Of a stretch of DNA of 64,000 bases, positions 1 through 64,000 are shown piece by piece. The notes beneath the pieces were generated by a model. The model was not told the origin of the DNA and did not search any database. It saw only the letters and a list, made by a program, of their open reading frames with translations. A program made the position numbers and the translations under genes. Position 1 is the first letter of the stretch, and each line of letters begins with the position of its first letter. The stretch comes from Massilia atriviolacea. GTDB lineage: Bacteria > Pseudomonadota > Gammaproteobacteria > Burkholderiales > Burkholderiaceae_D. The stretch covers positions 1 through 64,000 of the forward strand of contig NZ_RXLQ01000014.1 of NCBI RefSeq assembly GCF_003953935.1. Direction: 5' to 3'.

Positions 1-325
1 TATTGAGGTGTCCGGGCAAATTAGACCACAGCAACTGTAGATGCTGCGCTGAAGCGCTATGCCGTTCGGCGCACAGGTGAAAAGCCGAGGAAAACGTGAA
101 ATCGAAAAATGGGGACGATGCATTCCAGTCGACGCCTTTCGGTTTTACGTTGAACGGGCGCTTCCTGACGTTTTGCGTCCGCTACGGAACGGTTGTTATG
201 TTCGTCATAGGGCGAAAGCGGCCTGTTTTCTACGTCTACATCTAACTGGATGCGCCCTCACCGTCATCTCTGCCACTACCTCACTCCCTCAGCCGACGGC
301 GTTCAACCCATCGTTTCGTCCTACT
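1..325. other. Non-coding stretch at window edge, nothing recognised
   Basis: I see no convincing gene here. A plus-strand open frame from about 59 to 673 runs antisense through the C-terminal part of entA and its translation resembles nothing I know, so I treat it as a shadow. The first 40 bases could be the tail of a feature outside the window. The region is the 3' flank of the siderophore operon, but I found no clear hairpin terminator in it. Confidence 0.5.
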
Positions 326-1108
326 CTATCCGCCCAACGTCGCCCCTCCGTCAATCCTCAAGTCGTGCATGGTGATGTGGCGTGCGCTGTCCGACGCCAG
401 ATACAGCACCGCCTCGGCGATATCCTCGGGCGTGGCAATCCGTTTCAACGGAATCCCCAGCCTGAACGTCTCCAGCGAACCGCCGATGACGCCCTGGGAC
501 CCATCGGCGCCGTTCCACAACTGGCGCTGCATCTCGGTGTCGGTCGATCCCGGCGACACCACATTGCAGCGAATCCCATGGGGCGCCAGTTCCAGCCCGA
601 GGCAGCGCATGAACTGCGTGGACGCCGCTTTCGACGCCGCATAGGCCCCCATCTGCATCCTCGGCACGCTTGACGCATTCGACGCCACCGTCACGATGGC
701 GCCGCGCTTGCGCTCCACCATGCCGGCCGCCACCGCGCGGCACAGGCGGAACACGCCGCCGGCATTGACCGCAAAGGTCCGCTCCCAGTCGTCATCGCTG
801 CAATCCAGTATGGACCCCATGCGCAGGATGCCCGCCACGTTGACCAGCACGTCGATCTCGCCCAGCTCGCGCTCGACCTGAGCCACTGCCGCGTTCACGG
901 CCGCGCTGTCCGTCACATCCACTGCGATGCCGATGGCTCGGGTGCCGCTGGCGCGCAAGGTGGCCGCCATGTCCTCGACCGCGCCCGCCTTTACGTCAAA
1001 TACCGCCACCGCGGCGCCGCCCGCCGCCAGCTTGCGCGCCACCGCCGCGCCGATGCCCTGCGCCGCGCCGGTGACCAGCGCGACCTTGCCTTCGAATTGA
1101 TTCGTCAT
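326..1108 (-). CDS. entA: 2,3-dihydro-2,3-dihydroxybenzoate dehydrogenase
   Basis: A short-chain dehydrogenase/reductase that oxidises 2,3-dihydro-2,3-dihydroxybenzoate to 2,3-dihydroxybenzoate (DHB) with NAD+, the last step of catechol supply. The 260-residue length fits the family. The nucleotide-binding motif GAAQGIG is at residues 14-20, and the catalytic Tyr156 and Lys160 lie in YAASK. The stretch [12 protein letters not shown] followed by EMQ matches Escherichia coli EntA closely, which separates it from generic SDRs. I chose the ATG at 1108 because the homologous fold begins there; the open frame continues upstream into non-homologous sequence. It is the last gene of the siderophore operon, 34 bases after fepC. 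Confidence 0.93.
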
Positions 1109-1142
1109 CCTGTTCCTTGTTTCTTGTTCGTTTGGTGAAAAA

Positions 1143-1937
1143 CTAATGAAAACGCCTGACCGGCACCACCACCGGCGCGCCGTCGCCGGGAGCGGACAGC
1201 ACGTCCACCTCCAGCTCGTACAACTGGCGCACCAGCGCGGGCGTGACCACGTCGCGCGGCGCGCCGGCGGCGACGATGCGCCCATCGCGCATGGCCACCA
1301 GGGTGTCCGCATAGCGCGCCGCCGCAGCCAGGTCGTGCAGCACGATCACCACCGCGCGTCCGTCGGCGGCCAGCGCGCGCACGCGGTCCAATACATCGAC
1401 CTGGTGCCCCAGATCGAGCATGCTGGTGGGCTCGTCGAGCAGCAGGATCGGCGTCTCCTGCGCCAGCGTCATCGCCAGCCAGCAGCGCTGGCGCTGTCCG
1501 CCGGATAACTGGTCGAGCCGGCGCTGCGCCAGCGCGCCGACATCGGTGGCCGACATGGCCGCGTTGACCGCCTGTTCGTCCTCGTGCGACCACTGGCGGA
1601 ACAAACCCTGGTGCGGATGCCGCCCGAAGCGAACCAGCCCGCTGACAGTGATGCCCTCCGGCGCCTGCGGCGTCTGCGGCAGCATCGCCAGGCTGCGCGA
1701 TGCCTGCTGCTGGCGCATCTGCCACAGGTCCTGCGCGCCGAGCGTGATGCTGCCTTGCTGCGGCCGGTGCAGGCGCGCCATGCAGCGCAGCAGGGTCGAT
1801 TTGCCGCAACCGTTCGGACCGACGATGACCGTAACCTTGCCCGGCTCGATCGCCAGGTCGATCCCGTGCAGCACGGGGCGGCCCGGATGGCCGGCATGCA
1901 GGTTCTGCACACGCAATTGCGTCACTTGTTTATTCAT
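1143..1937 (-). CDS. fepC: Ferric siderophore ABC transporter ATP-binding protein
   Basis: Cytoplasmic ATPase of the ferric-catecholate importer, energising the FepD/FepG permease pair. In 264 residues it shows Walker [10 protein letters not shown] (40-48), signature LSGGQRQR, Walker B LLLDEPT and the H-loop VLHDL. Its start codon shares one base with the fepG stop (TAATG), so the two are translationally coupled. Sequence and context fit the FepC/FhuC class. A longer open frame in this register reaches back to 2840 but only crosses fepG antisense to its codon frame. Confidence 0.92.
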
Positions 1938-2983
1938 TACTGCGTTTCTCCATTGCGCTCGTGAAGGAGCAGGTACAGCAAAAACGGTCCGCCCAGCAGG
2001 TTGCAGATCACGCCGACCGGCAGTTCGGCGTCGCCCAGGATGACGCGGCCCAGCGTGTCGGCGGCGGCCACCAGCAACGCGCCGGACAAGGCCGACGCCA
2101 GCAGCGCACCGCGCCCGTAGCCGACCAGCCGTTCGCCGATGAACGGGGCGGCCAGAGCGACGAAGGCGATCGGCCCGCACACGCCCACTGCCATCCCGGC
2201 CAGCAGCACGGCGCACAGCAGCACCTGCCACTGGGTGGCGCGCACCGGCAGGCCGAGGCCTGTTGCGACATCCGCGTCGAAGCGCAGCAGCGCCAGGCGA
2301 CGGCTGGCCAGCAGCGCGGGCGGCAGCAGCACGAGTAATGCGACGGCGAGCGGCAGGGCCGAGCCGTAGGTGCGCCCGCTCAGGCTTCCGATACTCCATG
2401 CGTACAGCGCGCTGGCGTGCATCAGCTCCTGCTGCGACAGCAGCAGTTCGGCTCCCGCGCGCAACAGGCTCGCAATCGCGATGCCGACCACCAGCAGGCG
2501 GTGACCGCGGCTGTCGAGCGGGCCGCTGGCCAACAGCAGCAGGGCCACCGCACCCAGGGCGCCCAGCGGTCCCACCCACCATGGGCCCAGCATGCCGGTG
2601 GTACCTGCGATGAGGGCCATGAAGACGCCCAGCATGGCGCCATCGGCCACGCCGAGCATGTCCGGCGAGGCGAGGCGGTTGCGCGTGAGGGTCTGGATCA
2701 GGCTCCCGGCGAGGCCCAGCGAGGCGCCGGCCAGCAGGCCGGTGAGCACGCGCGGCAGGCGGAATTCCAGCACCATCAGGCGCATGCCGCCGGGCGCATC
2801 GCCATTGAGGACGGCCAGCAGCTGGGATGGCGTCAGCCACGCCGGGCCGGCCGACAAGGCGACCGCCACGGCCAGCACAAGCGCCAGCAGCAGGGCGCAG
2901 GTGGCGTACAGCGAGCGGCGGGCGACCAGCACCGACAGCGCGCCGCCGCGCAGGACGACAAGACCTGGTTCGGGCGCCATCAT
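1937..2983 (-). CDS. fepG: Ferric siderophore ABC transporter permease, FepG-like
   Basis: Inner-membrane permease subunit of the BtuC/FecCD family, here 348 residues with about nine to ten hydrophobic segments. Family landmarks are RLPRVLTGLLAGASLGLAG near residue 75 and the C-terminal GPIAFVALAAPFIGE and ELPVGVICNLLGGPF segments. I prefer the ATG at 2983, because it overlaps the fepD stop as ATGA; an upstream ATG at 3007 would add eight residues. It should form a heterodimer with FepD. FepD versus FepG identity rests on gene order and similarity, not on a specific motif. Confidence 0.88.
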   Translation of the reverse strand: MMAPEPGLVVLRGGALSVLVARRSLYATCALLLALVLAVAVALSAGPAWLTPSQLLAVLNGDAPGGMRLMVLEFRLPRVLTGLLAGASLGLAGSLIQTLTRNRLASPDMLGVADGAMLGVFMALIAGTTGMLGPWWVGPLGALGAVALLLLASGPLDSRGHRLLVVGIAIASLLRAGAELLLSQQELMHASALYAWSIGSLSGRTYGSALPLAVALLVLLPPALLASRRLALLRFDADVATGLGLPVRATQWQVLLCAVLLAGMAVGVCGPIAFVALAAPFIGERLVGYGRGALLASALSGALLVAAADTLGRVILGDAELPVGVICNLLGGPFLLYLLLHERNGETQ

Positions 2984-3957
2984 CGGGTGCTCCCGCGCGC
3001 GAGCCACACCAGCAGCGGCGCGCCGAACAGGGCGGTCAGTACGCTGATCGGCGTTTCGAAGGGCTGCGCCACCAGGCGCGCGCCCAGGTCGGCGAACAGC
3101 AGCACGATGGCGCCCACCCAGGCCGATGCCGCCAGTTGCGCCGCCAGTCCCTGCGCCAGCGCGCGCGCGAGGAAGGGGGCGAGCAGCCCGAGAAAGGCGA
3201 TCGGCCCGGTCAGGGCCACCGCGCTGCCGGTCAGCAGCGTGGCGGTAAAGGCGACGGCGGCGCGCAGCATGCGCGGCGAGTGCCCGAGCGAGCGGGCGAT
3301 GTCGTCGCCGAGCAGCATGGCCGACAACGGCCGCGCCAGGAACAGGGCGGCCAATAATCCGAACACGATGAAAGGGGCGGCCAGCAGGATCATGCCGCCG
3401 TTCGAGCCGGCCAGCGAGCCGAGTACCCAGAAGCGGTACTGGTCGTAGCCGGACGGCTGGCTAAGCAGCATGGCGGAACTCAAGCCATGAAAGGTCGCGC
3501 CCAGCGCCACGCCGGCCAGCACAAGGCGCAACGGACTGCCCGACTGGCGGCCCGCGTTGGCCACGCCGAGCACGCAGGCGTTGCCCAGCAGGGCGCCGGC
3601 GCCGGCCCACAGCAGATATGCGAGGCCCGATTCGGCGCCGGCCCAGGTAATGCCGGCCACCACGCCGAGCGCGGCGCCGGCGTTCACGCCCAGCAGGCCC
3701 GGCTCGGCCAAGCGGTTGCGGGTGACGGTTTGCATCAGCATGCCGGCCACGCCCAGCGCGGCGCCGACCAGCAGCGCGGCCAGGGTGCGCGGGGCGCGCA
3801 CGTCGCGCACGATCATCTGCAGCGGCGAGTCGTCGCCGCCGGCCAGCGCGGCGCGCAGGTCGGCCATGCCGGCGTCGCCGGCGCCGACCAGCATCGATGC
3901 CAGCAGCAGCGCCGGCAGGACGGGCGCGAGAAGCGCGATGCGACTGCCTGGACTCAA
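2980..3957 (-). CDS. fepD: Ferric siderophore ABC transporter permease, FepD-like
   Basis: Second permease of the importer, 325 residues of the FecCD family. It begins with a transmembrane segment (LLAPVLPALLLASMLVG) and carries the conserved RAPRTLAALLVGAALGVAG loop, GPIAFLGLLAPFLAR and the C-terminal ETPISVLTALFGAP. Its start overlaps the fepB stop by four bases and its stop overlaps the fepG start by four, the pattern of a tightly coupled operon. It forms the translocation channel together with FepG. Confidence 0.9.
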   Translation of the reverse strand: MSPGSRIALLAPVLPALLLASMLVGAGDAGMADLRAALAGGDDSPLQMIVRDVRAPRTLAALLVGAALGVAGMLMQTVTRNRLAEPGLLGVNAGAALGVVAGITWAGAESGLAYLLWAGAGALLGNACVLGVANAGRQSGSPLRLVLAGVALGATFHGLSSAMLLSQPSGYDQYRFWVLGSLAGSNGGMILLAAPFIVFGLLAALFLARPLSAMLLGDDIARSLGHSPRMLRAAVAFTATLLTGSAVALTGPIAFLGLLAPFLARALAQGLAAQLAASAWVGAIVLLFADLGARLVAQPFETPISVLTALFGAPLLVWLARGSTR

Positions 3958-4874
3958 GGCGCGGCCAAGGCTTTGTCGACGTCGGCCAGGATCGCCAGGG
4001 CGGCCAGCGGGCCGCCGGGACTGGTCCAGAGCGAGCCGTCCACCGCGCGCACCTGGTTACGCTGCGATGCGCCGAGCTGGCGGAACGGCGGCGACTGGCG
4101 CGCGGCAGCAAGGGCGTCGTTGGCCGGACCGCTGGTGCTCAGGGTGCCGACGAAAATCCAGTCGGCGTCGATGGCGGCCAGCGCTTCCAGGCTCAGTGGG
4201 CGCGAGTGCGCGGCGCCCGGCTGCATCTGCGCGGCGGGACGGCGCATCTTCAGGTCGGCCAGCACCAGGCTGGCAAACGAGTCGCGCAGCATGTACGACG
4301 GACCCTGTGGATTCCAGCGCACCACGCTCACCGTGGTGTTGGCGCGCTCGCCCAGGCGCTTGCGCAGCGCGTCGGCCCTGGCCAGGTAGTCGGTCAAAAA
4401 CGCCTCGGTCTCGGGCGTCTTGCCCATCACGGTGCCGATGCGGCGGAAGGTGGCTTGCCAGTTCTCGCCCGGCTGGTAGGTGACGACGGTGGGGGCGATC
4501 TTGGCCAGTTGGGTCAGCAGCTCGGGGTCGCTCATGCCGCCGGCGAGAATCAGGTCGGGCTGCATGCCGACCACCAGGTCGAGCACGGGCGCGGCGAAGT
4601 TGCCTGCACTCGGGATCGCATTGGCCGCCGCGCCGAGGTAGCGCGGCATGGCGGTCTGGCCACGGCCCTTGGTGGCGCCGGCGGGCTTGATCTTCAATGC
4701 CAGCAGGGCGTCGAGATCGAGTTCGGACAAGGCGACGACGCGTTGGGCGCGTTCGGGCACGGTGACGGCGCGGTTGGCGGCGTCGACGATGTTGCGCTGC
4801 GCCAGCGCCGGCGCGGCGCACACGGCCATGAGGGCAAACAGGGCAACTCGGCGCAGGGGTGAGAATGTGATCAT
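3954..4874 (-). CDS. fepB: Periplasmic ferric siderophore-binding protein
   Basis: Class III (helical-linker) substrate-binding protein that delivers the iron-catecholate complex to FepDG. In 306 residues it has a signal peptide ending near ALA/QR (residue 26), then the usual start of such proteins (NIVDAANRAVTVPERAQRVV). LDLVVGMQPDLILAGG is typical of the first lobe and ADWIFVGTL of the second. There is no lipobox cysteine, so it should be soluble, as expected for a Gram-negative cell. It overlaps the reductase gene upstream and fepD downstream by four bases each. Confidence 0.9.
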   Translation of the reverse strand: MITFSPLRRVALFALMAVCAAPALAQRNIVDAANRAVTVPERAQRVVALSELDLDALLALKIKPAGATKGRGQTAMPRYLGAAANAIPSAGNFAAPVLDLVVGMQPDLILAGGMSDPELLTQLAKIAPTVVTYQPGENWQATFRRIGTVMGKTPETEAFLTDYLARADALRKRLGERANTTVSVVRWNPQGPSYMLRDSFASLVLADLKMRRPAAQMQPGAAHSRPLSLEALAAIDADWIFVGTLSTSGPANDALAAARQSPPFRQLGASQRNQVRAVDGSLWTSPGGPLAALAILADVDKALAAP

Positions 4875-5701
4875 GATTCGGCTTCTTCCAGTTCATCCAT
4901 AATGCGGTGGCGTTCGGCGTGGTACGCCTCTTCGGTGTGTTCGTCCTTCCAGTACGGGACGGCGTACATGTCGGCGCGGGCCACGCCGCGCTGGTGCAGC
5001 AGGAAGTCGCGCACGGCCAGCAGCTGGTTGCTCTCGCCGGCCAGCGTGACCGACACGCGCCCCGGCGGCCAGGCCAGCGCCTTGACCGCGTCGAGCAGCA
5101 GGGTGCTGATGCCGGGACGCGCGCCACGGCGCGACAGCCAATGCACCGTGAATCCGGCCGGGTAGGGCAGCGCCTGGACTTCGGAGTGGTCGGGCACTTC
5201 GATCAGCACCGTGCCGCGCGCCTTGCGGGGCACGCCGCGCAGGGCGGCGGCAATCGCGGCCAGCGAACTCGGGTCGCCGATCATCAGGTGGTAGTCGGCT
5301 TGCGGCACGAAGCGCGGCGGCCCGCCGGGACCGGCCACGCCGACGGCGTCGCCCTCCTGCGCGTGCACGGCCCAGCGCGAGGCGGGGCCGTCGTCGCCGT
5401 GCAGCACCAGGTCCACATCGAGCTCGCCCGCTTCGGCGTCGTAGCGCGCCACGGTGTAGGTGCGGGCGATGGGGCGGATGTCGGCCGGCGGCCACACCGG
5501 GCCGTCGGGGCCGAGCGTCGGCAGCACCGGTTCGCGCTGGCCTTCGCGCGCCAGCAGGAGCTTGATGTGAGCGCCGTCGCTGTCCGGCGGGAAGCCGGCC
5601 AGGGCGTCGCCGGCCAGCGTGATGCGGCGCATCAGCGGGGTCAGTTGCAAAATGCGCCGCACGTGCAGCATCCTTGGCGGTGTGCGTTTGGGAGTGGTCA
5701 T
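4871..5701 (-). CDS. Siderophore-interacting FAD-binding reductase (SIP/ViuB type)
   Basis: Cytoplasmic flavin reductase that releases iron from the imported ferric siderophore by reduction. The 276-residue protein has the SIP-family flavin motif RTYTVARYD near residue 80, then DLVLHGDDGPASRWA and the nucleotide-side DPSSLAAIAAAL. This family is the usual alternative to a Fes esterase, and no esterase gene is visible in the locus, so reduction is probably the main release route. The start overlaps the entF stop by four bases. Confidence 0.9.
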   Translation of the reverse strand: MTTPKRTPPRMLHVRRILQLTPLMRRITLAGDALAGFPPDSDGAHIKLLLAREGQREPVLPTLGPDGPVWPPADIRPIARTYTVARYDAEAGELDVDLVLHGDDGPASRWAVHAQEGDAVGVAGPGGPPRFVPQADYHLMIGDPSSLAAIAAALRGVPRKARGTVLIEVPDHSEVQALPYPAGFTVHWLSRRGARPGISTLLLDAVKALAWPPGRVSVTLAGESNQLLAVRDFLLHQRGVARADMYAVPYWKDEHTEEAYHAERHRIMDELEEAES

Positions 5702-8700
5702 GGTCTGCCTTCCGGGTCAATACGTTGTGCCAGCACGCGGCCGATGTGCCCCAGGGGCGCCGGCTGGCTCATGGACGAATGGGTGCAATCGACGTCGATG
5801 CGTTCCAGCTGGCCGTTCACATACGGCGTCCAGCCTTTCCAGTCGGGGGCGTCGGGGCCGCGCCGGCTGGCGTGGAAGAATAGCACGTCGCCTTCATAGC
5901 GTGGGTGCCGCAATTGGCGGTACAGGCGCATCGACAGCAGTGCGGTGGTGGTGATGCGTTCGATGTGGGCGTCGTCGGCCATGGCCAGCGAGCTGCCCGG
6001 CTGGCGGAACTGCGCCAGCAATGCGTCGCGCGCCAGCGGCTGGCCGTCGGCGTCCACCGACGGCGCGCCGATCACGTCCAGCATGGCGATCAGGGCGTCG
6101 CGTTCCTCTGCTTCCGGCTTGCCTTCCCAGATGTCGCTCGGGTAGGAGTCCATCATCGCCAGCAGCGACACCGTTTCGCCCAGCGCCTGCAGGCGCGCCG
6201 CCAGGGCGTGGGCCAGGCCGCCGCCCGAGGACCAGCCGATCAGGCGGTACGGCCCTTGCGGCTGGGCGCCGCGCACCAGGCCAAGGTAGTCGTCGACCTG
6301 CATGTCGATGTCGGCCGGTGGCGTGCCGCTCATGCCGCGCGCCTGCAAGCCGTAGATCGGCGTGTGCGGCAGGTAGGCGGCCAGGCCCAGGTAGCACCAC
6401 GACAGGCCTTCGGCCGGATGCACGCAGAACAGGGCCGGACCGCTGCCGCGCTGGATGGTCAGCAGCGGGGCGAATTCGCCGCCCGCAGCCGCCGCCGGCG
6501 GCGCGTGGCCGACGGTGCCGAGCGAATGCGCCAGCGCGGCCACGGTGCGGTGGCGGAACAGGGCCGACACCGCAACTTCGCGCTTCAAGGCCGCGCCGAG
6601 GCGGTTGGCGACCTGGATCGCCTGCAGCGATTTGCCGCCCAGCGCAAAGAAGTCGTCCGATGGCGTCAACGCTTCCACGCCGAGCACCTCGCGCCAGATC
6701 GACATGACCGATTGTTCGAGCGGGGTGGCGCCGGCCGCCGTTGGCGCGGCATCGGGTTCTTTGGCGCGCAATGCGGAGCGGTCGATCTTGCCGTTGGCGT
6801 TGCGCGGCAGGCGCGCCAGGCTGGCGTAGTTGGCCGGCACCGCCGCCGCCGGCAGGCGTTCGGCCAGGAAGGCGCGCAGGGCAGGCGCATTGAGCTTGCC
6901 GGCGGTGGCGACAAAGGCGCGCAGGTGCTTGCCGCCATCGGGCTGCGACTGGCACACCACCGCCGCTTCGCGCACGCCGGGGTATTGCAGCAGCGCCGCT
7001 TCGATCTCGGTCGGGTCGATACGGTGGCCGCTGATCTTGACTTCGTCGTCCAGCCGGCCCAGGTAGCGCAGCTCGCCATCTTCGCCCAGCACCACGCGGT
7101 CGCCGGTGCGGTAGGCGCGGCGGCCGTCGGGCAGGGTCACGAAACGCTGCGCAGTCAATGCCGCGCGGTCGAAGTAGCCGCGTGCGAGGCCGCCGCCGAT
7201 CAGGCACAGTTCTCCTTCTTCGCCGATGCCGACCGGGTGCTCGGTGCAGACGGCGATGTCGACACCGGGCAGCGGCCGGCCGATCGGCACGGCGTCGCCG
7301 TTCCAGTCGATGGCCTCGGGCCCCGCCAGCCGGGCGGTGGTACAGATGACGGTCGCTTCGGTCGGGCCGTAGGTATTGAGCAGCACCAGATGGCTCGGGG
7401 CGGCGGTGCGCCAGCGCGCCACGCGTTCGGCCAGTGCCGCCTCGCCCCCGATGATGACCAGGCGCAGGCAGTCGGGCAGCTTGGCATTGTGCTGGCCGAC
7501 GTGGAAGGCGAGTTCGTGCCAGAAGGCGGTCGGCAGATCGAGCACGCTGATGCGCAGGCGCGTGCAGGCGTCGATGAAGCGCTCCAGCGATTCGAGCATG
7601 GCGTCGTCGCGCAGGATCAGCGTTGCGCCGGCGCCCAGGGTGAGGAAGATCTCCTCGACGCTGGCGTCGAAATGCAGCGGTGCGAATTGCAGTACGCGGT
7701 CGTTTGCCGTGACCTGGTAGCGCGCCGTGGCGCCGGCGCCGAAGTGGGCCAGCGCGGCGCGCTCGATCATGACGCCATTCGGCCGGCCGGTGGAGCCGGA
7801 GGTGTAGATGATGTAGGCCAGCGCGCTGTCGGCAACCGCCAGCGGGGCGATCATCGGCTCGCCTGGCGCGGCTTCGTCGATGCACAGCAGCGGCAAGGCG
7901 GCCGGCAGCAGGGGCGCGTACTTGCGCAGGCTGACCACCAGCGTGGGTTTCACGTCTTCCAGCACGGCGGCCACGCGCAGGGCGGGGCCGTCCGGGTCGA
8001 GCGGTACATAGCCGCCGCCGGCCCACATGATGGCCAGCATGGCGACGATGGTGTCCGCGCTGCGCGGCAGCAGCAGGACCACGCGGCTCTCTTCGGTCAC
8101 GCCGGCGTCGCGCAGGCGGCCGGCCATGGTCTGGACCGCCGTTACCAGTTCAAGGTAAGTGAGTTCGGTGTCGCCGTGAATGAGGGCGGTTTTTTGCGCA
8201 TCGTGCCGCAGCAGCGAGGCGAGGACGGAGTCGGGTGCGGTCGGCAGCGGGCCGCCGGACGCCAGGGCGGGCGTGGCGTGCGGCGCCTGTCCGAGCACGT
8301 TGGACAGCGGCGCGTCGGGTTGCGCGAGCAGGTCGGTCAGCGCTTGCAGCAGCGACGCATGCAGCGCGCGCACGGTGGCGTCGTCGTAGGCGTCCGGATT
8401 GGCTTCGATGTCGATGCGGCTGTGCGTGCCCGGCGCAATCGTGATCGACAGGTCTTCGACCGGACCGGCGGACACCGGGTGCGAGACCGCGTGCAGCGGG
8501 CCGAAGACCGGCGGGCGGTCGAAGGGCATCAGGTTGACGACGGCGCCGAACAGGCGGCGCGCGCCGCCGCTCATGCCCAGGTCGTGCTTTAAATGTTCGT
8601 AGCGGTAGCGCTGGTGCGGGCGGAGCGCCTTCATCTCGGCGGCGACCGCGCGCGCCAGCTCGGCCAGCGATTGCGCCGGCGCCGGCGCCAGGCGCAGGGG

Positions 8701-9558
8701 CACGATGTTCATCGCCATGCAGGGAATCGTCAGCGCGACCGATCCGAGGCGGCCCATGACGGGCAGGCCCAGTGTCAGCTCGCCCGCCGAGGCGTGGCGG
8801 CGCAGCCAGGCCCCGGTGGCGGCGATCAGCACGGCGGCCCAGTCCACGCCGGCGGCGCTGGCGATGGACTGGCAGCGTTCGATGGTGCTGGCGGCGATGG
8901 CGCCGCGCACACGGCGCACGCCGCGCGCCACGGTGGCCGGCGGCGCCAGCATGGCCGGCGCGCGGGCGTCCATCATGCGCGCCATCCAGAAATCGCGGTC
9001 GCGCACGTAGGCGGGGGAGGCGACATAGGCCGCGTCTTCGGCCACCACCGGATCGAGCTTGCCGGGACGCGCGGGCGGCGCCTCGGTACCGGCGCAGCGG
9101 GCCGAATACAGGGCCGCCACGCGCTGCGCCAGCATGGCGTAGGCGAAGCCGTCGAGGGCGATGTGGTGGGCGCGCAGGTACCACAGCGCCTTGTCCGGGC
9201 CGGTTTGCAGCAGCGCGCTGGCGAACAGCGGGCCGCGCGCCAGGTCGGCCGGTTGTTGCAGGTCGTCCTGCATCCACCTCCTGGCTTCGGCATCGTCCAT
9301 GGCGTGGCGCGCGAACGGCCAGTCTTCGCTCGGGGCGGGCGTTTGCCAGACCGCGTTGCCGTCGCTGGCAAAGCGCATGTGCAGGGCGTCGCATTCGCGC
9401 ACGGCCTGGCGCAGCGCGGCTTCGAACAGGGCGGCGTCCAGCGGGCCGCTCAGTTCGACCGCTTCCGCCGTCCAGTAGGCGGGGCTGGCGGCGTCCAGCT
9501 GCTGCCCCAGCCAGATGCCGTATTGGGCGCTGGTGAGCGCCAGGCGCGTGCCGCTCAC
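5698..9558 (-). CDS. entF: Single-module NRPS of a catecholate siderophore, EntF-like (C-A-PCP-TE)
   Basis: Nonribosomal peptide synthetase of 1286 residues, almost the length of E. coli EntF (1293). The condensation domain spans about 1-430 with HHIALDG at 131-137. The adenylation domain (about 440-960) has [18 protein letters not shown] and KISGHRIDP. The carrier domain has GGKS with Ser977, and the thioesterase has GWSSG with Ser1110. The start is a GTG overlapping the entB stop (GTGA); the frame remains open to 10155 but upstream residues are not homologous. Aligned by eye with GrsA, the pocket reads D-A-E-D-V-I-T-V, unlike the serine code of EntF (DVWHFSLV), so the amino acid loaded may be basic. 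The gene symbol therefore reflects architecture, not proven product. Confidence 0.88.
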
Positions 9559-10430
9559 TTGTTCACCCGGCGCGCGTCGAGCAGTTCCCACCAGTCGGCG
9601 AGGGTCGGGCGTTCGGCCAGTTCGACGAAGGTGGTTTCGATGCCGGCACGGCGCCAGCGTTCGATCAGGCTCATTAAACGGATCGAATCGAGGCCGGCGA
9701 ACAGCAGGTTGTCGTCCGGGAGCAGGTCCGAGGCCGGCACCGCCAGCAGTTCCGCCACTTCCGCCTGCAGGGCGGAGCGCGTGGCGTGCCATGCGGCGGC
9801 CGGCTTGAGCGCACCGCTCACGGTCGCGGTGCTGGCGACAACGCCGCAACGCTGCGACACGTAGTCGAGGCCCATCCGGTGCTGTTCGGCCGAGAAGTCG
9901 GCCAGCGCATCGCCCACCAGGAAGGGCTGGATGTCGCTCATGAAGGCGTCGGCGGCGGTCATCAGGCAGCCGATGTGGGCGTACACGCCGCACACGATCA
10001 GCTGGTCGCGGCCCTGTTCGCGCATGCGCGCCAGCAGGTCGCTGCGGAAGAAGGCGCTGTAGCGCCATTTGGTCAGCACCACGTCCTGCGCGCGCGGCGC
10101 CAGGCTGGCCACCACCGGGGCGCGCTCGGGACGCGCGGTCAGGCCGGGGCCCCACCAGTCGGTCAGCAGGCCGCGGTCTTCGGGCGATTGCACGGCCGGC
10201 TGCGCGGTGTAGACGACCGGTACGCCGGCGGCGTCGGCGGCGTCGCGCAACTGTCCGATGTGCGCGATCAGCTCGGGAATCGGCGCGGCGGCGTTGTCGT
10301 AGAAGTCGAGGAAGTACTCCTGCATGTCGTGAATCAGCAGTACGGCGCGCTTGGATTCGGGCATCCAGCTAACGCGGTTGTCCGGCATGGCCGTGGGCAT
10401 GGGGTAGGAGGCGATTTTCGGGATGGTCAT
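9555..10430 (-). CDS. entB: Isochorismatase with aryl carrier domain
   Basis: Bifunctional protein of 291 residues. The N-terminal isochorismatase (about 1-210) hydrolyses isochorismate to 2,3-dihydro-2,3-dihydroxybenzoate and shows [24 protein letters not shown] and [12 protein letters not shown]. The C-terminal aryl carrier domain has [14 protein letters not shown], whose serine takes the phosphopantetheine arm that carries DHB to the NRPS. The ATG at 10430 gives the standard N-terminus (PKIASYPMP). It starts 14 bases after entE and overlaps entF. No phosphopantetheinyl transferase gene is present, so priming must come from elsewhere in the genome. Confidence 0.94.
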
Positions 10431-10444
10431 GGTGCTTGCCGTTC

Positions 10445-12070
10445 TTATAGTGGAGTGCCGATCAGCTGGGCGATCTGTTCGCGCAGCTGGCGTTTGTTGA
10501 CTTTGCCGACGCCCGTGACAGGGAAGCGCTCGACGAATTCGATGCGGTCGGGGATCTTGTACTGGGCCACGCCGCGTTCGCGCAGGAAGCGCGTCAGTTC
10601 GATGGCGCGTACCGGCGCGCCGCGCGTGACGATGAAGGCGCAACTGCGCTCGCCGAGGTAGGCGTCGGGCATCGACACCAGCGCGGCGTCGTGCACGGCG
10701 GGGTGGGCCAGCAGGTGGTTTTCGACTTCCTCGGCCGCGACCTTGTCGCCGCCACGGTTGATCTGGTCCTTGGCGCGGCCTTCGACCACCAGGTGGCCGG
10801 ACGGCAGGCGCATCACCAGGTCGCCGGTGCGGTAGAAACCGTCGCTGGTGAAGGCGCGCGCGTTGTGTTCGTCGGCGCGGTAGTAGCCGCGGATGGTGTA
10901 CGGGCCGCGCGTGAGCAGGTGGCCGATGTCGCCATCGGGCAGGTCGCGGTCTTCGTCGTCGACGATGCGCACTTCGTCGGCCGGCGAGATCGGGCGTCCC
11001 TGCGTGTTGGCGGTCAGCTCGGGTGTGTCGTCCGGGCGGGTGTAGTTGACCAGGCCTTCGGCCATGCCGAAGACCTGTTGCAGGGCGCAGCCGAGCACCG
11101 GCCTGACGCGGCATGCGGCTTCGGCGGAAAGGCGCGCACCGCCGACCTGCAGCAGCTTCAGGCTATCGAGCTTGTGGCGGGTGGCGCCTGCCGCATCGAG
11201 CCACACCATGGCCAGCGGCGGCACCAGCGCGGTGATGGTCACCCCTTCGGCTTCGATCAGCGGGAACGCGTCGTCCGGCGTGGGACGGCGCGCGAGCACC
11301 ACGCAGCCGCCCGCGTGGAACACGCCGAAGGTGCCCGGAGAACTCATCGGGAAGTTGTGCGCGACCGGGAGGGCGCATAAATACACGCTGCCGCGATCCA
11401 GTTCGCAGATGTCGGCGCTGGCGCGCACGCTATACAAATAGTCGTCGTGGGTGCGCGGGATCAGCTTGGGCAGGCCGGTGGTGCCGCCGGAGAGCTGCAG
11501 GAAGGCCACGTCGCCCGGCTGCGGGCCGGCGATCTCGATGGCATCCGCATACAGCGAATCGAAGGCGATGAATTCGGCGGCGTCGCCGAGGACGATCACG
11601 CGCGCCAGGGCCGGCACGGCGGCCTGCACTTCGCGCGCCAGGGTGCGGTAGTCGAAGCCGGCGTCGCTGTCGGCGATGATATAGGCGGCGGCGTCGGTGA
11701 AGGCGCACAGGTGGCCGATCTCGTGGCGGCGGTGCGCGGGCAGGGCGAAGACGGGCAGTGCGCCGATGCGGAACAGGGCGAAGCAGGCGACGAAGAATTC
11801 GGCGACGTTGGGCAGTTGCACCACGACGCGGTCGCGCGCGGCGATACCGAGGCCGGTCAGGCCGGCGGCGAAGCGGTCGGCGCGCCGATCGAGTTCGGCG
11901 TAGCTCCAGCGGCGCGTGCCGCAGACCAGGGCGGTGCTGTCGGGGTGTTGGCGTGCGCGTTCGCGCAGCAGGGCTCCGAAGGTTTCACCGAGCCAGTAGC
12001 CGGCTTCGCGATAGCGCGCCGCAAAGTCGTCGGGATACGGGGTGAAACCGGGCAGATAGTCGGTGTTCAT
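10445..12070 (-). CDS. entE: 2,3-dihydroxybenzoate-AMP ligase
   Basis: Stand-alone adenylation enzyme of 541 residues that activates DHB with ATP and loads it onto the EntB carrier domain. Motifs are [21 protein letters not shown] (with its P-loop), [12 protein letters not shown] (catechol-pocket region typical of EntE/DhbE), [15 protein letters not shown] and [20 protein letters not shown] near the hinge. The start at 12070 overlaps the entC stop by four bases and gives the usual leader ([20 protein letters not shown]). Confidence 0.94.
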
Positions 12071-13275
12071 GCCGCGTCCTCCAGCACCGCTTCGAGGCCC
12101 ATCGCGCGCAGCATGGTGCGCAGCTTGCCGGACGTTTCGAGATATTCGAGTTCGGGGTCGGAGCCGGCCACGATGCCGGCGCCCGCGTACAGGGTGGCGC
12201 TGTGGGCGCGCACGTCGGCGCAGCGCAGCGTGACGGCCCATTCGCCGTCGCCGTTGGCGTCCATCCAGCCCACCAGGCCGGCGAAGAAGCCGCGGTCGAA
12301 TCCTTCGGCCTCGTTGATGAAGCTGCGCGCCACGGCGGCGGGGTGGCCGCAGACGGCGGGGGTCGGGTGCAGCGCCATGGCCAGGGCCAGCGAGGTCATC
12401 TCCGGCTCGTTCAATTCCGCAGTCACTTCGCTGCCGAGGTGCCACATGGTGGGCGTGGCGATCAGCGAGGGCACGGCCGGCACCTGGACCGAATGGCAGA
12501 ACGGACGCAGCGAATCGGCCACCATGTCGGCCACCAGCGCGTGTTCGTGCAGGTCTTTTTGCGATGTCAGCAACCCTTGCGCGCGGCGCTGGTCTTCCTG
12601 CGCATCGGCGCTGCGCGGGATCGAGCCGGCCAGCGGATGGCAGCGCACGCGCGTGCCAATACGCGAGAGCAGCAGTTCGGGACTGGCGCCGATCAGGGTG
12701 CGGCGGCCATCCTGTTCCGGCGCCATGTCGATGGCGAAGGTGTAGCCGTGCGCATTGCGTGCGCCCAGCCGGGCCAGCAGGGAAGCGACATCGATCTCGG
12801 TTTCCAGGGTCAGTGAGCGCGACAGGACCACTTTTTCCATCCGGCCGGCGCGGATGCGTTCGACCGCCTGGGCCACGGCGCGGCGGTACTGGGCCTGGTC
12901 GGGCACGGCGGCGATGGTGCGCGGGAAGCGGGCGCGCGTGGCCGCCGCTTGCGGGGCGGGCGAAGGCAGGTTGGCGGGACCGGTGGCCATCAGCACGTGC
13001 TCGGGGATGAACAGGTGGGCCGGGGCGTCGGCCAGGAAGGGCACGGCGCCGATCAGCACCGGCAGCATCTCGCCGTCGCGGCGCGCCGCGCGCAGCAGGG
13101 TGCTGGCGGCGCCGGCCAGGGCGGCCCCGGACTGCGGCGCCAGGATGCTGCGCTTGCCGCTGGCGAGCAGCGTGTGGCCGGGCGAGGAGAACAGGGTGGC
13201 GCCAGCTTCGTAGTGCGCGCACAGGTCGGCCGCGCTGGTGCGGCTCAGGTAATGGCCGTGCAATCTGTCATTCAT
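12067..13275 (-). CDS. entC: Isochorismate synthase
   Basis: Chorismate-binding enzyme of 402 residues converting chorismate to isochorismate, the first committed step of DHB synthesis. It shows the family motifs [23 protein letters not shown] and [10 protein letters not shown], and the C-terminal [15 protein letters not shown]. It is the first gene of the minus-strand operon, and its start lies about 60 bases downstream of a candidate promoter that brackets a Fur-box-like palindrome. A menaquinone-type MenF is less likely because entE, entB and entA are adjacent. Confidence 0.93.
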
Positions 13276-13333
13276 GGTGAAATCCTTGCGTTAGGAGGGC
13301 AGTCGGAGCGATTCGCCGGATGGGCGGGGCCGA

Positions 13334-13363
13334 ACTATAGATCGGAATGATAATCATTTACAA
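13334..13363 (-). promoter_or_regulatory. Candidate entC promoter with embedded Fur box
   Basis: Read on the minus strand there is TTGTAA (13363-13358), an 18-base spacer and TATAGT (13339-13334). The palindromic core AATGATAATCATTT (13346-13359) lies in the spacer and shares the 12-base ATGATAATCATT centre with the classical Fur box. Iron-loaded Fur binding here would block RNA polymerase. Element assignment is by eye. Confidence 0.65.
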
Positions 13364-13378
13364 CCTAAATATTAATGC

Positions 13379-13416
13379 AAATGAGATTGATTCGCATTTA
13401 GCGAGTATGGTATGCT
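13379..13416 (+). promoter_or_regulatory. Candidate DAHP synthase/exporter promoter with Fur box
   Basis: TTGATT (13388-13393), a 17-base spacer and TATGCT (13411-13416) form a reasonable sigma-70 promoter. The -35 lies inside an imperfect palindrome at 13379-13399 with arms AAATGAGA and TCGCATTT, a Fur-box form often seen in betaproteobacteria. The plus-strand biosynthesis/export genes should thus be iron-repressed together with the minus-strand operon. Confidence 0.62.
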
Positions 13417-13472
13417 TAAGTTTCACACCTGTCAACGATGGCAATTGTTCATCCAACCTGAAAAGACCTACC

Positions 13473-13571
13473 ATGCCCGCACTTCACCTCGCCGTTCGCC
13501 AACCGGGCCTGCCGGCGCCCGCCGCGCCGGTCCATGCCGTCCACGCCAACCGCCGTGGTGGACCGGCATGA
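13473..13571 (+). CDS. Possible 32-residue leader peptide upstream of the DAHP synthase
   Basis: A short frame from ATG at 13473 whose TGA overlaps the ATG of the DAHP synthase (ATGA at 13568-13571). It lies between the candidate promoter and the enzyme, so it would be on the same transcript. The peptide is rich in Ala, Pro and His and has no Trp, Tyr or Phe, so a classical aromatic-amino-acid attenuator is not indicated. The ribosome site in front is weak. It may serve translational coupling, or be chance. Confidence 0.35.
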   Translation: MPALHLAVRQPGLPAPAAPVHAVHANRRGGPA

Positions 13572-14650
13572 AGCGCGACCTGTCTCCGCTGTCGCACGAC
13601 ACGCCCGGCCCCTTGCCGTCGCCGGCCGAATTGCGCGCGCAGCTGCCGCTGTCCGATACCGGGGCCCTGCTGATCGGCGCCGCGCGCCAGACCGTGCGCG
13701 ATATCCTCGACCGCCGCGATGCGCGCCTGATGGTGGTGGTCGGTCCCTGTTCGATCCACGACCTGCACGCGGGCCGCGACTACGCGCGCCGCCTCAAGGC
13801 GCTGGCCGACGAAGTGGCCGACACCCTGTTCGTGGTGATGCGCGTGTACTTCGAAAAACCGCGCACGCGGGTGGGCTGGAAAGGGCTGATCAACGACCCG
13901 CGCATGGACGGCTCGTTCCGCATCGACGAGGGCCTGGCGCTGGCGCGCCAGTTCCTGATCGAAGTGGCCGAACTGGGACTGCCGGCGGCGACCGAAACGC
14001 TGGACCCGGTCTCGCCGCATTACGTCGGTGAGCTGATCAGCTGGGCCGCGATCGGCGCGCGCACCACCGAATCGCAGACGCACCGCGAGATGGCCTCGGG
14101 CCTGGGCGTGCCGGTCGGCTTCAAGAACGGCACCGACGGCAAGGTCGATACGGCGGTCAATGCGATCGCCTCGGCATCGCATCCGCACGCCTTCCTCGGC
14201 ATCGATGCGGCGGGCCGCGCGGCTGTGGTGCGCACGCCCGGCAATCCGTACGGGCACCTGGTGCTGCGCGGCGGCGGCGGACGTCCCAACTACGACGCGG
14301 CCAGCGTGGCATCGGCCGAACAGGCGCTCGAGAAGGGCGGCCAGCCGCCCAACATCGTGATCGACTGCGCGCACGATAACTCGAACAAGAACCACACCCT
14401 GCAGGCCGGCGTGATGGCCGACGTGGTGCGCCAGCGCCTGGCGGGCAACCGCAGCGTGGCCGGGGTGATGATCGAAAGCTTCATCGAAGCGGGCAACCAG
14501 TCCATTCCCGCCGAACTGTCGGCACTGCGCTACGGCTGCTCGGTGACCGATCCCTGCGTCGACTGGGACGGCACGGTGGCCATGCTGCGCGCCGCGCGCG
14601 AGGCGCTGCGCGAGGACGTCGCCGCGCGCCGGAGAAGCAGCGATGACTAA
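13568..14650 (+). CDS. 3-deoxy-7-phosphoheptulonate (DAHP) synthase, class I AroG/AroF type
   Basis: Condenses phosphoenolpyruvate and erythrose 4-phosphate, the entry step of the shikimate pathway. The 360-residue protein carries VGPCSIHD, MRVYFEKPRTRVGWKGLINDP, GARTTESQTHRE, GFKNGTDG and IDCAHDNSNKNH, all hallmarks of the class I enzyme. I start at the ATG at 13568, since the longer open frame (from 13412) adds non-homologous residues over the promoter. Being on a Fur-box-bearing transcript beside the siderophore operon, it probably feeds chorismate into DHB synthesis under iron starvation. Which effector inhibits it cannot be told from sequence. Confidence 0.9.
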   Translation: MKRDLSPLSHDTPGPLPSPAELRAQLPLSDTGALLIGAARQTVRDILDRRDARLMVVVGPCSIHDLHAGRDYARRLKALADEVADTLFVVMRVYFEKPRTRVGWKGLINDPRMDGSFRIDEGLALARQFLIEVAELGLPAATETLDPVSPHYVGELISWAAIGARTTESQTHREMASGLGVPVGFKNGTDGKVDTAVNAIASASHPHAFLGIDAAGRAAVVRTPGNPYGHLVLRGGGGRPNYDAASVASAEQALEKGGQPPNIVIDCAHDNSNKNHTLQAGVMADVVRQRLAGNRSVAGVMIESFIEAGNQSIPAELSALRYGCSVTDPCVDWDGTVAMLRAAREALREDVAARRRSSDD

Positions 14651-15824
14651 GGCTTCCCGCGCAATCGCCCTGGTGGCGGCGCTGCAGTTCGTGTATCTGG
14701 TCGACTTCATGATGGTGCTGCCGCTCGGTCCCGACCTGGCGCGCGAGCATGGCTTTGCGCTCGACCGCCTGGGCTGGCTGGCGGCGGCGTATACGCTGGC
14801 GTCGGCGCTCTCCGGCCTGGTCACCTTCCGCCTGCTGGACCGCTTCGACCGCAAGCCGGCGCTGTTGCTGACCTTCGGCCTGCTGGCGCTGGCCACCTTC
14901 GCCACCAGCTTGTGCCAGGGCTTGCCGGCGCTGATGGTGGCGCGCGCGCTGACCGGCGCCTTCGGCGGACCGGCGGTGGCGATCGGCATGGCCATCGTGA
15001 TCGACATGACGCCGCCGGAACAGCGCGGCAAGGCCATGGCCAAGGTGATGCTGGGCTTTTCGCTGGCGGCGATTGCCGGCGTGCCGCTCGGCCTCGAACT
15101 GGCCCGGATCGGCGGCTGGCAGGCGCCGTTCTACATGGTGGCGGGGCTGGCGGCGCTGGTGCTGGCGGCGATGGCGTGGCTGTTGCCGGCCCTGGAAGGG
15201 CACCTCAACGCGCGCGAGAAGGTCTCGGCGCGCATTCTGCTGGCGCGGCCCGCGGTGCGCCTGGCGATGCTGCTGCAGGCCGGCAGCGCGTTCTCGGCCT
15301 TTCTGGTGATCCCGCATTTTTCGGCATACTTCCTGCTGAACCTGGGCTTTCCGCGCGCGCAGCTCGGCATGCTGTACTTCGCCGGCGGGGTGGTCGCGCT
15401 GCTGACGGTGCAGCTGCTCGGACGCCTGGCCGACCGCGCCGGGCCGGTGCTGGCCGCCGCTCTGGCGTCGAGCGCGTTCTGCGCCGGGCTGGCGCCCTTC
15501 TTCGGCGCGGGCGCCGTGCTGCCGATCCTGTTCTTCGTGCTGTTCATGGCCGGTAACGCGGGACGCAACGTGACCATGGCGGCCACCGTCAGCCAGGTGC
15601 CGTCGCCGCACGAGCGGGCCGGCTTCATGTCGCTGCAAAGCCTGGTGCAGGACGTGGCCATCGGCGCGGCCGCGCTGGTGACCAGCTGGCAGCTGGGCGA
15701 GGCCGCCGACGGGCGCCTGACCGGCATGGCGCCGGTGGCGGCGCTGGCGGCCGTCATCGCCGTGGCGGTGGCGTGCGGACTGGCGCGGCTGGCCGGTACG
15801 CGCCGCGCTGTTGCGCTGGAGTGA
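14643..15824 (+). CDS. MFS transporter, probable siderophore exporter
   Basis: Major facilitator protein of 393 residues with about twelve transmembrane segments. It resembles drug/solute exporters (FMMVLPLGPDLAREHGF at the start, loop RLLDRFDRKPALLL between helices 2 and 3). The start overlaps the DAHP synthase by eight bases, and a strong terminator follows, so the two form a transcription unit. Its place in the Fur-linked locus suggests the EntS role, exporting the catechol siderophore, but the sequence alone does not give a substrate. Confidence 0.82.
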   Translation: MTKASRAIALVAALQFVYLVDFMMVLPLGPDLAREHGFALDRLGWLAAAYTLASALSGLVTFRLLDRFDRKPALLLTFGLLALATFATSLCQGLPALMVARALTGAFGGPAVAIGMAIVIDMTPPEQRGKAMAKVMLGFSLAAIAGVPLGLELARIGGWQAPFYMVAGLAALVLAAMAWLLPALEGHLNAREKVSARILLARPAVRLAMLLQAGSAFSAFLVIPHFSAYFLLNLGFPRAQLGMLYFAGGVVALLTVQLLGRLADRAGPVLAAALASSAFCAGLAPFFGAGAVLPILFFVLFMAGNAGRNVTMAATVSQVPSPHERAGFMSLQSLVQDVAIGAAALVTSWQLGEAADGRLTGMAPVAALAAVIAVAVACGLARLAGTRRAVALE

Positions 15825-15845
15825 CAGGGGAAGGGGCGCCAACGC

Positions 15846-15883
15846 GCAATCCTGAAAAATAATCTTTCAGGATTGCAATTTTT
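15846..15883 (+). terminator. Rho-independent terminator after the exporter gene
   Basis: A perfect 12-base-pair stem (GCAATCCTGAAA at 15846-15857 with its complement at 15865-15876), a 7-base loop and then AATTTTT. It closes the DAHP synthase/exporter transcript. Confidence 0.9.
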
Positions 15884-15897
15884 CGCGAGGACTGGTC

Positions 15898-15903
15898 TTA
15901 TAA
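15898..15903 (+). promoter_or_regulatory. Candidate -10 element for the PilT-like gene
   Basis: A consensus-like TATAAT lies 33 bases before the chosen ATG at 15936 and directly behind the upstream terminator. A TTGCAA at 15873-15878 gives a 19-base spacer, which is long, so the -35 is unsure. Confidence 0.45.
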
Positions 15904-15935
15904 TTATCGGCACTATTGACCACGCCAAGAGCCAG

Positions 15936-17090
15936 ATGGAAAACCACCAGTCCTCGCAGATCCGTACCCTGTCCTATGTGGAGAATGAAGACCATCCGGT
16001 GTTCGGCACCCTGGTCGAACAGATTCTTCACCTGCTCAATTCGAAGCTGATTTTCAGCGACATCATCATTCACCAGAATAGCCCGCTGATGCTGCGCCAG
16101 CCGAAAGGGCTGGTGGCGGTGACCGATTCGCCGATCACCAAGGAGGAGCTGGAAGAGTTCTTCGAAGTGATCGAGCCCGATTGGGCCGAGCGCATCGCCG
16201 ACCGCGCCTTCGACCGCTCGATCGACCTGCATACGGCGCGCATCCGCGCCAACTGCTTTACCTTCCAGGGCAAGAAGCGGCTCGGCTGCGTGGTGCGGCG
16301 CTTTCCGCGCGAACCGCTGCCGCTCAATCAGCTGGGCCTGCGCGCGGCGGAGCAGGATTTTGCGCTGCTCACCAGCGGGCTGGTGCTGATCATCGGCGAC
16401 ACCTGCCAGGGCAAGTCGACCACCATCGCCTCGATGATCGACCAGATCAACAAGACGCGCTCGGGCCACATCATCACCATCGAAGACCCGGTCGAAACCC
16501 TGATCCCCCAGCGTAAATGCATCATCACCCAGCGCGAAGTGGGCTTCGACGGCGACGTCGAGAGCTACTACCTCGGTGCGCTGGACGCGCTGCGCGAGCG
16601 GCCGGACGTGATCGTCATCGGCGAGATCCGCGACGCCCAGACCGCGCAGGAAGCGCTGGCGCTGGCCGAATCGGGTCCGCTGGTGCTGGCCACCCTGCAC
16701 GCGCGTTCGACCGAACTGGGTTTGCAGAAGATGCTGCGCCTGCTGGGCAATTCGGACGCGCAGGCGCAGGCCCTGGCGAGCGCCTTGCGCGGCGTGCTGT
16801 GCCAGGCCTTGCTGCCGTCGGTGGGCGGGGAGCGCTATTACCTGGCCACCGAGTGCCTCAGTTCGAATCCGGAAGTGGTGCGCATGATCGAATCGGGCCG
16901 CGTGGGCGAGGTGCGCACCTTGATGGATGGCGGCACCGGCAAGTTCAATGCGGGCTGCCATTCGATGAACACGGCGCTGGTGAACCTGCTGCGCGAGAAG
17001 AAGATCAGCGTCGAGGATGCGCGCAATGCGACCACCGACCGGATCGGGTTCGCCGATGCGTGTTATAGCGGGATGCTGGACGCGGCGTGA
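15936..17090 (+). CDS. PilT/PilU-like type IV pilus retraction ATPase
   Basis: Secretion-superfamily hexameric ATPase of 384 residues. It has an N-terminal PAS-like PilT domain (IIHQNSPLMLRQPKG), then Walker A GDTCQGKSTT, the Asp box TIEDPVE, Walker B VIVIGEIRDAQTAQEAL and the His box LATLHARS. The Walker A is GxxxxGKST-conforming but differs from the usual GPTGSGKST. I start at ATG 15936; an earlier in-frame start at 15873 lies inside the terminator and promoter. It stands alone, without pilB, pilC or pilU beside it, so it may be a PilU-like accessory motor or a specialised copy. Confidence 0.82.
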   Translation: MENHQSSQIRTLSYVENEDHPVFGTLVEQILHLLNSKLIFSDIIIHQNSPLMLRQPKGLVAVTDSPITKEELEEFFEVIEPDWAERIADRAFDRSIDLHTARIRANCFTFQGKKRLGCVVRRFPREPLPLNQLGLRAAEQDFALLTSGLVLIIGDTCQGKSTTIASMIDQINKTRSGHIITIEDPVETLIPQRKCIITQREVGFDGDVESYYLGALDALRERPDVIVIGEIRDAQTAQEALALAESGPLVLATLHARSTELGLQKMLRLLGNSDAQAQALASALRGVLCQALLPSVGGERYYLATECLSSNPEVVRMIESGRVGEVRTLMDGGTGKFNAGCHSMNTALVNLLREKKISVEDARNATTDRIGFADACYSGMLDAA

Positions 17091-17276
17091 GGCATTTTTT
17101 CCCGTCTGGCCGCTCGCGGGCGGCCAGGCCGATTGTGCGGCTGGCCTGAACGCCGCCTTGTCTCTTCACGCCGGATCGGCGCCCGGCAGCGCCCTCCCGA
17201 CTCGACATGTCCCTCGAATCGAACAAGCATCGCAGCACTGCCGTCCGGTGATGCTTGCCTGAATTCGCCTTGTGAA

Positions 17277-18185
17277 TTGCAAAACCAGCGCCAGGTGACC
17301 GAGCTGTTCCTGGTTCTGCTCGCACGCGCACCGACCTCCGACGAGCTTGCCCAGTGGAGCGCAAGGTTCAAGGCCGGCGCCACTTTTGCCGAAGTCGCGA
17401 TGCAATTGATCGTGCACCCGGACGCGAACGTGTTCTACCCGGTCGGCGGCATCGAGCCCCGATCGTTTGTGGCGCAGGTGTTCAACAAGGCCTTCGGGCG
17501 CTCGGCCACCGATGCGGAATTCGACAGATGGCTGGCGATGGCAACAGCGCCTGATGTCACGCGCGGCGCCTTTCTCGACACCGTACTGCACAATATCGAA
17601 GGCGCGGCCGAACTGCGTGCCTGGAACGCCATGCTCGACGCGGTGTTGCCGGCGCGCGGCGACCTGGCGCAGCAGGTCGCGGTGACGGAACTGTACGCGG
17701 CGGTGCTGGACCGTTCGCCGTTCCCGGCCGAACTGGCCGAGGGCCTGGTTCTTTTGTTGGATGGCATGAGCCGGCTGGACTTTGCCAACAAACTGCTCGA
17801 CAGTGTCGAGGGCGCGAGCCGCTACCCATCGAGCACCGATCCGACCAGTTTCGTGAAGGCGCTGTCGCAAGCCATGCTGCACCACGCGCCGGGCGAGGAA
17901 CTGATCGACCTGGCCTATCTGGCCAGGCAGAAGTCGCGTGTGCATGCGGTGCTGGCGATGCTGGCGCGCATGGACGACAGCAAGACCAGCGAGACCGACC
18001 GCAAGATGTTCGCGGACCGGGTCAAGGCCAACCTGGGCCTGGTGCCGGTGACGGCGTTCACGGCCGCCACGCTCGACCCGGCATCCCTGCGCGCTGCGCT
18101 GGCACGCGCCGACGGGGTGGCCGACCGCGTCATCGAGATGAGCTACGATTTCCGTAACAAGGTGCTGAGAGACTGTTTAAAAACT
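17277..18185 (+). pseudogene. DUF4214-like protein interrupted near its C-terminus by an IS element
   Basis: The frame encodes repeated helical units of the type VTELFLVLLARAPTSDELAQW and VAQVFNKAFGRSATDAEFDRW, resembling DUF4214 repeats found in secreted and S-layer-associated proteins of Oxalobacteraceae. No in-frame ATG precedes the domain. TTG at 17277 gives the expected N-terminus, while the frame stays open to a TTG at 17133. The last residues (DCLKTHR) are read from the left end of the IS5-family element. Joining the flanks without the element would end the protein after about eight further residues at a TGA (19101-19103), so the loss may be small. Function unknown. Confidence 0.6.
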
Positions 18186-19081
18186 CACAGGTAACTTTGC
18201 TGTCCAAATGATTTTCCCTGCAAGGAGGAGGTCATGTGGACAGCAGAGCAACGGGCGCGACATTCGTTGTCGGCGTCCAAAGGACGTAGTGGCTATCGGT
18301 CTGACATCAGTGACCAGGAGTGGAAGCTTGTTGAGCCCTTACTTCCGGGCCGGTCTCGGACAGGCAGCCCACGCAAGACGGAGCTTCGCCAAGTCATCAA
18401 TGCGCTACGTTACCTGGTGCGTTCAGGATGCGAATGGCGTATGTTGCCCAACGACTTTCCTCCATACCAAACGGTGTATTACTGGTTCCGCCGCCTGATG
18501 CGACGCTTCCTGTTCAGAACAATCCACGACCTGGCGCTCATGCTTGATCGGATGTGCGAGCAACGCGAGGTCGTTCCCTCGGCTGGCATCGTCGATAGCC
18601 AGTCGGTAAGGGCTCCTGGCGCACGTGAGCGCGGTTATGACGCACACAAGAAGATTGGCGGGCGCAAACGCCACATTGCAGTCGACACCGACGGGCGCTT
18701 GCTGGCAATGCACCTGACACCTGCTGATATCGCTGATTCGACCGGTGCCCAGTTCGTACTTGATGCCCTGGTCAAGCGCTGGCCTTGGGTTCAACATCTC
18801 TTCGGCGACGCCGCTTATGACAGGCGCACGCTGCTCGACAAGGCTGCCTATCTTGATTTTACGCTCGACGTTGTACGGGGCTTGCAGGGGCAAATCTGCT
18901 TTAAGGTACAACCTCGCCGCTGGGTCGTCGAACGCACGTTTGCATGGCTGATGCGCTACCGCCGTCTGGTGCGGGATTACGAGCAGCGTCTCGACGTATC
19001 CGAGGCCATGATGTACATTGCGCTTGGCTCATCGCTATTGCACCGGATTCGTTTCCGCTAAGTTTTTAAACAGTCTCTCAG
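18165..19081 (+). mobile_element. IS5-family insertion sequence, complete
   Basis: A 917-bp element bounded by perfect 21-bp inverted repeats beginning CTGAGAGACTGTTTAAAA at 18165 and complementary at 19061-19081, with one transposase gene inside. The outermost CTGA/TCAG bases may belong to the target instead of the element. I see no direct target duplication: left flank GGTG, right flank AACG. The DNA to its right is clearly AT-richer than that to its left. Confidence 0.9.
18234..19061 (+). CDS. IS5-family transposase
   Basis: DDE transposase of 275 residues in a single frame. It has the N-terminal DUF4096-like helical domain (SDISDQEWKLVEPLLP, LRYLVRSGCEWRMLPNDFPPY). The catalytic residues are in IVDSQSVRA (Asp), FGDAAYDRR (Asp) and RRWVVERTFAWLMRYRRL (Glu). 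An AAGGAGG ribosome site lies about seven bases ahead of the ATG. The stop codon falls at the inner edge of the right inverted repeat. No frameshift or stop is seen, so the element could be active. Confidence 0.93.
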   Translation: MWTAEQRARHSLSASKGRSGYRSDISDQEWKLVEPLLPGRSRTGSPRKTELRQVINALRYLVRSGCEWRMLPNDFPPYQTVYYWFRRLMRRFLFRTIHDLALMLDRMCEQREVVPSAGIVDSQSVRAPGARERGYDAHKKIGGRKRHIAVDTDGRLLAMHLTPADIADSTGAQFVLDALVKRWPWVQHLFGDAAYDRRTLLDKAAYLDFTLDVVRGLQGQICFKVQPRRWVVERTFAWLMRYRRLVRDYEQRLDVSEAMMYIALGSSLLHRIRFR

Positions 19082-19089
19082 AACGTTAA

Positions 19090-20106
19090 GCCCACACGGC
19101 TGAAAATGTAATTCCAGTTGACTATTCAAGCGGGTACGCAGGAGGGAGCTTCTCCGATTGGGCGGATGAAGGCGACTCTTATTCGTCTGGACCAAATCCT
19201 AATAGCCGTGATCGATCGCGTTATTCAATCTCTCGCGACGGCTCACCGCAGAGTCCCGTCGCGGACGTTCCCGTAAGTAATGATGAGGTCGCCTTTCTTA
19301 ATAGATTTTTATCAAATCCAGGGACGACCGAATTGATCGAAGGAAAACTTGGTACCTTGCCAGGTTTTAGCGAAAAAAGCAGATCGGTTGACGTGCGCGG
19401 CGGCAGTGCCAGTTTCGCGGACGCAGGCTATCAGTGGTCCGACTTGCCGGGCCAGGAATTAACACCGTTCCAACGTTATGGGAGTAACGCGGCGTTGGAT
19501 TCCTTCCTTAGAGCTCCTATAAATCTATTCGCAAATACAGTGGAGTTTCTTGGAAATAATTTGAATCTTAGCTTAACAATGCCTGGTCAGATTGATTACA
19601 TTTCTTTCATGGATGGTGTTAAGCAACCGTATGTTACAGACGTAGGTGACTATGCCGAGTTTGGTATAGGAATGGGCTTGGCCGCATTGAGTCCTCGTTA
19701 CCAAACACGCGGCACGGTAGCGCCAATGCCTGTAGCAACGGGACGGGTCACCATTCTTAATGGTGCAATTCCTGATGCGAACGAATTGCGTGCTGGCCAT
19801 GGATTGGCAGAATTAGGCCATAATGTAGATTTTTTGCCAACAGCTTCGTCACAGGGCATTAAAAATGTCCGTACGGCCGATATGGCGGTGAGTAAGGTCG
19901 GAAATGTTGATGTTTATACGCCTGAGTCAGTAAATCCAAATACTATTGTAAGGATGATTGAGAGCAAAGATTCGCAAGCATCCGGAATATTTATACAAAC
20001 CGAGTTGAGTGGTGTTGATCTTAATTCGATTGCTGAACGGACTTGGGGGAAGCCGAACGTAAAAAATATTGATACACTTTTTTTCAGAATAAAGACGGAG
20101 CAATAG
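19090..20106 (+). pseudogene. Orphan C-terminal part of a polymorphic toxin, CdiA tRNase-like tail
   Basis: The frame is open from just inside the IS right flank (in-frame TAA at 19087) to 20106 but has no credible start; the first usable codon is a TTG at 19333. The N-terminal half is a low-complexity, Ser/Asp/Gly-rich linker. The last 115 or so residues (from about VTILNGAIPDANELRAGHG, with LAELGHNVDFLP and NPNTIVRMIESKDSQASGI) resemble the CdiA C-terminal tRNase fold of contact-dependent inhibition systems. GC is visibly lower than the neighbours, a sign of transfer. A candidate immunity gene follows. I infer that the delivery part was lost, or that this is a silent tip cassette. Confidence 0.5.
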
Positions 20107-20140
20107 CTCGTTTCAACCGCCCAAAAGGAGGTAAATAAAA

Positions 20141-20413
20141 ATGCCAAAATTCACATGTAGTTGCGGTCACGACATGAATCTTTCACAAGGTCGGCCTGAT
20201 TTTGAGTTAGCCCTTATTCCAGAGAAACGCATTGAGGAGATTGCCGATTTCTTGGCAAGTGAAGTAAAAATGACGGATGAGCAGTTTTTCAACATGATTG
20301 ATGAGGTGAAACATACAGTCTACCGATGCCCGGTTTGTCGTAGATTACACGTGGAAAGTAGAATCAATAAGAATCATTTTGATACTTATGCCTTGGTACC
20401 TAGTCCGCAGTAG
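20141..20413 (+). CDS. Small protein with zinc-ribbon-like cysteines, candidate immunity protein
   Basis: A 90-residue protein preceded by a strong ribosome site (AAGGAGG, 20125-20131). It begins FTCSCGHDM and later has YRCPVCRRLH, so two Cys pairs could bind zinc. The middle is an acidic helix. It starts 34 bases after the toxin-like tail on the same strand with the same low GC, the usual place for an immunity gene. I do not recognise the family; the immunity role is inferred from position only. Confidence 0.55.
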   Translation: MPKFTCSCGHDMNLSQGRPDFELALIPEKRIEEIADFLASEVKMTDEQFFNMIDEVKHTVYRCPVCRRLHVESRINKNHFDTYALVPSPQ

Positions 20414-20464
20414 CGGTGCCAAGTCTGATATGTGGACACGGCCTCATCAGGATTCATATCTTGA

Positions 20465-20525
20465 ATAAAAAAAGCAGCCTCCAACCCCTGCTCGCTGAAG
20501 TGGAGGCGCCGGGTGCGGCTTTTTT
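20465..20525. terminator. Likely bidirectional terminator
   Basis: GCCTCCA (20477-20483) pairs with TGGAGGC (20501-20507). An A-run lies on the left (T-run for minus-strand transcripts) and a T-run on the right. It sits between the convergent candidate immunity gene and XRE gene and would serve both. Confidence 0.65.
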
Positions 20526-20551
20526 CGGCTGCTCGGATGGCAGCGAGAAAG

Positions 20552-21067
20552 CTACTTGAGCCGAGAGGACCAGCGTTCGGCCTCGTACTTGATGATCACC
20601 CCTTCCAGCAGTTGGCGGATGACGGCCTGTTGCGGCTCCGGCATGCCGGCGATGGCCAGGAACTGAAGGGCCAAGTTGGCGTCCGGCACCAGTTCGCTCT
20701 CCTCGAAAATCAGAAAATCGGTCGTCACGGGCAAGACCTGGGCGATCTTCTTGATCGCTTCCAGCGATGGCAGGGACGCGCCTGCTTCATAGCGCTTGAC
20801 CGGCGTAACATGCAAGCCGAGGGCATCAGCCAGCGCTGGCATTATCTCTTTTGTGTTGATGCGCGTTGCCGATTGCCTCGCCGCAAGTGACCTCGCACCG
20901 GCGTTTCCCCATTTACCACACCAGCCTTCATCGGTTTTGGAGGCCTTATCGATAACCCCAACTTCATTAAGCCGCGTTGGTCCATCGATCATGTTCAGCC
21001 GGCTGTCGGCGACCGGTTTCGGCCACAGGCGCAACAGTCCACAGCTCAAATCGTCTTGCATTGACAC
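20552..21067 (-). pseudogene. XRE-family regulator with degenerate N-terminus
   Basis: The segment LADALGLHVTPVKRYEAGASLP with SLEAIKKIAQVL is the second half of an HTH_3 domain, followed by VTTDFLIFEE and a C-terminal ERVIRQLLEGVIIKYEAERW-like tail (here QAVIRQLLEGVIIKYEAERW), as in short phage-repressor-like proteins. The residues in front (about 1-80, from 21067) do not look like the expected first helices of the HTH and I find no convincing start, so the 5' part seems altered. It may still make a truncated protein from an internal ATG. Neighbours are an accessory toxin cassette and a secreted propeller gene. Confidence 0.45.
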
Positions 21068-21217
21068 CGCTCAAACATCGGCCTCAGCCAGGTACTACGA
21101 TAGCAATCTACCTCGTAGACATTGCGCAGCTCGCTTCGGTAGACATGCCGGCGGAGCAGGCTCCCTGATACAGCTTTCCTCCGCGCATCCCGGCATGGCA
21201 TCGAACAGGACCCGATC

Positions 21218-22360
21218 ATGACACCGCTGTACGCGCCCATCCTCGCCGTCTTCATTCTCCCCGCCGCCATGGCCCAGCACAGCGACTGCCGCCAGTCCTG
21301 GATGCCGCCCGACGCACCCGCCTTCTGTCCGTTCGAACCCGAGCCGTCCCTGCCGGAAGCGCGCACCTATCATGCCGTCACGAGCGTGGGCAAGAACATC
21401 TACGTCGCCGGCGGCTACCAGTTCACCGCGTCGACCGGCGTGGTGACGTATTACAACAGCGTGCTGCTGTCGCGTATCGGCGCCAACGGCCGGCTCGGTG
21501 CGTGGAGCGTCGAACCGGCCTTTGCCACGGCGCGCGCGGGAACGGCGCTGGCGCAGGCCGGCAACTGCCTGTTCCTGGGCGGCGGCAGTTCCTCGACGCC
21601 GACCTCGCTCAACTACTATGACGACGTCCAGTTCGCGCGCATCCAGGCCAACGGGCGTTTGTCGGCCTGGACGACCAGCCCGGCGCGCCTGAAAACGCCG
21701 CGCTCGAACCACAGCCTGCTGGCCATCACGGCCGATCAGGGAACGTTTCTGTATGCGGTGGCGGGAGTGACCCAGATCGGGACCGACACGGTGCACCTGG
21801 ACGATGTGGAGGTCGCCAAAGTCGGCAACGACTGCGCGCTCGGCCCCTGGCAGATCGCCAACTTCCACATGAAAGGCGGGCGCAGCTCGCCGCAGGCGCT
21901 GGCGGTGCGCAAGCACATCGTGGCGATCGGCGGCTGGGGCGACCTGGATCTGTACGACGTTTTCGACGACGTGCAGGTCACGGCGCCGCGCCCGGACGGC
22001 ACGCTGGCGCCATGGCAGACCTCGCCCGCGCGCCTGACGTCCGGCCTGTACGGCCACGCCTCGGTGTTCGTACCCTCGCCGCAAGGGCCGCAGGCGCCGA
22101 TGCTGCTGACCGTGGGCGGCCAGCCCGGCACCGGCGCTTATGCCAACTGGATCAACTACAACTACGTGCGGCGCAACGAAAGCCTGCCGGACGCGCTCGG
22201 CCGCTGGCGCATCGCGCCCACCGGCAAGCTGCCGGCCGGGCGCGCCGGCCTGGGCGCGGTGGAGGCGGACGGGCGCTTGTTCGTCATCGGCGGCAACGAC
22301 GCGGCAGGGGTGTACTACCGCGATGTGCTGTCGGCACGCTTCGATGCCGGCCGGCCGTGA
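21218..22360 (+). CDS. Secreted kelch-like beta-propeller protein, function unknown
   Basis: 380 residues with a signal peptide (MTPLYAPILAVFILPAAMA). About five or six repeats of kelch type follow, each with a glycine pair and a pattern like KNIYVAGGYQ, NCLFLGGGSS, IVAIGGWGD, MLLTVGGQPG and RLFVIGGNDA, and each followed by a DVQ/ARI-NGRLSAW strand. A beta-propeller exported to periplasm or surface is likely. No catalytic residues can be assigned. It stands alone, between the degenerate XRE gene and the Fic system. Confidence 0.7.
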   Translation: MTPLYAPILAVFILPAAMAQHSDCRQSWMPPDAPAFCPFEPEPSLPEARTYHAVTSVGKNIYVAGGYQFTASTGVVTYYNSVLLSRIGANGRLGAWSVEPAFATARAGTALAQAGNCLFLGGGSSSTPTSLNYYDDVQFARIQANGRLSAWTTSPARLKTPRSNHSLLAITADQGTFLYAVAGVTQIGTDTVHLDDVEVAKVGNDCALGPWQIANFHMKGGRSSPQALAVRKHIVAIGGWGDLDLYDVFDDVQVTAPRPDGTLAPWQTSPARLTSGLYGHASVFVPSPQGPQAPMLLTVGGQPGTGAYANWINYNYVRRNESLPDALGRWRIAPTGKLPAGRAGLGAVEADGRLFVIGGNDAAGVYYRDVLSARFDAGRP

Positions 22361-22433
22361 AGGGAGACTGCGGCAAAAAGCGTTTCAGGTACAATGTCTG
22401 TGGGCGGCGTACCTATTACGCGGGAGTACTCAG

Positions 22434-22595
22434 ATGTTGACGAATGAAATGAAGCGGCAAATTTTCTTGAAACTGCGTTCCGAAAATTACCGCGCCAGCC
22501 TTCGGCTCGAAGGGCTCGTGCCGAGTCCGGTAAGCACCAGCGAGCCGGTCGTCAAAAAAATCGCGCTCCCTCTCAAGAAGAAGCATGGCCGGTAA
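22434..22595 (+). CDS. YhfG/VbhA-type antitoxin of the Fic protein
   Basis: A 53-residue protein resembling E. coli YhfG. It holds the Fic-inhibiting helix motif (S/T)xxxE(G/N) as SLRLEG, Ser22 to Gly27; the glutamate should block ATP binding in the Fic active site in trans. It overlaps the fic start by 11 bases, and a GGGAG ribosome site precedes it. The short length and gene order (antitoxin first) fit class I Fic systems. Confidence 0.82.
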   Translation: MLTNEMKRQIFLKLRSENYRASLRLEGLVPSPVSTSEPVVKKIALPLKKKHGR

Positions 22596-23178
22596 ATACG
22601 GTTCAGACGAGGATGGTGAGTATTGCTATCCTAACTCTAACGTGCTGATCAATAAGCTTGGCATCACTGACGAGGATGCACTGCAAGCGGCTGAAGTCCA
22701 GCTAAGCCAAACACGTATCGAACAGTTCCATCCGGATTTCGATAATTTTTCGTTGCCGGCGCTGCGCGCAATCCATTTCCATCTGTTTCAAGATCTGTAT
22801 GACTGGGCGGGCGAGCTCCGCACGGTTGACATTAGCAAAGGTAGCACCCGGTTTGCAACAGTCAGTCGCATTGAACCTGAAGCGGAAAAGCTGTTTCGGC
22901 AGCTGCAACAAGAAAACTTGCTAGTTGCTTTGCCGCGTGCGCACTTTGTTGCCCGACTCGCTCATTACTACTCTGAGCTGAATGTTATTCATCCATTCCG
23001 TGACGGAAATGGTCGCGCACAGCGTCTCATGTTCGAATTGATTGGGATTAATGCTGGCTTTGAGGTCCGCTGGCAAGCGATTTCACGCGCCGAATGGATT
23101 GATGCCAACATTGCCGCATTCAATTGCCAACTCGATTTGCTCACTACACTACTGGATCGTGTTCTTACTCCGATCTGA
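22585..23178 (+). CDS. Fic-family AMP transferase (toxin)
   Basis: 197-residue Fic protein with the full active-site motif HPFRDGNGR at 136-144 (catalytic His136) and the beta-hairpin flap region KGSTRFA. Such enzymes transfer AMP to target-protein hydroxyls, and the short E. coli homologue is held inactive by YhfG. No inhibitory helix is seen within the protein itself, consistent with control by the upstream antitoxin. GC is lower than in the flanking genes. Targets cannot be predicted; related VbhT/FicT proteins modify DNA gyrase and topoisomerase IV. Confidence 0.88.
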   Translation: MAGKYGSDEDGEYCYPNSNVLINKLGITDEDALQAAEVQLSQTRIEQFHPDFDNFSLPALRAIHFHLFQDLYDWAGELRTVDISKGSTRFATVSRIEPEAEKLFRQLQQENLLVALPRAHFVARLAHYYSELNVIHPFRDGNGRAQRLMFELIGINAGFEVRWQAISRAEWIDANIAAFNCQLDLLTTLLDRVLTPI

Positions 23179-23256
23179 CTCCTGCGAGCGCCCAAGTACG
23201 CATTCCCGTGCACGTCATCAGATTGCGGGGCAGCAAAAGCGTGCCCCGCCTGTATC

Positions 23257-24531
23257 TCAATCGAGCGGCACGCCCCGATACCTGTTCACCTCCGACGCCG
23301 TCACCGGCGGCGCCTTGTTGCCCCAGCTATTGCGCAGGTAGCTCACCACGGCCGCCACTTCATAGTCGTCCATGACGTGGCTGTACGGCGGCATGCCGTA
23401 CGGGCGCGGATTGCCGCCCGTGCTCGGCGCAAAGCCGCCGTTGAGGACGATGCGGATCGGGTTGACCGCTTCCTTCATGGTCAGCGCGCGGTTGCCGTCC
23501 AGCGGCGGGTAGTGCGGCGGCAAGCCCTTGCCGTCGGCCCCGTGGCACTCGATGCAGTTCGCTTCGTACAGCTTCTTGCCCTGCGCCAGCACTTCGGCCA
23601 CCCTCGGATCGGTCGACACTTCCACGGCCGGCGCCGGCGTGGCCGGCAGCGACTTCAGGTACACCGCCATCGCCGTCACGTCCCCGGTCTCCATGTGTTG
23701 CAGGCTGCGCTGCACGACTTCGGCCATCGGCCCGAACACGGTCGCGCGCGGCGAGACGCCGGTCTTGAGCAGGTCGACGATGTGCGGCACTTCCCAGCTG
23801 CCCAGCCCCGCTTCGGCGTCGGACGTGAGCGAGGGTGCATACCAGCCGATGGTCGGAATCAGTCCGCCCGACAAACCGTCTTCGCTGGCGCCGAAGCTGT
23901 TGCGCGTGCTGTGGCAGGCGGCGCAGTGGCCCAGGCCCTCGACCAGGTAGGCGCCGCGGTTCCACTGGGCGTTCTGGGTGCCGACCGGCACGTATTCGCC
24001 CGGCTTGAAGTACAGCAGGCGCCAGCCGGCCAGCATGATCTGCTGGTTGTACGGAAAGGCCAGGCTGTGCGGCTTGTTCGGCGCCTTCTGCGCGGGGATG
24101 CTCTGCATGAAGGCGTACAGCGCGTCCGAATCGGCGCGGCTGACCTTGGTGTAGTTGGTGTACGGGAAGGCCGGATACAGCAGGCGGCCGTCGCGCGATT
24201 TGCCGTTGTGCAGGGCGTTCCAGAAGTCGTCGGCGCTCCAGGCGCCGATGCCGGTGTCGCGGTCGGACGTGATGTTGGGCGCGATCAGGCTGCCGAAGGG
24301 CGTCTCCAGCGCGCGCCCGCCGGCATATTCGGCTCCGCCGCGCACGGTGTGGCACGCCATGCAGTCGCCGGCCTTGGCCAGGTAGGCGCCACGGGCAATG
24401 TTCTGGGCGGTCGGCGCGAAGTCGGCCGGCGATCGGGAGGCGATGAAGTCGTTGCGCGGCCAGGCCACTGCCACGGCCACGCCAATGACGCTGGCCAGCC
24501 CCGCGAGGCTGAGGAGGATTTTCTTTTTCAT
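23257..24531 (-). CDS. Tri-haem cytochrome c, alcohol/gluconate dehydrogenase cytochrome-subunit type
   Basis: 424 residues with an N-terminal signal/anchor (KKILLSLAGLASVIGVAVAVAW) and three haem c sites, CMACH, CAACH and CIECH. This is the layout of the cytochrome subunit of membrane-bound alcohol, gluconate and aldehyde dehydrogenases, which passes electrons to ubiquinone. Typical motifs are GRALETPFGSLIAPNITSD and YLVEGLGHCAACH. No flavin or quinoprotein catalytic subunit is adjacent. It follows the dihaem gene on the same strand by 15 bases, so they are probably co-transcribed. Confidence 0.85.
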   Translation of the reverse strand: MKKKILLSLAGLASVIGVAVAVAWPRNDFIASRSPADFAPTAQNIARGAYLAKAGDCMACHTVRGGAEYAGGRALETPFGSLIAPNITSDRDTGIGAWSADDFWNALHNGKSRDGRLLYPAFPYTNYTKVSRADSDALYAFMQSIPAQKAPNKPHSLAFPYNQQIMLAGWRLLYFKPGEYVPVGTQNAQWNRGAYLVEGLGHCAACHSTRNSFGASEDGLSGGLIPTIGWYAPSLTSDAEAGLGSWEVPHIVDLLKTGVSPRATVFGPMAEVVQRSLQHMETGDVTAMAVYLKSLPATPAPAVEVSTDPRVAEVLAQGKKLYEANCIECHGADGKGLPPHYPPLDGNRALTMKEAVNPIRIVLNGGFAPSTGGNPRPYGMPPYSHVMDDYEVAAVVSYLRNSWGNKAPPVTASEVNRYRGVPLD

Positions 24532-24546
24532 GAGGTGTTTCCTGGC

Positions 24547-25251
24547 TTAGTCCGGGGCGCTGCCGCACTGCATGGGCAGCGGGCGGGCGATGGCGGCGGC
24601 GGGGCGCGCTTCGGGCGCCACTTGCTGGGTACCGAGCCAGGCCGAGACGGCGTTCACGTCTTCCAGGCTGAGGCGTTCGGTGATGACGGCCATGCAGTCG
24701 GGCGCGTGGGCGCGGCGCGTCTTGTTGCGCCAGGCGCCGAACTGGGCGTTGAGATAGTCGCGCGGCAGGCCGGCCAGGCCGGGAATCGCGGGGGTGACGC
24801 CGGTCAGTTTTTCGCCGTGGCAGGCGATGCAGGCCGGTACCTTGAGGGCCGGGTCGCCTTGCAGGGCCAGCTGGCGGCCGCGCGCGAGGACGGCGGGCGC
24901 GGCCGGGGTGGCCTGCGCTGGCGGTGGCGGCAAGTGTTCGGCAGCGAAATGGTCGGCGATCTCGAGCAGGTAGGCGTCGGACAGGTGATCGACCATATAG
25001 GTCATCAGCGGATACTGGCGGCGGCCTTCGCGGAAATTGATCAGCTGGTTGTACAGGTAGCCGGCCGGCTTGCCGGAGATGCGCGGGAAATAGGCGTCGT
25101 TGACATCTTTCTTGGCATGGCAGGAGGCGCAGGCCAGCAGGCGCTGGGCCATCGTGTCCGGCAGCACGGCGGGGCGCTCGGCCGCGTGCAGCGGCGCCGC
25201 GGCGGACGCGAGCGCGCCGAGCACAAGCGCGCTGGTGAGGGTGTTTCGCAT
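24547..25251 (-). CDS. Dihaem cytochrome c, c4-like
   Basis: 234 residues with a signal peptide (MRNTLTSALVLGALASAAAPLHA) and two haem sites, CASCH and CIACH. Around them are c4-type phrases, such as AYFPRISGKPAGYLYNQLINFREGRR and PGLAGLPRDYLNAQFGAW. It should be a periplasmic electron carrier, upstream of the tri-haem cytochrome in one unit. I take the ATG at 25251, which gives the signal peptide; an open frame reaches 25416 but lacks homology. Divergent from a LysR gene 154 bases away. Confidence 0.84.
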   Translation of the reverse strand: MRNTLTSALVLGALASAAAPLHAAERPAVLPDTMAQRLLACASCHAKKDVNDAYFPRISGKPAGYLYNQLINFREGRRQYPLMTYMVDHLSDAYLLEIADHFAAEHLPPPPAQATPAAPAVLARGRQLALQGDPALKVPACIACHGEKLTGVTPAIPGLAGLPRDYLNAQFGAWRNKTRRAHAPDCMAVITERLSLEDVNAVSAWLGTQQVAPEARPAAAIARPLPMQCGSAPD

Positions 25252-25405
25252 GGATGATTCTCTGATAAGGTTACCGGTGACAACATCATAACGCGTCGGG
25301 GCAGGGCACGACAGGTGCAGTGCGCGGCGAAAAAGCGGATCAGGGCGGGCGGCGCAGGCGCTGCCGGCCCGGCAGCGCCATTCAGGAAAGGCAGGAAATA
25401 CCGTC

Positions 25406-26293
25406 ATGATCGACAAGCTGGAGATCAGTCATTTACGCATCCTCGATGCGTTGTTCAAGCTCGGCAAGCTGTCGGCGGCGGCCGAGCACCTGGGCGTGTC
25501 GCAGCAGGCCGTCAGCCTGCAGTTGAAGAAACTGCGCGACCTGATGCGCGATCCGCTGTTCGTGCGCACCGGACACGGCATGGCGGCCACGCCCTACGCC
25601 AGGTTGATCGAGCCGCACGTCCAGCAGGTGCTGGCGGACATCAGCGCCATTCCCTTGCCCGATTCGGTCACCCCCGACCGGGTCGAACGCACGCTGGCGA
25701 TCTGCGCCACCGATTACACGCAGCAGGTCATCGTCGGCCCCCTGATCCGCGACCTGCGCATCGCCGCGCCCGGGGTGAAGCTCATCGTCAGCGGCATCGC
25801 GGTGCATCACCTGACGCAAAAGATGCAGCAGGGCGAGATCGACCTGGCTTTCACGTCGGATGGCTATGTGCCGCCCGGACTCGTTTCCGAGCCGCTGTTT
25901 ATCGAACAGTATCGCTGCGTGGCGGCCGACCAGGCCATGCTCGCCGGCGGTGTCATGCCGCTCGACAGACTGGTCGGGTACGACTTCATCGTCACCTCGC
26001 CGGGGATCGGCAGTTTCAAGGGATCGGCCGATGCGTGGTTCGAACGCCAGGGCCTGCGCCGCAAGGTGGTGCTCTCGGCGCCCTCGTTTTTCATGGCGCA
26101 GCAGTATCTGCGGCAGTCGTCGATGGTGGGTTTTATGCCGGCGCGCCTGCTGCCTTGCGCGGGCCTGTTCGATATCCCGCTGGAGAAATACCCGCCTGGA
26201 TACGAAGTCGTGGCGGCCTACCATCCCAGCGCGAACAAGGACCCCTTCATGCGCTGGCTGCTGGGGCGGGTAAGGCTGCTGCTGAAGGCCTGA
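25406..26293 (+). CDS. LysR-family transcriptional regulator
   Basis: 295 residues: winged helix-turn-helix (residues 5-65, KLGKLSAAAEHLGVSQQAVSLQLKKLRD) and a LysR substrate-binding domain with IDLAFTSDGYVPPGL. Divergent from the cytochrome pair, so it may control them; its inducer is unknown. Confidence 0.88.
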   Translation: MIDKLEISHLRILDALFKLGKLSAAAEHLGVSQQAVSLQLKKLRDLMRDPLFVRTGHGMAATPYARLIEPHVQQVLADISAIPLPDSVTPDRVERTLAICATDYTQQVIVGPLIRDLRIAAPGVKLIVSGIAVHHLTQKMQQGEIDLAFTSDGYVPPGLVSEPLFIEQYRCVAADQAMLAGGVMPLDRLVGYDFIVTSPGIGSFKGSADAWFERQGLRRKVVLSAPSFFMAQQYLRQSSMVGFMPARLLPCAGLFDIPLEKYPPGYEVVAAYHPSANKDPFMRWLLGRVRLLLKA

Positions 26294-26391
26294 GCATCGG
26301 TTCGCTTGTATCGCTTACAAGCGCAGCCCGATTGATGGGCCTGGCGCGCGCCAGCATACTGCGGCCTCATTCTTTTCCAGCGAGGTCGTTC

Positions 26392-26796
26392 ATGAACATC
26401 CAACACATCAATCCGCCCGCCTTGTATGACGGCGCGCCGTTCGGCATGTCCCAGGCCGTTGTCGACGCCGGCAGCGGCCTGGTCTTCGTGTCGGGACAGG
26501 TCGATTGGGACACCGGCTATCAGGTCAGGCAGGGCGGGATGGAGGCGCAGGCCGAGGGCGCCTTGCACAACCTGCTGACGGTGCTGGAGGCGGCGGGGTC
26601 GTCGGCGGCCCGGGTGCTGCAACTGCGCGTGTATGTGCGGGGCGAACTGGGCGAGCATATGGCGGCGCTGGCGCCGGTGATGAACAAGTACTTCGGCGCA
26701 TCGCGCCCGGCGCTGACCGGCATCGGCGTGGCCTCGCTGGCGTCGCCGGAAACGCTGATCGAAATCGAAGCGCTGGCGCGGGTCGGCAATGCATGA
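26392..26796 (+). CDS. RidA/YjgF/UK114-family protein
   Basis: 134 residues of the RidA family, enamine/imine deaminases that protect PLP enzymes. The N-terminus has INPPALYDGAPFGMSQAVV. The conserved arginine is in ASRPALTGIGVASLASPETLIEIEALA, whose glutamates match the active-site side of the family. It starts 98 bases after the LysR gene. A specific substrate cannot be given, and several RidA subfamilies lack deaminase activity. Confidence 0.85.
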   Translation: MNIQHINPPALYDGAPFGMSQAVVDAGSGLVFVSGQVDWDTGYQVRQGGMEAQAEGALHNLLTVLEAAGSSAARVLQLRVYVRGELGEHMAALAPVMNKYFGASRPALTGIGVASLASPETLIEIEALARVGNA

Positions 26797-26893
26797 GCAG
26801 TGCGGGGCCGTGTCAATCGAGCTCTCCCTTTGCAGGCGGCGTGTATAGTTTGTAAAAAAGCTAATTTATCCGATTCCCACACCCACCGCATGC

Positions 26894-29011
26894 ATGAGGA
26901 TGACACCGATGAAGCCTGTCCCGAACGAGTCCCGTTTCCCGACCTTGCGCCTTGCACCCGCGCTGCGCGCAAGCGGCCTGGCGGCCATTGCCGTTCTCGG
27001 GGCGGCCGGCGCCGTGCCGGCGCACGCGGCAACGCCCGCCACGCTGGTCAGCGGCGCGTCGCAACGGTGCCTGGATGTCGCCCAGGGCAGCCAGCAGCCC
27101 GGCACGCCCGCCATCATCTTCGACTGCCACGGCGCCGCCAACCAGAAATGGGAACTGACGGCGGCAGGTGAATTAAGGACTTTCGACGGCGCCCGTTGCC
27201 TGGATGTGCGCGGCGCCAGCACCCAGCCGCAGGCCATCGTGCAATCGTATACCTGCAACGGCGGCGCCAACCAGAAATGGACGCTCGCGCCGAACAAGAC
27301 CATCGTCAGCGCGCAGTCCGGGCTGTGCCTGACCGTGAAGGGCGGCGCCAGCGCCAATTCCACCGGCATCGACATGTGGCGCTGCGAAGGCAGCACCCAT
27401 CAGCAATGGGCGTTCGGCACGGTCACGCCGTCGCCGGCCGACACCCAGGCGCCGACGCCGCCGAGCGGCCTGGCGATCGATGCGCTGGCATGCCGCTCGG
27501 CCACGCTGACATGGAAGGCGTCGACCGACAACGTCGGCGTTGCCTATTACGATATCTACCGCGACGGCCAGGCCCTCGGCACGGTCAACGCCAGCACGCT
27601 CACCGCCCGGATCGTGCTCACGCCCGGCGCGAGCTGGGGCGTGTACGTCAACGCGCGCGATGCGGCGGGCAATGTGTCGCAGGCCAGCACCTCGCTCCAG
27701 GTCAAGGTGCCGCAATGCCAGGTCGATACCCAGGCCCCGTCCGTTCCCACGGAATTGCGGGGAACGATTGCCGGCACCACGGCCACCCTGAACTGGGCCG
27801 CCTCCACCGACAATGTGGCCGTGGCCGCCTATGACATCTACCGCGACAGCGTGCGCGTCGGCAGCACCGGTTCGCTCGGCTACACCGATGCCGGGCTGGC
27901 CGCCAACACCACCTACCAGTACAACGTGGCTGCGCGCGATGCGCAGGGCAACGTCTCGCCACGCGGGACGACCTTGTCCCTGACCTCCGGCAGCGCCTGC
28001 GCCGACGTCATCTGCGGGACGGCGCAGGTGGCGACCGACACCGATATTCCATGGGGCCTGGCCGCGCTGCCGGACGGAACCGTGTTGTACAGCCGCCGCG
28101 ATGCGCGCGACGTCATCCTGTTGAACCCGGTGTCCGGCGTCAAGAAGAGCGTCGGCGCGATTCCCAACGTCCAGGGGACCGACGGCGAAGGCGGGCTGCT
28201 CGGCCTGGCCATTGCGCCCGGATTCCCGGACCAGGATTCCTGGCTGTACGTGTATCACACCAGCCCGACGGACAACCGGATCGTGCGCCTGCGCTACGTG
28301 AACGGCGCGCTCGACACGGCCTCGCTCGAGGTTTTACTCAAGGGCATCGGCCGCAACAAGTACCATAACGGCGGGCGCCTGCGCTTCGGGCCGGACGGCA
28401 AGCTGTATGCCACCACGGGCGACGCGCAGAACGGTGCGTACGCGCAGGACAAGAATAATCTGGCGGGCAAAGTCCTGCGCCTCAATCCCAACGGCACGCT
28501 GCCGGCCGATAACCCGTTCGGCAACTATGTCTGGAGTTACGGCCACCGCAATCCGCAGGGACTGGCCTTCGACGCGCGCGGGCGCTTGTGGGAACAGGAA
28601 TTCGGCGATTCGCAGGACGAAACCAATCTGATCGTCAAGGGCGGCAACTACGGCTGGCCGAATTGCGAAGGCGTCACCTCGCGCGCCGGCGCCGGTTGTG
28701 CCACGGCAGGCTATATCGCGCCCAAGACCACCTACCGCAATTCGGAAGGATCGTGCAGCGGCATCGCCATCGTGCGCGAGGCGCTGTACGTCGCCTGCCT
28801 GGCCGGCAAGCGCCTGTATCGCAGCGACATCAGCGGCGACCGGTTAATCAATGCGCGCCAGTTTTTTGTCGGCACCTACGACCGCCTGCGCACGGTGGAG
28901 CCTGGCATCGACGGCAATCTGTGGATGGCCAACAGCGATGCCGCCGGCGACAAGGACAGCGTGCCGAATAACACCAATACCAGGGTGTGGAAGGTGACGT
29001 TGAAGCCGTAA
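26894..29011 (+). CDS. Secreted ricin-B lectin / FnIII / sorbosone-glucose dehydrogenase fusion
   Basis: 705 residues with a signal peptide (cut near AHA/ATPA, residue 45). A ricin-type beta-trefoil (about 48-175) has QxW repeats NQKWEL, NQKWTL and HQQWAF. Two fibronectin type III repeats (about 188-275 and 283-370) each have ASTDNV, YDIYRD. A PQQ-type glucose/sorbosone dehydrogenase propeller (about 375-705) has TDIPWGLAALPDG, GLLGLAIAPGFP, RNKYHNGGRLRFGPDGKLY and GHRNPQGLAFD. The lectin and FnIII parts probably hold the enzyme on a polysaccharide while it oxidises sugar. PQQ dependence is inferred from the family. Several earlier ATGs are possible; the first is used. Confidence 0.86.
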   Translation: MRMTPMKPVPNESRFPTLRLAPALRASGLAAIAVLGAAGAVPAHAATPATLVSGASQRCLDVAQGSQQPGTPAIIFDCHGAANQKWELTAAGELRTFDGARCLDVRGASTQPQAIVQSYTCNGGANQKWTLAPNKTIVSAQSGLCLTVKGGASANSTGIDMWRCEGSTHQQWAFGTVTPSPADTQAPTPPSGLAIDALACRSATLTWKASTDNVGVAYYDIYRDGQALGTVNASTLTARIVLTPGASWGVYVNARDAAGNVSQASTSLQVKVPQCQVDTQAPSVPTELRGTIAGTTATLNWAASTDNVAVAAYDIYRDSVRVGSTGSLGYTDAGLAANTTYQYNVAARDAQGNVSPRGTTLSLTSGSACADVICGTAQVATDTDIPWGLAALPDGTVLYSRRDARDVILLNPVSGVKKSVGAIPNVQGTDGEGGLLGLAIAPGFPDQDSWLYVYHTSPTDNRIVRLRYVNGALDTASLEVLLKGIGRNKYHNGGRLRFGPDGKLYATTGDAQNGAYAQDKNNLAGKVLRLNPNGTLPADNPFGNYVWSYGHRNPQGLAFDARGRLWEQEFGDSQDETNLIVKGGNYGWPNCEGVTSRAGAGCATAGYIAPKTTYRNSEGSCSGIAIVREALYVACLAGKRLYRSDISGDRLINARQFFVGTYDRLRTVEPGIDGNLWMANSDAAGDKDSVPNNTNTRVWKVTLKP

Positions 29012-29052
29012 GTGAAGGCGCTGCCCGGACCGGCAGCGTGCTTGCCGACAGC

Positions 29053-29661
29053 TTACACGGCCGCTTTTGCAGCGGCCTGGTCCGCACGCCAGCGCCGGTA
29101 CACGCGCAGGGCCACATGCGCATCGTCGGCGGCGTACAGGATCTGCTTGTCGCTCAGGCGCGGCAGGGACCAGTTGGTGGTGGTGATCTTCTTGGATTTC
29201 TGCAGCTTCTGGCCGAAAAAGCGCGCCACCGCCGTCTTTGCGCCCAGGCTGTTGCGTTCGCCCTTGCGCAGGGCGTTCGACAGGTCGAGCACATTGACCG
29301 CGTCGATGCCGAGCTTGACCTGCAGGCGCAGGATGTCATCCTTCAAGCCGAAACCCACTTTCAGGATGGCCTTCGATTCGAGCACGGCCTTGAGCACGTC
29401 GACAAATCCATCGGCCGCCGGCCTGGCGCCGATCTGGAACAGGTAGGCGACCTCGTCGGTTGCCAGCTGCACCAGGTGCGGGCCGGTCGACTGTTCTCCC
29501 TTGAGGAAGGTCGGCTTCGATTCGGTATCGAAGCCGAGCACGTCGGTCGAGGAGAGCGCCGCCAGTGCCTCGGCCGCATCCTGCTCGGACCGGACCATGC
29601 GCACGCTCGCCATCGTGATGCCGTCGTAAGGCGGCAGCAGCGCGTCCGGATCGCTCGTCAT
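29053..29661 (-). CDS. 3'-5' exonuclease, RNase D-like DEDD domain
   Basis: 202 residues with DEDD exonuclease motifs: GFDTES (Asp45, Glu47), VGFGLKDDI in motif II and YAADDAHVAL in motif III. That is an RNase D/WRN-type nuclease domain without the C-terminal HRDC domain of RNase D, so a small single-domain enzyme. Adjacent to a ProQ/FinO gene on the same strand (10 bases), suggesting a joint role in RNA metabolism. Confidence 0.85.
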   Translation of the reverse strand: MTSDPDALLPPYDGITMASVRMVRSEQDAAEALAALSSTDVLGFDTESKPTFLKGEQSTGPHLVQLATDEVAYLFQIGARPAADGFVDVLKAVLESKAILKVGFGLKDDILRLQVKLGIDAVNVLDLSNALRKGERNSLGAKTAVARFFGQKLQKSKKITTTNWSLPRLSDKQILYAADDAHVALRVYRRWRADQAAAKAAV

Positions 29662-29671
29662 CGCGGCCGGA

Positions 29672-30163
29672 TCAACCGTTGCGCGAGAACTTGGAGGCGA
29701 GCTGGAGCAGCTTTTCCTGGCGCAGGCGGTTCGCTTCGTCGGCCTGGGCGGCCTCGCGTTCGGCCTTCTTGCGCTCGGCTTCTTTCTTGAAGCGCTGCTG
29801 CAAGGTTTCTTTGGCGTGGGTGCGGTGGATGTCGGTCACTTCCGCGCCGGCGACGCCGTCGAGGTCGTAGCGGACCGTGGCTTTTTCCATGGCGCGCAGG
29901 TAGCGCAGCGATCCGGTGTGGATGCCGAGCGCGGCGCGCATGGTCTTGCGGTCCAGGCCGGGAACGCGCGCCAGCAGTTGCTTGTCGATGCCGATCGCCA
30001 GGGGCAGGCAGTCGCGGAAAGCGGGGAACTGTTGTTGCAATTGCTTGAGCAGGGAACGCGCACTTTGCGCGGGTGCCGGGGCCGGGGTTGGCGCGGTCGC
30101 CGGTGCGGTGACGGGAGCATCCGCGGACTCGGCGGCAAGACTAGTTGTATTCATCGACTTCAT
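29672..30163 (-). CDS. ProQ/FinO-domain RNA chaperone
   Basis: 163 residues. An Ala/Pro/Thr-rich N-terminal tail (1-35) is followed by a FinO/ProQ domain (about 36-125: LLKQLQQQFPAFRDCLPLAIGI, RAALGIHTGSLRYLRAM) and a charged helical tail (QQRFKKEAERKKAEREAAQ). Such proteins bind structured small RNAs and mRNA 3' ends. An alternative ATG lies three codons in. Confidence 0.88.
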   Translation of the reverse strand: MKSMNTTSLAAESADAPVTAPATAPTPAPAPAQSARSLLKQLQQQFPAFRDCLPLAIGIDKQLLARVPGLDRKTMRAALGIHTGSLRYLRAMEKATVRYDLDGVAGAEVTDIHRTHAKETLQQRFKKEAERKKAEREAAQADEANRLRQEKLLQLASKFSRNG

Positions 30164-30279
30164 TGTAAGAGCTGGAACCGGAAGGATAGCATGCGGCCAT
30201 AGGGGCGTGCGCGGATTTTATTCGCTTTTGACCAACACGCGCATGCGCGTAAGGGCGCGAAATCGTGTATGATGCTCCT

Positions 30280-30497
30280 CTTGTCCTGCGCGCGGGTTGA
30301 CGAAGCGCAGAAGGTTCAGCCAGTAGGTAGAGGGCGTCCCGGCACCGGTGGTGTTGGCCAAAGTTATCTATTTGGCTTATATCTGGTATTCGATATATCA
30401 ATTATCGCGATATCTCGCCATGGTGCATAATGGTGAATGTCTCCTCTATTGTTCATCTGAAAATAGATACAAGCCCGTTTTGCCACGGGCTTTTTTT
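30280..30497 (+). ncRNA. Candidate small RNA upstream of rpoD
   Basis: A transcript from about 30280 (after TATGAT at 30268-30273) to the terminator at 30497 would be about 218 bases. It has self-complementary parts: GCCAAA/TTTGGC around 30357-30377 and CGATATAT/CGCGATATC-like pairs near 30390-30412. It contains no meaningful frame. I do not recognise it as 6S, SRP, tmRNA or RNase P RNA. It might also be the 5' end of the rpoD transcript with an early terminator. ProQ, encoded next door, binds such RNAs. Confidence 0.35.
30472..30497 (+). terminator. Rho-independent terminator upstream of rpoD
   Basis: AGCCCGT (30472-30478) and ACGGGCT (30485-30491) form a 7-bp stem with loop TTTGCC, followed by a T7 run. 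It ends no protein gene, which is the reason for proposing an RNA. Confidence 0.85.
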
Positions 30498-30695
30498 CGT
30501 TCCGCCATGCACAGCGCCATTTTGATCATAGCACACGCACCACAGCACCCCCGCTCGGGGTACGCCCACCAGGGCCATCGATGCATCCGGTCGTGCTTGC
30601 AATTCGGCTACATCGCCCTTAGCTAGGGCCATCCTGATACACGTTCCATCGAGCGCGGTACGCCGGGCTCGGGTGGATTATTGACTGGAGTTTTA

Positions 30696-33263
30696 ATGAA
30701 GAACACCGCGAAGACCTTAACCCTGACCGCCACCAAAGCGCCGCGCAAGAGCAGTGCCCAACTGGCCGTACCGAAAACCGCAACCTCCTACTTCCTCGAA
30801 ACGGAAGCGGCGGCCAAGGTCACGGTGGTCAAGAAGGGTTCGCGCCTGGCGGCGGTGATGGCTGCCGCCGATCCGGTCGAGCTGGTCGAGGTGGGTGTGC
30901 CTGCCGACACGATCCAGGACGCGGTGCAGGAAAGCGCCGGCGCCGAGACCATGCTGGCCTCCGCGCCCGCTGGCGACGGCGCGGCCGTGCCGGTGGTGGT
31001 GCGCAAGCGCTCCAAGCTGGCCGTGCGGCCCGACCTGGCCGCCGAAGTCGATGCCGACCTGGTGCCGGGCATGAAAGTGGCGCCGAAAGCGCGCACCGCG
31101 GTCAAGAAGATGGACCCGGAACCGACCATGATCCAGACCGCCGGCCAGGCCGTCAGCCAGACCACCGACGCGGCCGCGCTGGCCGCGATCGACACCTCCG
31201 GCTACCTGCTGCCATCGGTCAAGGTACCGGGCCGCCGTGGCCGCAAGCCAAGCGAATTCACGCCGGAAAACGACGAAGTCGCCGCGCTCAACGCGGTCGA
31301 GCGCGCCGAACTGAAGGCGGTGTCGAAAGCCAAGGAACGCAAGGCCAAGGGCGGCGTGAACGGCATGCTGGCAGCCGACCCGAAAGCGTCGGAAGCGGAC
31401 ATGGAACGGCGCCGCCAGCAGATCAAGAACCTGATCAACATGGGCAAGGAGCGCGGCTACCTGACCTATGCCGAGATCAACGATCAACTGCCGGAAAACA
31501 TCATCGATCCGGAAGCGGTCGAAGGCATCATCGCCACCTTCAACGACATGGGCATCGCCGTCTACGAGCGCGCGCCGGACGCCGAAATGATGCTGCTGAC
31601 CGACACGGTCGCCACCGCCACCAGCGACGACGAAGTCGAAGCGGCTGCGGCCACGGCGCTGTCGACGGTCGACTCCGACTTCGGCCGCACCACCGACCCG
31701 GTGCGCATGTACATGCGCGAAATGGGCGCGGTCGCGCTGCTCACGCGCGAAGGCGAGATCGAAATCGCCAAGCGCATCGAAGGCGGCCTGAAAGACATGG
31801 TCCAGGCCATTTCGGCCTGCCCGACCACGATTGCCGAAATCATCGCGCTGTCGCACAAGATCGCCAACGACGACATCAAGGTCGACGAAGTGGTCGACGG
31901 CTTCGTGGACCACAACGAGAGCTCGGCCCCGGCCGCGCCCGTGGTGCACGCCGCGCCATCGGAAGATGACGAGGAAGAGGAAGAAGAAGTCGAGGAAGAA
32001 GACGGCGACGCCAACGGCGGCGCGGCCGGTTTCTCGGCCGAACAGCTGGTCCAGCTGCGCAAGAACGCGCTCGACAAGTTCAAGATCATCGAAACCGAAT
32101 TCGACAAGATGGCCAAGGCCTTCGAGAAGGATGGCTACGGTTCCAAGAACTACGTCAAGGCGCAGGAAGTCATTTCCAACGAGCTGCTGGGGATCCGCTT
32201 CACCGCCAAGGTCGTCGAAAAGCTGTGCGACACCCTGCGCGGCCAGATGGATGAAGTGCGCCATATCGAAAAAGCCGTGCTGGCGATCTGCGTGGACCGC
32301 TGCGGCATGCCGCGCGCCCACTTCATCAAGGTCTTCCCGGGCAACGAGACCGACCTGGCATGGGTCGACCGCGAAGTCGACTGCGCCTATCCGTACAGCG
32401 TGGTGCTGAGCCGTAACGTACCGGCGATCAAGGAACTGCAACAGCGCATGATCGACCTGCAGGCGCGCGTGGCGCTGCCGCTGGCGGACCTGCGCAAGAT
32501 CAACAAGCAGATGGCCGCCGGCGAAAAGCGCGCGCGCCACGCCAAGCGCGAAATGACGGTCGCCAACTTGCGCCTGGTGATTTCGATCGCCAAGAAGTAC
32601 ATCAACCGCGGCCTGCAATTCCTCGACCTGATCCAGGAAGGCAATATCGGCCTGCTGAAAGCGGTCGACAAGTTCGAATACCGCCGCGGCTACAAGTTCT
32701 CGACCTATGCGACCTGGTGGATCCGCCAGGCGATCACGCGTTCGATCGCCGACATGGCGCGCACCATCCGCGTGCCGGTGCACATGATCGAGACGATCAA
32801 CAAGATGAACCGCATCTCGCGCCAGATCATGCAGGAAACCGGCAGCGAGCCGGACCTGGCGACCCTGGCCCTGAAGATGGAAATGCCGGAGAACAAGGTT
32901 CGCGAGATCATGAAGATCGCGAAAGAGCCGATTTCGATGGAAACGCCGATGGGCGAGGATGGCGATTCGCAGCTGGGCGACTTCATCGAAGACAACGCGA
33001 CCCTGGCGCCGCTGGACGCCGCGCTGCACGCGTCGATGCGCAATGTGATCAAGGAAGTGCTCGATTCGCTGACCCCGCGCGAAGCCAAAGTGTTGCGTAT
33101 GCGCTACGGTGTCGAGATGTCGAACGACCACACGCTGGAAGAAGTGGGCAAGCAGTTCGACGTGACGCGCGAGCGGATCCGCCAGATCGAAGCGAAGGCG
33201 ATGAGCAAGCTGCGCCAGCCCTCGCGTTCGGACAAGCTCAAGAGCTTCCTGCACAACCATTAA
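30696..33263 (+). CDS. rpoD: RNA polymerase sigma factor RpoD (sigma-70)
   Basis: Primary sigma factor, 855 residues against 613 in E. coli. An Ala/Val/Lys-rich extension (1-235) precedes region 1.1 (about 236-305, [29 protein letters not shown]). Region 1.2 is [21 protein letters not shown]. The non-conserved region contains an acidic run ([13 protein letters not shown], about residue 430). Regions 2-3 have [22 protein letters not shown] and [22 protein letters not shown], and region 4 has [25 protein letters not shown] 30696 is preceded by GGAG. No dnaG or rpsU is beside it. Confidence 0.97.
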
Positions 33264-33304
33264 GACGCGCTTGCCGCGCCGGCCGCTGGCCGGTGCGATG
33301 GCGG

Positions 33305-33345
33305 AAAAGGCCGTGTTCGCCCGCAAGGGTGGGCACGGCTTTTTT
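33305..33345 (+). terminator. rpoD terminator
   Basis: GCCGTG (33310-33315) pairs with CACGGC (33334-33339), extended inside by GC pairs, and is followed by six T. It lies 42 bases after the rpoD stop. Confidence 0.85.
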
Positions 33346-33360
33346 GCATGCTCACAGGAT

Positions 33361-33868
33361 CATCTTGCTCGTCGCTACGCTTGTCGCTCCGCCTCGGACT
33401 GTCGCTCCGCCCGCACCGTCGCTTCCGGACCAGCGTCGCTCCCGGACCAGCGTCGCTTCCGGAACAGCGTCGCTTTCGGACCAGCGTCGCTCCAGGACCA
33501 GCGTCGCTTCCGGAACACCGTCGCTTTCGGACCAGCGTCGCTTTCGGACCACCGTCGCTCCGCCCGCACCAACCGCATCAACCGCACCGCCCGCACCAAC
33601 CGCATCAACCGCACCGCCCGCACCGCCCGCACCGTCGCTCCCGCGAAGGCGGGAGCCCAAGTTGCTCGCTCAGTTAACGGCGGCTCGACGAACTTGGGCT
33701 CCCGCCTTCGCGGGAGCGACAGTGGTCCTGGAGCGACGGCGGTCCTGGAGCGACAGTGGTCCTGGAGCGACAGTGGTCCTGGAGCGACGGTGGTCCTGGA
33801 GCGACGGTGCGGGCGGAGCGACATTGCGGTTGGTGCGGGCGCAGCCACGGTGCGGGCGGAGCGGCAGC
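33361..33868. repeat. Nested inverted/tandem repeat region: 17-bp arrays flanking a REP pair
   Basis: About 500 bases of non-coding repeats. On the left (33418-33560) are about eight copies of a 17-bp unit such as CGGACCAGCGTCGCTTC. On the right (33715-33805) about five copies of the inverted unit AGCGACAGTGGTCCTGG. Between the left array and the centre is a run of CCGCACC/AACCGCATC units; their inverse (GGTGCGGGCGGAGCG) follows the right array. At the centre is a perfect 30-bp inverted pair. As 17 is not a multiple of three, all frames stay open here and long false proteins arise on both strands. Confidence 0.92.
33634..33720. repeat. REP-like palindrome pair
   Basis: A perfect 30-bp inverted repeat, GTCGCTCCCGCGAAGGCGGG... 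at 33634-33663 and its complement at 33691-33720, separated by 27 bases. Each arm itself holds the hairpin CTCCCGC-GAAG-GCGGGAG. This form (head-to-head REP, BIME-like) is of the kind dispersed by REP-associated tyrosine transposases (RAYTs) in many proteobacteria. Confidence 0.85.
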
Positions 33869-33869
33869 C

Positions 33870-33903
33870 AAAAAAAATGCGCATCCGGAAGTCCGGACGC
33901 GCA
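33870..33903 (-). terminator. Terminator of the sensor kinase gene
   Basis: On the minus strand a stem TGCGC-G-TCCGG with one mismatch, loop ACTT, then eight T (A-run 33870-33877 on plus). It lies about 110 bases after the kinase stop codon. Confidence 0.75.
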
Positions 33904-34015
33904 AACAGGGGTAGTCAATAAACCGGGCCGAACTTGCCGCTCCCGTTTTATCCGGGATCATTGTACATACGTCACGCCCTTCGATTCTTACATTTTTCGT
34001 ATTGTTGTATCCGCG

Positions 34016-35389
34016 CTAATCGAGGCTGGCCGTTGCGTGGCTTTCGAGCGGAATCATCATGGCCAGGGTGGTGCCGCCGCCCGGCCGGCTGTCGATCACC
34101 ATCTGCCCGCCGAACACATCGACCCGCTCGCGGATCCCGCGCAGCCCGAACGAAGCCGCCTTGGCCGCATCCCCCGGCGCCATGCCGACGCCATTGTCCA
34201 CGATGGTGATGGTCAGGTACTCCATGCCGATATCGAGCCCGACCTCGACCCTGGTGGCCTGGGCGTGGCGCAGGATATTCAGCAGGCATTCCTGGATGAT
34301 GCGGAAAATCACTTCGGTGCGGTGGCTGTCCGGCAAGGGCCCGTCCCCCTCGGCCACCGACAGCGAGGTGGCGATGCCGCTGCGCTTCTCGAACTGCTGC
34401 ACCAGCCACTCGGCCGCCGCCGGCAAGCCCAGTTCCAGGGTGCTCGGATGCAGGTCGTTCATGATCGCGCGCACCGAACGGATGGTCAGGTCGATGGTGT
34501 CGAGCACGTCGCCCACCTTGCGCTTGAGCAGGGGGTGGCGCTGGCCGGCGCGCGCGTGCAGCATTTCGACATCGATCTTGAGCGCCATCAGGTTCTGTCC
34601 CAGCTCGTCGTGGATGCCCTTGGCGATGCGCTTGCGCTCTTCTTCCTTGATGGTTTCCAGATGCGAACTCAACTGGCGCAGCTCGCGGAACGATTCGGCC
34701 AGCGCGTGCTCGGCCATCTGGCGCTCGGCCACTTCGATGCGCAGCTGGGCGTTGCTGCGCTCCAGCTCGGCCGTGCGCATGCGGATCCGCACTTCCAGGC
34801 CGATCTGCACCGCCGCCAGTTCCAGCTCGGCCGCCTTGCGGCCCGTGATGTCGGTGAGCATCAGCAAAGTGCCTTGCGCCAGCCCGTCGTCGCCCAGCAT
34901 CGGCCGGCCGCTGACGATGGCCCAGCCGACGCTGCCGTCCACCCGGCGGTAGGTCAGATCGTGGGTGCAGCCGACATGGGCGGCGTCGGCGCTGGTCATT
35001 TCGGCCAGGTCGCGCCGTGGGTTATCCCCAAGAAAATCCTGCATCGGGCACCCCAGCAGGGTGCCGGGCGTGGCGCCGAACATCTGGGCCAGGCGCGGGT
35101 TGGCGAAGGTGGTGCGGGCCTCGCCGTCGAGCGTCCAGACGCCCTCGTGGGCGGTGTCGATGAAGTGGCGGTAGCGGCGCTGGGCGGCATTGCGCGCCAT
35201 GGCCAGCGCGCGGATGCGCAGGCTGACCACCAGCGCGGCGCCGGAGAGCGCCATCGTGAGGGAAAACAACCAGCGCGGCACCGCGTGGGCGTCGCCGACG
35301 GCGATCAGGGCCACCAGGGACGCCAGCACCAGGGCGATGGCGGCTACGGTCAGGCAAAGCGACTCCACGCTCCACGTTTTCATGCGCAC
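34016..35389 (-). CDS. NarL-class sensor histidine kinase with PAS domain
   Basis: 457 residues: two transmembrane helices (about 8-31 and 41-60) with almost no periplasmic loop, a PAS domain (about 70-190, HFIDTAHEGVWTLDGEARTTFAN), and a coiled coil (190-245). HisKA_3 follows with EEERKRIAKGIHDELGQNLMAL (His260) and then a HATPase_c domain with the N box (ECLLNILRHAQA), VDNGVGM, GLRGIRERV and GGGTTLAMMIP. It should phosphorylate a NarL/FixJ-type response regulator, but none is adjacent. The PAS fold suggests an intracellular signal. Confidence 0.88.
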   Translation of the reverse strand: MRMKTWSVESLCLTVAAIALVLASLVALIAVGDAHAVPRWLFSLTMALSGAALVVSLRIRALAMARNAAQRRYRHFIDTAHEGVWTLDGEARTTFANPRLAQMFGATPGTLLGCPMQDFLGDNPRRDLAEMTSADAAHVGCTHDLTYRRVDGSVGWAIVSGRPMLGDDGLAQGTLLMLTDITGRKAAELELAAVQIGLEVRIRMRTAELERSNAQLRIEVAERQMAEHALAESFRELRQLSSHLETIKEEERKRIAKGIHDELGQNLMALKIDVEMLHARAGQRHPLLKRKVGDVLDTIDLTIRSVRAIMNDLHPSTLELGLPAAAEWLVQQFEKRSGIATSLSVAEGDGPLPDSHRTEVIFRIIQECLLNILRHAQATRVEVGLDIGMEYLTITIVDNGVGMAPGDAAKAASFGLRGIRERVDVFGGQMVIDSRPGGGTTLAMMIPLESHATASLD

Positions 35390-35560
35390 CCCCTTGTGTT
35401 TTAGACAGGTTGTTGCTTAATTCATTCTATGCCAACTTTTTGGAAAAAGCATGCTTTGTTCAGGACAACGAATCGGGCGTATGCCGCGTGCATGCGGGCA
35501 GGGGATGGGAGGTGAAAACAGGGCGGCGCGCCAGCTGGTGCGCGCCGCCCGGCGGGTGGT

Positions 35561-38371
35561 TTAACCCGTGTTGCGCAGGCCGGCGGCCACGCCGTTGATG
35601 GACAGGTGGATGCCGCGATGGACCCGTTCGTCCACCTTGCCCGGTTCGCCCGACAGCGCGCGGTGGCGGTGGATCAGCTCGACCTGCAAGTGATTCAGCG
35701 GGTCGAGGTAGGCGAAGCGGTTCTGGATCGAGCGCGCCAGCAGCGGGTTGCCGGCCAGGCGTTCATGCGCGCCGGTGATCATCTCCAGGCAGCGCAGGGT
35801 GGTGCCGTGTTCGGCCGAAATGCGCTTGAAGATGCGCTCGCGCAGTTCGACGTCGGCCACCAGGCCGGCGTAGCGCGAGGCGATCGCCAGGTCGGTCTTG
35901 GCCAGCACCATGTCCATGTTCGACAGCAGGGTGGCGAAGAACGGCCACTCCTTGAACATGGCCTGCAGGGTGGCGATCTTCTCGTCGCGCCTGCCTTCCT
36001 CGGCCCATTGCGTGATGGCCGAGCCGAAGCCGTACCAGCCCGGCAGCAGCAGGCGGCACTGGCCCCAGGAAAAGCCCCAGGGAATCGCGCGCAGGTCTTC
36101 GATGCGCTTGGTCGACTTGCGCGAGGCCGGGCGCGAACCGAGATTGAGCTCGGCGATTTCGGCGATCGGCGTGGCCGAGAAAAAGTAGTCGGTGAAGCCC
36201 GGCGTTTCGTAGACCAGGTTGCGGTAAGCCTTGTAGGCGCGCTCGGAGAGGTCGGCCATGATCGCTTCGAAGCCGGCCAGCTGCTCCGCCTTGGCGCCTT
36301 CGGCCGGGTGCGGCATCAGGCTCGCCTCGAGCGTGGCGGCGACCAGCAGCTCCAGGTTGCGGCGGCCGATTTCGGCGTTCGAAAACTTGGAGGCGATGAT
36401 TTCGCCCTGTTCGGTCAGGCGGATCTGGCCGTTCACGGTGCCCGGCGGCTGCGCCAGGATCGCTTCGTACGAAGGTCCGCCGCCGCGCCCGACCGTGCCG
36501 CCCCGGCCATGGAACAGGCGCAGCTTGACGCCGGCGTCGGCGAACACCTTGACCAGGTGGATCTCGGCCTTGTACAGCTCCCAGTTGGAGGTCAGGAAGC
36601 CGCCGTCCTTGTTCGAATCGGAGTAGCCGAGCATGACTTCCTGCAGCTGGCCCTGGTGCGCGATCAGTTCCTTGACCAGCGGCAGCGCCATCCATTCGTT
36701 CATGATGCCGGCCGCGCGCTGCAGGTCGGGAATGGTCTCGAACAGCGGAATGACCATGGCGTCGAGCTGCCTGTCGCGCGGACGCAAGAGGCCCGTTTCC
36801 TTCTGCAGCAGCAGTACTTCGAGCAGGTCGGACACGGTCTCGGTGTGCGAGATGATGTAGTTGCGGATCGCGCGCTTGCCGTAGCGCTGGCGGATATCCT
36901 TGGCCGCGCGCAGGATCGCCAGTTCGGACGCGGTCTCTTCGCTCAGTTGCGCGTACGGCGAATACAGCAGGCGCGGCTGCGCCAGTTCGGCCAGCAGCAG
37001 CTGCACCTTCTGTTCTTCGGCGAGCTTGGTGTAGTCGGCTTCGACGCCGGCCGCGGCAAACAGTTCGGCCAGCACGCGCTCGTGCACGTCCGAGGTCTGG
37101 CGCATGTCGAGCGAGGCCAGGTGGAAGCCGAAAATGGCGGCGGCGCGCTGCACCGTGGCCAGGCGCGGCTTGACCAGCAGCTGGCCGTGGTTGGCGCGCA
37201 GCGAGTCGGCCAGCACGTCCAGGTCGGCGCAGAATGCGGCCGCGTCGCCATACGGCGCGGCGTGCCCGACTTCCTTGCGCAGGATGTTGGTGGCGCCGAG
37301 CGAACGCGCGGTGGCGGCCAGGCGCGCGTACATGCCGATCAGGGCCCGCCGGTAGGGCTCGTCGCTGCGGTGCGGCGACTGGTCGGGCGAGGCGTCGGCC
37401 AGCGCTTGCAGGGCCGGGCTGGCGCCGACCATCAGGGTCGAAATCGACAGCTCGGCGCCGAGCGCGTGCACTTCGTCGAGGTAGAAGTCGAGGATGGTGG
37501 TGGCCTGGCGCACCAGCGCGTGCTGCATGGTGCCGGCGTTGACGTTCGGGTTGCCGTCGCGGTCGCCGCCGATCCAGCTGCCCATCTGCACATAGGAATT
37601 GTCGATCGCGTGCGCCGCCTGGTCCGGGTAGTGGGCGGCGATTTCTTCTTCGATGTCGTCGTACAGGCCGGGCAGTTCGTGCAGGAAGGTGATGCGGTAG
37701 TAGGACAGGGCGTTGTCGATTTCGTCGGCCACGGTCAGCTTGGAGTAGCGTAGCATGCGCGTCTGCCACAGGGTGGCGATGCGGGCGTGCAGCAGCTGCA
37801 TGTTGGCCACGCGCTCGCGCGGGGTCAGCGGCAGGTCGCGTTCGGCCAGCAGGCGCGCGATGTCGTGCTCGGCGTCGAGAATGCTCTTGCGCTGCACTTC
37901 GGTCGGGTGCGCCGTCAGGACCGGGGCGATCAGGGCGTCGCCGAAGAAGGTGCGCACGGTGTCGCTGGCGACGCCGGCCGCTTTCAGCTTGGACAGGGCG
38001 AAGCTGACGCTGCCCTGCTGCGGGGCCGACCCGGCCAGCAGGTGGGCGCGGCGGCGGCGGATGTGGTGCTGGTCTTCGGCGATATTAGCCAGGTGCGAAA
38101 AATACGAAAACGCGCGCACCACCGAAATGGTCTGCTCGCGCGTGAGCTTGTGCAGCAGGGCGGTCAGGTCCTGGCCGGCCTGGGCGTCGTCTTCGCGCCG
38201 GAACCGCACCGCCGTCTGGCGGATGGTCTCGACGACATCGAAGACGGCTTCGCCTTCCTGGTCGCGCAGCACGTCGCCGAGCAGGCGGCCGAGCAGGCGG
38301 ATATCTTCTTTCAGCGGGGCGTCCTTGTCGAGGACTGGAGGGTTTTCTTGTGCAGCGGATGAATTTACCAT
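35561..38371 (-). CDS. ppc: Phosphoenolpyruvate carboxylase
   Basis: Anaplerotic enzyme forming oxaloacetate from PEP and bicarbonate. 936 residues, near the usual 880-930. Key motifs: [14 protein letters not shown] (catalytic His), [38 protein letters not shown] and the conserved C-terminal GLRNTG. I choose ATG 38371; the frame is open further upstream to 38680 but this would cover the hemC start. Divergent from hemC with about 130 bases between. Confidence 0.96.
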
Positions 38372-38498
38372 GTTGGACCACAGAGTGAAAGTTGGTGCAA
38401 AGGCTTCTGGCCAGGTTCTGCAAAGGGGACGCATGATAAAATTTGTGATCTTATGCATGTGCCGATGACTGCCATAACCGGTTTGAGGTTTTACGACA

Positions 38499-39545
38499 GT
38501 GAAAGAATCCGTTTTGAAAGCAACTGAATTGACTGGTACGCCTTCGCGTCCGCAGCAGCCCTCCAAGCTCATTATCGCTTCGCGCGAGAGCAGGCTCGCC
38601 ATGTGGCAGGCAGAGCATGTTCGCGCGCAATTGGCTTTATTATATCCGCAGTGCAGCATCGAGATTCTGGGAATGACCACCCGGGGCGATCAGATCCTGG
38701 ACCGCACTTTATCAAAGGTCGGCGGCAAGGGCCTGTTCGTCAAGGAACTCGAAGTGGCCATGGCCGAAGGACGGGCCGACCTGGCCGTGCATTCGCTCAA
38801 GGACGTGCCGATGGACTTGCCGGAAGGCTTCGAACTGGCCGCCGTGCTGGAACGCGAAGACCCGCGCGACGCCTTCGTGTCGAACGACTTCGGCAGCCTG
38901 GACGAACTGCCGCCGGGCGCGGTGGTCGGCACCAGCAGCCTGCGCCGCCAGTCGCTGATCGCGGCGCGCTACCCGCACCTGACGATCAAGCCGCTGCGCG
39001 GCAACCTGGACACGCGCCTGGGCAAGCTCGACCGCGGCGACTACGCCGCCATCATCCTCGCTGCCGCCGGGCTCAAGCGCCTGGGGCTGCCGCAGCGCAT
39101 CCGCTCGCTGATGGACCCGGCGCACTCGCTGCCGGCCGCCGGGCAGGGCGCGATGGCGATCGAAATCGTGTCGGGCCGCACCAACGGGGTCGACCTGCGT
39201 GCCGTGCTGGCGCCGCTGAACCATGTGCCGACGGCGCAGCGGGTGGCGGCCGAACGCAAGGTTTCCAAGGTATTCGGCGGCAGCTGCCAGATTCCGCTGG
39301 CGGCCTACGCCACCATCGACGATGGCGTGATGCACCTGCGCGCCATGGTCGCCACGCCGGACGGCAAGCGCAGCGCGCACGCCGAACTGCATGGCCCGGC
39401 CGACGACCCGGAACTGCTGGGACAGCAAGTGTCGGACCTGCTCGACACGCAAGATGCGCGCGCGATCCTGGCCGACTGCAAGGCCGACGCCGCCGCAGCG
39501 GACGAGGCCGCCTCAGCGCCACCGGCGCCGCTTGCCGATGCCTGA
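38499..39545 (+). CDS. hemC: Hydroxymethylbilane synthase (porphobilinogen deaminase)
   Basis: Polymerises four porphobilinogens to hydroxymethylbilane. 348 residues, with [65 protein letters not shown] and [12 protein letters not shown], whose Cys holds the dipyrromethane cofactor. The start is a GTG at 38499; a little downstream a TTG is also possible, and the conserved domain begins about residue 22. First gene of hemC-hemD-hemX-hemY; it overlaps hemD by eight bases. Confidence 0.95.
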
Positions 39546-40308
39546 TCCCGTCATCATCACCCGTCCGCTGGCGCAGGCCGGCGCGCTGGCCGAGCAGGTG
39601 ACGGCGCTCGGGCGCGAGGCGGTGCTGCTGCCGCTGCTGGACATTGCGCCGCTGGACGACCAGGGCCCGCTCAAGGCGGCGCTGGCCGGCATGCACGACT
39701 GCGCGATGGTGGCTTTCGTCTCGCCCAACGCGATCGACGCCGCCTTCGCCCACATTACGGTGTGGCCGACCTGGGTGACCCTGGCGGTGCTGGGCGAGGG
39801 CAGCCGCGCGGCACTGGAGCGGCATGGCATCAACAACAACACGGCCACCATCGTCAGTCCGCGCGACCCCGCCCGCAGCGACTCGGAAAACCTGCTGGAG
39901 ACGCTCGACCTGGCGGCCCTGGCCGGCCAGAAAGTGCTGATCGTGCGCGGCGAAAGCGGGCGCGAGCTGATGGCCGACGGCCTGCGCGCGGCCGGCGTCA
40001 TCGTCGCCACCGTGCCGGCCTACCGCCGCAGCGTGCCGCCCCTGACCGAGGCGCTGGCGCAGCAGCTGCGCAGCGTGCTGGAGCGCGAGAACGACTGGAT
40101 CGTCACCAGTTCGGAAGCGCTGCGCGGGCTGGTGGCGCTGGTCGCGCAGATGGGCGACCCCGCCCTTGTGGAAAAAATGCAACAACAGCATCTGATCGTG
40201 CCGCATGCCCGTATTGCCGAAACGGCAACTGGGCTGGGCTTGCACCGGTTGACGCTGTGCGGATCAGGCGACGAACGTTTGCTTGCCGCGTTACAATCAC
40301 GAGCATGA
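39538..40308 (+). CDS. hemD: Uroporphyrinogen-III synthase
   Basis: Cyclises hydroxymethylbilane with inversion of ring D. 256 residues. The family is poorly conserved, but [54 protein letters not shown] and [12 protein letters not shown] are typical. ATG 39538 starts inside hemC, and its stop overlaps the hemX ATG (ATGA). Confidence 0.92.
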
Positions 40309-41471
40309 ACGAATTGCCTACATTACCTGAACACAACGCGGCGCCCGGCGCCGCACCCCAGCCTGCTCCGGCCGACCAGTACAAGGCGCGCGCGCGCTCG
40401 TCCGGCGGCGAGAGCATGACCGAGATCCTGCAGCGCCCGATGACGGTGGTCGTCATCCTGCTGGCCCTGCTGCTGGCCGCGCACGCCTGGTCGACCCGCA
40501 GCAATCTGCTCAAGCTGCGCATGGAAATGGCCAACCGCCTGCAAAAGGGCGAAGTCGTCAATACCGAAACGAGCGTGCTGGCGCGCACCGTGCAGGACCA
40601 GACCAAGGACTTGCAGGCCAAGGTGAGCCTGCTCGAAAACCGCCAGGTCGAAGCCCAGAGCCAGCAACTGGCGCTGGAGCAGCTGTACCAGGATCTGTCG
40701 AAGAACCGCGACGAATGGGCGCTGGCCGAAATCGAGCAGGTGCTCTCGACCGCCAGCCAGCAGTTGCAGCTGGCCGGCAATGTGCAGGGCGCCCTGATCG
40801 CGCTGCAGAACGCCGACCGTTCGCTGTCGCGCTCGGACACGCCGCAGTTCATCACCATCCGCCGCGCCATCGCCGGCGATATCGACAAGCTCAAGGCCCT
40901 GCCGGCGCTGGACCTGACCGGCGTGGCGCTGCGCCTCGATAACGTGATTACCCAGGTCAACACCCTGCCGATGCTGGCCGACGAAACGCCGGCGCTGCCG
41001 GTCAAGACGGCCAAGGTGGCCAAGGCGATGGCCGCGCAGGCGGCGGTCAAGCCGGGCAGCGCTGCGGCTACTGCCGCGGCCAAGGACTCGATGCTGGACA
41101 AGGTACAGGACGTGTGGTCGAGCTGGACCGGCGAGATGTGGGATGAAATTCGTCAATTGATCCGCGTGCGCCGCGTCGACACGCCGGAAGCGCTGATGCT
41201 CTCGCCCTCGGAAACGTATTTTGTGCGCGAAAACGTCAAGCTGCGCCTGCTGAACGCGCGCATGGCGCTGCTGGCGCGCAACGAAGTCGCCTTCCGCAAC
41301 GACCTGGTGGCGGCGCAGGATGCGCTGAGCAAGTATTTCGACACGCGCGCGGGCAGCACCCAGACCGCGCAGGCGCAGTTGCGCCATGTCCAGGCCAGCA
41401 ATCTGGCGATCGAGATGCCGTCCCTGTCCGACAGCCTGAACGCCGTGCGCAACTACAAGGCGAAGCCATAA
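40305..41471 (+). CDS. hemX: HemX, uroporphyrinogen-III C-methyltransferase-like membrane protein
   Basis: 388 residues: Pro/Ala-rich cytoplasmic N-terminus, one transmembrane helix (about 46-63, TVVVILLALLLAAHAW), a coiled coil (about 75-140) and a helical periplasmic domain with ALAEIEQVLSTASQQLQLAGN. Despite the name given to the family, no methyltransferase motif is present. It is encoded with hemD and hemY in many proteobacteria, and its precise role is unsettled. Confidence 0.9.
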   Translation: MNELPTLPEHNAAPGAAPQPAPADQYKARARSSGGESMTEILQRPMTVVVILLALLLAAHAWSTRSNLLKLRMEMANRLQKGEVVNTETSVLARTVQDQTKDLQAKVSLLENRQVEAQSQQLALEQLYQDLSKNRDEWALAEIEQVLSTASQQLQLAGNVQGALIALQNADRSLSRSDTPQFITIRRAIAGDIDKLKALPALDLTGVALRLDNVITQVNTLPMLADETPALPVKTAKVAKAMAAQAAVKPGSAAATAAAKDSMLDKVQDVWSSWTGEMWDEIRQLIRVRRVDTPEALMLSPSETYFVRENVKLRLLNARMALLARNEVAFRNDLVAAQDALSKYFDTRAGSTQTAQAQLRHVQASNLAIEMPSLSDSLNAVRNYKAKP

Positions 41472-41472
41472 C

Positions 41473-42669
41473 ATGCGTCTTCTTCTCTGGTTAGTCGCGC
41501 TGATGGCAGCGGCCATCGGCATTGCCGTGACGGCACGCTTCAATCCGGGCAACGTGGTGTTTTTCTATCCGCCGCACCGGATCGACATGTCGCTCAATTT
41601 CTTCGTCGTGGTCGTGGCCCTGCTGTTCGTGGTCGTCTACGCGCTGCTGCGCGCGGCGCGCGCCACCTTCGGCATGCCGGCGCGGGTGGCCGCCTACCGC
41701 AAAGCCAAGCGCGAACGCGACGGCAACAAGGGCTTGCGCGATGCGCTCAAGGCCTTGTTCGAAGGCCGCTTCGGACATGCCGAAAAAGCCGCCATGCGCG
41801 CCGCCGAACTGCCCGAAAACGCCGGCATCGCCGCCCTGATCGGGGCGCGCGCCGCGCACCGCATGCGCCAGTCCGCGCGGCGCGACAACTGGCTGGCCGG
41901 CGTGGTGCACGACAATTCGCTGAAAACCGCGCGCCTGATGACCATGACCGAACTGCTGGTCGACGATCATCAGCCGCAGGCGGCGCTCGACGCCGTGGCC
42001 GAACTCAATGCCAGCGGCACGCGCCACATCCACGCGCTGCAATGGTCGATGAAGGCGCACCAGCAAGCCAAGAACTGGCCCGAAGTGCTGCGCCTGGTGC
42101 GCTCGCTCGACAAGCACAAGGCGCTGCATCCGGCCCTGTCGGCACGCCTGCGCGAGCTGGCCTATGACGCCTTGCTGTGCGACAGTTCGCACGACGCCGA
42201 ATCGATCCTGCGCGTCTGGTCCACCGTGCCGACCGCCGACCGGGTAAAACCCTACATCGCGGCACGCGCGGCGGCGGCCCTGAATGCGCGCGGTCTGCAC
42301 GACGAAGCGCGCGCCAGCGCCGAAGAAGCGCTGCGCGCCGACTGGGACGACCGCGTGGTGCGCGCCTACCGCGAGTCCGCCGCGCAGGCCGGCTCGCCGG
42401 CCTTGCTGGCCCAGATCGAGCATTGCGAAGCGTGGATGAAACAGCGCCCGACCGATGCCGAACTGGCGCTGACGCTCGGCTCGCTGTGCCTGAAACAGAA
42501 ACTGTGGGGCAAGGCGCAGCGTTACCTGGAACAGGCATTGTCGGACGCGACCGAGCCGCGCATGGTGCGCGAGGCGCACCTGAAACTGGCGCAGATGCAC
42601 GAAGCGCTGGGACAGCAGGAAGAGGCGAACGCGCACTTCAGGCAGTGCGCGCTGGCCAGTATTTTATAG
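41473..42669 (+). CDS. hemY: HemY, TPR membrane protein of the haem operon
   Basis: 398 residues with two N-terminal membrane helices (about 3-20 and 38-57) and a TPR-rich remainder (AEKAAMRAAELPENAG, RTVAD-like repeats, LWGKAQRYLEQALSD). This is the proteobacterial HemY, not the Bacillus protoporphyrinogen oxidase of that name. It begins one base after the hemX stop. Confidence 0.9.
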   Translation: MRLLLWLVALMAAAIGIAVTARFNPGNVVFFYPPHRIDMSLNFFVVVVALLFVVVYALLRAARATFGMPARVAAYRKAKRERDGNKGLRDALKALFEGRFGHAEKAAMRAAELPENAGIAALIGARAAHRMRQSARRDNWLAGVVHDNSLKTARLMTMTELLVDDHQPQAALDAVAELNASGTRHIHALQWSMKAHQQAKNWPEVLRLVRSLDKHKALHPALSARLRELAYDALLCDSSHDAESILRVWSTVPTADRVKPYIAARAAAALNARGLHDEARASAEEALRADWDDRVVRAYRESAAQAGSPALLAQIEHCEAWMKQRPTDAELALTLGSLCLKQKLWGKAQRYLEQALSDATEPRMVREAHLKLAQMHEALGQQEEANAHFRQCALASIL

Positions 42670-42844
42670 CCCGCCACGGCCGCCCTTGCCGCCACCGGGA
42701 GCCACCCGGGCGCGGCGGCGGCGGCCTTGACCTTATCCCCTGTGGCGCACCGCGCATCCGCATCCGCTTGCTGCAATGCACAAGCCCGCGTGAAACTTCG
42801 TTATAATGTCGGCCATTGACCCCTCAGCAATCTAAGGAAATCCC
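42670..42844 (+). promoter_or_regulatory. hemY-ppa intergenic region with candidate -10
   Basis: TATAAT at 42802-42807 lies 37 bases before the ppa start and is the likely -10; I cannot fix a -35. A GC-rich hairpin around CCGGGAGCCACCCGGG (about 42695-42712) may end the hem transcript. Confidence 0.5.
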
Positions 42845-43390
42845 ATGAGTTTGAATAAAGTCTCCTCCGGCCGCGACGTGCCGAACGATTTCAACGTGAT
42901 CATCGAAATCCCGATGAATGCCGATCCGATCAAGTACGAAGTGGACAAGGAATCGGGCGCGATTTTCGTCGACCGCTTCATGGGCACCGCCATGCACTAC
43001 CCGTGCAACTACGGCTACGTGCCGAACACCATCGCCGACGATGGCGATCCGTGCGACGTGCTGGTCATCACCCCGTTCCCGCTGATCCCTGGCGTCGTGG
43101 TCCGCTGCCGCGCCATCGGCGTGCTGAAAATGACCGACGAAGCGGGCGGCGACGCCAAGGTGCTGGCGGTTCCTGTCGATAAGATCCTGCCGATCTACAA
43201 GCACTGGCAAAAGCCGGAAGACATGAACGAACTGCGCCTGCAGCAGATCCAGCACTTCTTCGAGCACTACAAGGACCTGGAGCCGGGCAAGTGGGTCAAG
43301 GTCGAAGGCTGGGGCGGTCCCGAGGATGCCAAGGCAGAAATCATGAACGGCATCGCCGCTTACGATAAGGACAAAGCGGCAAACGCTTAA
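42845..43390 (+). CDS. ppa: Inorganic pyrophosphatase, family I
   Basis: Hydrolyses pyrophosphate to phosphate. 181 residues, as in the hexameric bacterial enzyme (E. coli 175). It has [25 protein letters not shown], the [11 protein letters not shown] segment, DGDPCDVLV with metal-binding Asp residues, and [16 protein letters not shown] lies about seven bases ahead of the ATG. Confidence 0.96.
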
Positions 43391-43410
43391 GTCGTCCAGG
43401 CAGTTACCCG

Positions 43411-43463
43411 ACGCGCTCCCCACGGAGCGCGTCGTGCGTTTACGGACCCGCTTTCGCGGGTCC
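43411..43463 (+). terminator. Tandem hairpins after ppa
   Basis: Two stems: ACGCGCTCC/GGAGCGCGT (43411-43432, loop CCAC) and GGACCCGC/GCGGGTCC (43444-43463, loop TTTC). The T-tract after the second is weak. It separates ppa from the convergent protease gene. Confidence 0.65.
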
Positions 43464-43479
43464 TCGTTTCGTGGCGCGC

Positions 43480-44913
43480 TTACCAGCCTATATCCTGCAG
43501 CAGGGGATAGGTCAGGTCGTGCGGCGGAATCACGTCGTGCATCAGGTCGGCGTTGATGGACGGCTCCATCAGCTGGTTCGGCCTGGTATCGACCGAATAG
43601 TGCGATACCGACGAGCCCGGCGAGTATTCTTCCGGACTGTACATGCGCACCCGGCGCACCCAGTCGGTGCCCGACAGCCTGTCGGGATCGACCCCGAGGC
43701 TGGCGATCACGCCCGACGAGGTGCGCGAGCGCCGGTACATCACCGACTTGAGCTGCTCGCCGGTGGCCTTGTCGATGCGCACCGCAGGAATGCGCACGGC
43801 CGGGTCGCTGCCGCCCAGGCCGCTGACCGGATCGCCGGTATTTTCCATGACGATCATGCCGCGCGCCCCGGCGTTCTGCAGGATGCGCGCCTTGGTGACG
43901 AAGGGACAGGCGCCACGGTCGACCAGGGCGATATTGCCGCGCACCGCCATGGCGTTGGCCGGGCTGAGCGGCGTGCAGGCCAGGCCGCTGCCGTTGGCTT
44001 GGTCGATCACGGGCATCAGCTCGCCCGTCACCGCGTTGAGCCCGAGCTGCGGGCCGAAGGATGCCTCGCCCACCTTGTGGTTGCCGCCGGCCTGGCCCGC
44101 CGCCATGCCGCTGATGGCCAGGTTGGGCTGGGGCGCGAGCACCTGGGCGGTGACTTTGTAGAGCCGCTCGCCGTTCCACGAGAGCGTGCTGCCGCCGATG
44201 GCCGACAGGCGCCGTTCTTCGTCCTTCATGTTGACCCAGGCCTTGTTGCTGCGGATGTCGACCAGGAAGTGATCCCAGATCGATGGCGTGCCCAGGAAAA
44301 ATTCGCCCGTGCCTTCGTCGGTGAAGTTCTGGAAGCCCAGGCCGTGCGCCAGTTCGTGCAGCAGCACGGCCACCAGGTCGACCTGGTCGCCGGCCTTGCG
44401 GTCGAGTCCGAGGTAAAAGCCGGAGCCGGGCATGCAGTCGGGGAACAGGCCGAGGCGCGAGTTGAAGCGGGCGCGGATATGCGCTTCGCCCGGCGAGGCC
44501 ATGTCCTTGCCCGCCAGCTTGCTGGCCAGCGCGCCCGGATACCAGGTGCCGGCCTTGGGCGCCTTGGGGAAGTCGGAAAACACTTCGGTCGCGCCGGCCG
44601 AACCGAGCACCGCGCCCTCGGCGTTGCAGGGCAGCGGCTCGAACGAGGCGGCCACCCTGACCGGCACCGGACTGTTGAGGGTGCGGCCCCAGATGTCGGC
44701 CGCGTGCTGGAAGGCGATCAGGCGCTGCGCCCCGAGCGTGCGCCCGTGGTTGCCGCCGACCGCTTGCGCCGGCGTGGGGTCGTTGAAGCCCGCGTTGGGC
44801 GCGTTGCCGTTGACGATGGTGATGGTGGCGGCCGCCTGCGCGCCGCCGAAGCTGCAGCAGGCAAGGGCGAGGATGGCGGCGGCGTGCCGCAGGGACGTGC
44901 GCTTATTGCTCAT
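43480..44913 (-). CDS. Secreted metalloprotease-like protein with PA domain
   Basis: 477 residues, signal peptide (cut near GAQA/AATI, residue 27). The zinc motif HELAHGLGFQN (HExxHxxG) lies about residue 205. It has Asn where metzincins have the third His/Asp ligand, so the full ligand set is not clear. A PA (protease-associated) insert follows (about 310-400, ALVDRGACPFVTKARILQNAGARGMIVMEN). The C-terminal tail (HDVIPPHDLTYPLLQDIGW) is typical of this secreted family. It overlaps the small upstream gene by 11 bases. Substrate unknown. Confidence 0.78.
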   Translation of the reverse strand: MSNKRTSLRHAAAILALACCSFGGAQAAATITIVNGNAPNAGFNDPTPAQAVGGNHGRTLGAQRLIAFQHAADIWGRTLNSPVPVRVAASFEPLPCNAEGAVLGSAGATEVFSDFPKAPKAGTWYPGALASKLAGKDMASPGEAHIRARFNSRLGLFPDCMPGSGFYLGLDRKAGDQVDLVAVLLHELAHGLGFQNFTDEGTGEFFLGTPSIWDHFLVDIRSNKAWVNMKDEERRLSAIGGSTLSWNGERLYKVTAQVLAPQPNLAISGMAAGQAGGNHKVGEASFGPQLGLNAVTGELMPVIDQANGSGLACTPLSPANAMAVRGNIALVDRGACPFVTKARILQNAGARGMIVMENTGDPVSGLGGSDPAVRIPAVRIDKATGEQLKSVMYRRSRTSSGVIASLGVDPDRLSGTDWVRRVRMYSPEEYSPGSSVSHYSVDTRPNQLMEPSINADLMHDVIPPHDLTYPLLQDIGW

Positions 44914-45283
44914 GACGCTGCTCCCCGGCTGGCGCTGCGGCATCGTGATGGACAGCGTGCCGGGCGCCGGTTTCGCCTTCCAGGCAGCGCTGCACCAGCT
45001 TGCCGTCCGGCGCGCGCGCGAGCACGGAATACACCACGCCGCGCTCGCCGAGCGGCGCGCTGCGGGTGCCGTCGGCACGCACGCTCGCTTGCGCCTGCGG
45101 CGCGGCCACGCGCGGCTGCGGCAGGTGGCCCTGCATGGCGCGCAGTTCGGCGGCGCTGGCCGGACGCAGCTGGCCGGTTTGCTTGTCGCGCACCACCGCC
45201 ATGCCCTCGGATTGCTCCGCCGCCACGGCTGTCGTCGACAGGGCAGCCAGCGCGCAGCAGCTGATCAGGGTTTTACTCAACAT
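44903..45283 (-). CDS. Small exported protein of unknown function
   Basis: 126 residues with a signal peptide (MLSKTLISCCALAALSTTAVA). The mature part is hydrophilic with DKQTGQLRPASAAELRAMQ, a phrase I have seen in uncharacterised exported proteins of Oxalobacteraceae. It sits between the PEP-CTERM gene and the protease gene on the same strand, so it is probably co-expressed. Possibly a partner or propeptide-like inhibitor of the protease, but only by position. Confidence 0.6.
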   Translation of the reverse strand: MLSKTLISCCALAALSTTAVAAEQSEGMAVVRDKQTGQLRPASAAELRAMQGHLPQPRVAAPQAQASVRADGTRSAPLGERGVVYSVLARAPDGKLVQRCLEGETGARHAVHHDAAAPAGEQRHEQ

Positions 45284-45305
45284 ATCGAAAGTCTCCAGAG
45301 TTGGT

Positions 45306-45968
45306 TCACGTTATCTGCCTGCGGCGAAGCAAGACCAGACTGCCCAAGCCGGCCAGCAGCATCCAATAAGTGCCGGGTTCGGGCACCGTAGTGACTACGA
45401 CAGCGTCGAGGCCAATATAGTTCGCCGCCGAGGCGTCGCCGACGTAACGAAATGCGAAACGCCCCTGGCCGTCGTAGTTGATGCTGGAGATAACTTGCTG
45501 CCAGACAGTGGGATAGTCCGAGATGCCGCCGAGGATGCCGAGCACCGTGTTGAAGCCGCCGGTATCGCTGCCCGTGCCGGGGGAAAAGCGCACTTCGAGC
45601 GTGTCGCCGAAGCCGGTGGCGCTGGCCGAGCGGGTGAAGAACGACAGTTCGCTGGGGCCGATCAGGGTCACGACCGGGGTGATCAGCCAGTTGTCGATGC
45701 TGCCCATGCCGTTTTGCGCGCTCAGGTAATTGGCGGCGAGATAGGACGATGGCGGGCCGGACGGGGCGGGGAACACGCCCGGGTTGCCTTGCGACCAGGC
45801 CTGTCCGGGCGGCACGCTGTTGTTGACGAGGGACCAGTTGTCGAGCGTGCCGATGTCGTTGAAGTCTTCGTTGAGGACGACGATGGGTTCGATCGCGTGC
45901 GACACGGCGGGCAGCGCGGCGGCCACGGCGATGGCCGCCACGGCAATCAGTTTGTGCAGGGATTTCAT
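45306..45968 (-). CDS. PEP-CTERM sorting-signal protein
   Basis: 220 residues: signal peptide (cut near SHA/IEP), a beta-rich domain with FNDIGTLDNWSLVNN and DNWLITPVVTL like choice-of-anchor J domains, and a C-terminal PEP-CTERM signal (VPEPGTYWMLLAGLGSLVLL then RRR). Such proteins are processed by exosortase (EpsH) and linked to exopolysaccharide. No exosortase gene is seen in the window. First gene of a three-gene unit with the small exported protein and the protease. Confidence 0.88.
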   Translation of the reverse strand: MKSLHKLIAVAAIAVAAALPAVSHAIEPIVVLNEDFNDIGTLDNWSLVNNSVPPGQAWSQGNPGVFPAPSGPPSSYLAANYLSAQNGMGSIDNWLITPVVTLIGPSELSFFTRSASATGFGDTLEVRFSPGTGSDTGGFNTVLGILGGISDYPTVWQQVISSINYDGQGRFAFRYVGDASAANYIGLDAVVVTTVPEPGTYWMLLAGLGSLVLLRRRQIT

Positions 45969-46166
45969 GGTCGTTCTTTCAGCAATTGCCAGAAGGATGG
46001 CTGTTCCACTCGCGCTGGCAGGCGCGAGGCCACGGTTGACCCATCATAGGAGGGGGCAAACCGCCGGCATTGATGTGCGCTTAATGAACGGGGGGCGTTT
46101 TCGGGCGCTTCCGGGGAACTTCAATGAACAAGCGCGGTGAAGCCTGATGCGGCGGGGCAGGCGGAC

Positions 46167-46200
46167 AAAAAAAGGGCGTCCCTGCGGGCGCAGGGACGCC
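46167..46200 (-). terminator. Terminator of the liv operon
   Basis: On the minus strand an 11-bp perfect stem GGCGTCCCTGC/GCAGGGACGCC with loop GCCC, followed by seven T. It is 12 bases after the livM stop. Confidence 0.92.
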
Positions 46201-46211
46201 GTCGCGAACAG

Positions 46212-47294
46212 TCAGTTGCTGGCAGTGCGGGCGGCGGGCTTGCGCAGGCGCAGCTTGCCGACAATGCCGATCGGGAAGAAGTAGATCGACAGCACGAACA
46301 GCACGCCCAGCCACAGCATCCAGCGGTCCGGATGCAGGGCCTGCGCCAGAAGCGGCAGGCCTGCGAGCGCGGCCGAGCCTTCGGCCATCAGCGACTTGAG
46401 GTAGTTCTGGGCGATGATGAACAGGGTGGCGCCGACCACCGCGCCGTACATGGTGCCCATGCCGCCGATCACCACGATCAGCAGGATGTCGGTCATCACC
46501 TCGAAGCCGAGCATGGTTTTCGGGCCGACGTAGCGCAGCCACAGCGCCATCAGCGCGCCGGCCAGCGCCGCCACCAGGGCCGCCAGCACATTCGCCCAGA
46601 TGCGGTACAGCACCGTGCGGTAGCCGAGCGCCTCGGCGCGGAACTCGTTCTCGCGGATCGCCTGCAGCACGCGGCCGAAGGGCGAATTGACCAGCCGCAG
46701 CAGGAACAGGAAGAGCAGCAGGCAGCCGCCGAACACGATGTAGTAGGTAATCAGCTTGCCGTCGATGGCGCGCCCGAACACCTCGTTCTCGACCAGGCGA
46801 AAGCCCGGCGTGAGGAGCTCCGGCACGCTGAAGGTCTTGCCGTCCTCGCCGCCGGTCAGGTCGGACAGTTGCGAGGCCAGCACGGCGAACGAGGCCGCCA
46901 CGGCGAGCGTGATCATGGCGTAGAAAATGGCGCGCACGCGCAGCGCGAACAGGCCCACCACCAGCGCCAATGCCAGGGTCAGCAGCAGGGCCAGCGCGAC
47001 GCCGATGCATAAGGCGCTCCAGCTCGGCTCGCCATGCGACAGCCCCAGGCCCACGCCGTAGGCGCCGATGCCGAAGAACATGGTGTGGGCGAAGGACACG
47101 ATCCCGGTGTAACCGAGCAGCAAGTCGTAGGAAGCCACCAGCACGATGTAGACGCAGATGGTGGCGGCGGTGTTGAGCGGGCGCGCGCCGCTGGTCAGGA
47201 AGGGCGCCAGCGCCAGTCCCAGCAGGATCAGCAGCAGGGTGGCGGACAAGGCCCGGCTGCGCGGCAGGTCGCCGGATAACAGGTGATTGAGCAT
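46212..47294 (-). CDS. livM: Branched-chain amino acid-type ABC permease, LivM
   Basis: Inner-membrane permease of 360 residues with about nine helices. LivM marks are GYTGIVSFAHTMFFGIGAYG near residue 60, FAVLASQLSDLTGGEDG, LINSPFGRVLQAIRENEFRAEALGY-like segment (RLVNSPFGRVLQAIRENE) and VIGGMGTMYGAVVGATLF. Last gene of the TonB receptor/hydrolase/liv operon. Confidence 0.9.
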   Translation of the reverse strand: MLNHLLSGDLPRSRALSATLLLILLGLALAPFLTSGARPLNTAATICVYIVLVASYDLLLGYTGIVSFAHTMFFGIGAYGVGLGLSHGEPSWSALCIGVALALLLTLALALVVGLFALRVRAIFYAMITLAVAASFAVLASQLSDLTGGEDGKTFSVPELLTPGFRLVENEVFGRAIDGKLITYYIVFGGCLLLFLFLLRLVNSPFGRVLQAIRENEFRAEALGYRTVLYRIWANVLAALVAALAGALMALWLRYVGPKTMLGFEVMTDILLIVVIGGMGTMYGAVVGATLFIIAQNYLKSLMAEGSAALAGLPLLAQALHPDRWMLWLGVLFVLSIYFFPIGIVGKLRLRKPAARTASN

Positions 47295-47303
47295 GGAGTT
47301 TCC

Positions 47304-48377
47304 TTAGCGGCGCAGGTTGGAATACAGGCCGGCCGGGCGCCACAGCAGGATGGCGATCATCAGGGCGATGTTCGACACCAGCGCGAATTTCGGCAGCAGG
47401 AAGCCGGCGTAGTTGGCCACCAGGGCCATCAGCAGGGCGCCGATGAAGCAGCCGCCGACCGAGCCCAGCCCGCCGATGATGACGACGATAAAGATCATGA
47501 CCATCATTTCGCCGCCCATGGCCGCGTTCAGGGTTTCCTTGTACAGGCCCCAGAGCACGCCGCCCAGGCCGGCCAGCGCCGAGCCGGCCGCGAACACGGC
47601 CACGAACAGGCGCCGGATGCGGTAACCCATGGCTTCGACCATCTCGCGGTTCTCGACGCCGGCGCGGATCAGCAGGCCGATCTTGCTGCGGTTCAGCACC
47701 AGGAACATGCCGGCGAACACCACCAGCCCGATCACGACCGCCACCAGCCGGTATTTTTCGACCGCCGCGTCGCCCAGCAGCACGGCGCCGCGCAGGCTGG
47801 CCGGCAGCGGCAGGGGAATCTGCTCGGCGCCCCAGATCACGTTGATCGATTGTTCGGCCACGATCATGCCGCCCATGGTGATCAGGATCTGCTTGAGATG
47901 CTGGCCGTACACCGGCGCGATGACGATGCGCTCGAAGGCCCAGCCGAGCAGCGCGGTGGAGAGCATCGCCACCGCGATCGCCAGGCCCAGCACGCCCAGA
48001 TTGAGCAGCAGCGCGTCGGCCTCGAGCCAGCCGCGCATGGGAATCAGGACCATGGTGGCGGCATAGGCGCCGACCGAGACGAAGGCCCCATGGCCGAAGT
48101 TGAGCACGTCCATCAGCCCGAACACGAGCGTCAGGCCGCTGGCCATGATGAAGATCATCATGCCCATGGCCAGGCCGGCGACGGTCAGGGTGACCCAGGT
48201 GGGAAAGCTGCCGACCGCCGGCAGCATCAGCAGGATCAGCGCCGGCACCAGCAGCAGCGGGGCGAGGTCGCGCCTGGCGGCCGGCAGGGGCGCGTCGGCC
48301 GGGGCGGCGGGCAGCATGGTCGCGGCGCTCACCGGAGGCGATTTGGTGGTCACGTTGTTGGTCTCCGTGTTCATCAT
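47304..48377 (-). CDS. livH: Branched-chain amino acid-type ABC permease, LivH
   Basis: 357 residues, with a hydrophilic N-terminal tail of about 40 and then eight to nine helices. Marks are GLTLVFGLMDVLNFGHGAFVSVGAYAA, RAGVENREMVEAMGY and VVIIGGLGSVGGCFIGALL. Start ATG at 48377 overlaps the livF stop (ATGA). The extended N-terminus is longer than in E. coli LivH; an internal start is possible. Confidence 0.9.
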   Translation of the reverse strand: MMNTETNNVTTKSPPVSAATMLPAAPADAPLPAARRDLAPLLLVPALILLMLPAVGSFPTWVTLTVAGLAMGMMIFIMASGLTLVFGLMDVLNFGHGAFVSVGAYAATMVLIPMRGWLEADALLLNLGVLGLAIAVAMLSTALLGWAFERIVIAPVYGQHLKQILITMGGMIVAEQSINVIWGAEQIPLPLPASLRGAVLLGDAAVEKYRLVAVVIGLVVFAGMFLVLNRSKIGLLIRAGVENREMVEAMGYRIRRLFVAVFAAGSALAGLGGVLWGLYKETLNAAMGGEMMVMIFIVVIIGGLGSVGGCFIGALLMALVANYAGFLLPKFALVSNIALMIAILLWRPAGLYSNLRR

Positions 48378-49099
48378 TGATGGGCGCTCAGTGACAGCCC
48401 GAGCAGGCGTTGCTGCAGGTTTTCGTCGTCCACCAGCGCGCCCATGGCGCCGGCGTGCACTACCTTGCCGTCGTCCATCACCGAGACCGTGTCGCCCAGG
48501 CGCCTGACGAAGCTGAAGTTCTGCTCGACCAGCAGGATGGTGGTGTCGGTCTGCTTGAGCTCGCGGAAGGCGGCGATCAGGCTCTGGATGATGGCCGGGG
48601 CCAGGCCCTTGGTCGGCTCGTCGATCAGCAGCAGCTTGCGCGGTTCGACGATGGCGCGCGCGATCGCCACCATCTGCTTTTGCCCGCCCGACAGATTGCC
48701 GGCCGGGTAGTGCCAGAATTTGCGCAGCGCCGGAAAGAAGCCGAAGATCCATTCCACGCGCGCCTCGTCGAGCGGGCCGTCGCGCGCCGCCAGGTAGAGG
48801 TTCTCGCGCACGCTCAGGTCGGAAAACACGGCCATCGATTCGGGCACGTAGGCGATGCCGCGCCGGGCGATGTCGGGCGTGGGCAGGGCGGCGATGTCGT
48901 GGCCGTCGAAGCGCACCGTGCCGGCGGAGGCTTTCCACAAGCCCATGATGGTGCGCAGGGTGGTGGTCTTGCCGGCGCCGTTGCGCCCCAGCAGGACCGA
49001 CAGGCCGCCGCGCGGCACCACCAGGTCCACGCCTTGCAGGATGTGGTAGTCGCCGATGTGGGTGTGGACCCCGCTCAGTTGAAGGATCGGATCAGGCAT
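48374..49099 (-). CDS. livF: ABC transporter ATP-binding protein, LivF
   Basis: 241 residues; Walker A GRNGAGKTTT (39-48), signature LSGGQKQM, Walker B LLLIDEPTKGL. Order in the operon and the short LivF-type C-terminus separate it from LivG. Its start lies within the livG 3' end (8 bases overlap). Confidence 0.92.
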   Translation of the reverse strand: MPDPILQLSGVHTHIGDYHILQGVDLVVPRGGLSVLLGRNGAGKTTTLRTIMGLWKASAGTVRFDGHDIAALPTPDIARRGIAYVPESMAVFSDLSVRENLYLAARDGPLDEARVEWIFGFFPALRKFWHYPAGNLSGGQKQMVAIARAIVEPRKLLLIDEPTKGLAPAIIQSLIAAFRELKQTDTTILLVEQNFSFVRRLGDTVSVMDDGKVVHAGAMGALVDDENLQQRLLGLSLSAHQ

Positions 49100-49871
49100 G
49101 TTCGGGCGTCCCCAGGTAGGCTTGCTGGACGATGGGCGAGGCCATCACCTCGGCCGGATTGCCGTCGGCCACCAGGCTGCCGTTGTGCAGGACGATGATG
49201 CGGTCGGCCAGCGAGCGCACCACGTCCATCTTGTGTTCGACCAGCAAAATGGTCCTGTTGCGCTCGGCCTTGACCTGATGGATCAGGTCGAGCACGACCG
49301 GCACTTCGTCCACGCTCATGCCGGCGGTCGGTTCGTCGAACATCATCACCGCCGGTTCCAGCGCCAGCAGGATGGCCACTTCCAGCTTGCGCTTGTCGCC
49401 GTGCGAGAGGGCCATCACGCGCGTGTCGCGCCGGCTTGCCATGGAGACGCGCTCCAGGTAATAGTCGGCGCGCACGATCAGGTCGGTATGGCTGGACCAG
49501 CGCGTCAACATCGAGCGCATGTTCATGCCGGCGCCCGCCCGGCTCTGTACCGCCAGGCGCACGTTTTCGGCGACCGTCAGGTGCGGGAACAGGTTGGTCA
49601 GCTGGAAGGCGCGCCCGATGCCGAGCGCGGTGCGCCTGGCCGCGCCATGGCGGGTGATGTCGGCGCCGTCGAGCAGGACCGTGCCCGAGCTGGCCGGCAA
49701 CTGGCCCGAGATCAGGTTGAAGTAGGTGGTCTTGCCGGCGCCGTTGGGACCGACGATCACGGTCAGGGTGCCGGGATAGAAATCGGCGCTGACCTGGTCG
49801 ACCGCCACATGCCCGCCGAAGCGGATGCTCAGCTCGCGCGTCGACAGCGACGGCATGGCCGCCGGCGTCAT
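49092..49871 (-). CDS. livG: ABC transporter ATP-binding protein, LivG
   Basis: 259 residues; Walker A GPNGAGKTTYFNLISG, the LivG-specific RTALGIGRAFQLTNLFPHLTVAENV, signature ALSHGDKRKLE (SHGDK replaces the common SGGQ, as in many LivG/UrtD proteins), Walker B VMMFDEPTAGM. The ATG at 49871 overlaps the livK stop. Confidence 0.9.
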   Translation of the reverse strand: MTPAAMPSLSTRELSIRFGGHVAVDQVSADFYPGTLTVIVGPNGAGKTTYFNLISGQLPASSGTVLLDGADITRHGAARRTALGIGRAFQLTNLFPHLTVAENVRLAVQSRAGAGMNMRSMLTRWSSHTDLIVRADYYLERVSMASRRDTRVMALSHGDKRKLEVAILLALEPAVMMFDEPTAGMSVDEVPVVLDLIHQVKAERNRTILLVEHKMDVVRSLADRIIVLHNGSLVADGNPAEVMASPIVQQAYLGTPEHA

Positions 49872-51055
49872 CGCTTGTTCCTCACCGGGAGCGGCAGTTC
49901 GCTGGCCGGGATTTCGCGCACCAGTTCCAGCAGGTCCCACTCGTTCTTCTGATCCTTCTTGATCTTGAAGTGGTACATCGATTGCAGGGCCTGGTGGTCT
50001 TCCTTGCGGAAGGTCATCTTGCCCTTGGGCGTTTCGAAATCCATGCCTTCCATGGCCGCGATCAGCTTCTCGGTATCGCCGGAATTGGCCTTGGTCAATG
50101 CCGTGACGACCGCGCTGGCCGCCGCGAAGCCGCCGGCGGTGAACATGTCGGGCGGGCCCTTGTGGCGCTTGCTGTGCTCGGCCACGAACCAGTCGTTCAT
50201 CTTGTTCTTGGGGAAGCCGTGGTAGTAGTAGATGGTGCCCTGGGTGCCGGCGAAGTTCTTCCAGGTCTTCATCACGGGCAGGATGTTGCCGCCCGGGGAC
50301 AGGACGACGCCGTAGCGCTCGGGCTTCATGTCGGCCAGCTTGTTCATCGGATTCGGCCCGGCCCAGACGATCTGCAGCAGGCGCGGCTCGGGCTTGTTTT
50401 TCAGCGCGTCGAAGATGCGCTGGGCCGGGGCGGTGAAGTCGGTGCTGCTCTGGGGCGCGTATTCCTCGTGCACCACCTGGGCCTTGCTGCCGGTGGCGGC
50501 CAGCGCTTCCTTGCCGGCCTTGACCGCATCCTTGCCGAAGGCGTAATCCTGGGCCAGGAAGGCCACGCTGCCGGCCTTGAGCGTGCTGGCGGCGGCCAGC
50601 GCGTCCTGCATCGAGCTGCGCGCGGTGCGGAAGATGTAGCGGTTGAATTTTTCGCCGGTGATGGCGTCGGCCACGGCCGGCTCGATGATCAGGATCTTCT
50701 TGTATTCCTGCGCCACCGGCAGCATGGCGATGGCCGAACCGGACGAGGTGGTGCCGACCGCGATGTCGGCCTTGTCGTCGCCGTAGGCTTCGGCCAGCAG
50801 GGTGCGGCCCAGGTCCGGCTTGCTCTGGTCGTCCTTGACGATCACCTTCAGCTTGCGGCCGTTGATCTCCATCTTGCCGCCGGTCAGGTATTCCAGTCCC
50901 ATCATGAAGCCGGTTTCGGTTTCCTTGGCATAGGTTTCGAGCATGCCGGTCTTGCCGGCGATGAGGGCGATTTTCAGGTCGGGCGCGGCCGCTGCCGGCA
51001 GCGTGGCCGCCAGCGTGGCCAGGACGGCCGCTGCCAGGGTGCTGAGTTTGTGCAT
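49868..51055 (-). CDS. livK: Periplasmic substrate-binding protein, LivK/Peripla_BP_6 family
   Basis: 395 residues with a signal peptide (MHKLSTLAAAVLATLAATLPAAAA) and a type I periplasmic fold (LKIALIAGKTGMLETYAKETETG, VAFLAQDYAFGKDAVKAG, FTAGGFAAASAVVTAL). It resembles binding proteins for aromatic or carboxylate compounds as much as those for leucine, so the substrate is open. Context with a TonB receptor and hydrolase argues against simple amino acid uptake. Confidence 0.86.
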   Translation of the reverse strand: MHKLSTLAAAVLATLAATLPAAAAPDLKIALIAGKTGMLETYAKETETGFMMGLEYLTGGKMEINGRKLKVIVKDDQSKPDLGRTLLAEAYGDDKADIAVGTTSSGSAIAMLPVAQEYKKILIIEPAVADAITGEKFNRYIFRTARSSMQDALAAASTLKAGSVAFLAQDYAFGKDAVKAGKEALAATGSKAQVVHEEYAPQSSTDFTAPAQRIFDALKNKPEPRLLQIVWAGPNPMNKLADMKPERYGVVLSPGGNILPVMKTWKNFAGTQGTIYYYHGFPKNKMNDWFVAEHSKRHKGPPDMFTAGGFAAASAVVTALTKANSGDTEKLIAAMEGMDFETPKGKMTFRKEDHQALQSMYHFKIKKDQKNEWDLLELVREIPASELPLPVRNKR

Positions 51056-51106
51056 CGTGTCTCCTCTTGGGATGGTGTTGTCTTTTATATGGTGGGGCCT
51101 GGCTTG

Positions 51107-52054
51107 CTAGTCTACCTGCGCCAGAAAGCGTTCGATCGCCTGCCGCGCCGGCGCTTCGGTCAGCATCGGCGCGTGGCCCACGCCCGGCACTTCGGCGTAC
51201 TGCATGGCGGGGGCGGTGCGCTGCATGTAGCTGGCCTGTTCCGGCTCGACCAGGTCCGACAGGCTGCCGCGCACCAGCAGGGTGGGGCGGTTGCGCGCCA
51301 GGCGCCGGAAGGCCATGCGCGAGGCCCAGGACGAGGGTTTGATCTTGCCGGACTGCAGCGGCAGGGCGATGTTGGGGTCGTAGCGCTGCACCAGGTGGCC
51401 GGCGTCGTTTTCGCAAAAGGCCCGGCGCGCCCACTTGTTCCACTCGGCCATGTCGTTCGAGGGAAAGGCCGGCTGGTGGATCTCGCGCATGTACTCGGCC
51501 GCCTGTTCCCAGCTCAGCACGGTGGCGCTCTTGCCGGCATAGGTGGCGATGCGCGACAGGCCTTTTTCGGAGATCACAGGGCCGACGTCGTTGAGCACGG
51601 CGGCGGCGATCAGCTTCAGGCGCCGCAGGGCCAGGGTCATGGTGATGATGCCGCCCATCGAGGTGCCGACGAACACGGCGCGTTCGATGCCCAGGTCGTG
51701 CGCCAGCTTGATCACGTCGCCCGCGTACACGGCCGGGTTGTAGTGGGCCGGGTCGGGGTCGCGCGCGGACTGGCCGCGCCCGCGCACGTCGAGCGCCAGC
51801 ACGCGCCGCCCCTGGCTGGCGATCCACGGCGCCAGTTCGTCGAAGTCGCCCGAGTTGCGCGTCAGGCCGTGCAGGCAGATCACGGGCAGGCGCGCGCGCC
51901 CGCCGTGGCCGGGATAATCGCGCGCGTACAGGGTCAGGCCGTCGTCGCTGAGGTAGCTGACCTCGCTGAACTGGCGGGCCCTTGCCGCTTCGTTGGCGGC
52001 CTCGGGGAAGTGGGCGAGATGTGCGCCATCGTGTTCCTGCACCTGGGCTCCCAT
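51107..52054 (-). CDS. Alpha/beta hydrolase
   Basis: 315 residues; no signal peptide. The oxyanion segment is CLHGLTRNSGDF, the nucleophile elbow is GTSMGG, the acid is likely in RGSLSDLVEP, and the His is in GVGHAPML. This is the fold of esterases/lactonases and C-C bond hydrolases. It starts two bases after the receptor stop and 51 bases before livK, so it belongs to the same transcript and may cut the imported ligand in the cytoplasm. Confidence 0.86.
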   Translation of the reverse strand: MGAQVQEHDGAHLAHFPEAANEAARARQFSEVSYLSDDGLTLYARDYPGHGGRARLPVICLHGLTRNSGDFDELAPWIASQGRRVLALDVRGRGQSARDPDPAHYNPAVYAGDVIKLAHDLGIERAVFVGTSMGGIITMTLALRRLKLIAAAVLNDVGPVISEKGLSRIATYAGKSATVLSWEQAAEYMREIHQPAFPSNDMAEWNKWARRAFCENDAGHLVQRYDPNIALPLQSGKIKPSSWASRMAFRRLARNRPTLLVRGSLSDLVEPEQASYMQRTAPAMQYAEVPGVGHAPMLTEAPARQAIERFLAQVD

Positions 52055-52056
52055 GC

Positions 52057-54363
52057 TCAGAACCGGTATTCGAGGGTGGCCGAGACGGTGCGCGGGGCGC
52101 CGTAGAAGGCCGTCAGCACGCCCTCCCTGCCGAGGTTCGGGAAGACGTAGCCGCCGGTGCGGTAGCGCTTGTCGCCCAGGTTCTTGCCGTGCAGGCCGGC
52201 GCGGATCTTGCTGTCGGCGCTGGTCCAGGTCAGGCTCAGGTCGTACAGGGTGTAGCCGGGCTGGTCGAGCACCGAAGCGTATTCGAACTGGGTGGTCTCG
52301 TCCTTGTAGGCGGCGCTGGCGCTGATGCTGGCGGTGCCGGCGCGGCCCAGCAGCGGCACCTGCATGTCGTAGGTGGCGCGCAGGTTGGCCGAGTTCTTCG
52401 GCGTGTTCTGGAAGTAGCGCTCGCTGGCGACGTTGACCAGGGCCGGCACGCCGCCGACCAGCTGCGAGGTCAGGAACTGGCTGTACTCGGCGTTGATGTG
52501 GCTGTACATGCCCGTCACGCTCAAGGCATCGGTCAGCCTGGCGCTCGCTTCCAGTTCGACGCCGCGGATCTTGGCCTTGCCGGCATTGGTGGTCACGCCG
52601 GCGAAGCTGTCGGGGCGGCCGTCGTCGTTGGTGTCGACCTCCACCGAGCCGGGAATCTGCACATCCTTGTATTTGCTGTCGAACACGGCGATGTTGGTCA
52701 GGATGCGGTTGTTGTTGTAGGACGATTTGAGGCCCAGTTCCAGCGTGTCGATGGTTTCGGGCAGGTAGCCGGCGCGCGCGCTGGCGGGGCTGAGCCTGGT
52801 GCCGACCACGTTCATGCGCGGATCGAAGCCGCCGCCCTTGAAGCCGCGCGCCCAGCTGGCGTAGACGTTCTGGCTGGCGCTGGCTTTCCAGGCCATGCCG
52901 ACCTTGGGCGTGAACTTCTTGTCTTCGCGTTCCAGTTCGCCGCGCGTGAAGTCGGTGTCGGTGCGGAACAGCACGGCGTTCGGATTGCCCATCGCCGGCG
53001 AGCCGTTCAGGCCCAGGTAGATCTGGCGCAGGATGCCCGCTTCGCGCTGGTCGACCGTGTAGCGCCCGCCCAGCGAGAAGCTGAGCGCCTCGTTATATTT
53101 GTAGTTGGCGTCGGCAAAGACGGCCCAGGCCTTGGTGTCGATATCGCCCAGGGTGTAGGTGGAACTGGGGAAGGCGCCGGCCAGGATGGTGTCGAAGATG
53201 TTGTAGGCGTTGGCGTCGATGTAGTACACCCCGGCCACGCCCTGGACCTTGTCGCCGGTGTAGGTGAACTGGAATTCCTGGCTGAACTGCTTGTTCTTGT
53301 ACAGGGCGGGCACTTCGAAGTCGACCACGGGCAGCGAATCGAAGTCGATCGGCGCGTACGACTTGTCGCGGCGCGAGGCGGTCACCGACTTGACGCTCAG
53401 CTGCGGGTTGATGGTGTACTCCAGCAGCGCCGACCAGCCGTGGGCCGAGACTTCCTGTTCGTGCCCGAGCGCGCGGGTCAGGCTGGCGCGGGTGTCGTAC
53501 ACGTTCGACAGGATCGGCGCGCCGCCGGTGCGTCCGACCGTCATGCGGTGGCCGTTGCGCGGGCTGGAATCGTCTTCGGTGGCGTCGCCCGAGAGGCGGA
53601 TGAACAGCTCCGGCGTGGGCGTGAATTCGGCCGAGAGGCGGCCGGCCGTCATGTCCTTGTCGTAGTTGTGGGCGCCGGTGACGAGGTTGCGCCCGTAGCC
53701 GTCGCGCTTGAAGCGGGCGATCGATCCGCCCACGCGCACCGTGTCGGAGAGCGGCGTGCTGGCGGTGAGCACCGCTTCGCGCTGGCTGTAGTTGCCCAGT
53801 GCGAGGCGGGCGCGGACATCGGTGCGGGGGCCGAGCTTGCGCGTGACGTACTTGACCGCGCCGCCGATGGTGTTGCGGCCGTACAGGGTGCCTTGCGGGC
53901 CGCGCAGCACTTCGATGCGCTCGACGTCGTAGATGTCGGTCACGGCCGCCTGCGGGCGGGCCAGGTAGATGTCGTCGAGGTAGATGCCGACCCCGGCCTC
54001 GAAGCCGGCCAGCGGATCCTGCTGGCCGACGCCGCGGATGAAGGCGGTCAGGGTCGAATTGGTGGCGCGCGAGGCCTTGAGGGTGGTGTTCGGGATCGAC
54101 AGGGCCAGCGCGGTGATGTCGGGCGTGCCCTGTTTCGACAGCTGGTCGCCGCCGAACGCGGTGACGGAGACCGGCACGTCCTGCAGGTTTTCGGGGCGGC
54201 GGCGGGCGCTGACGGTGACCACGCCGGCGTCCTGGATGGGCTGGGCGGTTGGCGCGCCCGCTTCGGTCTGCGCCTGAGCCGAGCCCAGCGCGCCACCGGA
54301 CAGGGCCAGCACGGCGGCGGCGATGCGATGCAAGGGAAAATGTCGAACGGTGGTCGAACGCAT
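52057..54363 (-). CDS. TonB-dependent outer-membrane receptor
   Basis: 768 residues. Signal peptide to about residue 31 (ALGSAQA/Q), TonB-box region DAGVVTVSARRR, plug domain (ENLQDVPVSVTAFGG, RGPQGTLYGRNTIGGAVKYVTRK), a 22-strand barrel and terminal SATLEYRF with the outer-membrane Phe. The plug resembles the large Sphingomonas/Caulobacter-type receptors for carbon compounds more than catecholate-siderophore receptors. The ATG at 54363 is chosen for the signal peptide. It heads a seven-gene operon. Confidence 0.9.
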   Translation of the reverse strand: MRSTTVRHFPLHRIAAAVLALSGGALGSAQAQTEAGAPTAQPIQDAGVVTVSARRRPENLQDVPVSVTAFGGDQLSKQGTPDITALALSIPNTTLKASRATNSTLTAFIRGVGQQDPLAGFEAGVGIYLDDIYLARPQAAVTDIYDVERIEVLRGPQGTLYGRNTIGGAVKYVTRKLGPRTDVRARLALGNYSQREAVLTASTPLSDTVRVGGSIARFKRDGYGRNLVTGAHNYDKDMTAGRLSAEFTPTPELFIRLSGDATEDDSSPRNGHRMTVGRTGGAPILSNVYDTRASLTRALGHEQEVSAHGWSALLEYTINPQLSVKSVTASRRDKSYAPIDFDSLPVVDFEVPALYKNKQFSQEFQFTYTGDKVQGVAGVYYIDANAYNIFDTILAGAFPSSTYTLGDIDTKAWAVFADANYKYNEALSFSLGGRYTVDQREAGILRQIYLGLNGSPAMGNPNAVLFRTDTDFTRGELEREDKKFTPKVGMAWKASASQNVYASWARGFKGGGFDPRMNVVGTRLSPASARAGYLPETIDTLELGLKSSYNNNRILTNIAVFDSKYKDVQIPGSVEVDTNDDGRPDSFAGVTTNAGKAKIRGVELEASARLTDALSVTGMYSHINAEYSQFLTSQLVGGVPALVNVASERYFQNTPKNSANLRATYDMQVPLLGRAGTASISASAAYKDETTQFEYASVLDQPGYTLYDLSLTWTSADSKIRAGLHGKNLGDKRYRTGGYVFPNLGREGVLTAFYGAPRTVSATLEYRF

Positions 54364-54469
54364 GGTGTTGTCTCCTTGGATTTTTTTGGACAATGCGGTA
54401 AGCCGGAAAAGAAGCCATACAGTGTGCCCCCATTCGAATTTGAGGGAAAGATAACGACACGCCCAAGGA

Positions 54470-54487
54470 CTGTGCAAAAATGCACAG
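54470..54487. promoter_or_regulatory. Candidate LysR operator 1
   Basis: Perfect palindrome CTGTGCA-AAAA-TGCACAG. It lies about 110 bases before the receptor start and 140 before the LysR start. It contains a T-N11-A pattern as expected for a LysR-family site. Confidence 0.6.
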
Positions 54488-54574
54488 TGGTGGTTTATGC
54501 AACTTATTGTTCTTGCAGGGGCTAGTCAGCTTGCCACTTTACTTTTTAGTAATACGTAAAAATCAAAAGATTGC

Positions 54575-54607
54575 GTGCACCATGTGCACTGGTGCACAAT
54601 ATTGTGC
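54575..54607. promoter_or_regulatory. Candidate LysR operator cluster 2
   Basis: GTGCAC occurs three times (54575-54580, 54584-54589, 54592-54597), followed by the perfect palindrome GCACAATATTGTGC (54594-54607), all within 55 bases of the LysR start. The TGTGCA half-site is shared with operator 1, so one regulator probably binds both. Confidence 0.6.
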
Positions 54608-54629
54608 GTGAATATCGGACATCGCCTCC

Positions 54630-55544
54630 ATGAATACCTTGCCTGAATGGACAGACCTGCGTTTCTTCCTGGAGCTGGCGCGCGCCGGCACCCTGTCGGG
54701 TGCGTCGCGCCGCCTGGAGGTCGAGCACACCACGGTGGCGCGCCGCATCGACCGCCTCGAAATCCAGCTCGGCACCACCCTGTTCGACCGCAGCCGCGAG
54801 GGCTACGAGCTGACCGAGATGGGACAGGCGCTGCTGCCGCACGCCGAGGCGATGGAGAGCGCGGCGCTGGCCGCCACCGAGCAGCTGGGCGGCACCGAAG
54901 TGGCGGCGCACGGGGTGGTGCGGCTCGGGGTGCCGGAAGTGTTCGGCGTGCGCGTGGTGGCGCCGCTGCTGGTCGGGCTGCTGCAGACGCACCCGGACCT
55001 GAGCATCGACCTGCTGGTGCTGCCGCGCTTTGCCAACCTGGCCAACCGCGAGGCGGACCTGGGCGTGATGCTCGATCCGCCCAGCACCGGGCGCTACATG
55101 ATCACGCGGCTGGCCTCGTTCCGTTTCTATCTGTACGCATCGCCCGCCTACCTGGCGCGCCATCCGCCGATCCGCGAGCGCGCCGACCTGGCGCATCACG
55201 ATTTTGTCGATTATGTGCAGGACCGGCTGGCCAGCCGCGAGCTCAGTTATCTCAACGAGCTGGGCTTCACGCCGAGGCGCAGGCTGTGCTGTACCGGGAT
55301 GACCGCGCAGGTGGAGGCGGCGGCGCTGGGGATGGGGCTGATCATGGCGCCGCCGTATGCGGTGCCGGACGACGGGCGCCTGGTGCCGGTGCTGGACCAG
55401 TTTTTCGCCGAGCGCTCGTTCTGGCTGGCGGCGCCGACCGATCTGTACCGCTTGCAGCGGGTCAGGGCGGTGTGGAATCTGCTGCGCGAGTATTCGGACC
55501 GGCAGCCGTCCTTGTTTGTCCATGGGCGGCAGGAGCGGCGCTGA
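54630..55544 (+). CDS. LysR-family transcriptional regulator
   Basis: 304 residues: HTH (LRFFLELARAGTLSGASRRLEVEHTTVARRIDRLE) and substrate-binding domain (ADLGVMLDPPSTGRYMIT). Divergent from the receptor/hydrolase/liv operon and flanked by the palindromic sites it probably binds, controlling the operon and itself. The sequence is like regulators of the single-gene AraC-less catabolic loci; ligand unknown. Confidence 0.88.
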   Translation: MNTLPEWTDLRFFLELARAGTLSGASRRLEVEHTTVARRIDRLEIQLGTTLFDRSREGYELTEMGQALLPHAEAMESAALAATEQLGGTEVAAHGVVRLGVPEVFGVRVVAPLLVGLLQTHPDLSIDLLVLPRFANLANREADLGVMLDPPSTGRYMITRLASFRFYLYASPAYLARHPPIRERADLAHHDFVDYVQDRLASRELSYLNELGFTPRRRLCCTGMTAQVEAAALGMGLIMAPPYAVPDDGRLVPVLDQFFAERSFWLAAPTDLYRLQRVRAVWNLLREYSDRQPSLFVHGRQERR

Positions 55545-55873
55545 TCTGCCGAGGAGCGCAGCTTGGCCGGCCGGCGCAAGACATGCTTGAGGCCTATCGC
55601 GAACGGGCGGTCGATGTTGGCGACAGCGGATATGTCGTACGCTACCGTATGACGCCGGATGCGGTGGCGATCCCGGCAGTGCGCCACCAGAAGGAAGCGC
55701 GGGGCTGACGGAATGTCGGCGGTCTCGTTGCCGGGCTGCGGTCGTTTGAAAATTCGCCGCGATGAACAAGGCCGGGTTTTGCCCGGCCCCGTTTTCAATC
55801 GCGAATCACGCCATCGCGTTTTCCTCGATTCAAAAAAATGCCTCTAGATGAAGAATGCCGAGGCGCCTCCTGT
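55545..55873 (+). pseudogene. Remnant of a RelE/ParE-family toxin and flanking non-coding DNA
   Basis: Within 55583-55708 a 41-codon frame reads LEAYRERAVDVGDSGYVVRYRM followed by AVAIPAVRHQKEARG, which is the C-terminal half of ParE-type toxins (GYVVRYR...VRHGRE pattern). A few upstream codons (AQLGRPA) also fit, but the N-terminal helices and an antitoxin gene are missing. I judge it a decayed toxin-antitoxin locus. The rest of the interval holds only a terminator. Confidence 0.55.
55770..55796 (+). terminator. Terminator downstream of the LysR gene
   Basis: GGCCGGG/CCCGGCC stem (55770-55776 and 55782-55788), loop TTTTG, then CCGTTTTC. Confidence 0.65.
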
Positions 55874-58729
55874 TCATTCCAGCCGGCTATCCTCAATCAA
55901 CAGCGGCGGGATCAGGATGGTCTCGGCCTGGTCCGCCGGCGGCGTCAGCTTGGGAAACGCGATGTCGGTGCCGTCGTCGAGCACCATCAGCGCGGTCGGC
56001 ACCCGGTAGGTCCAGGCGGCGCCTTCGGGTGCGCCTTCCATCGGCATGTTGCGGTTGACCAGCTGCACTTCGCGGTTCAGGTCGGCCAAGGCCCTGTCGG
56101 CCGGCACCACGGCGATGTCGGACACGATCCCGGTCTGCAGGTACAGCGCGGCCGCGTCCTCATACCCGCTGCGCACCGGCAGGATCACCGAGGCGAAGCC
56201 GGCGTTCAGGAAGGCCGTGAACACGCTGTCGCCCCGATGCTCGAAGCGCGAGGCCGCCCACTGCGGCGCCCCCTCGTTCCAGAAGTACGGGAAGAAGCTG
56301 TAGGTCGCCTGGTCCCATTCGAAGGCGTACTCGAAGAAGCGCACCTCGCGCGCCGCCTGCTCGAGCCGCTCGGGGGCGATGGCCGGCGCCGCGCTGCCGA
56401 TGACGATGGGCGAGGGCGGCGCGGCGTGCCCGCTGCCGCTGCGCACGATTTCCAGCACCGCCCGTTTCAGTTCGGTGCGTTCGATGGTGCGCATCTGTTC
56501 TTCGTCCAGCGCCGCGTACGGACCGTCTTCCCCGGCGCGCGCCGCCGCCAGCCGCTCGTGGTGCAGTTTCAGCTCGCTTTCGTACTTGTCCATGATGATC
56601 TGGTGGCATTCCAGCTGCCACTTCTCGACAGCCGCCTTGGTGCGGGCCCAGACCAGGTAGAAGTTGACAGTGAACTGGTCGAGCTGGCCCCAGCCGCTGG
56701 CGTTGTAGCTGACCGCGCCGCTGTTGGTGCCGATGGCCTGGGCGGCAATCGGCGTGCTGCCGGCCGGGCTGCTGGAAAACAGCCTGGTGCCGACGCTGGC
56801 GGTGATGCCGGACTGGTTGTCGACGCCGTACCAGCTCATCGACACGCCGGCCGCCGCCGCCGCGTAGCCCTGTTCCAGCGCGCGCGGCGAGTTGAACGTG
56901 CCGCTCATTGTCGTGCCGCCGCTGGCGCCGGCCGGATACGTCAGGCTGGCGTATTCGACGATGGCCGATGTCGGCGGCGGCGGCAGGGTCACGTCGAAGC
57001 GCTCGGCGATGGCCAGCCAGCTGGCGTCGCTGATCTCGGCCGGACGCAGGAGCGGCTTGAGCGGCGCCGGGCCGGCGTGGCCCCCGAAGCCTGGCTGCTG
57101 GGCCAGCAGGTGGCGGAACATGGCGGCCGGCGCCGGCACCATCACCTCGTACATGGCGCGCGCGCCGTAGGTGTAGACCTGCGCCTGGTAGACCTTGTCG
57201 ACCCAGCGGTACTGGGCGCGCACGGTGGCCGCCGGCGCGCTGTGGCGCACCACGTCGCTTTCGTAGACTTCGGCGCTGCGGGTGCGCAAGCGCTGGCGTC
57301 CGACCCGTTCGCGCACCAGGGCCACGGCGCGGTCGATGATTTCGCGCGACTGGCGCAGGTCGGCGGAGCGCGACTGGTCGCCGCCGTTCGAGTTGTTCAT
57401 GAAGGTCGAGGCCTGCGCGTTGACGGTGCCGTAGTTCGACGTCAGGTTGATGCTGGCATTGCGGTCCTGCTGCTTGCGCGCGGTCTGGAATGCCGCCTGG
57501 CCCATGTCGAAGCGGTCGAAGGCGGTTTCTTCCTGCGACACTTCGGCGTCGCCGTCGTTGTAGTTGCCTTCGCTTTCGTCGGCGCGGCTCAGGCGCGACT
57601 GGAAGTGCTCGTGCTCTTCGCCCTGCAGCACGTTGTGGATGTTGGCCAGCTCGCCTTTTTCGTAGCCCACCAGGACCTGGCGCACCACGCGCAGGTCGGC
57701 CACGCCGACCGGACGGATGCCGAACTTCATGGTCGAGATGGTGCCCGGCCTGAACAGCGGCGCTGCGGGAATCAGCGCGCCCAGTTCCGGCACCGCGGCC
57801 AGCACGGCGGCCGAGGCCGGACCGGCCGGCATGGCGGCGGCCGTGGCGACGCCGCTGGCGATGCGGCGCCGCAGTTCGTCGAGCAGCTCGAAGGTGCTCT
57901 GGGTGGCGGTGGGGACGTGGGCGTCGGCCAGTTCCTGCATCAGCTTGGCGTGATCGGCGCGGAACTGCTCGTCGATGTCGGCGGCGGGCTGGGTGCGGAA
58001 CACTTTTTGCAGGTCGGAGGGGCCGCCGCTGCCGGGCGTGCCCGGTGCGTGGGGGCCGCCGGCGCTCAGCTGGTCGAGCGCCGCCGCCAGGCGCCGTTCC
58101 AGCTGGACCAGGGTATCGATCTGCTTGAGCAGGTCGGCCAGGACCGCGTCGAAGTCCTGTCCGCCATTGTCGCCCTGGGCGGCGCTTTGCTGTTCGCGGC
58201 GCAGGCGCATCTGTTCTTCGAACGCGGCAGGCAGCTGGAGCGTGGGATTGAGCGCGGCCTGCACCGATTCGGGCGACAGCGCATCCGGGTCGCCGGCGAT
58301 CAGCTTTTGCAGCAGGGTGACCTGGCCCAGCAACTGCCGGGTGCGCTGCAGCTGGGCGCTGGTGGCCTTGCCGGAGGCGATGCCTTGCAGGTAGTACTGC
58401 CACAGCGCCATGTGCAAGGCGGGAACGTCGCCCACCACGTTCTGGGCGATCGGAAACAGGGTCTCGGCGGCCAGGGTCAGCTGGCCCTGGCGCGCCGCTT
58501 CCAGGTCGGCCGCGATGGCGTCCGGCGTGCGCTTGACCAGCGCGGCCCAGTGCGCGGCAAGGATGTCCAGCTCGGCGGTAAAGTCCAGCTCGGCGGCGGA
58601 AGCGATCCACGCGGCGACCCTGGTTTGGTCCGGCAGTTCGAGAAGTCCCGCTTGCGCCTGCGTCGGCTCGGGTGCCCTGGTGCTGGCGAAACGGAACAGT
58701 TCCTCGGCATTGGCGGTAGCTTGCGTCAT
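55874..58729 (-). CDS. Large protein of unknown function (951 residues)
   Basis: I cannot assign a known domain. No signal peptide or membrane helix is seen. The N-terminal third (1-330) is helical with a Gly/Pro-rich break near 230. A conserved-looking block at about 334-385 has FGIRPVGVADLRVVRQVL, GYEKGELANIHNVLQGE. Next is an acidic, Asn/Ser-rich stretch (about 390-470, SEGNYNDGDAEVSQEETAFDRFD, NASINLTSNYGTVNAQ), a helical part (SREIIDRAVALVRERVG), a beta-rich part (about 550-690) and a C-terminal domain with FEYAFEWDQATYSFFPYFW. The GVADL...NVLQGE block recalls huge uncharacterised proteins of myxobacteria and cyanobacteria, from memory only. GGGAG ribosome site; single-gene unit. Confidence 0.7.
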   Translation of the reverse strand: MTQATANAEELFRFASTRAPEPTQAQAGLLELPDQTRVAAWIASAAELDFTAELDILAAHWAALVKRTPDAIAADLEAARQGQLTLAAETLFPIAQNVVGDVPALHMALWQYYLQGIASGKATSAQLQRTRQLLGQVTLLQKLIAGDPDALSPESVQAALNPTLQLPAAFEEQMRLRREQQSAAQGDNGGQDFDAVLADLLKQIDTLVQLERRLAAALDQLSAGGPHAPGTPGSGGPSDLQKVFRTQPAADIDEQFRADHAKLMQELADAHVPTATQSTFELLDELRRRIASGVATAAAMPAGPASAAVLAAVPELGALIPAAPLFRPGTISTMKFGIRPVGVADLRVVRQVLVGYEKGELANIHNVLQGEEHEHFQSRLSRADESEGNYNDGDAEVSQEETAFDRFDMGQAAFQTARKQQDRNASINLTSNYGTVNAQASTFMNNSNGGDQSRSADLRQSREIIDRAVALVRERVGRQRLRTRSAEVYESDVVRHSAPAATVRAQYRWVDKVYQAQVYTYGARAMYEVMVPAPAAMFRHLLAQQPGFGGHAGPAPLKPLLRPAEISDASWLAIAERFDVTLPPPPTSAIVEYASLTYPAGASGGTTMSGTFNSPRALEQGYAAAAAGVSMSWYGVDNQSGITASVGTRLFSSSPAGSTPIAAQAIGTNSGAVSYNASGWGQLDQFTVNFYLVWARTKAAVEKWQLECHQIIMDKYESELKLHHERLAAARAGEDGPYAALDEEQMRTIERTELKRAVLEIVRSGSGHAAPPSPIVIGSAAPAIAPERLEQAAREVRFFEYAFEWDQATYSFFPYFWNEGAPQWAASRFEHRGDSVFTAFLNAGFASVILPVRSGYEDAAALYLQTGIVSDIAVVPADRALADLNREVQLVNRNMPMEGAPEGAAWTYRVPTALMVLDDGTDIAFPKLTPPADQAETILIPPLLIEDSRLE

Positions 58730-58804
58730 GATATCTCCCGGTGATGAAGGTGGAGGTTCATCATGGTCCGGGATGGCGCGCCGGGGTTCCGCCTGCGTCA
58801 GTGT

Positions 58805-58836
58805 AAAAACCGACCTGCCTCAACTCCGGGGCAGGT
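58805..58836 (-). terminator. Terminator of the VOC/FemAB unit
   Basis: On the minus strand ACCTGCC/GGCAGGT stem (58836-58830 with 58819-58813) and CGGTTTTT after it, 24 bases beyond the VOC stop. Confidence 0.75.
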
Positions 58837-58859
58837 TGCTGTGACAGTCAGAAATTGAT

Positions 58860-59243
58860 TTACTCGTGGCAGCAGACGCACAGCTTGTTGCCATCCGGAT
58901 CGCGGAAGTAGGCGCCGTAGTAGCCGGCGTGATATTCCGGCCGCAGGCCGGGCGCGCCTTCGCACACGCCGCCGTGGGCCAGGGCCGCGCCGTGGGCGCT
59001 GTCGACCGCGGCGCGCGAGGGCGCCAGCAGGGCCGTCATCTGGCCGTTGCCGGCGGCGTGCGCGCCGTCGAACGGGGCGCCGATCAGGAACAGCGGGCGA
59101 GGGTGGGCCGGCTGCATCCAGCCGGCCCATGGCCGCGAGGGATCGCTGAACTTGAGCGCCAGGCCCAGCTGCGGCATCAGGGCCGAGTAGAAGTCGAGCG
59201 CGCGCGCAAAGTCGGCGACGCCAATGAATACGTGGGAGATCAT
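58860..59243 (-). CDS. VOC (glyoxalase/bleomycin-resistance) family protein
   Basis: 127 residues, one vicinal-oxygen-chelate module pair: HVFIGVADFARALDFYSALMPQLG and the C-terminal YYGAYFRDPDGNKLCVCCHE with possible metal ligands His4 and Glu127. The family includes lyases, dioxygenases and resistance proteins; the reaction is not assignable. Its start overlaps the upstream gene stop by four bases (ATGA). Confidence 0.85.
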   Translation of the reverse strand: MISHVFIGVADFARALDFYSALMPQLGLALKFSDPSRPWAGWMQPAHPRPLFLIGAPFDGAHAAGNGQMTALLAPSRAAVDSAHGAALAHGGVCEGAPGLRPEYHAGYYGAYFRDPDGNKLCVCCHE

Positions 59244-60379
59244 GCGGGGTCCTTGAAGGGGTTACGGTCGTTCAGTTCATCGATGTACTCGTCGATGCCG
59301 CCTTTCTCGCGCTCCAGGAAGTGCTCGATGGCGTCCGAGAAGGCGGGGTGCGCCAGCCAGTGCGCCGACCAGGTGCGGGTCGGCAGGAAGCCGCGCGCCA
59401 TCTTGTGCTCGCCCTGGGCGCCGCCTTCGAACACGCCGATCTTTTGCTCGATGCAGAATTCGAGCGGCTGGTAGTAGGCTGTTTCGAAGTGCAGGCAGGG
59501 CACGTGTTCGAGCTCGCCCCAGTAGCGGCCGAACAGGGTATCGGCGCTGTGGATCACGAGCGAGGCGGCGATCGGCCGGCCTTCGCGTTCGGCGATCACC
59601 AGCAGGATATTGTCCGGCATGGCGCGTCCGATGCGCTGGAAAAAATCCAGGTTCAGGTAGGGCGATGAGCGGTGCGCCTGGTAGGTGCGCTGGTAGCAGC
59701 GGTTGAACAGGCGCCAGTCGGCGTCCGTCGCATCGGCGCCGCGCACGCGCCGCATCGTCACGCCGGCCTCGCGCACCTTGCGCCGCTCGGCGCGGATGTT
59801 CTTGCGCTTCTTTTGCTCCAGGGTGGCGAGGAAGTCGTCGAAATCGCGGTAGCCGGCGTTCAGCCAGTGGAACTGCACGCCGCTGCGCAGCATGAAGCCG
59901 GCTTTTTCCAGCAGCTCGACCTGGTCTTCCGGCGGATACAGGATGTGGGTCGAGGAGACGTCGGACGCCTTCTGGGTCGATACCAGCGCCCCCAGCAGCG
60001 CGCCCCTGGCGTCGGCGTCGCGCGCCAGCAGGCGCGGGCCGCTCACCGGCGTGAACGGAATCGCCGACAGCAGCTTGGGATAATAATCGACGCCGTTGCG
60101 CTGGTAGGCGTCGGCCCAGGCCCAGTCGAACACGTACTCGCCGTAGGAATGCATCTTGACGTACAGCGGCATGGCGGCGACCAGGGCCTCGCCCTCGTAC
60201 AGGACCAGGAACTGCGGCTGCCAGCCGGTATCGACGCAGGCGCTGCCCGATTCGTGCAGGGCGTCGAGGAAGGCGAACGACAGAAACGGATTGGCCGCCG
60301 GCTGCGAGGACGCCAGCGCGTCCCAGGCGGCTTGGCCGATCTCGGAAAGAGAAGATACGATATGCGTGCGATAATTCAT
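59240..60379 (-). CDS. FemAB/GNAT-like protein (DUF482 family)
   Basis: 379 residues resembling the 'peptidogalycan biosynthesis' family (COG3146): [58 protein letters not shown] near residue 70, and [36 protein letters not shown]. These motifs are highly conserved and contain the GNAT fold repeated. The biochemical activity is unproven; an acyl or aminoacyl transfer is inferred from the fold. ATG 60379 is chosen for homology; the frame extends to 60442. Confidence 0.86.
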
Positions 60380-60507
60380 TCTTGTCGAATCGGCTATTCC
60401 ATTATTTTGGCGGGCGACGCCGGCTGTGTCCGGGTCGGTCATTGCATTCTACGCAAAAAGACGCAAGGCGTTCGGACGCCGCGCCGCCACCCTACGAAAG
60501 ACACTGC

Positions 60508-62592
<2,085 letters not shown>

Positions 62593-62626
62593 CGCTGCCT
62601 GTGGCGCGGCCGGTCGTTTAGAATAG

Positions 62627-63013
<387 letters not shown>

Positions 63014-63092
63014 GTCTGCACGACAACTCATTTCCTGGCCGGGGTCAGGCCCCGGCTGGGCAGCCGCAGGGCTGCGCGCCGGTCCGGACGCG

Positions 63093-63710
63093 TCAGGAAC
63101 GCCCCATGCGCATGTCGAATTTCCAGGTCAGCAGGCGCAGCGCGCTGATCGTCGTGGCGCTGGTCCACAGCGCCAGGTCGGGATCGGCGCCGAATTTGCG
63201 CATCAACAGGTACATCCAGCTGCCGATAAACGCGCAGATCGCGTAAGGTTTTCCGTCGCGGAACACCATCGGTACTTCGTTACACACGATATCGCGCAGC
63301 ACGCCACCGAAAATCCCGGTAATCACGCCCATCATCGAGGCGATGAAGATCGGCATGTGCGCTTCCAGCGCCGAGGCGACCCCGGCAATCGAGAACAGTC
63401 CCAGCCCCACCGCGTCGGCCACTACGATCAGCCGTTCCGAGACGATCTGGCGCAGGGTGCGGATCAGCGGCGCGGCCATCAGCGCCAGCACGAAGATGAG
63501 AATCGCGTATTCCTGGTGCGTCACCCAGAACAGCGGGCGCCGGTCCAGCAGGATGTCGCGCAGGGTGCCGCCGCCGAACGCGGTGATGAAGGCCACGGTG
63601 AATACGCCGACCAGATCCATGCGCTTGCGCCGCGCTTCGATGAAGCCGGAGAAAGCGCCGACCAGGATCGCCATGATTTCGATGAGCGTAATGAGGGTCA
63701 TGCGGTGCAC
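63093..63710 (-). CDS. UPF0126/TRIC-type membrane protein
   Basis: 205 residues with about seven helices in two repeats (LITLIEIMAILVGAFSGFIEARRKRMDLVG and LIVVADAVGLGLFSIAGVASAL). GGGTLRDILLDRRPLFWV and GGVLRDIVCNEVPMVF are the two internal copies of the glycine motif. Related to prokaryotic TRIC cation channels and E. coli YadS/YicG. A second possible start lies three codons in. Confidence 0.88.
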   Translation of the reverse strand: MHRMTLITLIEIMAILVGAFSGFIEARRKRMDLVGVFTVAFITAFGGGTLRDILLDRRPLFWVTHQEYAILIFVLALMAAPLIRTLRQIVSERLIVVADAVGLGLFSIAGVASALEAHMPIFIASMMGVITGIFGGVLRDIVCNEVPMVFRDGKPYAICAFIGSWMYLLMRKFGADPDLALWTSATTISALRLLTWKFDMRMGRS

Positions 63711-63810
63711 TGTACTGTGGCGAATATTGCTAGCCTAACATGCGCTCGGCATGATGGACAGTGCAAGCGTTGCGCCCGCGGAAATGCCGGGCGCGAATGT
63801 GCGGAACGGG

Positions 63811-64000
63811 CTAGGTGCCGATGGCCGATTTGAGCAGGACGATCAGGGCGCCATGGCTGCGTCCGTCCACATTGGCGGCGCAGAAGGCGATGACTTCCTC
63901 CTTCTGCTCCAGCCAGCTGTGCACCATCGAACGCAGCACCGGCTCGCCGCCGGCCGAGCCGAGGCCCTTGCCATGGATGACGCACACGCAGCGCAGCTTG
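63811..64000 (-). CDS. Smr-domain protein, 3' part only
   Basis: The 63 codons up to the TAG at 63811 read CVCVIHGKGLGSAGGEPVLR and SWLEQKEEVIAFCAANVDG, the C-terminal half of a small Smr (MutS2-type) DNA-nicking/binding domain. The conserved HGKG is present. The 5' part lies outside the window. Confidence 0.85.
   Translation of the reverse strand, partial: KLRCVCVIHGKGLGSAGGEPVLRSMVHSWLEQKEEVIAFCAANVDGRSHGALIVLLKSAIGT

Follow-up and report, generated by a model that had tools for sequence, protein, structure and literature searches.

The catechol siderophores of Azotobacter vinelandii include azotochelin, aminochelin, and protochelin (PMC10669500, available excerpt). In the myxochelin pathway of Myxococcus, the synthetase MxcG attaches DHB to each of the two amino groups of L-lysine by condensation, according to the accessible portion of PMC8400222. 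Lysine clusters with a C-A-PCP-TE synthetase have been published for Burkholderia ambifaria, Methylophilus, and Chromobacterium violaceum, and cepaciachelin clusters share this make-up (PMC4906002, PMC13251462, both in excerpt). The window analyzed here, the first 64,000 nucleotides of Massilia atriviolacea contig NZ_RXLQ01000014.1, carries a nonribosomal peptide synthetase (NRPS, P0001) within a 2,3-DHB siderophore cluster (Table 1). The chemistry of this NRPS is already known from other bacteria. An earlier sequence-only reading had proposed a product not described for this locus type, which does not hold, since azotochelin, cepaciachelin, and myxochelin have all been described.

The NRPS is a single C-A-PCP module with a TE at its end and an intact Ser-Asp-His triad, as determined by domain calls and alignment to EntF. 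Its reading frame lies where the sequence-only reading had placed it and contains C, AMP-binding, PCP, and thioesterase domains; the A-domain phrases FDASVEE, VLDLP, and LVIIGG named in that reading are present in the translation. The protein scores 1242 bits with the NCBIfam MxcG model (cut-off 2300) and 583 bits with the EntF model (cut-off 2400), whereas the control proteins M. xanthus MxcG and E. coli EntF pass their own models with 2671 and 2813 bits, respectively. Membership in the MxcG family is ruled out by this score and by a TE in place of the reductase. The DHB supply set is complete, comprising EntC, EntB with its carrier domain, EntA, and EntE. The element AATGATAATCATT, a candidate Fur-box core by comparison with the consensus, has its sole exact copy in the 7.36-Mb genome at the divergent promoter, and the cluster may be regulated by iron. 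Massiliachelin, a thiazoline siderophore in the available text of PMC10291242, is unrelated.

Table 1. Positions of the NRPS, its domains, and the neighboring features in the window.
Feature	Position	Strand	Remarks
NRPS P0001, C-A-PCP-TE, 1286 aa	5698..9558	-	GTG start; 4-base overlap with entB stop
Condensation (C) domain of NRPS	8296..9543	-	HHIALDG at residues 131-137
Adenylation (A) domain of NRPS	6754..8202	-	About residues 453-935; holds specificity pocket
PCP domain of NRPS	6526..6711	-	Residues 950-1011; Ser977 for phosphopantetheine arm
Thioesterase (TE) domain of NRPS	5701..6435	-	Ser1110, Asp1137, His1260 aligned to EntF triad
EntB-like isochorismatase with carrier domain (DHB donor)	9555..10430	-	
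EntE-like 2,3-DHB-AMP ligase	10445..12070	-	Exceeds an NCBIfam cut-off
EntC-like isochorismate synthase	12067..13275	-	
EntA-like 2,3-dihydro-2,3-DHB dehydrogenase	326..1108	-	Exceeds an NCBIfam cut-off
Siderophore-interacting FAD protein (SIP), probable ferric-siderophore reductase	4871..5701	-	ATG; 4-base overlap with NRPS stop
Periplasmic binding protein (FepB-like)	3954..4874	-	
FecCD-type permease (FepD-like)	2980..3957	-	
FecCD-type permease (FepG-like)	1937..3007	-	
ABC ATPase (FepC-like)	1143..1937	-	
DAHP synthase (shikimate-pathway supply)	13412..14650	+	Present in several compared clusters too
MFS exporter	14643..15824	+	Best NCBIfam model MxcK, 237 bits, below its cut-off of 525
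AATGATAATCATT, Fur-box core candidate	13346..13358	+	Divergent entC/DAHP-synthase promoter

In an alignment of 101 rows anchored on E. coli EntF, the specificity pocket of the NRPS reads D-A-E-D-I-G-T-V-I, whereas EntF reads D-V-W-H-F-S-L-V-D at the same positions. DVWHFSLV, also the code quoted in the sequence-only reading, is the serine code of EntF, and the view that the pocket is not that for serine is borne out by the alignment. Six of the eight pocket letters read earlier stand, including E239 and D278, but residues 299 and 301 had been shifted by one position and are I299 and G301, not V299 and I301. All nine residues are identical in the A. vinelandii CA homologue, and M. xanthus AM003 (MxcG) matches the first eight (8/8). 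Because these two enzymes have the same code, the basic amino acid previously suggested as substrate can be named as lysine, which the A domain is predicted from its sequence to load. The lysine code of BacB, DAESIGSV, differs at two positions (PMC3207962, available excerpt), and no paper came up when the literature was searched for the string DAEDIGTV itself. E239 and D278 occur together in 98 of the 101 aligned rows, which were chosen by similarity to P0001, and in none of 23 other A-domain segments from nine stretches of the genome's own NRPS contigs, a background in which stretches partly overlap and some segments look like near-copies.

The earlier interpretation that a single C-A-PCP-TE module would yield a DHB-diamino-acid conjugate is also supported. 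The NRPS is probably an azotochelin-type synthetase that loads L-lysine, acylates both of its amino groups with DHB, and releases azotochelin by hydrolysis. In such a pathway, EntC, EntB, and EntA would make 2,3-DHB, which EntE would load onto the EntB carrier domain. L-lysine would be activated by the A domain and transferred to Ser977 of the PCP, where the single C domain may place DHB on the alpha- and epsilon-amino groups of the tethered lysine, as reported for MxcG. Hydrolysis of the thioester by the TE would give N,N'-bis(2,3-DHB)-lysine (azotochelin); an amine or alcohol, however, could take the place of water in this step. The MFS protein may then export azotochelin, and the iron complex could re-enter through the ABC importer. 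Iron would be freed by the siderophore-interacting reductase because amides cannot be opened by an esterase. The A. vinelandii NRPS is itself tied to azotochelin through the producer and the cluster type, and the MFS gene there is presumably csbX.

The main rival, which is unlikely, is a cepaciachelin synthetase, in which the bis-DHB-lysine thioester would be released by the TE, or otherwise, onto putrescine to form the putrescine amide. The pocket cannot tell azotochelin from cepaciachelin synthetases, since cepaciachelin-type enzymes differ at 0 to 2 of the nine residues and one of them (row L052) is identical at all nine. Burkholderia cepaciachelin clusters have also been described with a DAHP synthase and an MFS transporter (PMC5681537, available excerpt), and Methylophilus produces cepaciachelin along with azotochelin and aminochelin (PMC13251462, in excerpt). 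Moreover, a single C-domain match is present in the genome of Methylobacillus rhizosphaerae, a member of the cepaciachelin-type clade, which suggests that a second C domain may not be required to form the putrescine amide.

Phylogeny and gene content argue against the putrescine product. A scan of genome contigs retained the best 80 of at least 507 relatives. The A. vinelandii enzyme is 57% identical to P0001 over 1325 aligned positions, TE included, vs. 43-52% for cepaciachelin-type enzymes. Some of the 101 alignment rows are one protein from two collections; the window itself (L009), a fragment (L024), and L001-L008 were left out. In a C-A-PCP tree from a quick LG+G4 run on 58 hand-chosen rows of the 101, the NRPS falls with A. 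vinelandii in a 15-row TE clade (SH-aLRT 97), and an 11-row cepaciachelin-type clade is separate (support 100). Branches in this tree are long, residue composition is uneven, and several nodes within the 15-row clade have support below 80. The same 11 rows are also apart in a tree of the 36 rows classed as TE (99/99), in which the A. vinelandii TE lies in an unresolved fork and the supported partners of the P0001 TE are other Massilia only. The TE elbow is GWSLG in 11/11 cepaciachelin-type rows vs. GWSSG in 14/15 rows of the P0001 clade (GWSAG in one); GWSSG is seen outside that clade too. Across the 47 loci whose gene content was compared, a relative of the window's MFS exporter (54-94% identity) is present in 12/12 compared loci of the 15-row clade, with 55% identity to the MFS protein at the corresponding position of the A. 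vinelandii locus. Within the locus stretches compared, only 1/11 cepaciachelin-type loci has an MFS relative (33%) and 0/11 has a SIP.

By the criterion used, a stand-alone C domain next to the cluster was seen at only one of the loci compared, that of A. vinelandii; this domain presumably makes the putrescine amide. The best match to it in the M. atriviolacea genome is the NRPS's own C domain (41%), followed by a match of 25% and 109 bits, and a whole-genome C-domain search gave one match on the window's contig. No stand-alone C domain was found beside the M. atriviolacea cluster in the stretch covered, which on the entA side reaches 325 bases past the entA stop, to the start of the contig. 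The cluster has no receptor gene of the kind in the sister Massilia sp. CF038. Protochelin is judged unlikely and is not expected, because the sole close match in the genome to the A. vinelandii stand-alone C domain is this NRPS; the neighboring domain that would mark a protochelin or aminochelin producer is thus missing from the stretch covered.

Other readings are less probable still. It is improbable, though conceivable, that the Massilia-type TE, in a cluster with no CF038-type receptor gene, passes the bis-DHB-lysyl chain on to some amine or alcohol besides putrescine instead of hydrolyzing it, which would yield an undescribed azotochelin derivative. A DHB conjugate of ornithine, diaminobutyrate, arginine, or a similar basic amino acid is very unlikely: E239 and D278 suit any positively charged side chain, but the pocket code is common to a lysine-siderophore producer and MxcG, and in the available part of PMC4906002 the B. 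ambifaria homologue is predicted to use Lys and cepaciachelin masses are found in the supernatant. A TE that oligomerizes or cyclizes the chain into an undescribed cyclic or dimeric bis-catechol lysine product can also be considered. The EntF TE oligomerizes and cyclizes, and sequence does not reveal which nucleophile a TE uses; however, serine has a hydroxyl, whereas the doubly acylated lysine chain would have no free nucleophile because both amino groups are acylated, and the Massilia TE aligns over its full length with that of the azotochelin producer. Such a product is likewise very unlikely. Finally, a serine-loading, enterobactin-forming EntF, despite the same domain order and a DHB gene set as in the enterobactin cluster, is ruled out by the pocket and the NCBIfam scores; in addition, no Fes-type esterase is present among the cluster proteins scanned.

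The azotochelin-type assignment names a likely siderophore for a Massilia lineage and for Collimonas; no report of azotochelin in either genus was among the literature matches listed, and these searches do not settle the point. In addition, an EntF-like domain order can conceal a lysine enzyme, and such loci should therefore not be annotated as enterobactin synthetases. The C-A-PCP relatives end in a TE, a reductase, or nothing, which offers a ready comparison of release domain with product. These classes were assigned by combining the GxSxG column of the alignment with the sequence length past the PCP serine, with the reductase confirmed by family search in M. xanthus only. Four release-domain classes require six changes on the C-A-PCP tree; thus, single steps along the tree do not account for the release-domain type.

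Among known systems, the A. vinelandii catechol cluster is similar in its C-A-PCP-TE enzyme, nine-residue pocket, end-to-end identity, and gene order (MFS-entC-E-B-NRPS-entA). It differs in its stand-alone C domain (L033:15926-17224) with, by eye, an esterase-like frame ahead, and its compared locus stretch has no SIP or FepBDGC-like match. The cepaciachelin (chromobactin) synthetases of Burkholderia, Chromobacterium, and Methylophilus share the domain order, the lysine pocket, the DHB genes, and, in several clusters, DAHP synthase, but form their own clade for both C-A-PCP and TE, and their product contains putrescine (PMC13251462, PMC5681537, in excerpt). MxcG shares the pocket, a homologous C-A-PCP, and an MxcK-like exporter but ends in a thioester reductase, whereas the Massilia enzyme ends in a thioesterase. 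EntF shares the C-A-PCP-TE order and the EntA/B/C/E and Fep-like neighbors, yet has a serine pocket and about 32% identity to the Massilia NRPS.

The NRPS encoded by the window, P0001, is predicted from sequence comparison to be one more bis-catechol lysine siderophore synthetase, an enzyme type already known. The sequence-only reading was half right in its interpretation: a basic amino acid such as lysine fits, but a product not described for this locus type does not. The gene has an operon-like arrangement, with four-base overlaps with entB and with the downstream gene for a siderophore-interacting FAD protein (SIP). Its neighbours encode EntC, EntE, EntB, and EntA homologues. EntE and EntA score above their own NCBIfam cut-offs, and EntC exceeds the isochorismate synthase subfamily cut-off but not that of DhbC (459 vs 486). 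The cluster also encodes a FepB/D/G/C-type importer. DAHP synthase and MFS exporter genes diverge from the NRPS side; MxcK is the exporter's best NCBIfam model, with a score below the MxcK cut-off. The divergent promoter carries AATGATAATCATT, presumably a Fur-box core, whose sole exact copy in the 7.36-Mb genome is this one. No outer-membrane receptor was found among the scanned cluster proteins (window 326-15824), and the TonB-type receptor frame inside the Massilia sp. CF038 cluster is without a close homologue in the genome (best 37 bits). A transposase-like frame lies a few kilobases past the siderophore genes.

Coordinates of the NRPS gene and associated features
Feature	Sequence	Position	Strand	Remark
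NRPS gene (P0001)	window	5698-9558	minus	1286 aa, GTG start; condensation, AMP-binding, carrier, thioesterase domains
AATGATAATCATT	window	13346-13358		divergent promoter
MFS exporter gene	window	14643-15824	plus	
Transposase-like frame	window	18234-19061		by eye
TonB-type receptor frame	Massilia sp. CF038 locus (L032)	5628-7631		named by eye
Stand-alone C domain	Azotobacter vinelandii locus (L033)	15926-17224		adjoins catechol cluster

In a tree of the C-A-PCP region (58 rows), P0001 falls in a 15-row clade (SH-aLRT 97) with proteins from Massilia, Collimonas, Herbaspirillum, Leptothrix, three Chitinibacteraceae, and A. vinelandii, whose catechols, as excerpted from the source, include azotochelin and whose exporter CsbX is encoded with a catechol operon (PMC10669500). 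A separate 11-row clade (100) groups Burkholderia, Chromobacterium, Iodobacter, and Methylobacillus. These rows, like the others compared, do not include the proven producer strains themselves and are called cepaciachelin-type because excerpts report the product in B. ambifaria, C. violaceum, and Methylophilus (PMC4906002, PMC13251462) and name B. cepacia LK29, row L055 of this clade, as genetically capable of it (PMC5681537). The 11 rows likewise split off in the TE tree (99/99; bootstrap not settled). There, A. vinelandii sits at an unresolved fork; thus, the TE tree alone does not unite P0001 with the azotochelin producer. The TE elbow is GWSLG in all 11 cepaciachelin-type rows and GWSSG in 14 of the 15 rows of P0001's clade, as well as in some rows elsewhere.

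The A-domain pocket was read at EntF's known positions in an alignment of P0001 with 100 other rows, including E. coli EntF, which gave the expected D-V-W-H-F-S-L-V-D as control. P0001 reads D-A-E-D-I-G-T-V-I. The pocket first read by eye was largely correct: E239 and D278 stand, but V299/I301 should read I299/G301. Both acidic residues occur together in none of 23 other A-domain segments taken from the genome's NRPS contigs; A domains on small contigs C31 and C42 (L120, L121) read DATDIGTIY, with D278 present and threonine at 239. All nine residues are identical in the protein of A. vinelandii CA (57% overall identity), and the first eight are common to the M. xanthus AM003 protein, which passes the MxcG cut-off. 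The bacitracin lysine code, excerpted as DAESIGSV (PMC3207962), mismatches at 278 and 322. Cepaciachelin-type pockets are DAEDIGTII (5), DAEDIGSII (4), DAEDIGSVI (1), and DAEDIGTVI (1). From these matches, lysine is the best reading of the predicted substrate. The pocket alone cannot separate azotochelin from cepaciachelin enzymes; L052, a cepaciachelin-type row, has the pocket of P0001. A lysine-type pocket, DAEDIGTVV, is also found at 18 loci (L088-L090, L094, L096, L098-L110) in Pectobacterium, Samsonia, Photobacterium, Salinivibrio, Aeromonas, Stutzerimonas, and relatives, which are without a release domain because only 52 aa follow the PCP serine.

The stand-alone C domain of A. vinelandii, which we take to be VibH-like, may carry out the amide step towards aminochelin/protochelin. 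No second case was found by the set criterion among the loci compared, those from genome searches having only ~1.5 kb of flank, and its sole close match in the M. atriviolacea genome is the C domain of P0001 (41% identity; next 25%, 109 bits). We infer azotochelin acid, not protochelin, as the product. The cluster may instead produce cepaciachelin: a single C-domain match was found in the whole genome of Methylobacillus rhizosphaerae, so putrescine transfer may be TE-catalysed. Within the locus stretches compared (E <= 1e-15), relatives of the window MFS protein occur in 12 of 12 loci of P0001's clade (54-94%) and 1 of 11 cepaciachelin-type loci (33%), and SIP in none of the latter. The weaker arguments from the pocket and the TE tree are balanced by these exporter and SIP counts.

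P0001 is matched at E <= 1e-150 in 18 of 294 family genomes, its own included: 15 match at 56-100% identity over almost the entire protein, a further genome holds a 70% fragment, and the other two match at 36-38%. The window order, MFS - DAHP synthase - entC - E - B - NRPS - SIP - importer - entA, is common to Massilia aquatica, M. mucilaginosa, two Collimonas, and Chitinimonas. M. frigida and genome G192 (L034, L112) have the synthetase, SIP, and entA, but the interval between the last two gave no match for the four FepBDGC-like importer genes.

A C-A-PCP protein without a TE motif occurs in the betaproteobacterium Jeongeupia (L081); the 439 aa from its PCP serine to the end may include an MxcG-like reductase. 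The remaining rows of this class come from Myxococcota, Actinomycetota, and Chloroflexota. Whereas MxcG ends in a reductase, P0001 carries a C-terminal TE in which Ser1110, Asp1137, and His1260 align with the EntF triad.
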